DNA of 64,000 bases from Tribonema minus (taxonomy: Eukaryota > Sar > Xanthophyceae > Tribonematales > Tribonemataceae): NCBI GenBank assembly GCA_017506865.1, contig JAFCMP010000434.1, forward strand, positions 124,001-188,000, in the 5' to 3' direction. The notes under the pieces were generated by a model. The model was given only the letters and a program-made list of their open reading frames with translations. It made no database searches and was not told the DNA's origin. The first letter of the stretch is position 1; each line of letters opens with the position of its first letter. Positions 1-64,000 of the stretch are shown here, in pieces. A program made the translations under genes and the position numbers.

Positions 1-932
1 CTCATGACCTAAGCACACAGCTTCAACAACGCTCGGCTTTGCGCCACAAGTGAGGACAAGCCTCGATGCCATGCCATGTGTACACTGAGGGACTGAACCC
101 ACGCCTTTACTTCAAGGCTAACTTCAAGGCTCCGGGCCTCAACTTCTGGTTGTGCAGTGCCACAGAGCACTGCTGCCCTAAGTTCAACGGCAAGAAAGCA
201 GCTGACAGCTTCACATACTTCTATCATCTGACATTGATACCATTCTTATTACAGTGGCATTTACGCGTTCAAGCACAGAGTTGCATATGGCCACGCTGCA
301 CGCTGCTGACCGGTGTCATAAAGTGTGCATTCACAGGCGACTCATTGTCCACGTTTATGGTGCGCTGTCGTTCGTGATGGGCTATCTCTGATACCCCACT
401 AACAGACACGTGGCCGATCAACGCGCATTGCCACTCGCGGCTCCACCACACCACTGCCTAAACCTCAAGTGGTGACGCGCCGCTCAAGTGCCAGCCAGCG
501 GATACGCATGCACCTGTCACATTGAATGCAGTGTACCAGGTTGCTTTCTGATTGAACTGATGGGCCATTGTTGATGCAAAACGCCTGCGCTTTGTCTCGA
601 AGACTTCAAGCAGATAGCAGCATGAACTCTAGCCGTATGGCTCCCACATTCCGCACTGTTGCCAGGTGAAGGTCGCATGGCAAGCGGTGCTGACAACTGG
701 CGCTACAGCTTTGGCACAGTTGTAACTGAAAAACAGCGCCCAGACGCATTGCCGGCGGCAGACGCGCTGCCCGGTGGCTGCACACACGCCAAAGTATTTG
801 CCCAGGTGTGTACGACAACGCGTTCAAGTCTGCATCGGCGTCAGACCCAGCAAGACCCAAACCCTAACCTCAGCCAAACACCAGTAAATTCAAAATGAAC
901 ATTCTGAATTCATTGTCTATCGCCCCGCTCAC
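1..932. other. Downstream NOL6 region, no exon assigned
   Basis: This stretch lies 3' of the last confident NOL6 exon on the minus strand, so later NOL6 exons or their introns are expected here. A minus-strand open frame at about 606-860 contains a segment reading DADADLNAL that could correspond to the 'dpsG-lNL' part of the Nrap family, but the alignment is too weak to call an exon. Nothing else is recognisable. Confidence 0.3.
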
Positions 933-2419
933 CGGAACACCGCGTCCTGCTCCGGCGTCAGCTCCTCGGGGTCCTCCTCCGTGCAGCGCACGACGCGGCA
1001 CTTCTGCGCCCCCCCCTTCCCCCCCCACGCCCCCCCAGAGAGCCCCCCGCCCCCCAGGAACTTGATGAGCGCCTGGAACAGCTGCAGCGCGCCCATGCGC
1101 GCGCCCACAGCGCGCGTCTGCAGCAGGTGCAGCAGCACCATGCCCGCGCAGTAGCCGTCGAGCCCGTCGTCCGCCGTCCGGTGGCCGCGCTGCCCTAGCC
1201 ACACCTGCGCGCGCGTGGGGGGGAAGACAATGAGGCGCAGCGGCGGCGGCGGCGGCGTCAGCAGTCTGGCGGGTGATCGGTGCTGAGAGTACGCGCACAT
1301 GTAGCTCCGAGAACGCTTGGCAGGCTGCAAGCAATGCGGCAACAGCGCACGCGCTGCGGCGGCAGCTCCGCGGTCACCTGTGAGCGCACACCGCATCGCT
1401 GCGCGATGGCGCGCGTGTGCAGCACGCAACTGGACGCGCATACGCTCTGAACTTCAACAGGTGACGCCCGCCCTCACCTTGGCGAGCATGATGGCGTCGC
1501 GCAGCCCCGGCGACGCGGCGGAGGCGGCGTGCAGCGCCGCGAGGTGCCGCGCCATCGCCATGTCCTCCAGCACCGCCGCATTGTAACACGGTGTTGGCGG
1601 CGGCGGCGCGTCAGCGGCGCGCTCGCGGCGGCGCCGCACGTTGCTCCTGTGCGGCGCGAGTTTCACCGGCGCGATGACGTCGGTGCCGAGCGCTGGCAGC
1701 AGGCGGATGGTCATGGCGGCGGCGGCGCCGGTCACGAAGGGGCGCACGAGGATGCAGGGCTTGCGCGGATCACCCTTGAAGGGGCAGACACGGATGGAGG
1801 CTGCGGCGAGGGCGCCTGCGCGCGCGAGCGCCGTCAGCTGCTGAGCAATGTGGCCGACGTACAGGGCGCGCTTGTCAAAGTAGCGGTGGCTGACAAAGTC
1901 GCGCGGGTGCAGGCACGCGGGCGGCAGCGCCAGCGCGACGTCTATGTTGAGCGAGGGCTTGACGAGGGCCTGCAGCAGGTAGGAGCCGACGATATCCACG
2001 GAGGCCGGGGGTGCGAACTCCAGGGTGACGGGCTTGTCCGCGGCGTGTGCCGAGAGGCGGATGCAGTCCTGCAGATCGCTCAGGCTGGCTGCGGTGACGG
2101 TCGCGGGTTGCAGGCCCTCTAAGGCATCCTTGAGCTTAAACAGCCAGGCCTCAGCTGACTTGCAGCTCTTCTTGTCGTAGTTGACTCGCACCTCCTCCAG
2201 AAGCTCGTTCACCTCCAGTCTCAACAGGTTGCCTGCTAGCAGGCTGCTTGATCCAGAGTCCAAGCCCAGCAGCTGAGCCGCTTCCTCTGGTGTCGGCAAC
2301 GCGTACTTGCGCTTGACGCCTGTAGCCTTGAGGCGCTTGGCGGGAGGTTCATGCTCGCCTCCTTCGGTGGTGCCGTTCCCGTCCAGCACCTCGTAGTCTC
2401 CGTACTCTTCATCGCTCAT
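933..2419 (-). CDS. NOL6: NOL6/Utp22 (Nrap) pre-rRNA processing protein, N-terminal exons
   Basis: NOL6/Utp22 is a nucleolar subunit of the small-subunit processome (UTP-C), needed for 18S rRNA maturation. Two exons join in frame: exon 1 at 1478-2419 (314 codons, ATG at 2419) and exon 2 at 933-1204 (272 nt). Exon 1 ends MLAK before GTGAGG. Exon 2 opens VWLGQRG after a CAG acceptor, rebuilding the Nrap signature K-VWLrQR, followed by a helix matching 'GfxxxMLLxxLL' and an LFQALIKFL segment. Exon 1 has an acidic, Lys/Arg-rich start (MSDEEYGDYEVLD, then PPAKRLK), the family block RDFVSHRYFDKRALYVGHIA at about residues 170-190, and PCYNAAVLEDM near its end. Exon 2 ends in phase 2 at GTGAGC. Only about 405 of the usual 1,100 or so residues are visible; the rest should lie beyond the left edge. 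It is divergent from the uS10 gene with about 170 bp between start codons. The family assignment is firm; the 3' end is unseen. Confidence 0.85.
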
Positions 2420-2589
2420 GGTGAGCGAGGAGTGCGTTGGCCCAGCAGACAGGCCTCTACTATGCTACGGCGCGTAGGAGATCTTTTTTTCACCACGAAC
2501 ATCTCACTTCAACTTTTCAAGTTCACTTCAACCCGTTCTCTGAGGGTTCACGAGGCTCTGAGGAGGGGTGAGCGCGGCACTCGTGGATC
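2420..2589. promoter_or_regulatory. Shared start region of NOL6 and uS10m
   Basis: These 170 bp separate the ATG of NOL6 (minus) from the ATG of uS10m (plus), so both promoters and 5' UTRs must overlap here or inside the genes. There is no clear TATA box. A T-run near 2482-2490 is followed by several TTCAA-type words (2509-2535). Both genes serve ribosome production, so joint control is a reasonable inference. Confidence 0.5.
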
Positions 2590-5500
2590 ATGTTGCGGAG
2601 TCTTGGTGGCAGCGTGACCACCGCAGCGGCAAAGGCCGCCCGCTTGCCCCATGGAGCCTGCACTGCCGCTGCTTCCGCAGCCAACCTGTCTTCGGTCGCT
2701 GCTGAAGCCGCAAAGCAAGGCAGCGCCCGTCTAAACCTGGTGATACGGAGCTACGACGTGACGGCTCTCAACACATTTTTGAGAATGCTGCCAACAGGCC
2801 AAGGAGGTGAGTTACAGTGATACATTCGTGAAGATCGCAATCACGTGCATGCATGATCGCTTTATGGATGGATTACTTGCCCTGTGTTGGCAGGTGTGAA
2901 CAATATTTTTTGTGTAAGTAAACAGCTTCATGTACCTCATCACTTCCTCTTCAGTTTGCACGCAGCCGTGCCTGCACTGCAGGTGTTGTAACAAGCTCAT
3001 GAGCTTCTGCTGTACTCTGCTAATAGTGGTATCGGCTGTGATTCGTTGATCAACGTTGCTGGGGGCTTATCCATGGTAGCCACCACGCGCATGCGGTCAG
3101 GCTTGCATCGTGCATCAGGCGGCAGCACCACAAGCGGCAGAATCATTTCGCTCGTTGCATGATGGTGCACCCATTGGACGCTGTCACCAAGCGCATTCTG
3201 TACTACATTACACAACAGCAGCAGGATGGCTCACACTACTTGCACAACAGCAGCAGGATGGATGCTCAAGCGCTGCATCCGAGTCTCATATTCGGCCCTG
3301 GCCTCTTTTCTCGTGCGCCAAGAAGCCGTGGGAAACCTGGGTGCGGCACGGTCGTGCCCGACAGTATGTGCTCGACAGTATGAAGCGCAGGACCGTCAAC
3401 CGCCGAACAGCACTCACTTTCGCGACATAGATTCACGCGCTTTCACCTCAGGAATCCGCAGTGCGTTGAACGGCGGCCGCATGCATTCTGCAGTGCTGCT
3501 GCGCCACGCGGCCGAGAGACGCAACCACCGGATGGTGAAGCGCCTGCGAGCGATGATCCGATCGCGGGCCATGGCCTTTGCACGCATGCTCCCGCTGATT
3601 CTGGGCACCCACTCATGAATTTACGATCCTCTCGTGAATTCATGACATCAGTAAGCAAGTCCAGCGCCGGCCAGCAAACAGCCTCAAGTCTCAATTGTAT
3701 TACTGCCAAACCCATCCTCTCATTGGAAACGCAGCTCCTTGAATTCTCTCTCCGATGCACGATGTCTGCCGGCACGGGGCACCGAGCCGTAGCCCTAACC
3801 CTAACCTAACCCTTATGCTTCCCAAAGTGCTTGGCTGAAAGTCGCCACACTGCCTCAAGCCGCAATCATGCGACACGCCAGACTTATGAGTCAGTGAGGC
3901 ATTCATCCTTCCCTCTCTTTTCCGCCGAGCTCCGCAGTCATTGACTCATGCATCCGTGCACCTCATGCACGTTCACTCAAGCGCCCATTCACTCACGAAC
4001 GTGTTCACTCATGCATCCATCCGTTCGCTCATGTGCCCCCCCCCCCCCTCCTTCCCCCCCCCCACTCCCCCTGCAGGCAAGGGCATGGTGCGCCTCCCCA
4101 AGAAGATCAAGCGCTGGACGGTGAACCGCTCACCGCACGTGCACTCCAAGTCCAAGGAGACGTTTGAGCGCATCACGCACCGCGTGCTCATCCCGATCCG
4201 CGAGCCCAACATCGTCACGCTGCGCTGGATCACGGCGATCCGCGACGCCGGCATACACGCGAACGTCGCCTTCAAACTTGAAGTTGTGGGCGGCGGCGAC
4301 CCCGCGAGCGACGCCGCGGGGCGCCGCAAGCGCGACAAGTACACGCTGCGCCACTCCCTCGCGTACAGGCGTGCGCGCGAGAAGGAGCTCGCGGCGCTGC
4401 ACGCGGCGCTGCTGGCCGACGCGCGGCGCCGCATTGATGAAGGGTGAGCGCCCCCCCAAAGTTCAACCCTAACTTCAACTCTTACCAAGCCCTAACTTCG
4501 ACCCTTACCCTGGCCTGCAGTTGGCTAATGCACGCCGCGCTGCTCGCCGACGCGCGGCGGCGCCTCGACGAAGGGTAAGCGCTGCTGCTGCTGCTGCTGC
4601 TGCTGGCTGCTGCCCCCCAGTTCAACCTTTACTTCAACAATTATTCAGCCCTGACTTCAACCCTTATTCTGGCCTGCGGTCGGCTAGTGCACGCGCCGCT
4701 GCTCGCCGACGCGCGGCGGCGCCTCGACGAAGGGTGAGCGCTGCCCCCCCCCCCACACACAAGTTCCACTCTACCCTTTGAGCGTCGCATTATGGTCGCT
4801 CACTTAACCCTCACCCTGGCCCATAGTAAGCGACAAGCTTCATGGCGCTGCGCAGCGACGCGCAGCGGCGCCTCGACGAACGGTGACTGAGTAGGAATGA
4901 GGTTTTGGGAGGGGGACGGCGAGAGCGATGCTGCTCACCTTGGCCCTTGCCCTAACCTTGAGCTTGCGTGCAAAATGGCGCTGCACGCCAAAGCGTGGCG
5001 GCGTCTCGATGACGGGTGAGCGCTGCCCCCCCCCCCCCCCCCCCCCCTCAAGTTCAACCCTTACTTCAACTCTTAAGTTCAACCCTAACTTCAACCCTTA
5101 CCCTGGCCTGCATTGGCTAATGCACCGATGCTATTGTACAAATTCATGATGCAAGTGCTGATTGCTGCATTCCGCCCGCAGCGTGACGCTCGCGAGGGCG
5201 GACGCGCTCTCGCCGCGCCACACGCTTCTAATCCGAAGTACGGTACGCGATACAAGTTTGATATTGGTGCATTTGGCGCAGCGCAATTCTCTCGGAAATC
5301 GACGCGATTAATCAAACCCATGACAAAAGTGCCAATGTTTGCCCAGCGTGATGCTCGTGGAGGCGGACGCATTTGTACAACTACACGATGCCAGCGTGTG
5401 TTGCATTCCGCGCAGCGCACCGGAGGCGGACGCGCTCTCGCCGCGCCACGCGCTTCCAACGTACTTGATATTGCACCTGTCTTGCAGTACAAGACGCGAT

Positions 5501-6735
5501 ACAAGTGTCGATACTGTTGCATTCCACGCAGCGTCACCCTCTGGAAACCGACGCGACTGCTGCATTCCGCGCGCAGCGTGACGCTCGCGGAGGCGGACGC
5601 GCTCTCGCCGCGCCACGCCGACGCCGCGGCGTGGCTCGCGGAGCTCGACCGCTGGGAGCTGACGGGCACGCCGCCGCAGCCGGAGCTGCACCGCGTGGAG
5701 GCGCTCACGGCGCGCGCACGCGAGTACGCCCCCGTCTGGCTCGAAGCCGCCAATGAGCTGCTCGAGCAGCACCGCAGCCGCATCGGCGGCGGCGGCGGCG
5801 GCGCTGGCGATGCAGAAGCCGGCGGCGGCAGCAGCGGCGCGGCGGCGGCGGCGGAGGACGGCGCGGCGCCGCTGCTGTCGGCGGCAACGGCGGCGCTGCT
5901 GGAGGAGTGGGCGGCGCGCATCGACGCGTGGCTCGCGTTCCCGTCGCGCACGCCCGCGTGGCTGGTGGACCGCACGCTGTGGCGGCGCCTCGAGGCAGCG
6001 GTGCTCGAGCTCGAGCCGGACAGCGACAATGAGGAGGATGACGGCGCCGCCGCCGCCTCCGCCGCTGCGCCAACCGCTGCTGCTGCTGCCGCAGCAGCAG
6101 CGGCGGGGGGGCGCAGCAGCGCGGCGGCGGGGGACACCAGCGCAGCGGCGGCGGCGGCAGGGGGCGGCGGCGCGGCGGCAGCGGCGGCGGCGGCGCTCGA
6201 TGCCACGCTGGACGAGCTCACGGGCATCGACGCCGAAGTGTACGAGGCGCCCCGCAGGATTGACGAGCTGCAGGACGACTTGCAGGACGTCTGGGAGGAG
6301 GAGGAGGAAGAGTCGGAGTCGAGCGGCGGCAGCGGCGCGGGGGGCGGCGGCGTGCTGAAGGCGTCCGCGGGCGATGATTTGGACGACGGCGCGTGGGAGA
6401 AGGAGGACTTTGAGGCCGTAAACGATGACTTTGAGGCGGTGGATGAGGACTTTGAGGGCGTAGACGAGGGCGCTGATGCAGCGGATGCGCAGCAGACGGC
6501 GGCGGCGGCGGCGCGCAAGGAGGCGGCGGCGGCGGCAGCGGCGGAGGAGGGAGCGTGGGACAAGGACGCCGCTGCCGCCGACAGCTCGGAGGAAGGAGAA
6601 GGTAGCGCTGGCGAGTTCAGCTCGGGCGATGAGTTGGACTCTGACTTCCCGAGTGAGTCGGACGCGGAGGAAGGCTTGGATGATTGCGACGACGACGACG
6701 ACGAGCCGCGGCCGCTGCGGCCGCGCAAGCGGTAG
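2590..6735 (+). CDS. Mitochondrial-type ribosomal protein uS10 with long acidic C-terminal extension
   Basis: A small-subunit ribosomal protein of the uS10 (S10) family, probably mitochondrial. Three exons give one 580-residue frame: 2590-2806, 4077-4443 and 5577-6735, with GTGAGT and GTGAGC donors and phases 1 and 2 that match exactly. Residues 1-44 are rich in Ala, Ser and Arg with few acids, as in a mitochondrial presequence. The uS10 fold follows: [16 protein letters not shown] (48-63), [16 protein letters not shown] (79-94, the family hallmark) and [13 protein letters not shown] charged helix with [16 protein letters not shown] closes exon 2. Exon 3 adds about 385 residues unlike normal uS10: a helical stretch, an Ala/Gly tract (about 264-402), then an acidic tail with repeats of the type [16 protein letters not shown], ending in [15 protein letters not shown]. 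Usual family members are about 100-200 residues. Decayed copies of the exon 2 end and exon 3 start fill intron 2. The uS10 identity is strong; the compartment is inferred. Confidence 0.82.
2807..4076 (+). other. uS10m intron 1
   Basis: A GT-AG intron with a long C-rich tract before the acceptor (4035-4070). A 19-bp word ending in GCAGGATGG repeats at 3211 and 3242. A degenerate echo of exon 2 lies at 3376-3425, reading MKRRTVNRR against IKRWTVNRS in the real exon. Telomere-like CCCTAACC words occur near 3790-3810. No other gene is evident. Confidence 0.55.
4521..4574 (+). CDS. Candidate cassette exon of uS10m (duplicate of exon 2 end)
   Basis: A 54-nt block sits between an intact CTGCAG acceptor (ending 4520) and a GTAAGC donor (4575). 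Inserted between exons 2 and 3 it keeps phase 2 on both sides and would add 18 residues, including [15 protein letters not shown], a near copy of the exon 2 end [17 protein letters not shown]. It could be an optional exon or a relic with splice sites still intact. Transcript evidence is not available here. Confidence 0.45.
4521..5125 (+). repeat. Donor-side ladder: decaying copies of uS10m exon 2 end
   Basis: Five successive copies of the exon 2 tail plus the start of intron 2 follow the real junction at 4443, with spacing about 140-160 bp. Copy 1 (4521-4580) is intact, copy 2 (about 4681-4740) has lost its CAG acceptor, copies 3 (about 4830-4890) and 4 (about 4970-5030) are more diverged, and a partial fifth starts at about 5101. 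Each copy is followed by a C-run and TTCAACCCTAACTTCAAC-like text, showing that the duplicated unit spans both exon and intron. Confidence 0.8.
5160..5576 (+). repeat. Acceptor-side ladder: decaying copies of uS10m exon 3 start
   Basis: Four copies of the intron end plus exon 3 start precede the real acceptor at 5576. Each opens with a TGCATTCCGC..CAG-like acceptor and continues with CGTGACGCTCGCG-GAGGCGGACGC-like text. Copies lie at about 5164-5230, 5334-5390, 5400-5470 and 5516-5555. Together with the donor-side ladder they fill most of intron 2. Confidence 0.8.
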
Positions 6736-6737
6736 TG

Positions 6738-6792
6738 CTACTCGCGGTGGGGGGGGGGCGAGGGGGCGGGGGGGGGGGGGGGGGGGGGGGCA
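6738..6792 (+). other. Long G-run just after uS10m stop
   Basis: An almost pure run of G broken by a few C and A bases, directly 3' of the TAG stop at 6733-6735. It could form G-quadruplexes in DNA or RNA. Its exact length is the kind of feature that assemblies often get wrong. Confidence 0.6.
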
Positions 6793-7759
6793 AGGTGAAT
6801 GCAAATTCAGCATAGCGACTCATTGTAGATCCGGTTGTTGGTGTTGCGTCCTGTTTTTTGACTTGTTGCTGTGTTGACGGTGTGTGTGTTTGCGGCCATG
6901 GTCATGGTGGCAACGCTCGTTGTGATCAGACCCACAACCACATTCAGCCCAGCAGGCGCGTCAGTGGCAACACGCATTCGTAGGCCAGGCGTTCTGGAAA
7001 GAAGTGGTCATCATGTCTTCACAAACTCCACGCACTAGCAACTGAAATACAAAAGCACATGGTTGTTGTGCATGTATGCAGGGCAACTGCAGCAATGAAT
7101 GCTCTGGCTCTTTCTCAGGTACGTCAAGACACCCGCTGCGAGTGCCAGTGTGCGGCCAAGAGTGCGAGCTGCGCCCAAAAGTGTCTTGTACGTAAACATG
7201 ACTTGTTGGTTTGTACTCGAGCGCCGAATGCGAACTAATACTCGACAAAGCTTTCGATCTTGCAGGTGGTTTTGAAAATTGCAACACCCTTGGACAGGTT
7301 GCGAAGTTGTGTTCAAGGTTTGCGGACAGATCACGAGATCAACTCACGAGCAACCTTGAAATCTGACCCAAAAAACTGCCCCTCTTCATTTATCCTTTAG
7401 GAAAACTGTTCGGTTTCAGCTCATTTATATTTGAGTTATTTCTCCATGTGTCATGCTCTACGTCAGAGTTTTCATACACAAAGGCCGCGGACAAGTATCT
7501 CAAACAGCATCCTAATGCCAAACTGGCACTTTGACCATCGTGTAAGGAAGTCAGCGCCGTCGCTCACAGTAAGTTTAGTGAGGTGGTGCAGAATGATGCC
7601 GTTCTCATTGTTTACTTAACATTTTCCATGTGTGATCACTGTTGGCAATGCCCATGAACACACAAAGTACTCAATCTGATTCGCCTTACGTAAATGATCA
7701 ATGTTGGGGTCTTGCTCTAGTGTGTAGACATGCGAGACACCGAACCCTCAACACCAATG
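6793..7759. other. Unassigned, lower-GC stretch
   Basis: Intergenic sequence after uS10m. No reading frame here shows a recognisable family or convincing splice structure, and no repeat family from the rest of the window was noticed. Confidence 0.4.
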
Positions 7760-8116
7760 TCATTCCTGAATATCAAATGTAACCCTTGAGTATCTGTATT
7801 TGCGAGCGCCGAGTTGGATGCACCTTGCTGGCCCGGTCTGCTCGCTGTCCTGACCAGCAGCAGCCCTCAGTTGACAAGGGGGAGGATGAGCCATTATCCT
7901 GAGGTTCACTTTCACCTTCCCCGCCCCCAAAAGTACATCACACGGGAGTGGCGCCAGTGCCTGTAGCAGCGCCGCAAGGCCGACGCGCGCGCGCAGCAGC
8001 AGCCACTCTGGAATGGCCACAGTTGAAGTGACGCTCCCGCTAGGGAACTGCGCAGCTTCAACACCCCCGGGACCAGCGTTGTGTCCGGCCTCCCGGTAGA
8101 GGGCTGCGCACGACAT
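7760..8116 (-). CDS. Small hypothetical protein, weak gene candidate
   Basis: An open frame of 118 codons starting MSCAALYREAGHN in a locally GC-rich patch flanked by AT-richer DNA. It contains a hydrophobic helix (EWLLLRARVGLAALLQALAP) and then a mixed segment. A possible donor (GTGCAT) follows at 7823, so the coding part may end at 7824. A TATATA stretch lies only a few bases upstream of the ATG. No family is recognised, and it may be a chance frame. Confidence 0.25.
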   Translation of the reverse strand: MSCAALYREAGHNAGPGGVEAAQFPSGSVTSTVAIPEWLLLRARVGLAALLQALAPLPCDVLLGAGKVKVNLRIMAHPPPCQLRAAAGQDSEQTGPARCIQLGARKYRYSRVTFDIQE

Positions 8117-8858
8117 GATCTATATAAAATTTCGTGTGTAGACACGTGTCGTCAAGTACTCAGCCCTGATGTTAGCCCCCCTGCTGTCCAAGGTGCGCAT
8201 TCAAAACTGTCACAGAAAGTTGAAGTAGTATGGACGCCCTTGTGCCTGTGCATTGTGCGTCACAAGATGTCATGCAAGTCAGTGCCCCGGCATGCCCTGA
8301 CGAGCCAATGTCGCTCGTTAATGGGTGCGTTATGTTGAACTCATCTGTGCGGCTCGCGGGGAAAAAGGAGTGTAGTAGAATGGGTCATGTTCAAGAGCGC
8401 ACCGCAGCCTGGACTATGCAACAATAATAAATGCAGATTTGTATACCTTAAACGGCCTACTTCCCTAAATGCCACTTGTCAGAAGATTGAACCTCTCGGA
8501 GAGGTCTGCTCGGTGAAGACAACTGCTTCAAGGCGTGTACGTGGTAGTTACGGTCCTGCGGCATGGGACAGAGTTCAATACCCAGTACACCAACCGTGCA
8601 GCAAATGACAAACATCAAACATTCGCTGAAGTAGCACTGGCATACCTGGCATTCAAGGAGCGTTTGCTGCTTCTGATCTAGACTACAATATTTATAGCAT
8701 GCGCGCCGATCCTATTAGAAGTATACGCCATGAAAGACAATGCACACATGTGCAACCATTGCATGTCAGAACGCACAAGCACTCAGCACACGCCTCAGAA
8801 AAAATGGAACAGCTGAGGCAAACTTGTGCATTGATTGCACGCCACACGCACGACAACC
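8117..8858. other. Unassigned stretch
   Basis: No convincing gene. It contains CTATATAAAA at about 8119-8128, next to the minus-strand frame above, and AATAATAAATG near 8424. Neither can be tied to a gene with confidence. Confidence 0.3.
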
Positions 8859-9113
8859 ATGACCGCCGCGGTTGGCGTGGAGGCACCATATACTTTCTAC
8901 GCTGGCAAAGCACCAGCACGAACAGCTGCTGATGACGCGCAGAGCACTGCTGCCATGCGGGCGGCTGAGGGTCCACGCGCAGTGGCGGCAGCAACGCCAG
9001 CGTCAGCAGCACAAGCTGAGATGGCGGCGGCGTATGCGCAGCTCGTATGCGCGCAGATGGTGACCGAGGACTGCGTGCTGCCGCCTAACTTTTTACCCCA
9101 TCCAGGATGGTAG
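8859..9113 (+). CDS. Small Ala-rich hypothetical protein, weak gene candidate
   Basis: An ATG in good context (ACAACCATGACC) opens 84 codons beginning MTAAVGVEAPYTFYAGK. The body is Ala-rich and the frame ends LPPNFLPHPGW. GC content and codon use resemble the real exons in this window. It may be a first exon continuing downstream, but no clear donor is seen. No family is recognised. Confidence 0.3.
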   Translation: MTAAVGVEAPYTFYAGKAPARTAADDAQSTAAMRAAEGPRAVAAATPASAAQAEMAAAYAQLVCAQMVTEDCVLPPNFLPHPGW

Positions 9114-9264
9114 GCAATGACCAGGGTGGTAGGTCGCTGCCGCCGCTGCTGCCGTCATGCAGTAATGCAGGCGGCGCCAGCTGCAGAGGGGGGGGCGCAG
9201 GGGTTGAGCTACAAATGTCGTGGGGTGGGTGGCCATGGGCAGGCTGAATGGCAGCGCTGTGCGC

Positions 9265-9442
9265 CCAGGTGGTCAACGCAACGCATTTCGACCTCCACCA
9301 CAATATAATGCAGGTGGCCAACACAACGCATTTCGACCTGTACGACAACATTGTCGTACCTGTACAACAATATACCTGTATGACAACATTGTCGCACAGG
9401 TCGAAATGTCGTAAAGGTCGACAATGTTGTCGTACAATGCCC
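9265..9442. repeat. Cluster of short direct and inverted repeats
   Basis: Two near copies of a segment ending ACGCATTTCGACCT occur about 50 bp apart. They are followed by CGACAACATTGTCG-type words present in both orientations (9345, 9383 and, inverted, 9419). A single strand could fold into several small hairpins. Similar ACCTGTACAACA words recur near 45.6-45.8 kb. Confidence 0.5.
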
Positions 9443-10171
9443 TTTACCGAGTGCCAGCCGCTGTTAGTGTTTGACAGCCCTCCTGCCTAGAGGGGGGGCA
9501 CACACCGTACAACACAGGCCCCGCTGCGATGCAGACGGAAGTGGGAATGCGCGCTGAGCACAGCTGTCCCCAACAACCTTGTTTGCCTGCAGGGGCCAAA
9601 CCAGCTTGATGGCAACCTTTTGGTGCCGTCAGGCTGGTTGCTCATGTCGCGGCATCGCGTTGCAGGCAGTACCACTTGCTGCTGCGTAGTGCTTCTGACT
9701 TCCTTTGAGTTAAAATTGCAGCAAGTAGTGTTACCCAGGCCAGTGCGCCACCACCACTGGCAATGGCTACACACCGAGACCTCCAGGCAACCTTCGCCTC
9801 TGAACTACATTGACCAGGGTGCGGCCCAAAAACGTGAGTCTGATCTAAGTTTCCCCTGATGCAACGCTCTGCTTCAACTACAGTACATCATGATCGCCCC
9901 ACAGTGCTGTGCCGTCGGATGCAGTATTAGTGGGCACCGTCCGGCAAGCACAGACCTCGCTGCCCGCAGAAGACAGCGGAGATCGGGGGTCACAGGCGCC
10001 GCAGGGATAGGAATCCTGTGATGCTGTGGCCAATTGGTCTTGAGAACTTACAGCGCACGCTATTTGAAACAGTTGTCAGCTTTGAAGCCGGAACTATGTA
10101 GTCATCTTCATTTGTGTGAATTTGTACAATACACCATTATGTAGCCAGTGTGATGAGAATACTATGGTGAC
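9443..10171. other. Unassigned stretch before the 2.3-kb array
   Basis: No gene or known element recognised. Open frames here are short and show no family features. Confidence 0.35.
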
Positions 10172-10500
10172 ATGAGGTCAGCTACGTTTCAGGTTCCAAC
10201 ACGACAAGTAGATCTCAGTCACCCCTGTCCACGTGCAGTACCATACATCACCACCATGCACAGTGCGACGTCCAACATTGCCACACACGTCCGATCGCGC
10301 ACAGTATCAATGGCAACACCAACATCATTCACTTGCTTCTACATCAGTCACCGCCAACTTCTGATGCACACTTGTTTGTTCTACATAGCTTGCCATCACC
10401 TACCTTTATCGGCGCATGTGGCGCTGTGTCCCCGATGCAGCTCTTCTGCATAGAGCACGCAACAACACAATTGAAGCGTCACGTTTGCCCTAGCCCTAAC
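10172..10500. repeat. Array unit 0 (partial)
   Basis: The right-hand end of a unit: it matches 12720-12960 (shared words around CACAGTATCAATGGC and CATTCAC) and ends in the CCCTAACCCTAACTAGCATCACAT-type tract that also closes the next unit. Confidence 0.6.
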
Positions 10501-12960
10501 CCTAACTAGCATCACATAATAACCCTGGGCTGCTTCATACCACTGCAAGTACTGTCAGGCTGCTCTTACTATTCTTAACGTATACTTCTATTAGGTCAGC
10601 ATGATGGTTGGGCAGCTGTGAACAATCAAATATCAGTTTTTAGAGCTGTTACAACAGAGTTGTGCGTGTGTAGCTCACCTGACAAGTAGCCAAAAGCCGG
10701 CAAGCTGCAGTGTCATGCGCATTCACTTGATTCATAGCACAACTTCAACTGTTCTGATCCGTCTCTAACCCTACATGAACTCTTACCTTCACCCTAAGTT
10801 GCCGATGATTCTGTAACAACAAGTCAAACTCACCTTCATGTTGACTCTCACCCAAAGTTGATGCCGCGATGACCCGTATGCCACTCTCATCCTGATCATG
10901 TTCAAACCCTAAGCAACCAAACACCAATGAGGTCGCGGTAGCATAGTGACCCTAGGCTGCTTCATACCGCTAGTACTTGTCATGCTGGTCTAAACGTGCA
11001 ATACGTGCACTTCTAATAGGTAAGTATGGTGTTTGGGCAACCGTAAACATCCAACTGTTGTGGTCATATGACTGTTTCCTCAGAGCGGTTTCAGCAGAGC
11101 CGTGCATGGAGCTCACCTGATAATGAGCGGAAAGCCGGCAAGCTGCAGTATCATGCGCAGTTACGTGATTTGAGACACAACTACAGCTGTTCTAGTTACA
11201 GTTGAACCCTACCATGAACCTAATTCTGACCCTAATTGCCAATTCATTTGTAAACCCAAGTTCACCTCACCTTTCATGTTGACCCTTGCACAAAGCCAAA
11301 GCTGTTTCCACACAACACTTACCTGGAAGAACTTCAGAACGTAAGCGACCAGGCAACGATATGGTCGCAGTAGCCAACTATACATTTTAAAGACTGCTGC
11401 ACAACTCTACTGTCAAACCGTAAGCAACCAGGCAGCAAGACCCCAGGGCAGATGGGTATGAGGTTCTGATGAATGCGCACTCAAACTTCAGACGTGAAGT
11501 ACAGTGGAACATTCAAGGGCCTACTCACCTGTAGCCTAACTGTTTCCACGTGCCTTTCACGACATACGAGGAGCGTCATTCCAGAAAACTCACTTGTGCC
11601 ATAGTGGACGTCTTGGGAGGGTGTGGGAATTGGGGGGCGGTTCCATTGCCCTTGCAGTTACAGAGGGCCCATCCTGAGGCGTAGAAAGTAACGTGAGAAC
11701 GGCAGCAAAAAAACGTCAGTCTTATAGAAGTATCAAGCCACAATATCTGCTGTGCAAGCCTGCAACGGTGCCGCCCATGCGCTTTGTCAGGACATACACA
11801 TATCATGATCAACAGCATAGTGTCGCATGATGCACACAAAAGAAAGTTCTGTAGTGTTCACACAATACTATGGTTGACAGCCGTGCGCGCAGTACTGAGC
11901 AAGGTGGACAAAACTACTTTGAGAATCGGCACGCATGTACAGTAGTGTCGTGCACATTGAAGTTGGCCAGTGTGCACTTACCGCATCTTGCCGTTGCATG
12001 CTTGCTCTACGGAGTCAGCGCCAATGTCCATGCTGTGTACGGCTGCGCTGACCCCTCCCTTGCCACATCATCAACTTCAAGTGTAGCGGTACAGTTCTCT
12101 AGGCCGAACTGTACTTCAACAGGAAAGCTGCCGAGCTGAGCACTGTTCAGTGCTGGTGACGCTCCAGAAACAGGAACTTGAAGTGATGTCAGTGCTCAGG
12201 GCCCAGGCCGGCTTCTAAGCTATTGCAGACGAGGCATGCAGGGAGGGTGCTTACCTCTTACAGACAGCGTGCCAGTTAAGCAGTCACCCAATGCCGGTGG
12301 CTTGCAATTCAGTCTCCACCAGTGCCCACATGTGAAGGTACCATCAGCAGTGAAGGGAGGCTACGCGCGCTGCGTGTTTATCACAGTGTCAGCTCCCGTG
12401 ATGTGGCTGCGCGTTGTGCATTCAAGTCGTCCAAGCTGCTCAGTGCTGAACACCGTGCTGTAACACTCCCAATATGTGCTGGCTCTCGCGGGTACAAGCC
12501 ATGATCCATAAGCTCTTGTCAGGTTGGCATTGGGTGCACATATTGCTGTCACAATGCTTGTCTCTGGTTCACATGTCATGGTATTGTCACACTGCATCAA
12601 AGTTACCATTTGTCGTCACCAGCCAGATAGGCACAGTCACAGTGCTTGCCATGCAGGCCAATACTCTAGCAGCCAATGTCAGTCGCCTCTGCGCCAGTGT
12701 GCAGTCATACCATCATGAGCAGCATGCGCAGTGCGATGTCCATCATTGGCACACATCCAATCGCGTACAGTATCAATGGCCAGACCAATACCATTCATTC
12801 GCCTCTACGTACATCGGTCACAACCACATTCTGACGCACGCTCGTTTGTACAAATGCTCGCCACAACATACTCCTTAAGGCGCATGTGCCGTTGTGTTTC
12901 CGTTGCAGCGCTTCTGCATAGAGCGCGCAATAACGCACTTGACGCGCCGCGTGTGCCCTA
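10501..12960. repeat. Array unit 1 (early subfamily)
   Basis: It contains an internal duplication of about 430 bp (10520-10940 against 10950-11330), each half with GGCTGCTTCATACC and AAGCCGGCAAGCTGCAGT. The exon-like block on the minus strand ends at CCTCAG near 11675. A second block near 12000 has a GTAAGTGCAC donor on the minus strand. Confidence 0.6.
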
Positions 12961-14920
12961 GCCCAAACCCTAACTAGCATCACATGATAACCCTTCTTAG
13001 GCTAACTCATACTTTTACAGTACCACAACTACTTGTCATGCTGCTCTGAACACATTGTACGTGTATTCCCAAGTATGATGATCGTGAAACCGTGAACAAG
13101 CAGGCCATCATGTTTCTCAGAGCGATCACAACAGAGACCCACATGTAGCTCACATGATGTACAGCGGAATGCCGGCCAGCTGCAGTACTGGTGTTCAATC
13201 ACGTGATTTGTAGCATAACTTCAACTGTTCAAACTCTAACCCTAACGTAGACCTCACCTGAACCCTAGATTGCCATGCTCACGTCAACCCAAGTTACACT
13301 CACCTTTCTTGTTGACCGTCGCCTACCAGAGTCTACGCTATTCCTATGTAACACTTTACCTGGGAAAACTCCAAACCATAGGCGATCAACCACCAATATG
13401 GTCGCAGTAGCCAACTTCAAGTATACTCTTGCTAGACTGCAGCACAACGCTGCTGTATGCAGAGTGCCCGAGACAAATGTTGTAATTCTGCATAAAAAAC
13501 GAAGTCAAACTTCAAACATGAAGTACGACCCTACAGGCAAGGGCTACTCAACACGCACTTACCTCTAATGACTGTAGACACGCACCTTTCAATCCATAAT
13601 TAAAGAAAACTCACCTGTGCAATTCTGCATCGCGTGTTGGGGGCTTGTGGAAATTGGCGTTTCCATTGCCCTTGCAAGTGTGGTTGGCCAACCCTGAGGC
13701 GTAGGAAGTAACGTGAGAGGGGCAGCAAATAAAGTTAAGTGACATGTCAAGCTACGTGTTTCTGTTATGCGAGCCTGAAACAGTGTCGGTTGTGCGCCAT
13801 GTCAAGGCAAACACATGAACAAGGTGGGGCAACTTGCGTGCATTCGCAGACACATCATATCAGCAATACCCTGGATAACGTGGGCACCACTTTGCTGCAG
13901 CCAGAGCTCACCCTAATGCTACTGCCACAAACACTTACAAGCAGGTCAAACTGGCAAGATTACACGCACCAGCCGTGCGCGCAGTACTGAGCAATATGGA
14001 CAAAGCCACTTGAAGTATGGCTGCGTGCATACACTATCGTGCATGTTGAAGTTGGCCAGTGTGCACTTACCGCATCTTGCCCTTGCATGCTTGCTCCACA
14101 GAGGCCAGCGCCAACGTCCATGCTGTGTACGGCTGCGCTGACCTCTCCCGTGCCACATCATCAAGTTCAACTGTGGTGGTTGCCATACGGAAGGTCAACT
14201 TCACCTGCAAGTTCAACTTCACCAGAGAGAGGCGCTCCTGAGCTGAATGTGCTGTCAGGTGCTGGTGACGCTCCAGAAACAGGGCGTGATGTCAGTGCTC
14301 AGGTTCCAGGCTGGCGCCGCAAGCTGTTGCGCACCAACCATGCAGGGTACTTCAACCTGACGAACAGCGTGCCAGTGATCACATGATCCCGAAGGCTTGT
14401 AACCGCCACCAGAGCCATGAAAAGTTTTGCCAAAGTTCACTTTTCAATTCCTGCAGGTATTGGCTAGTGTCAACAGCTGCAGAAGAGCCACTGGGGTACC
14501 TCAAGTCACCCAATAGCCATGCCTCATGCCAGTAAGCCAAGTCCATACCAGAGGCTTGGGGTAAGTGCCACGATGACCACCAAGCTCCACCAGGGAAGGC
14601 AGGCCACGCTCGTCCTGTAGCGTTGTCTTGCCGACCATTGCTCATGTGTCACTGAGATGGCCGTGCCATATGCACCAGTGTGCACATTTGCCCAATGCCC
14701 AAAGTTGTGTCGCAATGCTCCCAGCGGTGGTGCCTCCTGGGTAGCAATCTTTGGGCTCTGTCCGTCGAAGCTTTACCTTGACCACACCTGGAAATTACAC
14801 AAGCAACTTGCTGCAGAGCCTACATATGCTACCTTTGCCATTGTCATACTTTACCCCGTATCTACATTCTGTCGGCTTCAGCACAACTTCATTGTTAGGT
14901 ACGTGCTTGTGAAGTGCTGA
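12961..14920. repeat. Array unit 2 (mixed subfamily)
   Basis: The left part matches unit 1, including the AGCTGCAGTA and CCTGAGGCGTAGGAAGTAACGTGAGA blocks. The right part (from about 14440) matches the later units and carries the minus-strand frame with AWLLGDLRYPSGS and FGHWANVHTGAYGTA. It is probably a product of unequal exchange between subfamilies. Confidence 0.6.
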
Positions 14921-17280
14921 ACCCTAACTCAACCCTGCCCTTAACACTAACCCTCGCTTTAAGTTGACCCTAACCCTAAGCAAACCGAAGTGATCTTTAA
15001 CACTAAATAAACCCAACCCCTATTCAGACCGCAAACCTCAATGTGTACCCTAACCCCAAGAGGCTGATGCAGAGGGCAAGGCAAGGTGGCGCAAATTTTG
15101 TACAAGCAGTGCTAAAAATTTGGTCGCAGCGACTGCATCGGAAAAAGCAACTCAAGCAGGACGAAGCAATACAGTTGAGGTGCGCTCACCTGGACCTGAG
15201 GACATATTGCGCAGCAGCTTTATTCACTGCGCAGTGGACAGCATAAGAAGTGACGTCTAGACTAGCTGGTATGCACTTACCTGACTTAACAGGAACTACC
15301 ACTTCAAATCACATGGCGAAGTATTGTCTGCATCTTTACAGGTGAGGTCTAGTTGGTATGCACTTACCTGACAATTGTTCCGCCTACACTGCTGAAACCG
15401 ATATGCGTTCAAATTCAGAAGTATTGATGAATGTGTACAGCTGACAAGCACAAGAGCATGCTCCAACATGAGAAGAATTAAAGTCTGTACATGTTCACCA
15501 TGTTTGCGCTTCTATTCCCAAATGAATATGCTAAAATCCAGCGTGTTTGTCGCATCAGGCGAGGGCTAGTTGGTTCGCACGTACCTGACCATGTAGACAT
15601 GTACTCTGCAGATCGCCATCGAAGCACCTATTGTCAGTAGGTGAAAAGGTGAGCGCTAGCTGTTAGGAGCTTACCTGACCATGCCGACACACACCTTCAG
15701 ACTGTATGATCGGATTTGAACACTTTGTATTGCCCCAAGTACTGGCTTCGCAACCATATGATACTTTTTTTTACAATAAAGTCAAGTCAATCTGCAAGAA
15801 CGTAATCTAAGAAAACTTGCCTTTGCGATGCGGGAAGTGTTGCAGCTGCCAGAACGGAAGTTCCAGTGAGGGGATGCCACAGTGCACTGCCAAGTTCCAG
15901 CTGGCGCACCCTGAGGCAGAAGAAAGAAACAAGAAAGTATCAGCACACAACAAACGCCATCAAGCCCCATTGTGCTTCGAAGTATGACAGCAGCATGAGC
16001 TAGCTAGCTGGGCACATGTGCTATGTCAGTGCACATACTCACAGAGACACGGCGTCTTCAAAACTCACAGAGACACGGCGTCGTGCAAGAAGCATGTGCA
16101 GGAGGTTTCTGACACCAAGGCTAGTCCAGGGGTAACATATCACGAGGCTATGTCGTCCTGTCAGTGAGTGATGGAGAATGACAGTCATCTGCGCAACAAT
16201 GCAGTCCAAAGTTAGGCAGGATATGAGCGCTGACATTGGTTTGCGCACTTACCATGCTTTCTCCTTGCAGCAGTGCTCTACGGAGGCGAGCAGCAGCGCT
16301 CACATCTCCCGGTGGGGTGGTCGTGTGTTATCCACTATCACGCCCCAGAGTAGAGCTCTTGAAAGAGATCCCAGTGAAGACCAGTAGGCACAGCGCACGG
16401 CGGCAGCAGCATGATGATTGCAATGCCAGTACAGCGTCTCGCCAGTCCTGTGCATCATGTGCACTTCACAATGCGTGGCTTGGCCCATTAAGCCCTTGCA
16501 TCAGCGATGATGGCAATCCAGATGACCAGTGACGACCATGGACGGCAAAGGTCGGGAGCACAAATTCAAGCGCAACTTCAACAGGCCGGCTGCTGCTGAC
16601 TGTCGAGTGCTGTTGGTGTTCCACAGGAAGTGATGCCACTGCAGTGCAGTGATTCCTGCAGGTGCTCCGGACTATGGCCAGTGTGAGCAGTTGCAGGAGA
16701 GCCGCTTGGGTACTTCAGTGTCACCAATGACCATGCCCCGCGCCAGTCAGTCAACTCCATGCTTAGCGCCAAGAAATCCGCCAACCTTTAACAGTGAAGA
16801 GATGCCGAGCCCGTCCCGTAGTGTTGTTTAGCCAGTGCTTGCTCACGTGTCACGGAGATGGCTGTGCCGTACGCACCAACTTTGCACATTTACCCTATGC
16901 CCAAAGCGGTGTTGCAATGCTCGCAGCGGTGGTCACTGCTGAATAACAATCCTTGAGTTCTGTCATATCCACTGCAACAGTAACTTGCATGCTGGTATTG
17001 CATGCACAGGCGTTGGTCACAGCCAATCACAGTCATCATGTTGTCACCAATCAGAACCAGATGGTCCCAGTGCCTTCCATGTAGCACTGTGCTTCAGCAG
17101 CCTACATCAGCATGCTGCAGTCAGCGCGCCGTTGCAGCTCCACCTTGACCACACCTGGTATTTGCACAGGCACCTCGCTGCAGAGCCTATGCTACCTTCG
17201 CCACTGCTATACTTCACCCCGTATCTACATTATGTCGGCTTCAGCACAACTTCACTTTCACTTGTGAGGTGCTGAACCCC
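14921..17280. repeat. Array unit 3
   Basis: A late-subfamily unit. The minus-strand exon-like block lies at 15821-15910 between a CCTCAG acceptor and a GCAAGT donor. The Cys-rich frame at 16890-17087 (minus) includes GDNMMTVIGCDQRLCMQ. Opposed donor-like palindromes cluster at 15270-15680. Confidence 0.6.
15270..15680. repeat. Opposed donor-like palindrome cluster
   Basis: Copies of a roughly 34-bp motif, CAGGTGAGG..AGCTGG..GCACTTACCTGAC. The left end reads as a splice donor on the plus strand (CAG/GTGAG) and the right end as a donor on the minus strand (CAG/GTAAG). Equivalent clusters occur at 17600-17980, 21780-22100, 24715-24760 and 26770-27170. About twenty copies are visible in all. Confidence 0.65.
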
Positions 17281-19555
17281 AACTCAACCCTTCCCCTAAC
17301 CCTAACCCTAACCCTAACCCTAAGTTAACTCTAGCCCTAAGCAAACCTATGAGATCGTCAACCCTAAGTCAAACCAATCCCTACCCAGAACCCAACTCTA
17401 AATGTACCCTAAACCCAGAGGCTGATGCAGAGGGCAATGGGGCACAAAGCTGCACAAGCTGTGCTACCAAGTTGATCACAATGACTACACGGGACAAAGT
17501 AACTCAAGTAAGATGATGCAATACAGTTGAGGTACACTCACCTGGACCTGGGGACAATGCGCGCAGATGTAATCATAGCGTGTTGGACAGCATACATGGA
17601 AGGTGGCGGCTAGGCTAGCTGGGATGCACTTACCTGACTTTATAGTGTGCGCTTCAAGTCACACACACTGAAGTATTGTCTGCATCTTTACAGGTGAGGG
17701 CTAGCTGACATGCACTTACCTGACCATGACCCCTGCACTGCTTTGGAAGGACATGCCTCAACTTCAGAAGTATTGAAGTATGTGTACAGCTGACATGCAC
17801 TCACCTGATTTGTTTGCCGCCTTCTACATTTCAAATTCAAATGAAGATTCAGCATATTTGTTTCAACGGGCGAGGGCTAGCTGGTTTACACGTACCTGAC
17901 CATGTAGACATGTACTCTGCAGATCGCCATCGAAGCACATGTGTGTACCTGAACAGGTGAGCACTAGCTGGTATGCGCTTACCTGACCATGTCACGCACC
18001 TTTGGAATTTACAACCAGAGCTCAACACATCGATTGCAACGAGTACAGAATTTGCACAACCATGTGATGCTTTTTTTTCAAATGAAGCCAAGTCCTTGAA
18101 AGCAAGTAATTAAAAAAACTCACCTTTGCGATTTTGGAAGTGTTTCAGCTGCCAGAACGGAAGTGCCAGTGAGGGGGTGCCAAGTGCAGTGCCATTGAAG
18201 TGTCAGCTCGCGCACCCTGAGGCAGAGAAAAAAAATAAAGCAAATGTCAGCAACCAACAAAACACTAGTGAGCCCCATTGTATTTTGAAATATGACAACT
18301 TCATGAGCTACAGAGCTAGCTCGGCACATCTGCTATGCCAGGGCACATACATCAAAACTAGCAGAGACACTGTGTCGTGCAAGAAGCACGTGCAGGAGGT
18401 TTGAAACAGTGTGGCTAAGGGTAACAGATCAAAAGACTGTGTCTGCTTAAGTGATGGCAGATTACTGGCACCTGCGCTGCTGTCCAACTGGACAAAAAGC
18501 GGAATGCGCGTGCTGACATTCAAGTTGGTGTGCGCACTCACCGTGCTCCTCCTTGCAGCAGTGCTCTACGGAGGCGAGCGACAGCGCTCACCCCTCCCGG
18601 CGCAATGATCGCGTGGTGAGCGCTGTCCAATGTCACGCCCAACATATAGAGCTCTCCACAGAGATCTTAATGAAGACCAGTACGCTCAGCGCGCGGCGGC
18701 AGCAGCATCACAATGCCAGTGCAGCATTCCGCCAGTCCTGTGCATCATGTGCACGTTGCGATGCGTGGCCTGACCCATTCAACCCTTGTGTCAGCGATGA
18801 TGTCAACTCAGATGCCCAGAGAAGACCGTGGACAGCAAAGGTTGGGGGAGCACAACTTCAAGCGCAACTTCAAAAGGCCGTCTGCTGAGCTTTGCGCCGT
18901 CAAGTGCTGGTGACACTCCACAGGAAGAGATGCCACTGCAGTGCCGTGATTCCTGTAGGTTCTAGTGCGAGCAGTTGCAGTAGAGCCACTTGGGTACTTA
19001 GGTGTGACCAATAGCCATGGCCTGTGCCAGTCAGAGAACTCAAGGTCCACCAATCTTCAAGTTCGACAGTGAAGAGATGCCAAGCCCGCCCCGTAGCATT
19101 GTCTTGCCCAAGTTTGCTTACGTGTCACTGCCATGACTGTGGCGTACGCACCAGTTTGCACATATTCCCAATGCCCAAAGCGGTGGTGCAATGCTTGCAG
19201 CGGTGGTAGCTCCTCTGTAACAATTCTTGAGCACTTTTCACATCCACTGTAACAGTAAGCTTTATGCTGGCATTGCACGCACAGGCGTTGGTCACAGCCA
19301 ATCACAGTCATTATGTTGTCACCAATCAGAACAAGATGCTCACAGTGTTTTCCAAGTAGAACTGGGCTTCAGCAGCCTACATTAGCAGTCAGCGCGCCCT
19401 TGAAGCTCCACGGTTACCTTGACCACACCTGGTATTTGCATAGGCACCTCGCTGCAGAGCCTATGCTACCCTTGCCATTGTCATACTTCACCCCGTGTCT
19501 ACATTATGTCGGCTTCTGCACAACTTAAACAATGATAAGTGCTAGTGAGCGCGGA
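17281..19555. repeat. Array unit 4
   Basis: The best preserved late unit. A perfect stretch of four CCCTAA copies sits at its left border (about 17296). The exon-like block is at 18124-18216 (93 nt, minus) with a pyrimidine tract, CCTCAG acceptor and GTGAGT donor. The Cys-rich frame lies at 19057-19311 and reads GCDQRLCVQCQHKAYC. Donor-like palindromes lie at 17600-17980. Confidence 0.6.
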
Positions 19556-19811
19556 ATTTAACTCAACCCTCACCCAACCCTAGGTATGATCCTAAGTTAA
19601 CCCTAACCCTCAGCACGCCTAAGTGATCGTGAATCCTAACTATCGCCCAAACACTATTCAGATCTCAACCTTAAATCTACCCTAACCCCAAGAGAATGAT
19701 ACAGAGAGTAAGCCAATGTGGCACACATTCGCACAAGCACTGCCATCAGTTGATAGCAGCTACCGCATAGGACAAAGTACTCAAGAAGTACGATGAAGCA
19801 GTACGGTTGAG

Positions 19812-21699
19812 GCTGCGCTACCGCGGCAGTCATGAAGTCACACCTGCTGGCCGCCTGCACTGCTGGTGACAATGAGGTAGCCAGCAGTGGCAGCGTGCTG
19901 GTATTGCCGCGCTTGGGCCCGCCAGAACTCACGGACATCGCAGTGCCACTGCGGGCGTCACGGTTGCCGGAGCGACGAGGCGGTCTGGGCATGCCGCTTT
20001 TGGGGCTACTGGCACCAGCCGCATACACGGCCCAGGCATGCACAACACTGCGGCCTGCAATAATTCATGCCACTGTGGCAGCAGGGGCCCTGAGGCTCGG
20101 CACTGACGACACGGCGCAGTCACCTGGTTCGCGCAGCACTCATGCGCAATACGCGAGGACCAGGGACTGCCGCCAATCATCGAGGCCGTGCGACGCTCTA
20201 CGCGAGCGCTGACAGCTGATGGCGGCGAAAAATCACGCACAGCTGTGGCCGAGCAGCTCCCAGCATCGTTGCTACGGTGGGCAGCGGATACAACGGCCGC
20301 AGCGTCGACGCTCCCCACTGCGGTGCAAGCGATCTACGCCGCAACTGCCGTCACGGAGGCGGGGACCACTGAGCCAGCCCCACACACCCACGGCATTGTG
20401 CCTGGCGCCGAGGCGGCCGCTGCGGCGGCGACCGTACCTGGCCCTCAAGCCGCTGCCGCGGCTGCCTCTTCCACGCCCGCTAAAACACAAACTAGCGCGG
20501 AAGAAAGCAGCTGCAGCGGCGGGCAGGAGGACGACGACGACGACTGGGAGGCCTATGCTGACGAGATCTGCAGAAAGGTAGTGCCCCGCCGCCGGCGCGG
20601 TCACTTCACGCACGGACTACAAGCCGGCCTTTCAAATGTTCTTCGACGTCAATACGAGGACTGCCTGGTGGAGGACCTAGAGGCTGCCTCGGCTGGTGCC
20701 GTGGGCAAGCCGACGCAGGCTACACTTATTGGTGACTTGCGTGACACCAGCCGCCGCCGCCAACAGGCTAGCGCGCGGGTCCTGGCGCAGCTGCGCAGCC
20801 AGCGTGCGTCCGGGGCAATGGCGTGGATGAGCGTGCCACCCGCTGCCAATGACCGCCCGGGTGCGGCGCCCATGTCCAGTATGGCAGCAGCCACGATGAT
20901 TATGGTTGCGATCTTTATAGACGGGTGGGGCATGCAGGGCGAGGTGTGCCCATGGCGGTGCAGTGACGTGAGCCCCACCTCCACGCATGCGATCAGCTGC
21001 CCCAGCCAGCACATACGGGGGCACAACGCGACACACACTGCCCAAAAGCGGTGCCTACAGCGCATCTTGAGACAGCACCATGTCTCTATTGTCCGCAATG
21101 AGGACGCTAGCGTCTTCAAGGTACCGGGGTATCGGGCGGACACAGTCATTGACCCAGGGTGTCTGCACTTTAGCAGTGCATACCGTAACAAGGGAATAGT
21201 GCTAGACACAAGTGTGCGCGCACCCACAGCGAGCTCGTACCTGACAGGCAAAACAAATGCCTCGAACACGGACGGCTATGCTGCTGGGGTGGGGGAGGAC
21301 GCGAAGGTCAAGCACCACACCGGCACCTTGACGTCATCTTGGGCTTTTGTGCCATTCGTGCAGGAGTCGTACGGACGGCTGGGCAAGCAGACAAGCCTTT
21401 TTGTTAAGGAGTTGGCAATGCACTCAGCACTGTGCTCAGGGGGGGGGAAGGCAGATGTGTTACGCAAGGCCGGGTTAGCTAAGCGTCAGATCCACATTGA
21501 GCTGAGCATATCGCTGGCGCGGGAGTTGGCGGAGCGCGTCATGGCATACACACGTGGAGCGCGAATGCTGGGCTGTGTTGCGGCGCCGGTATCCAAACTC
21601 CTAGGGCACAGCGCAGACTAGGCTGCTGCGTTGACGCAAGCTTTTCGATTGCATAGGCAACCCGGCCTCCCTTGGGCCTTTATAAATACAAGTCCATAC
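19812..21699 (+). mobile_element. 5'-truncated non-LTR retrotransposon (LINE), copy 1
   Basis: An insertion flanked by an 11-bp target duplication, GTACGGTTGAG, at 19801-19811 and 21700-21710. The 3' end reads TTTATAAATACAAGTCCATAC with no poly(A) tail. It begins downstream of the reverse transcriptase motifs and keeps the C-terminal zinc finger and endonuclease region. By eye it is about 98% identical to the longer copy at 22101-24662 (minus). Confidence 0.85.
19832..21621 (+). pseudogene. LINE ORF C-terminal part, frameshifted
   Basis: It matches the C-terminal two thirds of the LINE protein at 22182-24662. A single-base loss near 20108 (GACGACACGG where the other copy has GACGAACACGG) breaks the frame. 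After it the frame stays open to the stop at 21621. Retained parts are the Ala-rich and acidic linker (GGQEDDDDDWEAYADE), the CCHC finger and the endonuclease-like region. Confidence 0.75.
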
Positions 21700-22100
21700 G
21701 TACGGTTGAGGTGCACTCACCTGGACCTGGGGACAAACTGCACAGAAACGTTATCTACAGTGTAGTGCACAGCACAAAACGTGACGGCTCGACTAGCTGG
21801 TACGCACCTACCTGACTTTATAGAAATGTCTACTTGCTTGAAATCACACACTGAAGTATTGTCTGCACATTTGCAGGTGAGGGCTAGCTGATATGCACCT
21901 ACCTGACCATTGGTACAACATACACAGCTTCGAAAGGACATGCTTTGACGTCAGAAGCATTAAAGTATGTGTACAGCTGACATGCACTCACCTGACCTGT
22001 TCGCCGCTTTTTGCACTCGAAATCCCAAATGAAGGTTCAGCGTGTTTGTCTCATCAGGCTAGGGCTAGCTGGTTTGCACATACCTGATAATGTAGACATT

Positions 22101-24662
22101 TACGTATGGACTTGTATTTATAAAGGCCCAAGGGAGGCCGGGTTGCCTATGCAATCGAAAAGCTGGCGTCAACGCAGCAGCCTAGTCTGCGCTGTGCCCT
22201 AGGAGTTTGGATACCGGCGCCGCAACACAGCCCAGCATTCGCGCTCCATGTGTGTATGCCATGACGCGCTCCGCCAACTCCCGCGCCAGCGATATGCTCA
22301 GCTCAATGTGGATCTGACGCTTAGCTAACCCGGCCTTGCGTAACACATGTGCCTTCCCCCCCCCTGAGCACAGTGCTGAGTGCATTGCCAACTCCTTAAC
22401 AAAAAGGCTTGTCTGCTTGCCCAGCCGTCCGTACGACTCCTGCACGAATGGCACAAAAGCCCAAGATGACGTCAAGGTGCCGGTGTGGTGCTTGACCTTC
22501 GCGTCCTCCCCCACCCCAGCAGCATAGCCGTCCGTGTTCGAGGCATTTGTTTTGCCTGTCAGGTAAGAGCTCGCTGTGGGCGCACGCACACTTGTGTCTA
22601 GCACTATTCCCTTGTTACGGTATGCACTGCTAAAGTGCAGACACCCTGGGTCAATGACTGTGTCCGCCCGATACCCCGGTACCTTGAAGACGCTAGCGTC
22701 CTCATTGCGGACAATAGAGACATGGTGCTGTCTCAAGATGCGCTGTAGGCACCGCTTTTGGGCAGTGTGTGTCGCGTTGTGCCCCCGTATGTGCTGGCTG
22801 GGGCAGCTGATCGCATGCGTGGAGGTGGGGCTCACGTCACTGCACCGCCATGGGCACACCTCGCCCTGTATGCCCCTACCGTCTATAAAGATCGCAACCA
22901 AAATCATCGTGGCTGCTGTCATACTGGACATGGGCGCCGCACCCGGGCGGTCATTGGCAGCGGGTGGCACGCTCATCCACGCCATTGCCCCGGACGCACG
23001 CTGGCTGCGCAGCTGCGCCAGGACCCGCGCGCTAGCCTGTTGGCGGCGGCGGCTGGTGTCACGCGAGTCACCAATAAGTGTAGCCTGCGTCGGTTTGCCC
23101 ACGGCACCAGCCGAGGCAGCCTCTAGGTCCTCCACCAGGCAGTCCTCGTATTGACGTCGAAGAACATTTGAAAGGCCGGCTTGTAGTCCGTGCGTGAAGT
23201 GACCGCGCCGGCGGCGGGGCACTACCTTCCTGCAGATCTCGTCAGCATAGACCTCCCAGTCGTCGTCGTCGTCCTCCTGCCCGCCGCTGCAGCTGCTTTC
23301 TTCCGCGCTAGTTTGTGTTTTAGCGGGCGTGGAAGAGGCAGCCGCGGCAGCGGCTTGAGGGCCAGATATGGTCGCCGCCGCAGCGGCCGCCTCGGCGCCA
23401 GGCACAATGCCGTGGGTGTGTGGGGCTGGCTCAGTGGTCCCCGCCTCCGTGACGGCAGTTGCGGCGTAGATCGCTTGCACCGCAGTGGGGAGCGTCGACG
23501 CTGCGGCCGTCGTATCTGCTGCCCACCGTAGCAACGATGCTGGGAGCTGCTCGGCCACAGCTGTGCGTGATTTTTCGCCGCCATCAGCTGTCAGCGCTCG
23601 CGTAGAGCGTCGCACGGCCTCGATGATTGGCGGCAGTCCCTGGTCCTCGCGAATTGCGCATGAGTGCTGCGCGAACCAGGTGACTGCGCCGTGTTCGTCA
23701 GTGCCGAGCCTCAGGGCCCCTGCTGCCACAGTGGCATGAATTATTGCAGGCCGCAGTGTTGTGCATGCCTGGGCCGTGTATGCGGCTGGTGCCAGTAGCC
23801 CCAAAAGCGGCATGCCCAGACCGCCTCGTCGCTCCGGCAACCGTGACGCCTGCAGTGGCACTGCGATGTCCGTGAGTTCTGGCGGGCTCAAGCGCGGCAA
23901 TACCAGCACGCTGCCACTGCTGGCTACCTCATTGTCACCAGCAGTGCAGGCGGCCAGCAGGTGTGACTTCATGACTGCCGCGGTAGCGCAGCCGTGCAGG
24001 TGCAGCATGCGTTCAAGCGTCCATGCACAGAACCCGTCAAATGCGTGCAGCCATGTCTCACTCAAAGCCGTGTCAACGACCCGAGCTAAGAAGCCCATGC
24101 GCTTCGTCAGTGACCTGCGCAGAATGAACTGTGCTGCCTGTAGGTGATGCCGCGCCATTCCAGCTAGCTGCCACGACAATCGCCATGTCCCTGCGTCAAC
24201 AAGATGCTTGCTCATGGCAGCATGCACATAGGCTGGGTGCCCTACCGGTACCCCGACCGACGTAAAGCCCTGGCTGGATTCTGGCATGGTGGCGTCCACA
24301 AACGGTATGTCAAGGGCGCGCAGGCGTGCTCTGGCCGCTTCATCAAACACTGTGCCGCGCATGGCGATGGCCAGCGACTTGTCTGGTCGAACGCATAGGC
24401 CCCCTGCCGCAAGCCGACGGATCACCTCTGCCACCCCAGCGGCCGCTGCATCGTCGAAGTAGGCAGCTTGCAGCACGTTGAGGTCATCCAGGAAAGCGCA
24501 GTGCGGGGCTGGCGGTTCCGCTGTGCTGTGGCCGTAGGCCGGCATACTACCTGGCGTCGCATTCACTCCATCAGGGTAGAAGAGTAGGAAGGCCGCTGCC
24601 ACTGCAAAGTACAGCGGCCCTAGAGGGTCCCCTTGCTGGCACCCTAGGTGGGAGCAGATAAT
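22101..24662 (-). mobile_element. 5'-truncated non-LTR retrotransposon (LINE), copy 2
   Basis: The same family as copy 1, in opposite orientation, with the two 3' ends facing each other about 400 bp apart. The 3' end (TACGTATGGACTTG at 22101, read inverted) matches copy 1. Imperfect flanking repeats, GATAATGTAGACAT near 22086 and GATAATGCGACAT near 24657, look like a target duplication. It is truncated just upstream of reverse transcriptase motif B. Confidence 0.82.
22182..24662 (-). CDS. LINE polyprotein, partial reverse transcriptase plus CCHC finger and restriction-like endonuclease
   Basis: An uninterrupted frame of about 825 codons inside the element; the open frame runs on to 24971 but that part is host repeat read through. 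Visible in order: reverse transcriptase motif B (GCQQGDPLGPLYF), the catalytic pair in FLDDLNVL, GGLCVRPDKSLAI, and VGVPVG (motif E). After these come a thumb-like region, an Ala-rich and acidic linker, a CCHC finger CPWRC-x8-H-x3-C followed by more His and Cys, and an endonuclease-like segment with DPGC, VLDTSV, AKVKHH and FVPFVQESYG. The C-X3-C-X8-H-X3-C finger and a PD-(D/E)XK-like end resemble the R2 type of site-specific LINE, although this copy is not in rDNA. RT motifs 0-A are missing, so it cannot be active alone. The endonuclease assignment rests on pattern only. Confidence 0.8.
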   Translation of the reverse strand: MICSHLGCQQGDPLGPLYFAVAAAFLLFYPDGVNATPGSMPAYGHSTAEPPAPHCAFLDDLNVLQAAYFDDAAAAGVAEVIRRLAAGGLCVRPDKSLAIAMRGTVFDEAARARLRALDIPFVDATMPESSQGFTSVGVPVGHPAYVHAAMSKHLVDAGTWRLSWQLAGMARHHLQAAQFILRRSLTKRMGFLARVVDTALSETWLHAFDGFCAWTLERMLHLHGCATAAVMKSHLLAACTAGDNEVASSGSVLVLPRLSPPELTDIAVPLQASRLPERRGGLGMPLLGLLAPAAYTAQACTTLRPAIIHATVAAGALRLGTDEHGAVTWFAQHSCAIREDQGLPPIIEAVRRSTRALTADGGEKSRTAVAEQLPASLLRWAADTTAAASTLPTAVQAIYAATAVTEAGTTEPAPHTHGIVPGAEAAAAAATISGPQAAAAAASSTPAKTQTSAEESSCSGGQEDDDDDWEVYADEICRKVVPRRRRGHFTHGLQAGLSNVLRRQYEDCLVEDLEAASAGAVGKPTQATLIGDSRDTSRRRQQASARVLAQLRSQRASGAMAWMSVPPAANDRPGAAPMSSMTAATMILVAIFIDGRGIQGEVCPWRCSDVSPTSTHAISCPSQHIRGHNATHTAQKRCLQRILRQHHVSIVRNEDASVFKVPGYRADTVIDPGCLHFSSAYRNKGIVLDTSVRAPTASSYLTGKTNASNTDGYAAGVGEDAKVKHHTGTLTSSWAFVPFVQESYGRLGKQTSLFVKELAMHSALCSGGGKAHVLRKAGLAKRQIHIELSISLARELAERVMAYTHGARMLGCVAAPVSKLLGHSAD

Positions 24663-26435
24663 GCGACATGTACTTGTATTGTCGCCAGCAAAGCACCTAT
24701 TGTGTGTGTAGCTGAACAGGTGAGAGCTAGCTGGTCTGTGTTTACCCGACTGACCATGTCGACACGCGCCTTTGGTGTTTACAATCGGAGCTGGAAACGT
24801 CCATGTCCACCAGTACAGACTTCGCAAACCATATGATGCTTTTATCAAAAGAAACGTAAGTGCGTGGAAGATTGAAAATCCAAGAAAATGTCCACCAGTA
24901 CAGACAGACTTTGCAAACCATATGATGATTTTATCAAAGAAGCGTAACTGCATGAAAGAATAGAAATTCAAGAAAACTTACCTTTGTGATTCCGGAAGTG
25001 TTGCAGCTGCCAGAACGGAAGTGCCAGTGAGGGGTGTCGGCGCAGTCCCGCTGAAGTTGCAGCTGGCGCACCCTGAGGCAGAGAGAAAAAAAGAATATGT
25101 CAGCACACAACAAATTTTCAACACCACAAAGCCCCATTGTATGTCAAAGTATGGCAACAGCATGGGCTAGCTAGCGCGGCACGTGTGCTATGTCAAGCAC
25201 ATACTTCAAAATCATTAGAGACACGGTGTCGTGCAAGAATGTGCAGGCAGTTAAAAGACTGCGTGGCTAAGGGTAGCAGATGACGCGACTGTGTCTTCGT
25301 TCAAAAGTCATGGCAGATTACTGGCACCTGCGCTGCTATCCAACTGGAAGACAATCGGAACATGCATGCTGACATTCGCATTGGTGTGCGCACTTACCGT
25401 AGTTTCTCGTTGCAGCAGTGCTCTACGGAGGCGAGCGACAGCGCTCACCCCTCCCGGTGTGCTCAGCACTGTCCACTATCACGCCCCATACAGAGCTCTT
25501 GAAAGACATCCCAGTGAAGACCAGTACGCACAGCGTGCGGCGGCAGCAGCATGATGATTGCAATGCCAGTACAGCATCTTGCCAGTCCTGTGCATCATGT
25601 GCATGTCACAATGTGTGGCCGGCCCATTCAAAACCATGCGTCAGCGACAATGGCAGCTCAGATGACCAGAGAAGCCCATGGAGGGCGGAAGGTCAGGCAC
25701 ACAAGTTCAAGTGCAACTTCAACAGGCCGGCTGCATGAGCTTTGCGACGTGAAGTGCTGGTGAATGTCCACAGGTAGTGATGGCGTGCTGTCATTCCTGG
25801 CAGTGCAGGTACCCAATATTTTGGCCAGTGTGAGCAGTTGCAAGAGAGCCACTTGGGTACCTCAGTGTGACCAATAGCCATGCCCCGTGCCAGTCAGTCA
25901 ATTCCTGGACCATGCTTAGCGCCAAGACATCCCATCAAGTTGAAACTTCAACAGTCAAGTGAGGCCAAGCCCATCCCGTACCATTGTCTGGCCAAAGTTT
26001 TGCTCACTTGTCACTGAGATGGCTGTGTCGTTGAAACACCAAATTGCACACTTGCCATATGCCCAAAACGGTGGTGCCATGCTCGCAGCGGTGGTGGCTC
26101 CTGGACATTATCAATCTTTGAGCACTTTTCAAATCCACTGCAACAGTACACTTCATGCTGGCATTGCACGTACAGGCGTTGGTCGCAGCCAATCACAGTT
26201 ATATTGTGGTCACCAATCAGCACCAGATGGTCACATTGCCTTCCATGTATGTAGCACTAGCAGCCCTAAATCAGCAGTCAGCGCACTGTTATTGCTCCAC
26301 CTTGAGCACACGTGGCATTGGCACAGGCACCTCGCTGCAGAGCCTATACCTTTGCCATTGTCATACTTCACTCCGCGTCTACATTATGTCCGCTACAGCA
26401 CAACTTCAATTTTGGTTAGTGCTTGTGAGTTGCTG

Positions 26436-28690
26436 AACCCCAACTCAACCCTGCCCCTAAACCCAACCCTAACCCTAAGTTAACTCTAACCCTAAGCAAA
26501 CCTAAGAGATCGTCAACCCTATGTTAACCCAATCCTTCATAAAACCCCTACTTGTAATGCACACTAACCCCAAGAGGCTGATGCAGAGGGTAAGCCAATA
26601 CGGCACAAATTTGCACAGTGCTACCAACCTGAAGTTGATTACAGCGAGTGCGTGGGACAAAGTAAATTCAAGTAAGACGTAGCAATACAACTGGGGTGCA
26701 CTCACCTGGACCTGCAGTGGGGACAAATTGTGCAGTAACTTAACTTCACAGTGTAGTGGACAGCGTAAAAGGTGACGGCTATACTAGCTGGTATGCACTT
26801 GCCTGACTAGATAGGATGGGCCACTTCACATCACCCACCAAAGTTTTGTCTGCACCTTCACAGGTGAGGTCTGGCTGATATGCACTTACCTGACCATCGG
26901 GACGCCAACACTGCTTTAGGATGACATGCCTCACCTTCAGAAGTATTGAAGTATTGTGTACAGCTGACATGCGCTCACCTGAACCTGTTCGCCGCTTGTT
27001 GCACTTCAAATGCCAACTGAAGGTTCAGCGCGTTTGTCTCATCAGGCTAGGGCCAGCTGGTTTGCACGTACCTGACCAATTAGACATGCACTCTGCAGAT
27101 CGCCAGCAAAGAGCCTATTGTGCATACCTGAACTGGTAAGCATTAGCTGGTATGCGCTTACCTGACCCTGTCGACACGCACCTTTGGTATTTACAATCCG
27201 AGCTGGAAACTTCTATTGCCACAGTACAGACTTTGCAGGCAAACCATATGATGTAAGTCACTGAAAGAAAGTACTTCGAAGTAATTCAAGAAAACTTACC
27301 TCAGCGATTCTGGAAGTGCCGCAGCTGCCATGACAAAAGTGCCAGCGATGGGGTGCCAGCGCAGTGCCGTTGAAGTTTCAGCTGGCGCACGCCCTGAGGA
27401 GAGCAAAAAACAAGAGAATGTCAGCAACCAACAGAACACCAGACAGTCTTATTGTATTTCGAAGTATGACAACAGCATGAGCTAGCTCGGCACATGTGCT
27501 ATGTAGGGCACATACAAACAAATTTCCAGAGATATGGTGTTGTGCAAAAGCATGTGCAGGAGGTTTCTGATGGCGTGGCTGAGAGCAACAGATCACATGA
27601 CGAAGTCTTAAGAGTAATGGCAGATTACTGGCACCTGCGCTGCAATCCAACTGGAACAAAAGCAGAATACGCGTGCTGACATTCAAGTTGGTGTGTGCAC
27701 TTACCGGGGTTCCTCCTTGCAGCAGTGCTCGACGGAGGCGAGCGACAGTGCTCACCCCCCCGGTGTGATGATCATGTGTAGAGCACAGGCCACTGTCGCG
27801 CTCAACATATAGAGCGCTTGACAGGGATCCCAATGCAGACCAGTACGCACAGCGTGCGGCGGCAGCAGCAGCATTTCAATGCCAGTACAGCGTCCCACCA
27901 GTCCTGTGCATCATGTGCACGTCACAGCGCAATCATTGGCATGGCCCATTCAAACCCATGCATCAGCGGCGATGGCAACCCGACCACAAGAGAAGTCCAT
28001 GAACACCGAGGTCGGACATACACAAATTCAAGTGTAACTTCAACAGGCCAGCTGTTGAGCTGCGCCTGGTGACAGTCCACAAGGAGTGAGCCAGTGTTCA
28101 GATCCAATTTCTGCAGGTATTTGCCAACATGGGCCCGTTGCAGAAGAGCTATTAGGGTACTTCAACTCTACCAATATCCATGTCCCCATGCCAGTGAGTC
28201 AACTCCATACCAGAGGGTTGTGATCAGTGCCAAGATGCCCACCTTAGCACTGACGAGACGCCAGGCTCATTTCGTGACGTTGTCGTGTCAGTGGTTGCTC
28301 GCATGTCGCTGAGATGGCTGCACCGTACGAACTCTGCCCAATGCCCAAAGCGATGATGCAATGCTTGCAGCGGTGATGGCTCCTGGGTCACAGGTTACAA
28401 TGTTTGAGCTCTGTCATATCCACCGCAACAGTTAACTTCATGCTGGCGTTGCACGCACTGGCAGTAGTCGCAGCCAGCCACTGTCATCATGTTGCCACCA
28501 CCAACCAGATGATCACAAGGCCGTCCACGTAGCACTGAACTTCAGCAGCCTACATCAGCAGTCAATGCGCCATTGATGCTCCACCTTGATTGCCACTGGT
28601 GTCTGCACAAGCACCTCGTTGCAGTGCCTGCGCCACCTTTCCGTTGTCGTACTCCAGCGCAACTTCCATTCTGAGTAGTGCCAGTGGCGT
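26436..28690. repeat. Array unit 6
   Basis: The last unit before the satellite. The exon-like block is at 27300-27393 (minus), and a decayed Cys-rich frame is near 28430-28560 (reading VAGCDYCQCVQ). Its terminal GACCCTAAGTCA tract runs directly into the first satellite copy. Confidence 0.6.
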
Positions 28691-30355
28691 GCTCAACCTT
28701 AACCCAACCCTACACCTAACCCCAGTCCTTAACCTAAATTAACCCCAGCCCTTGGCGAACTTAAGTGAACATTGACCCTAAGTCATTGACCCTAAGTCAG
28801 TACTGTTGACTTCAATTCTCTGCAACAAGGCATCTACGTGTGGTGCTGCGCTAATCGCCGGCTGCTCCCCCTCGCGCAAAAGGCAGCGGCAGGGTCACGC
28901 CATCACCTCTAGTCAGTACTGCAACAGTTGACTTCAACTTCTCTGCAACAAGGCATCTCTGTGTGGTGCTGCGCTAATCGCCGGCTGCTCCCCCTCGCGC
29001 AAAAGACAGCGGCAGGGTCACGCCATCACCTCTAGTCAGCACTGTTGACTTCAACTTCTCTGCAACAAGGCATCTATGTGTGGTGCTGCGCTAATCGCCG
29101 GCTGCTCCCCCTCGCGCAAAAGGCAGCGGCAGGGTCACGCCATCACCTCTAATCAGTACTGCAACAGTTGACTTCAACTTCTCTGCAACAAGGCATCTAT
29201 GTGTGGTGCTGCGCTAATCGCCGGCTGCTCCCCCTCGCGCAAAAGGCAGCGGCAGGGTCACGCCATCACCTCTAATCAGTACTGTTGACTTCAACTTCTC
29301 TGCAACAAGGCATCTATGTGTGGTGCTGCGCTAATCGCCGGCTGCTCCCCCTCGCGCCAAAGGCAGCGGCAGGGTCACGCCATCACCTCTAATCAGTACT
29401 GTTGACTTCAACTTCTCTGCAACAAGGCATCTATGTGTGGTGCTGCGCTAATCGCCGGCTGCTCCCCCTCGCGCAAAAGGCAGCGGCAGGGTCACGCCAT
29501 CACCTCTAATCAGTACTGTTGACTTCAACTTCTCTGCAACAAGGCATCTATGTGTGGTGCTGCGCTAATCGCCGGCTGCTCCCCCTCGCGCAAAAGGCAG
29601 CGGCAGGGTCACGCCATCACCTCTAATCAGTACTGTTGACTTCAACTTCTCTGCAACAAGGCATCTATGTGTGGTGCTGCGCTAATCGCCGGCTGCTCCC
29701 CCTCGCGCAAAAGGCAGCGGCAGGGTCACGCCATCACCTCTAGTCAGTACTGTAACAGTTGACTTCAACTTCTCTGCAACAAGGCATCTATGTGTGGTGC
29801 TGCGCTAATCGCCGGCTGCTCCCCCTCGCGCAAAAGGCAGCGGCAGGGTCACGCCATCACCTCTAATCAGTACTGCAACAGTTGACTTCAACTTCTCTGC
29901 AACAAGGCATCTATGTGTGGTGCTGCGCTAATCGCCGGCTGCTCCCCCTCGCGCAAAAGGCAGCGGCAGGGTCACGCCATCACCTCTAATCAGTACTGTT
30001 GACTTCAACTTCTCTGCAACAAGGCATCTATGTGTGGTGCTGCGCTAATCGCCGGCTGCTCCCCCTCGCGCAAAAGGCAGCGGCAGGGTCACGCCATCAC
30101 CTCTAGTCAGTACTGTAACAGTTGACTTCAACTTCTCTGCAACAAGGCATCTATGTGTGGTGCTGCGCTAATCGCCGGCTGCTCCCCCTCGCGCAAAAGG
30201 CAGCGGCAGGGTCACGCCATCACCTCTAGTCAGTACTGCAACAGTTGACTTCAACTTCTCTGCAACAAGGCATCTATGTGTGGTGCTGCGCTAATCGCCG
30301 GCTGCTCCCCCTCGCGCAAAAGGCAGCGGCAGGGTCACGCCATCACCTCTAGTCA

Positions 30356-31380
30356 GTACTGTTGACTTCAATCTCTCGACAAGGCATCTATGTGAGGTGC
30401 TGCGCTAATCGCCGCTATGTCCCCTCGCGCAGAGGCAGCCGAAGGGACACGCCAACACCTCGAGTCAGTACTTGCGGCTTCAACATAGAATCTATGTGTG
30501 GTGCTGCGCTAATCGCCGGCTGCTGCCCCTCGCGCAACAGGCAGCGGCAGGGTCACGCCATCACCTCTAGTCAGTACTCTTGACTTCAACTTATCTGCAA
30601 CAACGCATCTATGTGTGGTGCTGCGCTAATCGCCGCTATGTCCCCTCGCGCAGAGGCAGCGGAAGGGACACGCCAACACCTCGAGTCAGTACTTGCGACT
30701 TCAACATAGAATCTATGTGTGGTGCTGCGCTAATCGCCGGCTGCTCCCCCTCGCGCAAAAGGCAGCGGCAGGGTCACGCCATCACCTCTAGTCAGTACTG
30801 CAACAGTTGACTTCAACTTCTCTGCAACAAGGCATCTATGTGTGGTGCTGCGCTAATCGCCGGCTGCTCCCCCTCGCGCAAAAGGCAGCGGCAGGGTCAC
30901 GCCATCACCTCTAATCAGTACTGTTGACTTCAACTTCTCTGCAACAAGGCATCTATGTGTGGTGCTGCGCTAATCGCCGGCTGCTCCCCCTCGCGCAAAA
31001 GGCAGCGGCAGGGTCACGCCATCACCTCTAGTCAGTACTGTTGACTTCAACTTCTCTGCAACAAGGCATCTATGTGTGGTGCTTTGCTAATCGCCGGCTG
31101 CTCCCCTGGCGCAAAAGGCAGCGGCAGGTCACGCCATCACCTCTAGTCAGTACTCTTGACTGCAATTTCTCTGCAACAAGGCATCCATGTGTGGTGCTGC
31201 GCTAATCGCCGCTATGTCCCCTCACGCAGAGGCAGCGGAAGGGACACGCCAACACCTCGAGTCAGTACTTGCGACTTCAACATAGAATCTATGTGTGGTG
31301 CTGCGCTAGTCGCCGGCTGCTTCCCCTCGCGCAAAAGGCAGCGGCCGGGTCACGCCATCACCTCTAGTCAGTACTGTTGA
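30356..31380 (+). repeat. Higher-order block, first copy
   Basis: A stretch of satellite units with the same order of variant units (CTATGTCCCC variants, the TTTGCTAATC variant, the GGCCGGGTCA variant) as 32094-33118, offset by 1,738 bp. This shows a later duplication of a block of about fourteen units. Confidence 0.75.
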
Positions 31381-32093
31381 CTTCAACTTCTCTGCAACAA
31401 GGCATCCATGTGTGGTGCTGCGCTAATCGCCGGCTGCTCCCCCTCGCGCAAAAGGCAGCGGCAGGGTCACGCCATCACCTCTAGTCAGTACTGTAACAGT
31501 TGACTTCAACTTCTCTGCAACAAGGCATCTATGTGTGGTGCTGCGCTAATCGCCGGCTGCTCCCCCTCGCGCAAAAGGCAGCGGCAGGGTCACGCCATCA
31601 CCTCTAATCAGTACTGTTGACTTCAACTTCTCTGCAACAAGGCATCTATGTGTGGTGCTGCGCTAATCGCCGGCTGCTCCCCCTCGCGCAAAAGGCAGCG
31701 GCAGGGTCACGCCATCACCTCTAATCAGTACTGTTGACTTCAACTTCTCTGCAACAAGGCATCTACGTGTGGTGCTGCGCTAATCGCCGGCTGCTCCCCC
31801 TCGCGCAAAAGGCAGCGGCAGGGTCACGCCATCACCTCTAGTCAGTACTGTAACAGTTGACTTCAACTTCTCTGCAACAAGGCATCTATGTGTGGTGCTG
31901 CGCTAATCGCCGGCTGCTCCCCCTCGCGCAAAAGGCAGCGGCAGGGTCACGCCATCACCTCTAGTCAGTACTGCAACAATTGACTTCAACTTCTCTGCAA
32001 CAAGGCATCTATGTGTGGTGCTGCGCTAATCGCCGGCTGCTCCCCCTCGCGCAAAAGGCAGTGGCAGGGTCACGCCATCACCTCTAGTCAGTA

Positions 32094-33118
32094 CTGTTGA
32101 CTTCAATTTCTCTGCAACAAGGCATCTATGTGAGGTGCTGCGCTAATCGCCGCTATGTCCCCTCGCGCAGAGGCAGCCGAAGGGACACGCCAACACCTCG
32201 AGTCAGTACTTGCGGCTTCAACATAGAATCTATGTGTGGTGCTGCGCTAATCGCCGGCTGCTCCCCCTCGCGCAACAGGCAGCGGCAGGGTCACGCCATC
32301 ACCTCTAGTCAGTACTCTTGACTTCAACTTATCTGCAACAACGCATCTATGTGTGGTGCTGCGCTAATCGCCGCTATGTCCCCTCGCGCAGAGGCAGCGG
32401 AAGGGACACGCCAACACCTCGAGTCAGTACTTGCGACTTCAACATAGAATCTATGTGTGGTGCTGCGCTAATCGCCGGCTGCTCCCCCTCGCGCAAAAGG
32501 CAGCGGCAGGGTCACGCCATCACCTCTAGTCAGTACTGCAACAGTTGACTTCAACTTCTCTGCAACAAGGCATCTATGTGTGGTGCTGCGCTAATCGCCG
32601 GCTGCTCCCCCTCGCGCAAAAGGCAGCGGCAGGGTCACGCCATCACCTCTAATCAGTACTGTTGACTTCAACTTCTCTGCAACAAGGCATCTATGTGTGG
32701 TGCTGCGCTAATCGCCGGCTGCTCCCCCTCGCGCAAAAGGCAGCGGCAGGGTCACGCCATCACCTCTAGTCAGTACTGTTGACTTCAACTTCTCTGCAAC
32801 AAGGCATCTATGTGTGGTGCTTTGCTAATCGCCGGCTGCTCCCCTGGCGCAAAAGGCAGCGGCAGGTCACGCCATCACCTCTAGTCAGTACTCTTGACTG
32901 CAATTTCTCTGCAACAAGGCATCCATGTGTGGTGCTGCGCTAATCACCGCTATGTCCCCTCGCGCAGAGGCAGCGGAAGGGACACGCCAACACCTCGAGT
33001 CAGTACTTGCGACTTCAACATAGAATCTATGTGTGGTGCTGCGCTAGTCGCCGGCTGCTTCCCCTCGCGCAAAAGGCAGCGGCCGGGTCACGCCATCACC
33101 TCTAGTCAGTACTGTTGA
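32094..33118 (+). repeat. Higher-order block, second copy
   Basis: Matches 30356-31380 unit for unit with only scattered single-base differences, for example TCACCGCTATG at 32944 against TCGCCGCTATG in the first copy. Confidence 0.75.
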
Positions 33119-33639
33119 CTTCAACTTCTCTGCAACAAGGCATCTATGTGTGGTGCTGCGCTAATCGCCGGCTGCTCCCCCTCGCGCAAAAGGCAGCGGC
33201 AGGGTCACGCCATCACCTCTAGTCAGTACTGTTGACTTCAACTTCTCTGCAACAAGGCATCTATGTGTGGTGCTGCGCTAATCGCCGGCTGCTCCCCCTC
33301 GCGCAAAAGGCAGCGGCAGGGTCACGCCATCACCTCTAGTCAGTACTGTTGACTTCAACTTCTCTGCAACAAGGCATCTATGTGTGGTGCTGCGCTAATC
33401 GCCGGCTGCTCCACCTCGCGCAAAAGACAGCGGCAGGGTCACGCCATCACCTCTAGTCAGCACTGTTGACTTCAACTTCAACAAGGCAATCTATGTGTGG
33501 TGCTGCGCTAATCGCCGGCTGCTCCCCCTCGCGCAAAAGGCAGCGGCAGGGTCACGCCATCACCTCTAGTCAGCACTGTTGACTTCAACTTCAACAAGGC
33601 AATCTATGTGTGGTCCTGCGCACGTCAGCGGCAGGGCCA

Positions 33640-33869
33640 CACACGACCATGTGCATTCCAGCAGAAAGTGCCTGATACATGTATGGAATGCCATGCGTGC
33701 AACACGCACCTGCATGCACCCAGCAGCAGCTGCTGATGCGGCATTGATGGTTCAGCTGTTGTATGACTCACATAACCAATTGGTGGATCGACTGGCGGGC
33801 ACGAGTGACTTGACCGCGCTCGTAGTTCATCTTGCCTCTCCGATAGAGTCAGTGCAGTTTGTGCACTGA
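33640..33869 (+). CDS. Possible terminal exon of unknown gene
   Basis: Directly after the satellite an open frame reads DAALMVQLLYDSHNQLVDRL and ends VVHLASPIESVQFVH before a stop. It looks like an amphipathic helix followed by strand-like sequence. A CACCCAGCAG acceptor-like stretch lies at 33717-33726. No upstream exon or family is identified, so this is a weak call. Confidence 0.25.
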
Positions 33870-34774
33870 GTTTTGCGCAGCAGATTTTCGGTAACGCAGC
33901 ACTGCTCGCTTTGAAGTACTTTATCAGTGGATACAATACACACACCTGCGCTCTGCTCAATGCCGGGCGCATTACACGTCCCTGCGCCGCACTGGGGCAG
34001 GCGCCTGCGTTCAACTTCTCTCGCGCACGCAATGTGTGCATGCCCGCCCTGCTCCAACCCTCACTCTGACCAAGACCCTAACCCAAAACCTAATCCCATA
34101 AAATCACCTTTAACCCTCACTTAAACCCTAAGCCTCAGTTAAACCCCCTAGACCTACATGTCCAACTTCAACCCTAACTGTGACTCTAAGGGGGCGCGTC
34201 ATGCACGCCTGCCTTGTTGTTTGGCGGCATGCGCGCCTGCACTCTCCGTCGACGCACCGCTATGCGTACGTGCATCGGCGCGCTTCTCCGGCAAGTACAC
34301 CGCATTCTCCCTGGGCGCACGCGCAACACACGCACCGGCGCCATGCTCCCGCATCACGTCTGCATCATACTTCAGCGGCGCACTCGACGCGTGCGCTCGC
34401 GCTGTGCGCCCCCAGGAGCGTCGCACACGTTTGCATTCTACTGTGGCGGTGAGCGTGTCACAGGCACATGTAATTTTACCCCGTAAACGCGTGACTTGCC
34501 TGCAGTCTCCTTTGACGGCACGCGCCATGCGCGATGCATTGTCGTGTGCTCAATTCTAGCGCGCATGTTACATGCGCCGGCAAGTTCCCATGGCTGAAGC
34601 ACACTGCATTTTGCTTTGAGTGTTATCAATGAAATCCCCCAGCAGAAAAGATGGTCCACGATTTTAGAATAACTCAGCGTTGCCAATGAGAATAGTGATT
34701 ATTTGGTGTCGACAAGTGGAGGCATGACTGCCTGAGGCAGGCAAAACACAAGAATACGATCCTACCTCGAGCGT

Positions 34775-35130
34775 ACTCCTGACCCTAACCCTACCCCCAA
34801 CCCTAACTATAATCCCTACCCTAACCCTATTCCTAACCCTAGTCCTAACCCTAATCCTAACTCTAACCCTAAACTTGACCCTAACCCTAACCCTGGCCCT
34901 AACTGTAACCCTACAGTCAACTTCAATCTCACCACTAACCCTAATCATAAGCCTTACCTAGCGTTAGTCCAACTTCAAACCGAACCTTAGTCCTAACCCT
35001 AACCCCAGACCCTACATTCAACCCTTACCTTACCCCGTAACCCTTATCATTACCCTAACCCTAGTCTTAGTCATAACTTCAAACCGAACCTAAAATCTCG
35101 CCCTAGCCCTAACCCTACGCCTACCCCCGC
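34775..35130 (+). repeat. Interstitial telomere-like tract
   Basis: A degenerate run of CCCTAA, CCCTAC and TCCTAA words, the longest of its kind in the window. The other strand is TTAGGG-type. It is internal, with unrelated sequence on both sides, so it is not a chromosome end. Confidence 0.85.
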
Positions 35131-36397
35131 CGTCTAGCCGTAACCACAACAAAATATCTCAACTCTGTATGTTCAGTTTGTGAGGTCCTGCCACTGAGCA
35201 ATGCTTATAACCGCATCTGTGCCCCTGTGTTCAAGTTGCTCGACGTCTCATAGAGAGATGGAGCTGGTATCAAGCTGCAGTACGGGGCCGCGCACACACC
35301 ACGTCACGCCGTCGCCAAATGCAGTTACGATGTTGACGCAAGCCAGATGCGCACCGCCTGCTGCAGATTTTCGTACGGGGTCCGCCTGCCGCCATCGTAC
35401 CACTTCTGCGCCGCCAGTTTTCGGCCATCCGCTGCACCATTAGTACCCTGAGTGTTGTTGTACTTTCAATCACTATTTCCCAGGGCAACTGTCGCACTGT
35501 GGTCCCAAGTGTGTCAGAGATTATGAGTTCCCAGACGACAGTCGTCAGCAAATCCAAATCGCGCAGATGCCGCAACGCCTGCAGTTGCACAAATGTCGCA
35601 ATGCCTCCAGGTACTATTTTTCAGCCCAGATCTCCAGCTTGCTGCAGTCAATGTTATCCGCAGTCACATTTTGTCTCGTCGTGACACGTTCTCAGGAAGC
35701 TCGTGAATTTGATTAGAGCCACGGGTAAACTGGTTGCCAGGAACAAAAAACACTCGCCTGTTTCAAGGTCGACCACCATCTCGAGGCACACGCGCAGAAA
35801 AATTTCCGAGGCCCTGGGAAACTTCACCTTGTCTCGTCAGTAGGGTTCAGAATACCTGTGCAGCAGCGCAGCGGAAGCCAGAGTGCAGGTGAGCGTTTCG
35901 CATCGTGTGCACCACATCGAAAAGCACATGCTCCTTCAGGTGTGAGCAATGATGATAATGGTGATGATCAGCGGCAGCACGATCGCACGGTACAAAGCTC
36001 GAGTTGAAGTGCAGCACTGAGCTCGGCATTGCTCAGCAAGCCAGCAACATGAAGTGATAATAGTGTTGAGCACTGCATATCCTTCGGCGATCTGAGCGGT
36101 GACGGTGACGCAAATGCCAATTCAGTACTTGCATGACTGGCGCAGCATGCGAAAACGCATTGCCCGCTCATGAACCAACGAGCCGCGCATGTCAAAGTGT
36201 GCATGGAAGGTATGACCAAGTACTGCCACAACACCATGTCAAACACCACGTTAATGGACCGGACTCAGCTTGCTAGACTCATGTTGCAAATTGAAAATGC
36301 ATAGACAACGTGTCGACAGTTTACTACAACACACATGCGCGCAGAGAGTTATCAGCCGGATTGAATTGCCCACAAGGTGACGCGGGGGCACAGGACT

Positions 36398-36450
36398 AAG
36401 GGTTAGCGGTAGGGTTAGGGTTAGCCTAGGGTTTGGGGTAGGGCTAGGGT
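36398..36450 (-). repeat. Telomere-like tract in inverse orientation
   Basis: AGGGTTAGGGTTAG and variants on the plus strand, the opposite orientation to most CCCTAA tracts in this window. It is surrounded by array 2 sequence. Confidence 0.7.
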
Positions 36451-36505
36451 CAGGACGCCGAGGCCTGCACACATGTTCACACGTCCATGATGACGCGGCG
36501 TCAGC

Positions 36506-36675
36506 GACATCAACGCAGCTTCGTCGCGCCGCGCGGTCCGCGCACGCGGCGCGCCGACAGCACTGCTCAGCGATACGGCGGAGCGCGCACATCAACGCAG
36601 CTTCGTCGCGCCGCGCGGTCCTCGCACGCGGCGCGCAGACAGCACTGCTCAGCGATACGGCGGAGCGCGCACGCC
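36506..36675 (+). repeat. Two copies of an 85-bp GC-rich repeat
   Basis: Each copy runs from ATCAACGCAGCTTCGTCGCG to GCGATACGGCGGAGCGCGCAC. A third partial copy (GACAGCACTGCTCAGCGATG) lies at about 36750-36790. Confidence 0.75.
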
Positions 36676-36939
36676 CGTCTGACCCTAACCTTAACTTAAA
36701 CCTGACCCTGCCTCTAGCCATTACACTAACCCTAAACAAAATCCTCGCGCCGACAGCACTGCTCAGCGATGGTGCGGAGCGCCTGCGCATGCGCCCAGGT
36801 TACGCGTTACGCCGCGCGACGCGAGGCGCACCAGCTCCGCGCGTCACAAAGAACGCAAGACAGTACGCCATACGCGACGCGTCGGAAGCGACACGCAGCA
36901 GAGGAGGCGCTGCCGCGCCGCTGCTGCGCGCTCGCTCGC

Positions 36940-37161
36940 CTGCGACGCGTTGCGCAAGCTGCGCACCAGCGTGCAGTGGCAGTGGGCTTGTCGACGGTGC
37001 GATGGCAAATGTTGAAGTGTGTGATGTACCTCGCGTCTTTGGTCGCCCCCTGCACTTCAACAGTGACGGCCGCCTTGATGATTTGCCCAGCACGCACTCC
37101 GCCCAATGTTTTGAACTCCGCCGTGATGGTGGCGCTGACCTCCTTGAGCATTCTTTTCTTT
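36940..37161 (-). CDS. Exon-like block of unknown family, array 2 copy a
   Basis: The clearest copy of the recurring minus-strand block. It has a TTTTGCGCAG acceptor, 222 nt, and a GCGAGC donor of the GC-AG type. It reads MLKEVSATITAEF, then AGQIIKAAVTVEVQ, then ITHFNICHRTVDK. The pattern EVxxxITAEL..G....IxAAxxVEV is shared with the copies at 39150-39400, 41740-42000 and 42614-42900, which have drifted in frame. No known family could be named. Confidence 0.3.
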
Positions 37162-38078
37162 CTGCGCAAAAGGCAGGAGTGGACGCATGGCGGACACCGG
37201 GACACATGAGCATGGAATGGTCGTATTTTTCAGCATGTGGAAGGCGTTGCAAAATCGTGGCGTCGCTGGCACCAGCACAACATGTCAGACGACGGAGTGT
37301 CCGTGGCAGCGAACCTCAACGGAAAGCGTCTAGCTTGGCAATTGACGCTCGCTCCGACGTACTACTTACTTCAGCACTGCGCTCACCATTGCTCTTCTGG
37401 GCAAGTGCATTACCCGCGCCTGCGTTCAGCTTCACGCGCGCACGCAACACATGCAAGTGCGTTACAAAAACGAAATCGCTCCAGACACGCGTCACGTGCG
37501 CCTGCATTCCACTTGAGACGTGTGCGCCATGCCAATGTGCGCGCGCGCTGTGATCCGGCAGGCACGTACTGCTTCGATCGCAGTCTGTCTTGGCGGCGTG
37601 CGCGAAGTGTGTGCGTGTGCTGTGCTCTGGCAGGCGGCGTAACACGCGTGTCTCCAGACTACGTTTCCGAATGCGTGTTACGTGCGCGTACGGTGTGCTC
37701 GGCAGTCGCGTTCTACTTTGGCGGGGACGGTCGTTGCGCGCAAACCATGCGCTGGCGCTCCCCGCTAGCAGGCTCAGTCACCGCACGGGCGCACGTGCTG
37801 CGTACATGTGCTCTACACTCCGGCAAACGCGTACGCAAGCACGCTCTTGCAACTACTTCAGTGGTGCGCATTGCATATGCACAGAGCGCTAGCAACGCAT
37901 TCACGCACTGCAGTGAGCTCATCGCACTCCCTACACGAGAGACTGAGCACTGGGCACCCACATTCACGCAGCGAGCGCCCCGCGCATTGCGATTCGCGAC
38001 AAATTATCGGTAAGCTGCTGAAATTGATTGAAGACCGCGTGTGAACTGATTGCAAGTGCAGGAGCAGCAACCGCTCAC

Positions 38079-38170
38079 CTGTTTTCCAGGGGTCGGCCAC
38101 CATCTCAAGGCACACACGTGGGAGGACCTCCAGGTTTTGGGGGAGTGCACCTTGTCTCGTAAAGGCGGTC
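38079..38170 (-). CDS. Exon-like block of unknown family, array 2
   Basis: A 92-nt block between a GGTTCTTAG acceptor and a GTGAGC donor, reading TAFTRQGALPQNLEVLPRVC then LEMVADPWKTG. The copy at 40551-40636 reads TAFSRQDMMPQLLALLCSLC and uses a GCAAGT donor; the copy at 35758-35850 keeps LRVCLEMVVDLETG. Conservation of both splice ends suggests true exons, or relics of them. The family is unknown. Confidence 0.3.
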
Positions 38171-39674
38171 CTAAGAACCATAAAACAGCAGCACGGCGGC
38201 AGCATTTCAAGTGAGTGGTGCGCATCACAGCGCACACAGTAAGCGACATGCAAGCGATGATGGCAATGTTGATGAGTGATTTGTTGGACGGCAGCGCGGT
38301 CGCACGGTACAGCCCAAGTTCAAAGCATCAGTCCGGAGCTCAGCATTGGTGAATGCTGGCGACGCGCTAACACCATGTATTCAATTGATAATGATGTTTT
38401 GGCGCTTTGTGTTCTTTGACAGCTTTGAGCGGTGATGAATTGCATCCTCCATTGTCACATATGAACGGCACAACATGGCAACACTTCCTGCACATCCATG
38501 AACCATCACGTTGTAAATTTCACTGAGTACATGGAAGGTAGTGTTAGTGCCTCGGTACTGCCACATCAAAGCTTGGGCGCCTGGAAGGGAGCAACCCTAA
38601 TTGTATCTTCAACCCTACCCACAATTTTCACCCTATTGCCTGCCACACTCGTTGGTACTGGGCCTCACAAAGTGTGTGCGCTGCCAACATTGCTCTATGC
38701 TCGTGTGCACAGAGCGATGTCAGCCGAGAAGGATTGCGCGCAGCACTGCCTGCATGCGCGGTCATTTTGCCCTCGCGTGCGTCAACTTTCCAAGGGGGCA
38801 GACTGTACAGACTGTACAGAATTGGATGCCAAAGGGCGGTAGTAGAGACACGGGGGGCAAGGATGGACACGTTGCTCACACGACAATGATGACGCCGCAT
38901 CAGCGCGTGGCTGATGTCGGAAAGGTTTCGCAATTCGCGTGGCCCTCGCTTGAATCGTGCTGACGCGGCGGCAGCAGCGCTCCACGCATGCCAGGAGTTG
39001 CAAGCAGTGCCCCGATGACGCATTGCGCCGCGCCGCACGCCGCATCATCACCACGCGATGGAACAACACAAAAACGCCACGTACAGAGAGCCAGCATCTG
39101 TGTAGTTGATGAATTGAGTGAACGCTGCCAGACCGCTGCTGTGCGCTCACCTTCTATCACAGCGGCGGCAGCGCGCTCGCTGACGACGACGCGATGGCGA
39201 ACAGCGACGCGCGCGAGGCACCCCGCGTCCTCGGTCGCCCGCCGCTGTTGAAGTGCACGGGAAGTTCCACGATGACATCCGCCTTGACGCTGCGTTCCAG
39301 CGTGCGGTGTGCCTGACGTGTGAGGCTCCGCCGTGATGGCGGCGCTGACCTCGTTGGGCATGGTCTTCCTCTGCACAGACAGCAGGAATGGATGCGCGGC
39401 GGACGCCGGACAATGACGTGAGCATGGAATGGTCGTGTTTGTCAGCGTGTGAAAGGTGTTGCAGCCTTGCAGCATGGCTGGCCCCAGCTTTCCATGTCAA
39501 ATGAAGGAGATATCCGCATAGGTGAACCTCAACCGAAAGCGCGTCAAGCTTGGCGGTGGACGCTCGCTCTGACGCACGATATCAGTGGGCACGATACGCG
39601 TCTTGTGTTTGTCGGCACATGAACGATGTTGCGGCGCTGTGGCGAGGGCGGCGCCGGCGAACGCGCTGCCTGAC

Positions 39675-39785
39675 GTTTGACCCCAACGCTAACCCTAACC
39701 CTCTAATCGGAACCCTAACCCTAAACCTGACCTGATCGGAACCCTAACCCTAAACCTGACCCAAATCCTAACCCTAACCCTAGCT
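39675..39785 (+). repeat. Telomere-like words in a tandem duplication
   Basis: A segment around GATCGGAACCCTAACCCTA is present twice in tandem, followed by more CCCTAA words. Another CCCTAA-type tract lies at 39967-40035. Confidence 0.6.
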
Positions 39786-42559
39786 CACTTCAGATGAAGA
39801 CGCGCACCTCCTCCTGGCGCAATGTCACTACCGTAGGGTTCATTCAGAGGTCAGTGACATCCATGAGAACGCGTACCGGCTAGCGGGCACCACATACTGC
39901 GTCAATAGCAAAGTACATGTCCACGTCGGTGCACGCCAACAGAAAGGCAGCCAGGTTGGGATGCTCGCTCTGAATCTAGCCCTAGCACTAACTCTAACCC
40001 TAATCCTAACCCTAAACCTAACCCCAATCCTAGACCGCACTGTATCTGCAGGCACAATGTGCGTGCCTGCGTCCTGCTGCAGTGGCGGGTGCATTACGCT
40101 CACGTGCACGCGTCCGTCGTCACACGCGCCTGCAGTGCGTGCACGGGCTTTGAGAGAAGAATAGTAGCGTTCCTGCAAGCGCGTGAAGTACGCCTGCATT
40201 CCTCTTCAGACGCTCCAGTGCACGCTCCAGCGGGCGCGTACATCTTCTGTTTTGGCGGAGTGTGCGGTGCATGTGTGCGCTGGGTGCTCCTCAAGCGCAT
40301 CACGCGCGTCTGCATGCTACTGCGCCGGCGTGCGCAACGCGTGCGCGAACATTGTGGTCGGCGCGCGCGTGCCACATCGTCCAAGTTACCACTCAACATC
40401 TCCGGCTCGCTGTAATAGCGCCATGTCATCCGCCAGTCACATCTCGTCGCGTACGTTGCAAATCGCGAGAAAGGCGTAAGAAGCTTACGAGGTCATATAG
40501 AAATCAGCACAAGAACTGAGCGGCAGTGGCAGCAGCAATAATCCACTTGCCTTTTCCCAGGCGGCCAACGTCTTGACACAAGCTGCAGAGGAGCGCCAAG
40601 AGCTGGGGCATCATATCTTGTCTTGAAAATGCGGTCCTGAACAAAAATTGTACAGCAGCGGAGCGGCAGCAACATTGCAAGTGAGTATTTGGCATCAAGT
40701 GCATGGTAATTACAAGCACAAGGCAGCCAGCGTGGAAGCGATGTTGGTTATGTTGATGATGGATGACTGTGGACGGCAGCATGAGCGCACGGTACAAAGC
40801 TCAAGTTGAACTTCATATTTGAACTCAGCGTTGCTCAGCGCTGGTGGCGCACCAGCAATATGCATTGATGACAGGTTTCAGCACGCCAGAAACACACATC
40901 GGTGATAGTGTTCAGCACTGTGCATTTGTTTTGACGATTCGAGCGGTGCCTTGATCGCATCGTCTGCATTTGATAGAATGGCACAACGCGCAAACTTATG
41001 TTGTATGTGCATAAGGCAGCAAGCTGCATGCTGCTTGAAGCTTGCGGAAGGTGCGATTAGTGTCTCGGTCACCCTGACAAAGTACGAGCGTACGGGCGGC
41101 AATCAGCTTGACGCACTCTCCGGTACCAGTAATCAAACGGATGAAAATCGTAGTGACGACAGTAAGCATGTCTGCGCAGTGGGTTGCGAGCTGACAGGAA
41201 TGTGGGCAGCGGTTCGCTGCGCGCGCGCCCACCGTGGCCCCGCGCACATGTGCAGACGCAGGCTGCGCAAATCGGGGACGGCACATGGCGATGCGGGGGA
41301 GGACACAACACAGACGTGGCTGAGGCGTACACTCCTCGTTCACGTACAAAGTGTTGACCAGGAATCAGCGCACGTCTGACGTCTGATGTCGATGCAGCTT
41401 CTTCGCGCGGCATAGCCCTCGCATGTAGTGTAACATGCCAACGCCACAGAAGAACCCGTCATATGCGCGCAGCGCGCACGCGCGCCGGACCCGCAGAGTG
41501 CGCTCAAGACGACGCATTTGCCGTGCGTCACTAATGTGGAGCGCGCACGCGCCTGGAGCCTGCGACGTGCGACCATGCTGCATCGCGCCGCGCGTCGCAT
41601 GCCGCGTCGCTGCCGCCCATCAAAAGCATCATAACAGTTCACCGTGCACTGAGGGGCGACATCATGGAGAGAAGGGAGGACGCGCTGACGCGTCGCTGCT
41701 GCATGCTTACCTGTGACGTGTTGTGCAGGCCTGTACGTCAGCGCGGCGGCGGCGGCGCGCTCGTTGACGAATGCGGCGGCGCGTAGCACAAGGCGCCCCG
41801 CGCCCTCGGTCGCCTGCCGCTGTTGAAGTGCCTATACCGCTGTTGAAGTGCGGGGGCGCGGCGGCAACGATGGCTGCCTCATCGATGCTCCCAAGTGCGC
41901 GCTTTGCTCGGCGCTTGAGCTCTGTTGTAGTGATGGCGGTGGCCTCCTCGGGCGTGCATTTCTGTCGCAGACGGCACAAAGGGGCGGGCGTCAGTCGCCA
42001 GGACACAAGCTTGAGATGGTCGCATGTGTCTGCATGTGAAACGCGCTGCGGTATTGTGACGTGGCTGAGCACTGCGCGCGCGCGCCGCGTGGCGCTGGAG
42101 CGTGGTCGACATGATGGTGAAGTCATCCACGGTACACGATTGGCAATGTGCGAGACATTCACCGAAACGAGGGCTGTTGGGTTCAATGATGATGGGCTAA
42201 CAGGGCTCACATCTGAAGACAGCGTTGCGTCGCGCCCACGGGGCCGCCATTGCGCAATACGCACAGCACGCACCGAGGCCCCTGTGCGTGCCGTGCAAAT
42301 GGGGGTGGCACATGGTGATCTGCGGGAAAGGGGCACAAGAAACCAGCGCCTGCGAAGTGCACACATAACATACGCTGCAAAAATGATGTGGCATCAATGC
42401 CAACCCTCGCGGCGCGTGGTGGAGCTCGCCAATGACATGTCTACGCCCCGCGCCGTTTTGTCATTGCGCATCGTGCGGCGCGCCGCGATGCGCGCCGCAC
42501 CCGCACCTTGCGTCGGAAACGACCCAAACCATCACCATGCGGAGATGCAGCATCACCGC

Positions 42560-42586
42560 GGGGGGGGGGGGGGGGGGGGGGGGGAC
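42560..42586 (+). other. Poly(G) run in array 2
   Basis: A run of about two dozen G bases just beyond the donor of the exon-like block at 42614 (in minus-strand order). Its length may be uncertain in the assembly. Confidence 0.5.
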
Positions 42587-42999
42587 GCTGCCGCGCCGCT
42601 GCTGCGCGCTCACCTGCAACGAGTCGTGCAGGCAGTACGCCAGCGTGCCGGCGGCGGCATGCTCGCCGCCGCCGCGCTCGATGACGATGGGGCGCATGTC
42701 AAGGCGCACGACACGCGGCGCGTCGCTGTCGCCTGCTCAAGTGCGTGGGCACTTCAACAATGATCATTGCCTCGACGGCGCGCCCCAGCGCGCGCTCCGG
42801 CTAGCGCATGAGCCCCGCTATGATGGCAGTGCAGACTGTCTGTGCACGCGAGAGCAGCGCGCGGCGGTCGCCGGGGAAAATGAGCATGATATGAACGTGT
42901 TTGTCAGTATGTGGAAGGCATTTCAGCATTGGGCGTGACTAGTTTTAGCTTGCACGCCGCCCGCCTTATGGGCTCTACAGGTATTGAAAGCGCCCACAT

Positions 43000-43535
43000 C
43001 CTCTGGCACATCGTCCATAACGAGGGCTGCTGCTGTGCGTGTCTATTCTGATGATCACAAGTCATCGTCGCTCAGCGGTTCGCTCAGGCGTAGCTACGTA
43101 GCAGACGCATATCGTGATTGTCGTGATTGTGGAGGTCTCGGAGGCGAAACGACCGTAGTCACATTGACCACAAGCATGCACATCATTTCTACGCACATAT
43201 CTACGCGTAGGCTTTGGCATCACAGAGCCAAGCTCACTGCCATGACCACCGAGCGCAGGTTTATGCTGCAAGCTGTGTACGACGTGCTACGGCACGAACT
43301 GCTGCACGAACAGCAGCAAGCTCCTTCAAGCAGCAGAGTATAGAACATCAAGCACGAGAGCAGCAGCTTGAGCTTCTGCCAGCATGCATGCGCGAACACA
43401 ACGAATCTGTCAGTCAGTCAGCCACGGAGCACGCGTAACGCGGTCACGGCGCAGCAAGACAGGCAGCAGACTTGCCACGCGAGGCATGAGTTCAAAACCA
43501 CCATCTCGGCACAATCACGTGGTCACGCACGCACG
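43000..43535 (+). other. Unassigned, possible 5' part of the WD40-like gene
   Basis: Plus-strand frames here contain helix-like text such as FMLQAVYDVLRHELLHEQQQ (about 43261-43320) and EHQAREQQLELLPACMREH (about 43341-43400), in neighbouring frames. They may be exons of the gene that ends at 44209, but splice sites could not be settled. Confidence 0.25.
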
Positions 43536-44209
43536 TGCTGCTGAAACTGCCTGCGCTGATTTTGAACCTACGCGCAAACATCAACTCAAAGTGGCGACTC
43601 ACCGCCCTTTGGCGTGGGACCTCCTCGCTCCCTCGCCAGCACGCCAGATCCACGGCTGCACTCTCACAACCCTTGCAGCGTCGCCTGATGTGGCTGTGTC
43701 TGCCTCCAGTGATCGCTCTCCTTGACGGTGCTCGAAGCAGGAAAGGCAAAGGTCTGGTCTGGTGCCTTCCAAGCTGGTCGCGCCAGAGGCCTTGAATGAC
43801 GATAGCGTCGCGCTCCACGGTGCGTCACGCCCCATGCCCCCAGGCGTGCGCCAGCATCTCTCCTGTTGCGATGTGGCCGACTGGTGTGGGTGTTGAACTC
43901 AAAACAGAGGCTGCCTCCGGGGCAATCCAAGCTTCACACGCAGGCCTAGCAGTGGTGGGGCTAGAGACAGCAGAGGTGCTCCAGGCCACGCCGCGCCTGC
44001 TGGTAGGCGAGCCCACGTCTGTGTTGCTGCATACGGAATGGCTAACACCGATGTCGTTTTTTTCTCCTTCAAGTGCCCGTGCTCCAGCATAGCTGTACGC
44101 AGAGCTGGCGCAGGATTTGCGGCGCGGTGATGCGCGTGGGGAGCAGCAGCTGAGGGCAGCTGCAGGGCTGCGAGCGCTGCAGCTCCTGGCGTGGTGCCTT
44201 GTTGTGTGA
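43536..44209 (+). CDS. Probable WD40-like protein, 3' part
   Basis: The last two exons are the best supported part. One ends AVVGLETAEVLQATPRLL at 44002. A 90-nt GT-AG intron follows, with a GGCTAACAC branch-like site and a T-rich tract. The last exon, 44093-44209, reads LYAELAQDLRRGDARGEQQL to WCLVV and a TGA stop. An AATAAA lies 13 bases later. Upstream, CTLTTLAASPDVAVSASSD followed by LTVLEAGKAKVWSGAF resembles a WD40 blade, but the two parts sit in different frames. This means either a missed intron, a sequencing error or a decaying gene. The WD40 assignment is tentative and the start was not found. Confidence 0.4.
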
Positions 44210-44218
44210 TCTAACTCA

Positions 44219-44815
44219 AATGAATAAAAAAAAAAGTGACCTCAGGGGGCTCACAGGGGAAAGGGGCAGGTCGCGCAGGCAGGAGATCCTAGGCACTAAA
44301 AGCAAGTTGAAGTAATCCATCATGAGGATACATTCATAGATAAATTCATAGAAAACTGCAACACAATCCCCTCCAGCTTCATGGGGATGGTCATCATTTA
44401 ATTCCAGAGAAGCTGCTTGTGAGCAGTTTAGCTGTGAGGGAGGATTCGTCAACTCTACATGGCCAACTGCCAAAAATGCAACATTGCGAGTTGCGCACCT
44501 CAAGCAGATTGATCAATGGGCACTGTTCAGAAAAACAATTTTTGCTGGAATGAGGTAGGCGCTCTGCATGACTGTCACAAACGGTGAGGTACTTGCAAAA
44601 TTCCAGCGATGAGTGTCTGCGTACACCGCTACATTGCTGTACACACGGGTGACATGGATGTCGTACTCATGTCCAAAGTTCACTGAACAAACAAAAAGAC
44701 ACGCCGTACAGAAAGGCAGTTCGTGCAAACTTGCCTATTTTTTGTAATGGAGTGATAAAAAAAGTGTGAACTCAGGGTGCTCACAGGGGAAGCGGTAGGT
44801 CGGCAGGAGTGATCC
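44219..44815 (+). repeat. Direct repeat of a roughly 65-bp 3'-flank segment
   Basis: The segment at 44222-44290 (AAAAAAGTGACCTCAGGGGG and on to GCAGGAGATCC) recurs at about 44752-44815 as AAAAAAAGTGTGAACTCAGG to GGCAGGAGTGATCC, about 530 bp away. The sequence between them is AT-richer and holds no clear gene. Confidence 0.6.
44222..44227 (+). promoter_or_regulatory. AATAAA polyadenylation-type signal
   Basis: It lies 13 bases after the TGA of the WD40-like gene and is followed by an A-run, consistent with the 3' end of that transcript. Confidence 0.45.
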
Positions 44816-46273
44816 ACAAGGGAATTCAAGAGATATAGGGAACTGTGGCACTAGGGAACTGTGGCACACTTTCTCAGTCCTCTCATACTCCTGCAGTAAT
44901 TTCAAGAGCAGGCTAGCTCAAGAGGGGGGGGGTCATCGCCTTCTTGATTAACTGTTGTATAGTGTGGAGTTGCGTAAACCGCTTAGACTACATTACTCAA
45001 TCCACGCAAGAAACCGCTTTTCGCATGCTGTGTTCCCCCATACACGTCAGCTGTTGCGGGGGGTGTTGGTGTTTCAAAGTGGCTAGTCAGATGTGAAGAT
45101 GAACCTCCAGCAATGGCCTGCTCAAGGCCTCCGTGCACACAGACCTGCAGCAGCGCCCTTTAGTGCAGGGTGAAACCGTTCCGCAAGCCGCCACCGACTG
45201 CGCCCCTGCGCACTCCTTGGCTTGGCGTGGCGCACCCCGCGCACCTTCCACAGACCTCATCAAGTGCTGCTGCAGCATGACTCAGCCGCTAGCTACCCCA
45301 AGCCCCGTTGGCCAGCGTTCATCATTTCTACAATCTTCGCCGCAAGTTGAACTTGAAGTTTGCACTCTGCTGTTGTTGCTGACGAGCCTTTTTGACATCC
45401 AAAGATGTGACATTTTACTTTTATTGCGCAGGCCAATTCAACATTGTGCTAGAGTTGCAACCAAATGATGCATCCTTACTGATGAAAATATGTGTACGTG
45501 GAAGGACTCTGCCTCGCTACAGCTGCTGCAGCTGCAACACTTTGCAAGCGCCCAGGTGATGTCGATGCAACGTATCACAGTACCTGCAAGACACCCAGGT
45601 GTTGTCGATCCAAGGCATCTTGATACCTGTACAACACAACGCATCTTGGTACTTTTTATTAATTCTCGCTCAGGGCGCGAAAAAGCCCAGATGATTGGCA
45701 TCTAGCTGTAAGGAATCTACATGTCGTATGACAGTCTGAAAGTGTCGCAACGACAACCACTCTTGGTACCTGTACAAAATTCGGTACCTGTACGACACGC
45801 AGATGCATTGCATAGACAACACCTGGACGCACAACACACATGTATTTATGAGCCAGCAACAGAATTGGTTCGCAGTTGCCTTCACTCGTTGATGGAGATG
45901 GTTGTCGATGCAGCAGCAATACACATCCAACAAGGTGCGCAGCATCACACAAACCTCGGCGCCGGCACCAAAGCTGCAGAAGACAGAGAGCTCACTTTGT
46001 GACTGCCTGACAAGCCAACAAGGTGTGCAGCAAGCGGTCGGTTGCAATGTCGATGCTCTGAACTGTACGTCGGCATTCGAGGTCTCAAAACACCCACCAC
46101 CTTCACAAAAAGTATCCACTTCAACACACGGACGCTGCACGTCACACATCCAGAAACTTCGCCTTCAAGTGTGTTCTTCGCACCAAGCATACGTGATAGT
46201 GCAAGAGTGCATTCTAGCGTATACCACACGACAAGTCCCTCAGAAAATCGATTCACAGCCGCGGGGGCCCTAA
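44816..46273. other. Intergenic region between WD40-like gene and CASP 3' end
   Basis: No supported gene. A plus-strand open frame at 45133-45468 has exon-like base use at its start but no splice support. GGTACCTGTAC-type words recur at 45600-45800 and resemble those near 9.3 kb. Confidence 0.35.
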
Positions 46274-46736
46274 TTATACCGCGACGGAGGGGTTAATTGC
46301 CGGTGGCCTGGGAAATGCGCCAGAGAGCGCGAGCACCGCGAGACAGTGCACAGCAAACAGGTACAGCAGGAGGGCGAGGCGGCGCACGCGGTCGATCAGC
46401 ACCACCCTGCAGCACAGCAGCAGGGCCTTCTCGGGTGGCGCCAGGCATGAGCCCCAGTCCTGGGGAGCGTCGAAGAGGAGGTTTGGGGGGGGGGGGACAC
46501 AGGGGAGGGTACGGATGAGCGTTGTTGCACACTAGCCGGCAGTTGGAGGGCAAGATGAGCAACAAGGGCACGATGCGATTGCTGTGCGCCAGCAGTCCTC
46601 CAAGGGTGTGTGACGCGGACACAGAACACTTGTGCTGAGCATGCACAAAGCAAGGAATGTGCCTAACGCAGTGCTACACTACACTCAGACGAGGCGTGCT
46701 ATCTACGGACAAACATGACCGTTGTCAAGCAGAATG

Positions 46737-46780
<44 letters not shown>

Positions 46781-49700
46781 GCTCTGTCTGGTGATGCCAG
46801 ACGTTCCGTGAGCACGCCGGGGGGGGGGGGGGGAGGGGTCAATGCAAAAGGAGCGCTGCCGCGACGGGCGCGAGAACATCAACTTCAATTCCGTCTCACC
46901 TCCCCCTGCATCAGGAGCGCCCTGAAGGGGTCCCTCTCCTTGTTGTACAGGTCCGCGTAGCGCGCCTCCGCTGCGCGCGACTCCTGCGCCTCGCGGTCGC
47001 CCATGCGCGATCCGCCCCTGCCGCCGCCGCCGCCGCCACGCGATTGCAGGCTGCGCAGACGCCGGTACAGCGCCAGGTTGTCGCGCTGCACCTCCTGTTG
47101 GCGGCGCGCGGCGGAGGGGGTGCACGTCACACAACGGTCACGCTGTGTTGGCTTGCTTGCGCAACTGCTTTCAAGTTGTGTGCGCGTAGGGCTGTGCGTG
47201 CGTCACGCCGCGGCTGAAGGGCGCTGGCTTGCGTGTGAAACCGTCTGCAAGCTCTTTTGCACTTGTGTTTGCATAGGGACGGCAGCGTGTGTTGGTGCGT
47301 AGACACGTGCTCGCGTGCGTGTATACTGCCGTGCAGGTAGAGTGCAGATATGGTACAGGCATGGTACAGAGACAGTACGAATGCCGGCGTATGCGTGCTG
47401 CACCACCTGCCGCCAGACCGCCTTCGCAGTGGCACGAGGAGTTGTTGTTACAGTGGGGTTTAACCCTAACCCTAAAGCGTGCATGTGCGTTCATGACCCT
47501 GAGCGCTGCTGCGATGAGCGCGCGAGGCCATTTCCACCCTTGATGCCGGGACGCAAGCCAAAAGAAGTGCAGTTCAGTGCAAGTACATCATGAAATTTAT
47601 CAGTTCACCCCTGTGGTGCATTTGTCCCCATTGGCGAGCGCTGCAGCCGCTAGTAGCGGCAGCACACACGAGGATCATGCCTCACGACACCTGCAGCTGC
47701 TGCTGAGCATGTGTCACGCACCTGATTTTGGTGCTGCGGCGGCTGCTCAAATGGTGGAGCCGGCGCATGCAGCAACCTCAAAGCCATGCCAAAAACCATT
47801 GAAACGTCCGCAGACTAGTCACCCCCACAGACGCTCTGCAGCGCGAGTTCCGCCTCGGTGCACACGTGTCGTGCAACTGCGTGCGAAGCGCGATGCTGCC
47901 GCCCAAGATTCGATCGAGACTCACACCTGCTGCTGAGCATGCCACGCACCTGGTTCTGCTGCTGCAGCTGCTCAATGGTCGAGCGCTGCAGCGCGAGCTC
48001 CGCCTCCTTGGCGAGCGCCTGCTTGCGGAAGCGGCTGCGCTGGCGCTGCACGGCCGCCAGCATCCTGTCCGCCGGCGAGCAGCCCTCCAGGATAGCGTCC
48101 TGCAGTTGTATACGTGCAGCAGCGGCAGCACATGCGATTTGTCAGCAGACAGCAACTTCATCGCATGGCAACAATCTTTGCGGCACAAAGCAGGCAGCGT
48201 CCGGCTGTCGTCAGACGGCAGCGACCCGGTCACACTTTCAAGTTCAAGTTGAAGTGCCTGACAGCGTCACGCACCGCAGCGCTCGGCCTTCACTGGAGCA
48301 CATGACGGGACTACTAGTACTACGGACTCCTGTCACGGACGCGCAAAGCAGAGCACTGCCACACAAGCGGCGCATAGCGGTGGGCTCACCAAGCATCGGT
48401 GGAAGTTGAGAGGCAGACAGACATGCAAGCCTCAAAAGCACAGACTCCTTTCCGCAGATTTTCTGTTGCCCCTCCCCCCCCCCAACGACAACTTGTCACA
48501 TTCAACCGCTTCAAGTTCAAGCATCAGCACCAGGAAACATGTAGAGCATTGAAGATCAATTTTGATGTTGGCACATTTGTGACGCACATTACTCGCATTT
48601 CCGCTCCCAGATCCGCATCATAATTTTTTCGCGTGCGCCAAGGACGGCGTCAACCCTCGATCCCAGCCCTGAAATTGAACCATATATACATACCCCCCGT
48701 CTCCTCCAGGTCCGACAAGGCATTGCCGCCGCCATTTTCCTCGTACACTTCTTCAAAGTACCAACACACATGGAAGCAAACGTCCTTCAAAGCCCACGCA
48801 ACGCTTCCGACCGTCGCCATACATTGCACCACGCAAAAAAAATTGTCATTGCACACTTTACCCTCCACACGAGCCTTGCAAGGCTCGTTACCCTGGCCCT
48901 GACCCTGACCCTAATCCTATACATGTACCCCGCAATGCGCACTACACCAATCCCAAATGTACGTACCTCCCCCTCCTCGAGATCCGGCAACGCGCCCCCG
49001 CCGTCGTCCTCCGCACCACGCTGAGCGCTGCTTCGCCGCCGTGCAAGCCCCCCCAGTAGCGCCCCTAGCCCCCCCGAGGGCCCAGAGGTGCTGCCCGCGC
49101 GCGCCTGGTGTGACCGCAGCATTATCCTCCCCGCCTCCACGACCTGCGTGTGCGCGTGTGTTCATGAATTTCCTGATTTCATTCATGGAATGAATGAATG
49201 TGTTTGGTGCGGGCAGCATGATCCTCCCCGCCTCCATCTGCGTGCGCGCGTGCGTTCATGAATTTAGTCGTGATTTCATTCATGGAGTGAATGAACGAGC
49301 CGGATGCGACTGCAGCATGACCCTCCCCGTCTCCACGACCTGCGTGCGTGCACGTGCTCATGATTTCAGTCATGATTTCATTCAGGGAATGAATGAACGC
49401 GCCGGGCGTAACCACAGCATGATCCTCCCGCCTCCACAACCTGCGTTTGCACATGCGTTCGTGGTGATATGTACAAATGAGTCATGAGAGTATTGTTGGA
49501 AACCATGTAGCGGCGCCTCGGGCGCATGCATGCCAATGTGTCCTCCCCGCCTGCACAACGTTCTGCATTGCGCAGGACGGCATGCACATGCGATCATGAA
49601 TGAATTCATCTGCACGTGACATGCGCAGGCCGGCGTGCACACCTGTTCACAATCCAATTCATGCACATGCGACCAAGCCTGCATGTATGCGTGCTCTATC

Positions 49701-52700
49701 ACCTGTGTGCGCATGCGTATTCATGGATACATTCACGTTTGCATACAGGACCAGTCCTGCGGACCGTTCCATGCATGCGCACTGATGCCGATGACAAGGC
49801 CCTGCCCAAGCCGTGCTAGATCGCGTTGGCCTCCTTGACCATATGTTGAAGAGGGCCATTACAAATTAATGTGCGTCGGGTGGCCTGCTGAAAAGTGGTA
49901 ATTCCGCGCATGGCCTCTTGCAGCTCATGTGTGTACAGCATGTGCCTCAGTGCCGCGCATCGCAACATCAATTTCGAGTTGCAACTCCCTGCTGAGCGTT
50001 GGCGCGCTGCGCAGCGCCGCGCACACTCCAGCAAGGAGGACTGACCGGAACATCAACGGTCAGTCAAACCTCAACTTGAAGTTATTCACCTGCTGAGCAT
50101 TGGTGAGGTCCTGCTCCAGCCGCGCCACGTCGCGCCGCGCGTCCTCCAGCGACGCGCGCAGCAGCGCTCCGTCCGCGCGCGCGCGCGCGCCAGCTCCGCC
50201 TCCGCCTCCGCCACACGCGCGCGCGCCTGCGCGACCTCCGCACGCAGCCGCCTGCGCCGCGCACACAGCACGACGGCAGCGCTCCATGATAATTCATGAA
50301 TCTCAATCAAGTCTTTTAGGACACTTGTATTTCAGAATACTAGATGATGCGAGCGCTGCCACATGTGCGCGCGCCTGCGCGACCTCCGCGCGCAGCCGCC
50401 TGCCCTCGCGCCATGGCAGCGAGACGGCATACACAGCGCGACGGCAGCGCTCAGTCAGATTTCATATACATCAAAGTATGACGATTGTTAAACAATTGGC
50501 CATTACTTACTACTGGATTTCGCGAGCGTTGCTGCCCTCGCGCGCGCCTGCGCGACCTCCGCGCGCAGCCGCCTGTCCCCGTGCGATGGCAGCGCTACGT
50601 GAGTACATCATGAAGAAAATCATGAGTATTGATCATACTCATGTATATTGACCAAGTTTCGTTAGCATCTATTCCTGGGAACACTCGGTTATGCGAGCCC
50701 TGCCACCCTGACGCGCGCACGCGAGACCTCCGCGCGCAGCCGCCTGCGTGCGCGCACAACGCAATGGCAGCGCTCGGTGAGAACACATAACTGTTGATTG
50801 AAGCTTTTGGTATTTCCTTAACTCCTCACAGGCCGATTTCAAGTGAGCATCGCCATGGTGGCATGCATGGCCGGCCGCCTGCCCGTACACAGTTTGACTG
50901 CGCAGTCAGGAGCCACGTTGCTTCACGGGGCAGTGGTTTCAATTTTGCACCCGCTCCCGAGAACAGAGAAAACTTGATGTGAATGCTGCCACGGTGACAG
51001 TGGTGGAGCAGGTCACGCACGCACAGCATAAGGGCAGCGCTCACTAAAGAGTTCATATGAGCACCCTGCCACGTGACAACAGGCTGTCGGCAGCACTCAG
51101 CAGCGTTCCGCGCGCGCTCTGCCGCGGCGATAGCGTGCACAGTCCGCCGCCTGCCCGTGCTGCGCAGCGGTGGCGCTCCGTGAGGTGTAATGCGAGCGTT
51201 GCCGCGCGGTGACAGCGCAGGCCCTGGACGCTCTGACCACGCCGCATTGAATGCGCTCATGGTCCGTGACTCTCCCGTTGCGCGGCAGTGCACATACCAG
51301 CCCCCTAACCCTAAATGCAACCCTCACTCTCACCCTGAACACCGCAGGCGTCGCAGCCGCCTTGCACGGCAGCCACTTTGACTGACTCCTGTGTACCTCG
51401 GCTCCCCGCTTCTGCTCATTCCTGAGCACTGCTGCAGACCACTGTAAACAACCCTGGTTCTGGCAGCGCCTCGAGTCCTGGCTTTCCCTCTTGGGCGGAG
51501 CACTGCTGCAGAGAGGTGACTGCTGAAAGACCGCACGCGCTGCGGCCCCATCTTGGGATCTGGAAGCCTCTGCAGCGCCAGCTCTGAACGGTCCATGCAG
51601 CAGCGGCCTGCGGCGTGCGCTGCCACGACAACCCCCCACCCCCGCACCACCCCCTGACCGCTCACAGAATCAGAACGCTATACGTACATACCTGCCATAC
51701 GTGGCCGCCCACGCGTCCGCGCTCCCCGCCCCCGGAGTCCCCCCGGCCTCGTCCCCTTGCGCAGCACCAGCAGCACCGCCAGCGGCAGCAGCGGCGGCAG
51801 CGGCGTCCCCCCCCGCCTGCAGCGGCGCATCCTCCTCCTCCACGCCCTCTAGTATCCTGACCTTGTCGCGCAGCTCGCCAAGCTCCGCGCGCGCCGCCGC
51901 CAGCGCCGCGCCGCCCTGCTGCTGCGCCGTAGCGACTGCCGCCTGGCGAGACGCGTGAAAGCATTTTGTGCTGGGTTAGGCAGGGTTGAATGTGTTGTTG
52001 AGATGTGCAAGCATTTTGTGCTGCTATGTGTGATGCTGCGCGACGCCTCGAGACACGGCGGTCGGCGCGCTGCAAGGCGGCAGTCGTCGCCTGGCGACAC
52101 AGTGCTGCTGCGCTGCGGCGACGGCGGCCTGGCGAGTTGCGAGGAGGCGAGCGAGCACTGCTTGCACGTTAGGGGCAACTTAGCAGCCCGGCGACACATG
52201 CATGCATTTCGTGCTGGGTCACGCAGGCCTCCGTATGCAATACTTTCCATGGAGGTGTGCGATGTGGCCCCCTGCGGCTGCGCCGCGGCAACAGTTGCCT
52301 GGCGAGACGCATGCTCGCGCGCAGAGTGCTTAGAGTAGATAGCAGTCTTGCACCCATTGCTCTGGGTGAGGGTCTGAATGAGGGTTATAACAGGAAGCGG
52401 CGCGCTGCCGCAGCCGCGCCGCCCCGCTGCCGCGGCGAGTGCCGCGGCACATACGCGCAGCGCTTGCACGTCAGGGGGAAGTTACCAGTCTTGCAACCAT
52501 TGCTTAAGATTGGGGTGAGGATTAGGGTCAAGACAGGAGGGGGCGCACCGCCGCAGCCGCGCCGCCCTGCTGCTGCGCCGCGGCGACTGCCGCCTGGCGA
52601 CGTGTGCAAGCATTTTGTGCTGCGTTAGGCAGGGCTCGGTGTGACATTGACGCCTGCAAGCATTTTGTGCTGAGTTACGCAAGGGCGAAGTATCAAGAGA

Positions 52701-55700
52701 TGAGGAGCACATGCAAACACATTACCGGGAGCACTCTGCGAGCACCCGTAGGCAAAGAGGTTTAGGGTTAGGGTTAGAGTTGGCATCCTGCTGCACCTGA
52801 GCGACACCCGTTTAGAGAGCGAGAACGGCGTTCAGGCTGACCACCTCAAATTTTGGTGGCGTCTCTGCAAAGCTGCTTCACATTCCACCACACTGCAGCT
52901 GGCATGAGCTGCGGGTAGCTCAGCACGAGCTGAAGCCAGCGCTGCTTCACGCTGGTGATACCATGTGAAAATCAACAACCACATACAGTTGTGAGACCGG
53001 CGCGTGCGTGCACGTCAAAGCCTGAATTCATCGCTCCTCGACTTCAGCGATGCCATGTGCGCTCGTTGCTTTGACGCCGCCAGACCTGGTGCTGGGGAGT
53101 TGTGCCAGCGCCGCTCCACACATCAGATACCTTATGGATACCATGTAGAACCAACGCGCTTGGTTGTGTATGTGAAGTCTTTTGACTACTGTGGATATGA
53201 TGGCACTGTTTGACTCGTGGCCAATGACTGCAGCAGCGGCGACCACGGTTATTGGTGGAAGGCACTTGCGGGGAACCATCCCTTGTCATCAAGAGCTCCA
53301 CGATCTTCTGATTCGTTTTCATGTACCGTACTTCATAGCATGCTGCGATCGTCGCCCTCGCAGCCAGCACGGCGCTAGGCCCTGCTGCTGAGCAGCGGTT
53401 TGGGTTAGGTTCACCGTTGACCACACGCTGCCATCTGCATCCTGTACCTGCGCTTGCTGCAGTTGCTGCTGCAGCGCCGCGTCTCGCGAGCGCGCCGCCG
53501 CCTCCGCCGCCGCCGCGCGCTTGTCTGCCTCCACGGCCACGGCCTGCGCAGTTCACCATTTGAACACACATGGCAAAACGCGCGTCAATTGATTGATCAT
53601 CAGCAGACCCGCTGATGGCTGGGTGAAGTTGTGCGTCCACATGTAATCGCGCGCTTGTCTGCTTCCGCGGCCCACCGCCTGCGCATGTGACCATATGCAC
53701 CTTGCAATGCATGTTTATTGTTATGTACGCATTTGTCGATGGCTGAATGTGGTGCCATCGCACTATCATATGACAACTATTGTCATCAGGCATATCTGGT
53801 ATCACTTCTGGAAGTCACCGCGGCTTTGCCAGTAGCTTCACCATGATTTTCTTATTATGTCAGTGACAGGTCAATGATCGGTGCTGCGGATGCATGTACG
53901 GTGCTAAGGTGAATTATGATCGCGGCGCTGACATTAACACTAGACACGAACAGATTGCATACTCAGCTGCAAGACTGCAAAGGACCTCTAGGGTCTAGGT
54001 GTATAAGCTCCTGCAGATACATTGCGAATGCCAGACTATATAGCAATTCTGCAGTAACAAAAATGAGCGCCCTATAGACATCACTTGGTCTGGCAGAGAA
54101 CAAAGAGGCACAGGCGAGAGGTCTGCATAAATGAAAACCCCTTTATTGATAGTTCAACACAATCAGGAAAAATAGAAAAGGTAGCACCATAAGTGATGAT
54201 TACCTCGGAAAACTTGATTTCCCAAATTTGCGAGTTCTAAACAAATTGAAACAGATATGGGCGAAGCGTGTCTAAAAACTTTTGAACAACAGATAATTTA
54301 AAAATCAAACATGAAAAAAGCATTAGCAGGAAACCAGCATCGATGCAAGAACTGCCACCTCCAGCCTCGCCCGAAGAATCAACCGAACCTCTTAGCAGTG
54401 ATGTGTACTTCAACTATTGAAATTGGATTGGCCCACAGCAAAGCAACAAGTTGACACTTTCTCCCTGCGCCACAGCAAAACGCGATAAAAGTTGACTTTC
54501 TGCAGCGCCCGCAATATAGAGCTCTACGATCTTTTGATTCGTCTTCATGACAATTTCAATAGGAAAAGTGCCCAACTCGATCAGTGGAAGTTGAACTTGC
54601 CTCTGCGCGCAGCGCCCTATCGACGGCGCTGTCCCTGTCGTCGCGCAGCTGCCCAGCCTCGCGCTCCAGCTGCAGCAATGAGGGCAAGGGCTAGGGTTAG
54701 CAGCAGCGCTCAGCGCCACTCCCACAGGGCTGAGGAACGGTGCGCCAGTCCCATGTTCACCGACTACAGAGACAGACCGCGCAGTGGCAAGTCTGGTGCC
54801 AGCGGCCGCGGTTATTCCAGCTCCAATACCGTATGTTGAAGCTGTTGCAGTTACAGAGCGCTGGGGCGTCGGATGGGCCGGTGGCCTGACGGCTGCGTGT
54901 GCCTGCATTCCTGGCGCATCCGCGGCCGCGCCGCCCCGCTGCCGCGGCGAGTGCCGCGGCACATACGCGCAGCGCTTGCACGTCAGGGGGATGTTACCAG
55001 TCTTGCAACCATTGCTTAAGATTGGGGTGAGGATTAGGGTCAAGACAGGAGGTGGCGCGCCGCCGCAGCCGCGCCGCCCTGCTGCTGCGCCGCGGCGACT
55101 GCCGCCTGGATACCGCTTGGGCATTAGGTTGTAAGGGGGACGAATCCCGCCGCTTGCTGCGAAAAAATTAGAGTGTTCAAAGCAGGCTTAGGCCGTTGGA
55201 TACATTAGTATGGAATGAGATAGGGTCCTCGATGCAGAGGTGTCAAAGCCCATTTTGTTGGTTTGCCCGCTGAGGCAACAATCGACAGGGATAGTTGGGG
55301 GTATTTGTATTCTCAGAGGTGAATTCGACATTTTGCAGTGGTAGGCTCCATTTGCAATGGCAGTCTCCGATTCCTGTCAGGGGTAGGGTCAGCATCGGGC
55401 AAGTTGCGGCACAGGCGGCCGGCCGTGCGCTCAAGCGCAATGGCTGAGCGTCACCAGGAGAAGATTCTATAACTTCAACGCTTGTGAGCTGGAGCCTCTC
55501 GCTGCAGCTGCAGCAATGAGGCGCGCGATCATTGTGGTGACAGTGCTCAACAGCAATTTGCTGTGCTGCCGCAAACTCAACTTTCGACACTCTCCCTGCT
55601 GCAGTTCTAGTCCCTAATTGACGTTCGCTGTTTGAGCCTCACCCTGGCCGCAAGCCCTGAACGCGCAGCGCTAGCCCTACGCCCTACTCTGGCCATCTAC

Positions 55701-58700
55701 CGTGACCCTCATCGTAAAACTTTTAAAAATGTGCGCACAACAACTGTACAACTTCAGGTCTTACTTCTACCCCAACCCTGAATTATATTTTACCAACCTT
55801 TACGAGCTGCTGAGACGTGCTGGCACCCTCATCGCACTGACACTAGCACAACACGTGCGCACAATATCAGCTGTAGCCCTGGCCATACCCTACCCTAACC
55901 CTGTTTGCGACCCTGCTTCTTGATGAGCTGCTAAGACATGCCATCGCACTAACCCTAAATGTGCACGCAGCCGTAACCCTACACTAACGCTATGCCAGAG
56001 CCTACTCACCTTGATGAGCAGCTGAGACATGCCTCGCACTACACCTGAATGTGCACACAGCGGTAACCCTACTCTAACGCAATGTGAGAGCCTACCTAAA
56101 TATCTTGATGAGCTGCTGAGACATGCCAGCACCCTCCTCACACTAACCTACATGTGCACTCAGCGATAACCCTACTTTAAACGCAATGCGAGAGCCTAAC
56201 TACATACCTTGATGAGCTGCTGAGACATGCCGGCACCCTCCTCGCAGGCGCGCCGCGCCCGTGCCTGCAGCCACAGCAAACGAGCGCATGCACGCAAAGC
56301 AGGCAGTAAACGTGAATGCACAGCAGCTCTGGATGTGTGCCAACGGGTTGAATAACGCATGGCCAGCGATGCGGCGGCGGTGATAGGCGTGACTGATGCA
56401 TGCCTGCCGTTGATGTCCCTGATCCAAGGCTTACCTACTCAAAGCCAAGCCAGGCACATATTTGATAACACATGTGACCGTCTCTGTAACATGTGAGCAG
56501 CGGCAGAACTATATAGAAATCAATACTTCCAAGTGCTTCAAGTTGAGTAAACTTGCGTGCATACCCTGAATTATGTGCCATACCCTGACATATACATACC
56601 CCGATGTCCAATCATACCTACACATATCCTAGGCTCTCACCTCGGCCTCCATCAGCAGCGTCTCCCGCGAGTGGAGCGCGTCCAGCTCTTGCTGTTGGTG
56701 CAGACAGCACGCATGAAGCAGCAGGGGTCAGGGCGTGAGTGGCCTGTCTCATTGCTCATGATCATGAACATGACTCATGAACATGATTCATGAACATTGG
56801 GTATGCTGTTGGTGCAGACAGCACGCACGAAGCAGCAGTGATTGGAGCGTGAGGTGTGAGCGGACCGTGTCGTTGTGCATGATCATGAACACGATGCATG
56901 AACATGATTTGTGAACATGATTCATGCACATAATTCGGATCACCGGCGATGATGCCAATTTGGGCACGGATTGCGCTAGGCAGCCCCCCAGCCTAGATCA
57001 AACGTAGCCAAGACCTGGTCTGCCCAGTCATGGTCCAACCCTAGAGTTGAAGCTAGGACAGACCCTTGTTGTTTAGGGTGGTTAGAGTTACGGCGTTCGC
57101 AATGATGGTGAGAACGCATGCAATAATTTTCCCTCCACTCCATGTTCTTCCTTCTTTTCCAAAGAAAAACCAGCAGATGGTATGCATACAACTTCACGTG
57201 GACAGACAAGTGTACTTCAAAGTGTACTTCAAAGTGTACCAGACACAACGACATGTGTGTGTGCACCTGTGAACATATATGAGCTGGGTAGTGATGCACG
57301 CACTTGAAGTACGCATTCCTGTCGTTGTCAGATATCCAGCAGTAAGTTCACATGCAACTTCATGTGTGACTCGCCTATGCGACGAAAGGAGAGCGCACCT
57401 GGAATGCTCTCACACCCGTACTTGAGGTTCATGGCTTGTCGTGAGGAAACCAGCAGAAGTGCAGGACTCGGAGCTCAACAGGACCAGTGAGTGATCATGC
57501 AGGACAGCTTGCCATCACCTTATTCACTGCCCATATACTGCGAATAGATACGCACGATCAAGACGAACTTGGACGTGCTTCAGCGCATGAGCGCCGCCCT
57601 GAACTCCGACGAGGACGTACAGGCGCTGACCCCAAGTACTCTGCTCGGTATCGTAAACGACATGCCGGACGAATGCATAGCTCGACTGCTGGAGGTCGGG
57701 CCGGCGACCATCCTGGACGACGACCTCATCAACAGTAAGTGCGCTCATGCGCTGAAGCACTTACTATTGATGAGGTCGTCCAGGACCTCCAGCACTCGAG
57801 CTGTGCATTCGTCCGGCACGTCGTTTACGATGCCGAGCAGAGTAGTTGGGGTCAGCGCCTGTACGTCCTCGTCGGAGCTGCCTTGATGGCCAGCTCATGC
57901 GACAGCGAAGTAGTAAGTGCTTCAGCGCATGAGCCCGCCCAGCCTTTCAGCGCGAACGCCCCCAGCACGGATCTCCCGTTCTCGAAAGAACGGAACGCTG
58001 AGCGTTCGGCACGCGGCGACCGCTTGATGGCGACGGGCAAATAGTGCACTGTGTCTGCTCACCTCAAAAACGAGGCGGCGCGTGAGAATGGCAGTTACGT
58101 GGATCGACGGTTACAAAAATCTCGGTTCATTTTAGACTGACGGATCGACAGATTGTCAAATTTTGGTTTGAATTCCCTTCAACTTTGAAAAGGATGGGTA
58201 ATGTAATGTATCGAAATGCGTAACCATTCCAAGGGTGGGTCGGCTTGCAAAACCACTCGCAAAACAAGAGCAGCTCAGCTGAACCGTTAAGCTTGAAAAC
58301 ATATTTTTGTTCGATTTCGGCGCCCGTGCAAAAACAGGCAACTTCAAATTCAGCTTCACATGTGACTCGCCTGCGCGACGGCCAGCTGCGCCTTGAGGGC
58401 GCCGCGCTCGTCGTCCGCCTGCCGCTGCAGCCGCAGCAGCCGCGCGCCCAGCTCCTCCTGCGCGAGCGCAAGGCGACAGCCATACACGCAAACTCACATC
58501 AGTGTTGAGCGATGCTGCCTGGCCCTAAGAGACAGTATGTATATTTGCGCACCAACAGCACGTGGGCTGCCTCAACATCAGCGACCTGCCGCTGCGAACC
58601 ATGGAGGGAGCGCCAGCTGGGCGAACTGCTCTCTCAGCATCCCTCTAAACAAAGGTTGCGACCGCCGCAACGCCACCTTCAGGGTGCGGCATCCTGCTGG

Positions 58701-61700
58701 TATCCTGGCCGCCCCAGGGGGGACTGCCCAGCCACTTGCAGGCTCCCTGCGACCCTTCTCAATGTGTTCCACAGGGAGTGTTCCACCCTGGCCGGGTGCA
58801 GAGATTCTCAGATGCGCGGCGCCGCCAAAATCTGACAGTGACCGCGCGTTGAAATTTCCGCAGGGTCTACTGTAGGTGCGCCAGTTACAGCCACGGAAGT
58901 GCATTGGGGGGCCTGTTGCCACAGATGCTTGAGCGCCAGCTGCACACGGTGCTCAGACCCACCCCCCGCACCACGACCCCCAGGGGGGTTCTGCGTCTTC
59001 ACACCCACAGTCATATCCCGGGGGGGCGGGCTGCCCACCACTAGCCCCCAGCAGGCCCCCCTGAACACGATCAGCACGGGGGGTGTCCCAGCCTAAAATG
59101 CACACACCTGCATCTGCCTGGCCTGCCTCTCGGCCTGCGCCAGCGCGTCCGTCAGCTGCGTCTCCCGCAGCGCCGCCGCCGCCGCCGCCGCCGCGATCGC
59201 CGCTGTGTCCACCGGCAGCGGCGATTTCGCTGCCGCCGCCGCCGCCGCGGTCGCCGCCGCTGCTGCCGCGGCGGCCTGCTGCTCGGCGTGCGCAGTGGCC
59301 TCCGCCGCCCGCTCCTGGAGAGGGGGGAGGCGTGCATTGTGGGTGATTGGAGCGTGGCGCTCTTGAGTCTAGGCCTAATTCCAACCACAACCCTAGGACA
59401 ACCCTCACCTTGATCCCGAGGCAGGCGGTGGCGCAGCGCGCGCGTGTGCCTTTGTGAGCATCTGATGCGATGATGTGCGCACCGCGCTTGATGGTCCCTG
59501 TTAATTGAAAGCGAGCTCGCTAAGGCGGACTGCAGCCAGATGCCGACGTGTTGGCCAACACAGAAAATGTCCAGCGACAAGTTGTGGCTGCTCACGGTGC
59601 ATCAACTGACTCCTGCTGCTGCTACGGGAGCACATGCCAGCAGCAGCAGTTTGCAGCATGTATGCCACGATGACCTGATGGCTCTGATGCCATCACAATG
59701 TGTTTGCACCTGCGGTAGTTGGCGTTTGTGCCACGCAGGCCCCGTACAGGCATCGGAGCGCTGCTGCAATGTCAATGAGCACTGCTGCAATGTACTAGCA
59801 CTGAGGAGCACTTGCGCATGCAACAATGGTGCCAGGCACTGAGCATTCTGGAAACAAACCGCAAAGCAGCTGCGTCTACTCCTGTATCAGTACAGACGCT
59901 TCCATACCAATGTTGTTGGGCACCGGGCCACCACCACTGTGTCAAGTCAATCTCTGCTGCGTGCCTGGGGACTAAGGTGCAATGCGCATGTCTTGAGTTG
60001 GAGGTTGAGCGCTGCTCACCTTTAAACCAAAGTCATTGGATACCAGGACACCGCTTATGTTTCAGGTTGACATCTACTGCATGCCTGGGGACTGAGGTGC
60101 AAGGCACGTTCCTTGAAGTTGGTGGTTCATTTTTTGAAGTTGGTGGTTGAGCGCTCACCTCTGCAGCGTCGAGCTCCTTCTGCAGCACGTCCCAGGCCGC
60201 AGCGTGCGCGTCGATCAGCGTCGGCACCTGCACACAGAGCATCCACGACGCGCGCAACGTCAACACTTGAAGTACCACGTGTACTTTGAGACCCTACGTG
60301 ACAACACCAGTGATGGCAATGATCGCTCAGGGCCCATGACAAGCAGCCTCTAGACCTGTGTCGCGGTGCACCACACCTGAAGTATACGCAACAGCAGAAC
60401 TGCTGCCCTGCAGGCAGGAGCGATGCGTGCCACCGTGACAAGCGGCCAGCGCCATCTTGTGCGGCGCGTCACCTTTGAAGTATACGCAACGGTCGCCGGG
60501 CGCCGCGGGCGAACGCACTTCCTGAGCGGTGTTGCAGTTACATACGTACGACATTACGTATTGCATGCCACCGTGCAGCACTGGGGGCGGCATGAGCTAT
60601 GGGCATTAATTAGCATTTGACGCCTTGCACCATCACTGCACGAGAGATGCGTGTGTGTGCGTACGAGATGAAGCCTGTGGGCTGCGCAGAGCTTCTTGAA
60701 CTGTCGTCAATAAAATTGTGGAGCGCTGCCGCAGGGTGGCCTGTGCCGCTGCTGGGCGCTAGCGCCCTTGCGAATTGCCGCTCGCAACTGAACATAACTA
60801 ACACTTGTTGTCACAGATTACTACCACAGTGTCGACTGCGTCAGGGCTACCGGCGACGCTGAACAATCAAAGACGAACCATCAGCGCTAGAGTCGGCGCC
60901 GCGCATGGCAGCTTGTGCAGCACCAGAAACGACGCCTCGCCTTATCTTCACCCTACATAACCCTAAATTCTACTCCGGTCACACAAGCACAAATGGCAAC
61001 TGTCACGGCAGTGCTGGCTGCGCCAGGGTCAGCAGCGCTGCTGAGCAATGGGGACTGACCATCAGCAGCGTGTCCGGCACTTCGAGCAGCAGCTCGTGCA
61101 GCACCACGTAAATGCCGCCTCGCCTTTCGCTTACTCTACCCCTTACCCTAGTTATGACCCATTTACAGTGCTGAGCACTGACCATCAGCAATGGGTCGCG
61201 CAGCAGCTTGCACAGCTCCTCTTACCCTAACCCTAACCCAGAGCAACGTCGCTGAGCACTGACCATCAGCATCCGGCGCCTCGCGCAGCAGCTTGTACAG
61301 TGCCGCAAACGCCGCCGCGCCTTTCGCTGAGTACTTCCGGCGCAGTCTACTCAGTTGCCCCATAATCACGGTCGGAATGTGTGGTGTGCAGTTCTATTGC
61401 TTACGCTCCACCCCAAAAGCGTTCAAACGATGCTGAGCACTGACCATGAGCAGCGGGTCCGGCGCCTCGCACTGCAGCTCGTACAGCTCCTCCGACCCTA
61501 ATCCTAACCCAGCGCCCTGTGCTGTTCAAGCCACTGAGCACTGACCATGAGCAGCGGGTCCGGCGCCTCGCGCAGCAGCTTGTAGAGCGCCAGGAACGCC
61601 GCCTCGCCGTGGCGCGCGCGCTTCGTCAGCGCGTCCACCTCCGACTTGAAGGCGCGCACCAGCTCGCCGCCGCCGTCCTTCAGCGCTGCGTCGCCGCAGT

Positions 61701-63390
61701 CATTCAGCAGCGCCTTGAAGGCGCGCGCCTGCGCAGCGAGCGCCTTGCGCCCCTCCAGGCTCGACTCCTGGTTCCCCGCCACCTGGGATGCGCGCGGCGT
61801 TCGCTTGAGGATGCGTTGTGCGCGCAGTGCTCAAAAGGATTTCTGATAGTTGCAGTCGCTGAGCAGCGCCTTGAACGCGCGCGCCTGCGCAGCGAGCGCC
61901 TTGCGCCCCTCCAAGCTCGACTCCTGGTTCCCCGCCACCTGGGATGTGCGTGGCGTTTGCATGAGAACGTGGTGTGCGCACGTGTGTGTGCGGCAGTCAG
62001 ATGTGGCAGATCCAAACATAAACTTGCAGCTTCCGACAACGGGTGTTGACCAACACACGCAGATGTTGTACAGTGGTTAGGCGGTCTTTTTGTTGCTGCA
62101 GCGGGTCAGCGGCGCCCCAAAGTGCGAGTGCGCTTGCCCCGCCAGCGGCGGCCTACCGTGCGTGCTGGACTCCGACGCGCTCAGAACCCAGCGCTCAGCA
62201 GCAGTGCAGCGTGTGCTGTGCGGTACATCTAGAGCTCTTGCGTTCAGACACGAGGCATTGACATATACGAACTCGTCCATACGCACAACGGATGCTAGTT
62301 AACACATCAGTACACGCAGCAGCGCTCCAAGCGTGCGCCGTCGTGCCGCCGCCGTCCGCGAGGCTTGGCTCCAGAGTCTAATGGCGATGTGGTCAGCATG
62401 GCGCAAGTTCCACGAAATATGGGCACATAGGGGTGTCACACTGCGGCGCACACGCAGTGGCGGCATGACGCGCATGCGCGCGCAGCGCACGCACTGAGGC
62501 ATGCCCCTTGCTGACGCGCCCTCAGACTGTTGGCCAAAGCTAACAGCGTCTGCCTCGCGCATGTGTACATGCATTCATTGTGCTGCACTACATTGTCATG
62601 GCTTCTGACGTGTTTCGCAACAAGGTGATCGGCGGCGAACGGAGCAGGCACTCAGAGGGTTAGGTTTACGCAATTTTACTGCTACAATGATGTGTGCTGA
62701 ATTGTAAAAAGGCATGAGGCGGTGCATCACGAGCACTGCGTCGCTCGGGTCTGTACATGTGAATGTCGGCAAGCTTGCAGCTGCATCTGAAAGCACCTGT
62801 TTTTCAACAGAAATATATGTTCAATAAAAGCAACTTTGATCTTTGGCGAGAGCTATCATGGGTCAAGTAACTGGAACAGATGGGCTGAGAGTACATAGGC
62901 AGGAAGTGGCTGTTGAGGCAATAAGGCCTGAAGGCAGGACGTGCTTGAGCTAGCAGCAAGTACCATGTTTGAGCGCCTCTGTCATTAATCCCTGAAGCAA
63001 TGAGGCCTGACGCCCATCAGGTGCATATGACCATGTAGTGTGTGGTGACAAGTTTGCAAGCAAACGAGTCATTTTCGTCCCTAGACGACCCTGCAAGTGC
63101 AACATGATGTTGTGCTCCGTCATCTTCGTCAATCTCGACAGGCACAGCCTCAGCGAAGGCACGATGCAGCATCTGCTCATTGTACGAAATGATTTCTCAC
63201 ACACACACACCTGCAGAGCCTGCTCGTCAAGAGCGTGCCGCAGGTTATCCAGAGACACCTCCTCCCATAGCTGCAATGCACGCCTCGCCTCCTCAGAAGC
63301 AGCCTCAAAAGATGTTGCAGCAGCCACCAGCGGATCGCCGTCGAGCTCCTGCTCCGCCGGCTCAGGCAGGATATCTTCTGCTGTTATCAT
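46274..63390 (-). CDS. CASP: CASP, Golgi coiled-coil membrane protein (CUX1/CASP family), 15 exons
   Basis: CASP is a tail-anchored golgin-type protein of intra-Golgi retrograde transport. Exons in transcript order: 63211-63390, 61546-61782, 60159-60227, 59108-59314, 58371-58457, 56641-56691, 56208-56264, 54601-54669, 53448-53543, 51692-51942, 50090-50251, 48967-49143, 47950-48099, 46900-47094, 46274-46459. They give about 724 residues; the family usually has about 680. Evidence: exon 1 ends LWEEVSLDNLRHALDEQALQ and exon 2 begins VAGNQESSLEGRKALA, the N-terminal signature, with EVDALTKRARHGEAAFLALY and EAPDP after it. The middle is heptad-rich coiled coil. Exon 10 has ELRDKVRILEGVEEED, exon 13 AAVQRQRSRFRKQ, and exon 14 DNLALYRRLRSLQS with YNKERDPF. 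The last exon has PPEKALLLCCRVVL and a single membrane segment (LALLLYLFAVHCLAVLAL). Two donors are GC (exons 5 and 8). Exon 11 needs one more base in its GC run to stay in frame. The family is certain; small middle exons are less so. Confidence 0.88.
46738..46779 (+). repeat. (CAG)14 microsatellite in last CASP intron
   Basis: Fourteen pure CAG triplets on the plus strand, read as CTG in the CASP transcript, about 120 bases downstream of exon 14. A poly(G) run follows at about 46820-46833. Confidence 0.85.
47700..47868 (+). repeat. Ladder copies of CASP exon 13 end
   Basis: Two decayed copies of the exon 13 3' end and its donor. One is at about 47700-47765 (GCTGAGCATGTGTCACGCACCTG against GCTGAGCATGCCACGCACCTG at the real junction). 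The other is at about 47830-47868 (CTCTGCAGCGCGAGTTCCGC). Confidence 0.7.
48695..48745 (-). repeat. Ladder copy of CASP exon 12 end
   Basis: On the minus strand it reads ENGGGNALSDLEET against EDDGGGALPDLEEGE at the end of exon 12. It keeps an open frame and a GTATGT donor-like site, so it could serve as an alternative 3' part. Confidence 0.65.
49200..49600 (+). repeat. Ladder copies of CASP exon 12 acceptor
   Basis: Four copies, about 100 bp apart (near 49213, 49312, 49416 and 49540), of CATGATCCTCCCCGCCTCC followed by a CTGCGTG-type acceptor (minus) and TTCATGAATTT..GATTTCATTCATGG. The real junction is at 49143. Divergence rises with distance. Confidence 0.8.
50340..51190 (+). repeat. Ladder copies of CASP exon 11 acceptor
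   Basis: Up to five copies of the exon 11 start and its acceptor (GCGCGACCTCCGCGCGCAGC then CGCCTG) lie at about 50345-50420, 50525-50600, 50690-50770, 50870-50890 and 51060-51185. They are followed by CGATGGCAGCGCT-type text each time. The first three are about 170 bp apart. The real acceptor is at 50252. Confidence 0.8.
51957..52680 (+). repeat. Ladder copies of CASP exon 10 acceptor and flank
   Basis: Copies of the exon 10 start (GCGACTGCCGCCTGGCGA) recur at about 52075, 52124, 52290 and 52585. The intron word GCAAGCATTTTGTGCTG recurs at about 51957, 52007, 52203, 52608 and 52657 with small changes. The real acceptor is at 51943. Confidence 0.8.
52400..52600 (+). repeat. 200-bp segment duplicated at 54.9 kb (copy 1)
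   Basis: It runs from GCCGCGCCGCCCCGCTGCCG through CATACGCGCAGCGCTTGCAC to CGCGGCGACTGCCGCCTGG. It is nearly identical to 54925-55110, although the copies lie in different CASP introns. Confidence 0.8.
53820..54420. other. AT-rich island in CASP intron 8
   Basis: About 600 bp clearly poorer in GC than its surroundings, with A-runs and AAATTGAAACAGATATGGGC-like text. No open frame of note, no terminal repeats seen. It may be an inserted element or simply older intron sequence. Confidence 0.5.
54785..54890 (+). pseudogene. 18S rRNA fragment (530 loop/V4 start)
   Basis: It matches the conserved core of nuclear 18S rRNA: GCAAGTCTGGTGCCAGC, then CGCGGTTATTCCAGCTCCAA and GTTGCAGTTA. Several changes at normally invariant bases (for example GCGGCCGCGGTTATTCC) show that it is not functional. 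It lies in CASP intron 7, antisense to the gene. Confidence 0.85.
54925..55110 (+). repeat. 200-bp segment duplicated from 52.4 kb (copy 2)
   Basis: A near copy of 52400-52600, lying between two 18S rRNA fragments where the variable V4 region would be. Confidence 0.8.
55158..55264 (+). pseudogene. 18S rRNA fragment (after V4)
   Basis: Matches the 18S stretch AAAAAATTAGAGTGTTCAAA then GCAGGCTTAGGCCGTTG and CATTTTGTTGGTTT. It is collinear with the fragment at 54785-54890 in rRNA order and orientation, so both come from one 18S-derived copy. Small deletions mark it as a relic. Confidence 0.85.
55490..55520 (+). repeat. Ladder copy of CASP exon 8 acceptor
   Basis: CTCGCTGCAGCTGCAGCAATGAGG echoes GCGCTCCAGCTGCAGCAATGAGG at the real exon 8 acceptor (54669). 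Confidence 0.6.
55797..56140 (+). repeat. Ladder copies of CASP exon 7 end and donor
   Basis: Four copies of CTTGATGAGCTGCTGAGACA-like text at about 55797, 55915, 56006 and 56102, spaced about 95-120 bp, leading to the real exon 7 end at 56208. The copy at 56006 keeps a GTGAGT donor on the minus strand; the copies at 55915 and 56102 have lost theirs. Telomere-like CCCTAC words sit in each unit. Confidence 0.8.
56803..56940 (+). repeat. Ladder copy of CASP exon 6 acceptor flank
   Basis: TGCTGTTGGTGCAGACAGCA and the following CATGATCATGAACA words repeat the sequence just upstream (minus) of exon 6 at 56692-56790, about 120 bp away. Confidence 0.7.
57345..57400 (+). repeat. Ladder copy of CASP exon 5 end and donor
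   Basis: CATGTGTGACTCGCCTATGC GACG-type text echoes CACATGTGACTCGCCTGCGC at the real exon 5 donor (58371), including the unusual GC donor. Confidence 0.65.
57575..57935. repeat. Long foldback (inverted repeat) in CASP intron 5
   Basis: Left arm about 57582-57741 and right arm about 57755-57900 are reverse complements, with an 18-bp or so deletion in the right arm. The centre has AGTAAGTGC and GCACTTACT around a 14-base loop. The word GTGCTTCAGCGCATGAGC occurs at 57575, inverted in the centre at about 57741, and again at about 57918. The left arm reads as protein (SDEDVQALTPSTLLGIVND then MPDECIARLLEVG) on the plus strand. The family is unknown. It may be an inverted duplication of an exon from elsewhere or a foldback element. 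Confidence 0.75.
58530..58920. other. Unassigned GC-rich block in CASP intron 4
   Basis: Open on both strands for about 110 codons, with Pro/Arg-rich text. No family or splice support. It may be an insertion, as it lacks the ladder pattern of its surroundings. Confidence 0.3.
59930..60145 (+). repeat. Ladder copy of CASP exon 3 donor flank
   Basis: A segment of about 118 bp (TGCGTGCCTGGGGACTAAGG to GGTTGAGCGCTGCTCACC) is repeated next to exon 3 (TGCATGCCTGGGGACTGAGG to GGTTGAGCGCTCACC). The copy keeps a GGTGAGC donor on the minus strand. Confidence 0.75.
60895..61500 (+). repeat. Ladder copies of CASP exon 2 end and donor
   Basis: Up to five copies of GCTGAGCACTGACCATCAGC then GCGTCCGGCGCCTCG-type text and CAGCAGCTTGTACAG, at about 60905, 61030, 61155, 61250 and 61430, approaching the real exon 2 end at 61546. 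The nearer copies are the better preserved. CCCTAACCCTAACCC words lie between them. Confidence 0.85.
61846..61965 (-). repeat. Duplicate of CASP exon 2 start with acceptor
   Basis: About 120 bp nearly identical to 61690-61800. It includes the CATCCCAG acceptor and the codons for VAGNQESSLEGRKALAAQAR AFKALL, but no matching downstream exon part. Splicing into it would give an alternative exon 2 start in the same frame for about 37 codons. Confidence 0.8.
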
Positions 63391-64000
63391 TTGTTTTTTG
63401 GAGTGAGATTTGATGGTCTAGAGGGAATCAGCCAGCACTGCTTGCGGCACTGTCTTCTGCTCACTGGTCGATGCCTCTACGCAGGTGCACAACAGTTCTT
63501 TCACCAAGCTTACACAAAGAATGAGGGTGACCCCAATGCAACTGGCTGATAGGGGGGTGGACCCCCCCCGACCAAGCCTTGTGTTGCCTGCAGAGCAGGA
63601 GAGGTCGCCAGAGGTGGGAGGCAGGTGAGCGCTTTTCAGTTGCTCTGCTGACACGCGCTTGTGCTGTGCTCTTACATGCACCCGTGTGCATAGCGGCAGG
63701 AACAGCACTGAAGGTGAAGGCAGTACGCAAGCATGATTAGCTGGGAGACAAAGCAGGATTGCCGGCCGGCCTGCTGTACATTGAGACCTTAGAGAGGCGT
63801 TGTGGGCTAGGATCCACCATACGTGTGGCCTTGGCATCGCGCATTGATGCACTCAGTGTGACTTTTCTGTGTGCTGCAAGCGCGTCGATAAGCGTGCGTT
63901 TCTAGATCCGATGTCATGCACTAGAGTTAGAGACCTGGTGGCTCGTAGTACTCTGCAGCTGCATGAAGCTATGGCGTGCTGCCCAGCAGCCGTCTTTGCA
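63391..64000. other. CASP upstream region
   Basis: Expected to hold the CASP promoter and 5' UTR (minus strand). There is no clear TATA box. A minus-strand open frame at 63418-63852 is Cys-rich and shows no family features, and is probably chance. Confidence 0.4.

Follow-up and report, generated by a model that had tools for sequence, protein, structure and literature searches.

Mirage-like copies of exon edges in the introns of a CASP homologue and a uS10 gene

Repeats at the edges of exons are known from lancelet genes under the name of mirages, for which Canestro et al. 2002 is reportedly cited. Lancelet mirages are minisatellite-like tandem repeats that span exon-intron boundaries, 5' as well as 3', and they affect Adh3, the globin genes BflGb6 and BflGb9, PGBD5 and troponin C (PMC3087553; PMC3902484). 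PGBD5 and troponin C are presented there as further cases (PMC3902484). Units of 150-160 bp are given for globin genes, and the ranges quoted are 60-160 bp in globin genes and PGBD5 and 10-72 bp in Adh3 (PMC3087553; PMC3902484). Many units, but not all, retain the splice signal, and RT-PCR suggested undisturbed splicing (PMC3087553). Concerted evolution within the array and length polymorphism between haplotypes also belong to the mirage picture.

Tandem duplication at boundaries has also been described elsewhere. In a potato RdRp gene a single tandem duplication across an intron-exon boundary created a new intron (PMC4974935). The duplication crosses the boundary, as at the locus described here, but it is one event that made a new intron, whereas repeated events here would enlarge existing introns. 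Human genes in segmental duplications carry variable internal tandem repeats at exon-intron boundaries, the units measuring 9-30 and 62-126 bp where introns are concerned; these likewise alter intron structure, but they are recent and variable, lie in primate-specific duplicated genes and can form novel introns (PMC2812944). Intron gain by AGGT tandem duplication shares with the present case the supply of splice-site copies by tandem duplication, although there an exonic unit becomes a new intron, while the units here already hold sequence of an existing intron.

The window, i.e., the whole 64,000-nucleotide stretch of DNA analysed, contains a CASP homologue at 46290..63390 (minus strand), the joined exons of which match Pfam CUX1_N (6e-26) and CASP_C (1e-26). 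The anatomical features of mirages that lend themselves to testing are found in this window. Minisatellite-like tandem units span the boundary, most clearly at exons E11 and E12, at the 3' edge of E2 and in a uS10 gene; the copies at E5 and E7 are single and distant. Both 5' and 3' boundaries are affected, unit size is similar, several genes are involved (two of the three tested in the window) and many units, though not all, keep AG or GT (29 of 33 scored copies). The differences are that copies here are 72-94% identical to the edge, as against 81-100% among BflGb6 units, that one intron (uS10) is laddered from both ends, and that the host appears not to be a lancelet, judging from a GC content of 56%, a GC3 of 0.86 and a distant NOL6. 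Lancelet GC is near 41%. The sequence-only reading knew of no named system that matches; lancelet mirages do (PMC3087553; PMC3902484). We estimate a probability of roughly three in four that the arrays belong with mirages, as minisatellites anchored to exon edges. We would class the case as mirage-like arrays of another lineage, and we make no claim that ladders outside lancelets are unreported.

The exon limits of the CASP gene were set from reading frame, phase and splice sites. The phases agree, and 14 exons are firm, all on the minus strand: E1 (63211-63390), E2 (61546-61782), E3 (60159-60227), E4 (59108-59314), E5 (58371-58457), E6 (56641-56691), E7 (54601-54669), E8 (53448-53543), E10 (51692-51942), E11 (50090-50251), E12 (48967-49143), E13 (47950-48099), E14 (46900-47094) and E15 (about 46290-46459). 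A candidate exon "E9" at about 52951 was dropped, as it has no usable in-frame donor, and E8-E10 is counted as one intron. Donors are GT except at two of the 13 introns, where E5 (58371) and E7 (54601) have GC; the copy of the E5 edge in the intron preserves the GC donor. In E11 the reading frame slips within a run of GC dinucleotides (50110-50180), probably through a sequencing or assembly error. The GC content of the window is 0.563 and the GC3 of CASP is 0.857 over 13 exons.

For each of the 26 CASP junctions, the flanking exon and intron sequence (at most 60 bp of each) was compared with the adjacent intron, with 200 dinucleotide shuffles per edge as control and with copies required to cross the junction. 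Junction-crossing copies beat the shuffle maximum at 10 of the 26 edges: the 5' edges of E2, E7, E8, E10, E11 and E12 and the 3' edges of E2, E5, E12 and E13, that of E12 weakly (35 vs 29). A second count, based on 60-bp windows centred on the junction, a score of at least 40 and a 1.5-kb radius, also gives 10 of 26, on nine of the 14 exons, with the E6 5' edge in and the E12 3' edge out. The junctions that pass are both edges of E2, the 3' edges of E5 and E13 and the 5' edges of E6, E7, E8, E10, E11 and E12. At the other 16 junctions no copy scores at least 40 within 1.5 kb; the donors of E3 (31-32) and E12 (30-35) fall below that score. Sequence generated by a Markov-1 model of window composition never scores above 25.

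Exon and intron parts of one edge are present together in the copies, and identity to the edge is 72-94%. All copies found are direct; inverted copies occur at none of the 26 CASP junctions, where the reverse-complement maximum is 31. The copies with splice sites that the sequence-only reading had seen beside most CASP exons are real and far beyond chance, and the self-comparison it had proposed as a check recovers the main ones without anchoring on junctions. Its count of at least ten of fifteen exons becomes 9-11 of the 14 firm exons, and there is no clean ten of fifteen. Its lists of affected edges have to be redrawn under the 14-exon numbering, the E7 copy belonging to the 5' edge and the E12 3' copy being weak.

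In order along the gene, a copy of the E2 5' edge with its acceptor lies at 61852..61979 (minus strand, as are all CASP copies; 128 bp at 90% identity). Beyond the 3' edge of E2 there is a ladder of five copies with donor at 60858..61490 (61421-61490, 61225-61350, 61171-61219, 61033-61124 and 60858-60941). A single copy of the E5 3' edge, including the GC donor, is at 57344..57419. The copy of the intron end before E6 (56804..56918) reaches only 2 bp into the exon, the copy of the E7 5' edge (55487..55521) is short, and a copy of the E8 5' edge is at 53648..53707. The ladder of the E10 5' edge (52103..52684) consists of copies at 52103-52136, 52270-52313, 52400-52445 (AG lost) and 52543-52634, with intron-side remnants at 52183-52227 and 52649-52684. 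Three copies of the E11 5' edge form a ladder at 50358..50783 (50358-50429, 50539-50614 and 50712-50783). The array at the E12 5' edge (49213..49463) has three copies of about 102 bp each and a decayed remnant at 49541-49559. Also present are the weak copy of the E12 3' edge (48680..48742) and a copy of the E13 3' edge with donor (47694..47760). The intron between E5 and E6 also holds a perfect 24-bp inverted repeat (57743-57766 / 57911-57934), inside longer ORF-like stretches.

From one copy to the next the distance is mostly about 50-230 bp. This brackets the spacing of 95-170 bp given earlier, which does not extend to the outlying single copies, at about 840 bp (E7), 996 bp (E5) and 3.2 kb (E10). 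Some copies are less than a complete head-to-tail unit. Even copies of high identity can break off abruptly before the unit is complete, among them the E2 5' copy, where 128 bp match at an offset of 156, and the first E2 3' copy (70 bp at about 103). In addition, a 196-bp block of the E10 ladder (52402-52597) has been copied 2.5 kb upstream to 54914..55109 (minus strand), in the intron before E7, where it is 97% identical. Plain tandem duplication leaves the moved block and the short far copies of E5 and E7 unexplained. The abrupt copy ends and the moved block suggest that break repair with filler contributes. An artefact of assembly or haplotype merging might be read from a block 97% identical at two places and from the frame slip in the GC run of E11. 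The copies, however, are 72-94% identical to their edges and therefore not assembly duplicates; each departs from its edge by 6-28% through substitutions and gaps of its own, unlike what assembly errors would leave. We regard an artefact as barely credible.

A second laddered gene, for uS10, is encoded at 4077..6735 (plus strand), 40 kb from CASP and beyond the region that the earlier reading covered. The solved structures related to it are 30S S10 of bacteria and uS10m of mitochondria. Exon A (4077-4443) and exon B (5577-6735), both on the plus strand, agree in phase. The intron between them (4444-5576, 1133 bp) consists mostly of two ladders, copies of exon A first and then copies of exon B, so that the ladder pattern extends to a second gene. 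The 3' edge of exon A is copied four times, always with GT intact, at 4529..5036 (plus strand; about 4529-4585, 4697-4754, 4846-4886 and 4979-5036), and the 5' edge of exon B four times, always with AG intact, at 5160..5541 (plus strand; 5160-5221, 5341-5370, 5394-5451 and 5513-5541). The two edges score 57 and 84; when the intron was resampled 500 times for each under a Markov-1 model, the highest scores were 29 and 33. The stretch at 4979 might be taken for a first exon but is the fourth donor copy. The exon A acceptor, tested one base off the exact site, has no copy (score 28).

NOL6 (929-2464, minus strand) lacks copies at the three junctions tested (scores 20-24). It is a distant homologue: the match to the solved Nucleolar protein 6 (7mq8), which we take to be the human protein, covers 292 residues and scores 127.5 bits. 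Over CASP, uS10 and NOL6, 12 of 32 junctions are positive and two of the three genes are laddered.

Short-range repeats are denser in 4398-5125 and in the CASP introns than in most other parts of the window, a satellite aside. This satellite (28795-33621) has a unit of about 117 bp in 41.5 copies with 89% matches. Also present are a dozen long diverged direct repeats (10212-19812, 24682-28783 and 35679-41831), 67-80% identical at an offset of about 2.0-2.6 kb, as if one array of about 2.3 kb units had been split by later insertions. Inverted copies of 1.9 kb (19811-21702 / 22101-23993) are 98.8% identical and lie in long ORFs without a Pfam match that look retroelement-like. Telomere-like CCCTAA-type motifs are frequent, e.g., CTAACCCTA occurs 38 times on both strands of the whole window, satellite left out, as against 0.1 expected. 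A search of viral_contigs with the CASP C-terminus, the long retroelement-like ORF and the satellite found no relatives, and nothing matched in Rfam at gathering thresholds.

The splice dinucleotide is intact in all 29 junction-crossing copies (12 donors and 17 acceptors; 58 of 58 bases), set in flanks that are 72-87% identical, which could be taken to mean that selection maintains the copies as functional decoys or alternative splice sites. This set was, however, itself selected by alignment across the junction. Nine further hits do not cross it: four have lost the dinucleotide, as decay would predict (two of these being one loss duplicated afterwards), four end before reaching the junction, and the remaining one, at E3, retains GT. 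With the losses counted, 29 of 33 copies retain the dinucleotide (P = 0.002 if the neutral expectation is 0.64, 0.075 if it is 0.76). Outside the 33 are the E3 copy, the four junction-short hits and the uS10 copy at 5513, which keeps AG although its alignment in the scored set does not cross the junction. Frame-breaking gaps are also present in copies. The apparent signal of selection, strong when judged by the 58 of 58 bases, became weaker once non-crossing copies were included. There is no firm sign of selection on the decoy sites, we do not claim it, and a functional role of this kind is very unlikely.

Copies nearer the real junction had been thought usually better preserved. By local-alignment identity this holds in four of the six ladders of at least three copies (E2 3', E11, uS10 3' and, marginally, E12) and is reversed in E10 and uS10 exon B. 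In a wider multiple alignment the copy closest to the junction ranks first in just two of the six (E11 and E12), so the trend depends on the measure. As regards concerted evolution within arrays, four of the six ladders are mostly star-like around the exon, i.e., copies are closer to the exon than to each other; in the E10 and uS10 3' ladders some copies are mutually closer (0.80-0.88) than to the exon.

Copies within 1.5 kb are found at 10 of 26 CASP junctions. Intron positions farther than 60 bp from a junction pass the same threshold in 16.8% of cases and exon interiors in 14-15%. When all 26 junctions were shifted together in a circle, at least 10 passed in 0.9% of 1696 shifts (P = 0.009 at the main setting). 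Over 20 settings of window, radius and threshold the shift P ranges from 0.002 to 0.32, with 13 of 20 below 0.05 and seven not, and in the four settings with 90-bp windows it is 0.07-0.15. GC-rich intron windows repeat more (0.39 of 246 windows at a GC of at least 0.70), and a control with GC-matched intron windows gives P = 0.024.

Random intron duplications with no preference for edges may give the same appearance, as those containing an edge would be recognisable for longer next to a conserved exon. Because copies of a conserved edge may simply stay visible longer, a null of uniform neutral tandem duplication was simulated with exons and splice cores conserved (a first grid of nine settings with 16 runs each, later 40, 60 or 200 runs). 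With the null matched to the 0.17 of interiors, the junction mean is 0.10 and 10 of 26 is reached in none of 200 runs. Larger deletions allow it in one of 40 runs, and growth from short introns in three of 40 (200-bp), six of 40 (100-bp) and none of 40 runs. Interiors in these settings averaged 0.23-0.45, well above the observed 0.17, and under every uniform setting the mean junction fraction is below the interior fraction, the reverse of what is observed. Duplication without edge preference does have in its favour the intron-only tandem arrays of CASP (55796-56246 and 59906-60127), the origin of the excess in one gene with 26 junctions, and the seven of 20 shift settings that are not below 0.05. 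Taking both sides together, we consider it unlikely.

The best-fitting edge-biased model tried, with 0.7 of events at junctions (40 runs), gives 0.42 at junctions and 0.15 in interiors. It overpredicts exon-interior copies (0.31 vs 0.15) and underpredicts copies more than 450 bp inside introns (0.08 vs 0.19), and is therefore a rough guide only. CASP edges hold more copies than the uniform null allows. This is one gene, with which the uS10 intron agrees and NOL6 does not, and the edge excess rests on few genes and 26 CASP junctions. It is conceivable, and we offer it tentatively, that this lineage has genuine hot spots of local duplication at its exon-intron junctions, perhaps owing to transcription-tied breaks or slippage or to the sharp step in base composition at exon edges, and that two-ended laddering is a main route of intron growth.

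In mirage-like arrays of this kind, a stretch of about 80-170 bp straddling an exon-intron junction would be tandemly duplicated. The intron-side copy would be spliced out along with the intron, and the change would thereby be tolerated. More units could then be added by slippage, unequal exchange or break repair, and the copies would decay at the neutral rate. In this way introns would lengthen from one or both ends and retain a trail of former splice sites. We infer the DNA mechanism, the tolerance by splicing and the absence of function for the copies. The patterns in the DNA itself support the view that intron sequence near exons was probably built in part by repeated local duplication across edges, leaving splice-site copies. 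Growth of introns by tandem duplication across exon edges, as first proposed, is favoured by the direct copies, the two of three genes and the junction excess in CASP, but not by the copies that are short or far, the moved 196-bp block, the junctions that lack a copy (16 in CASP, three in NOL6 and the acceptor of uS10 exon A) or the seven shift settings that are not below 0.05.

The uniformly direct orientation of the copies found speaks against random templated insertion. Algae and dinoflagellates are known to carry introners, and introner or transposon insertions carrying splice sites may in principle have made these introns. The same element would then be expected at many sites, whereas within the window the copies are edge-specific, matching the host exon's own edge and differing between introns, and are inverted at none of the 26 junctions. 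Frequent 9-mers within the window are only simple repeats and CCCTAA-type motifs; among 9-mers counted at least 24 times, those over-represented are homopolymer, CCCTAA-type, GCG/CAG and GC repeats, and no shared mobile-element end was noticed. An origin from introners or transposons is highly improbable.

In summary, mirage-like arrays appear to place the lancelet pattern in a second, distant lineage. They pose the question of whether exon edges are duplicated more often than other sequence or merely retained more often. In the ladders one can read how introns lengthen, and how a gene may tolerate decoy splice sites that are almost perfect.
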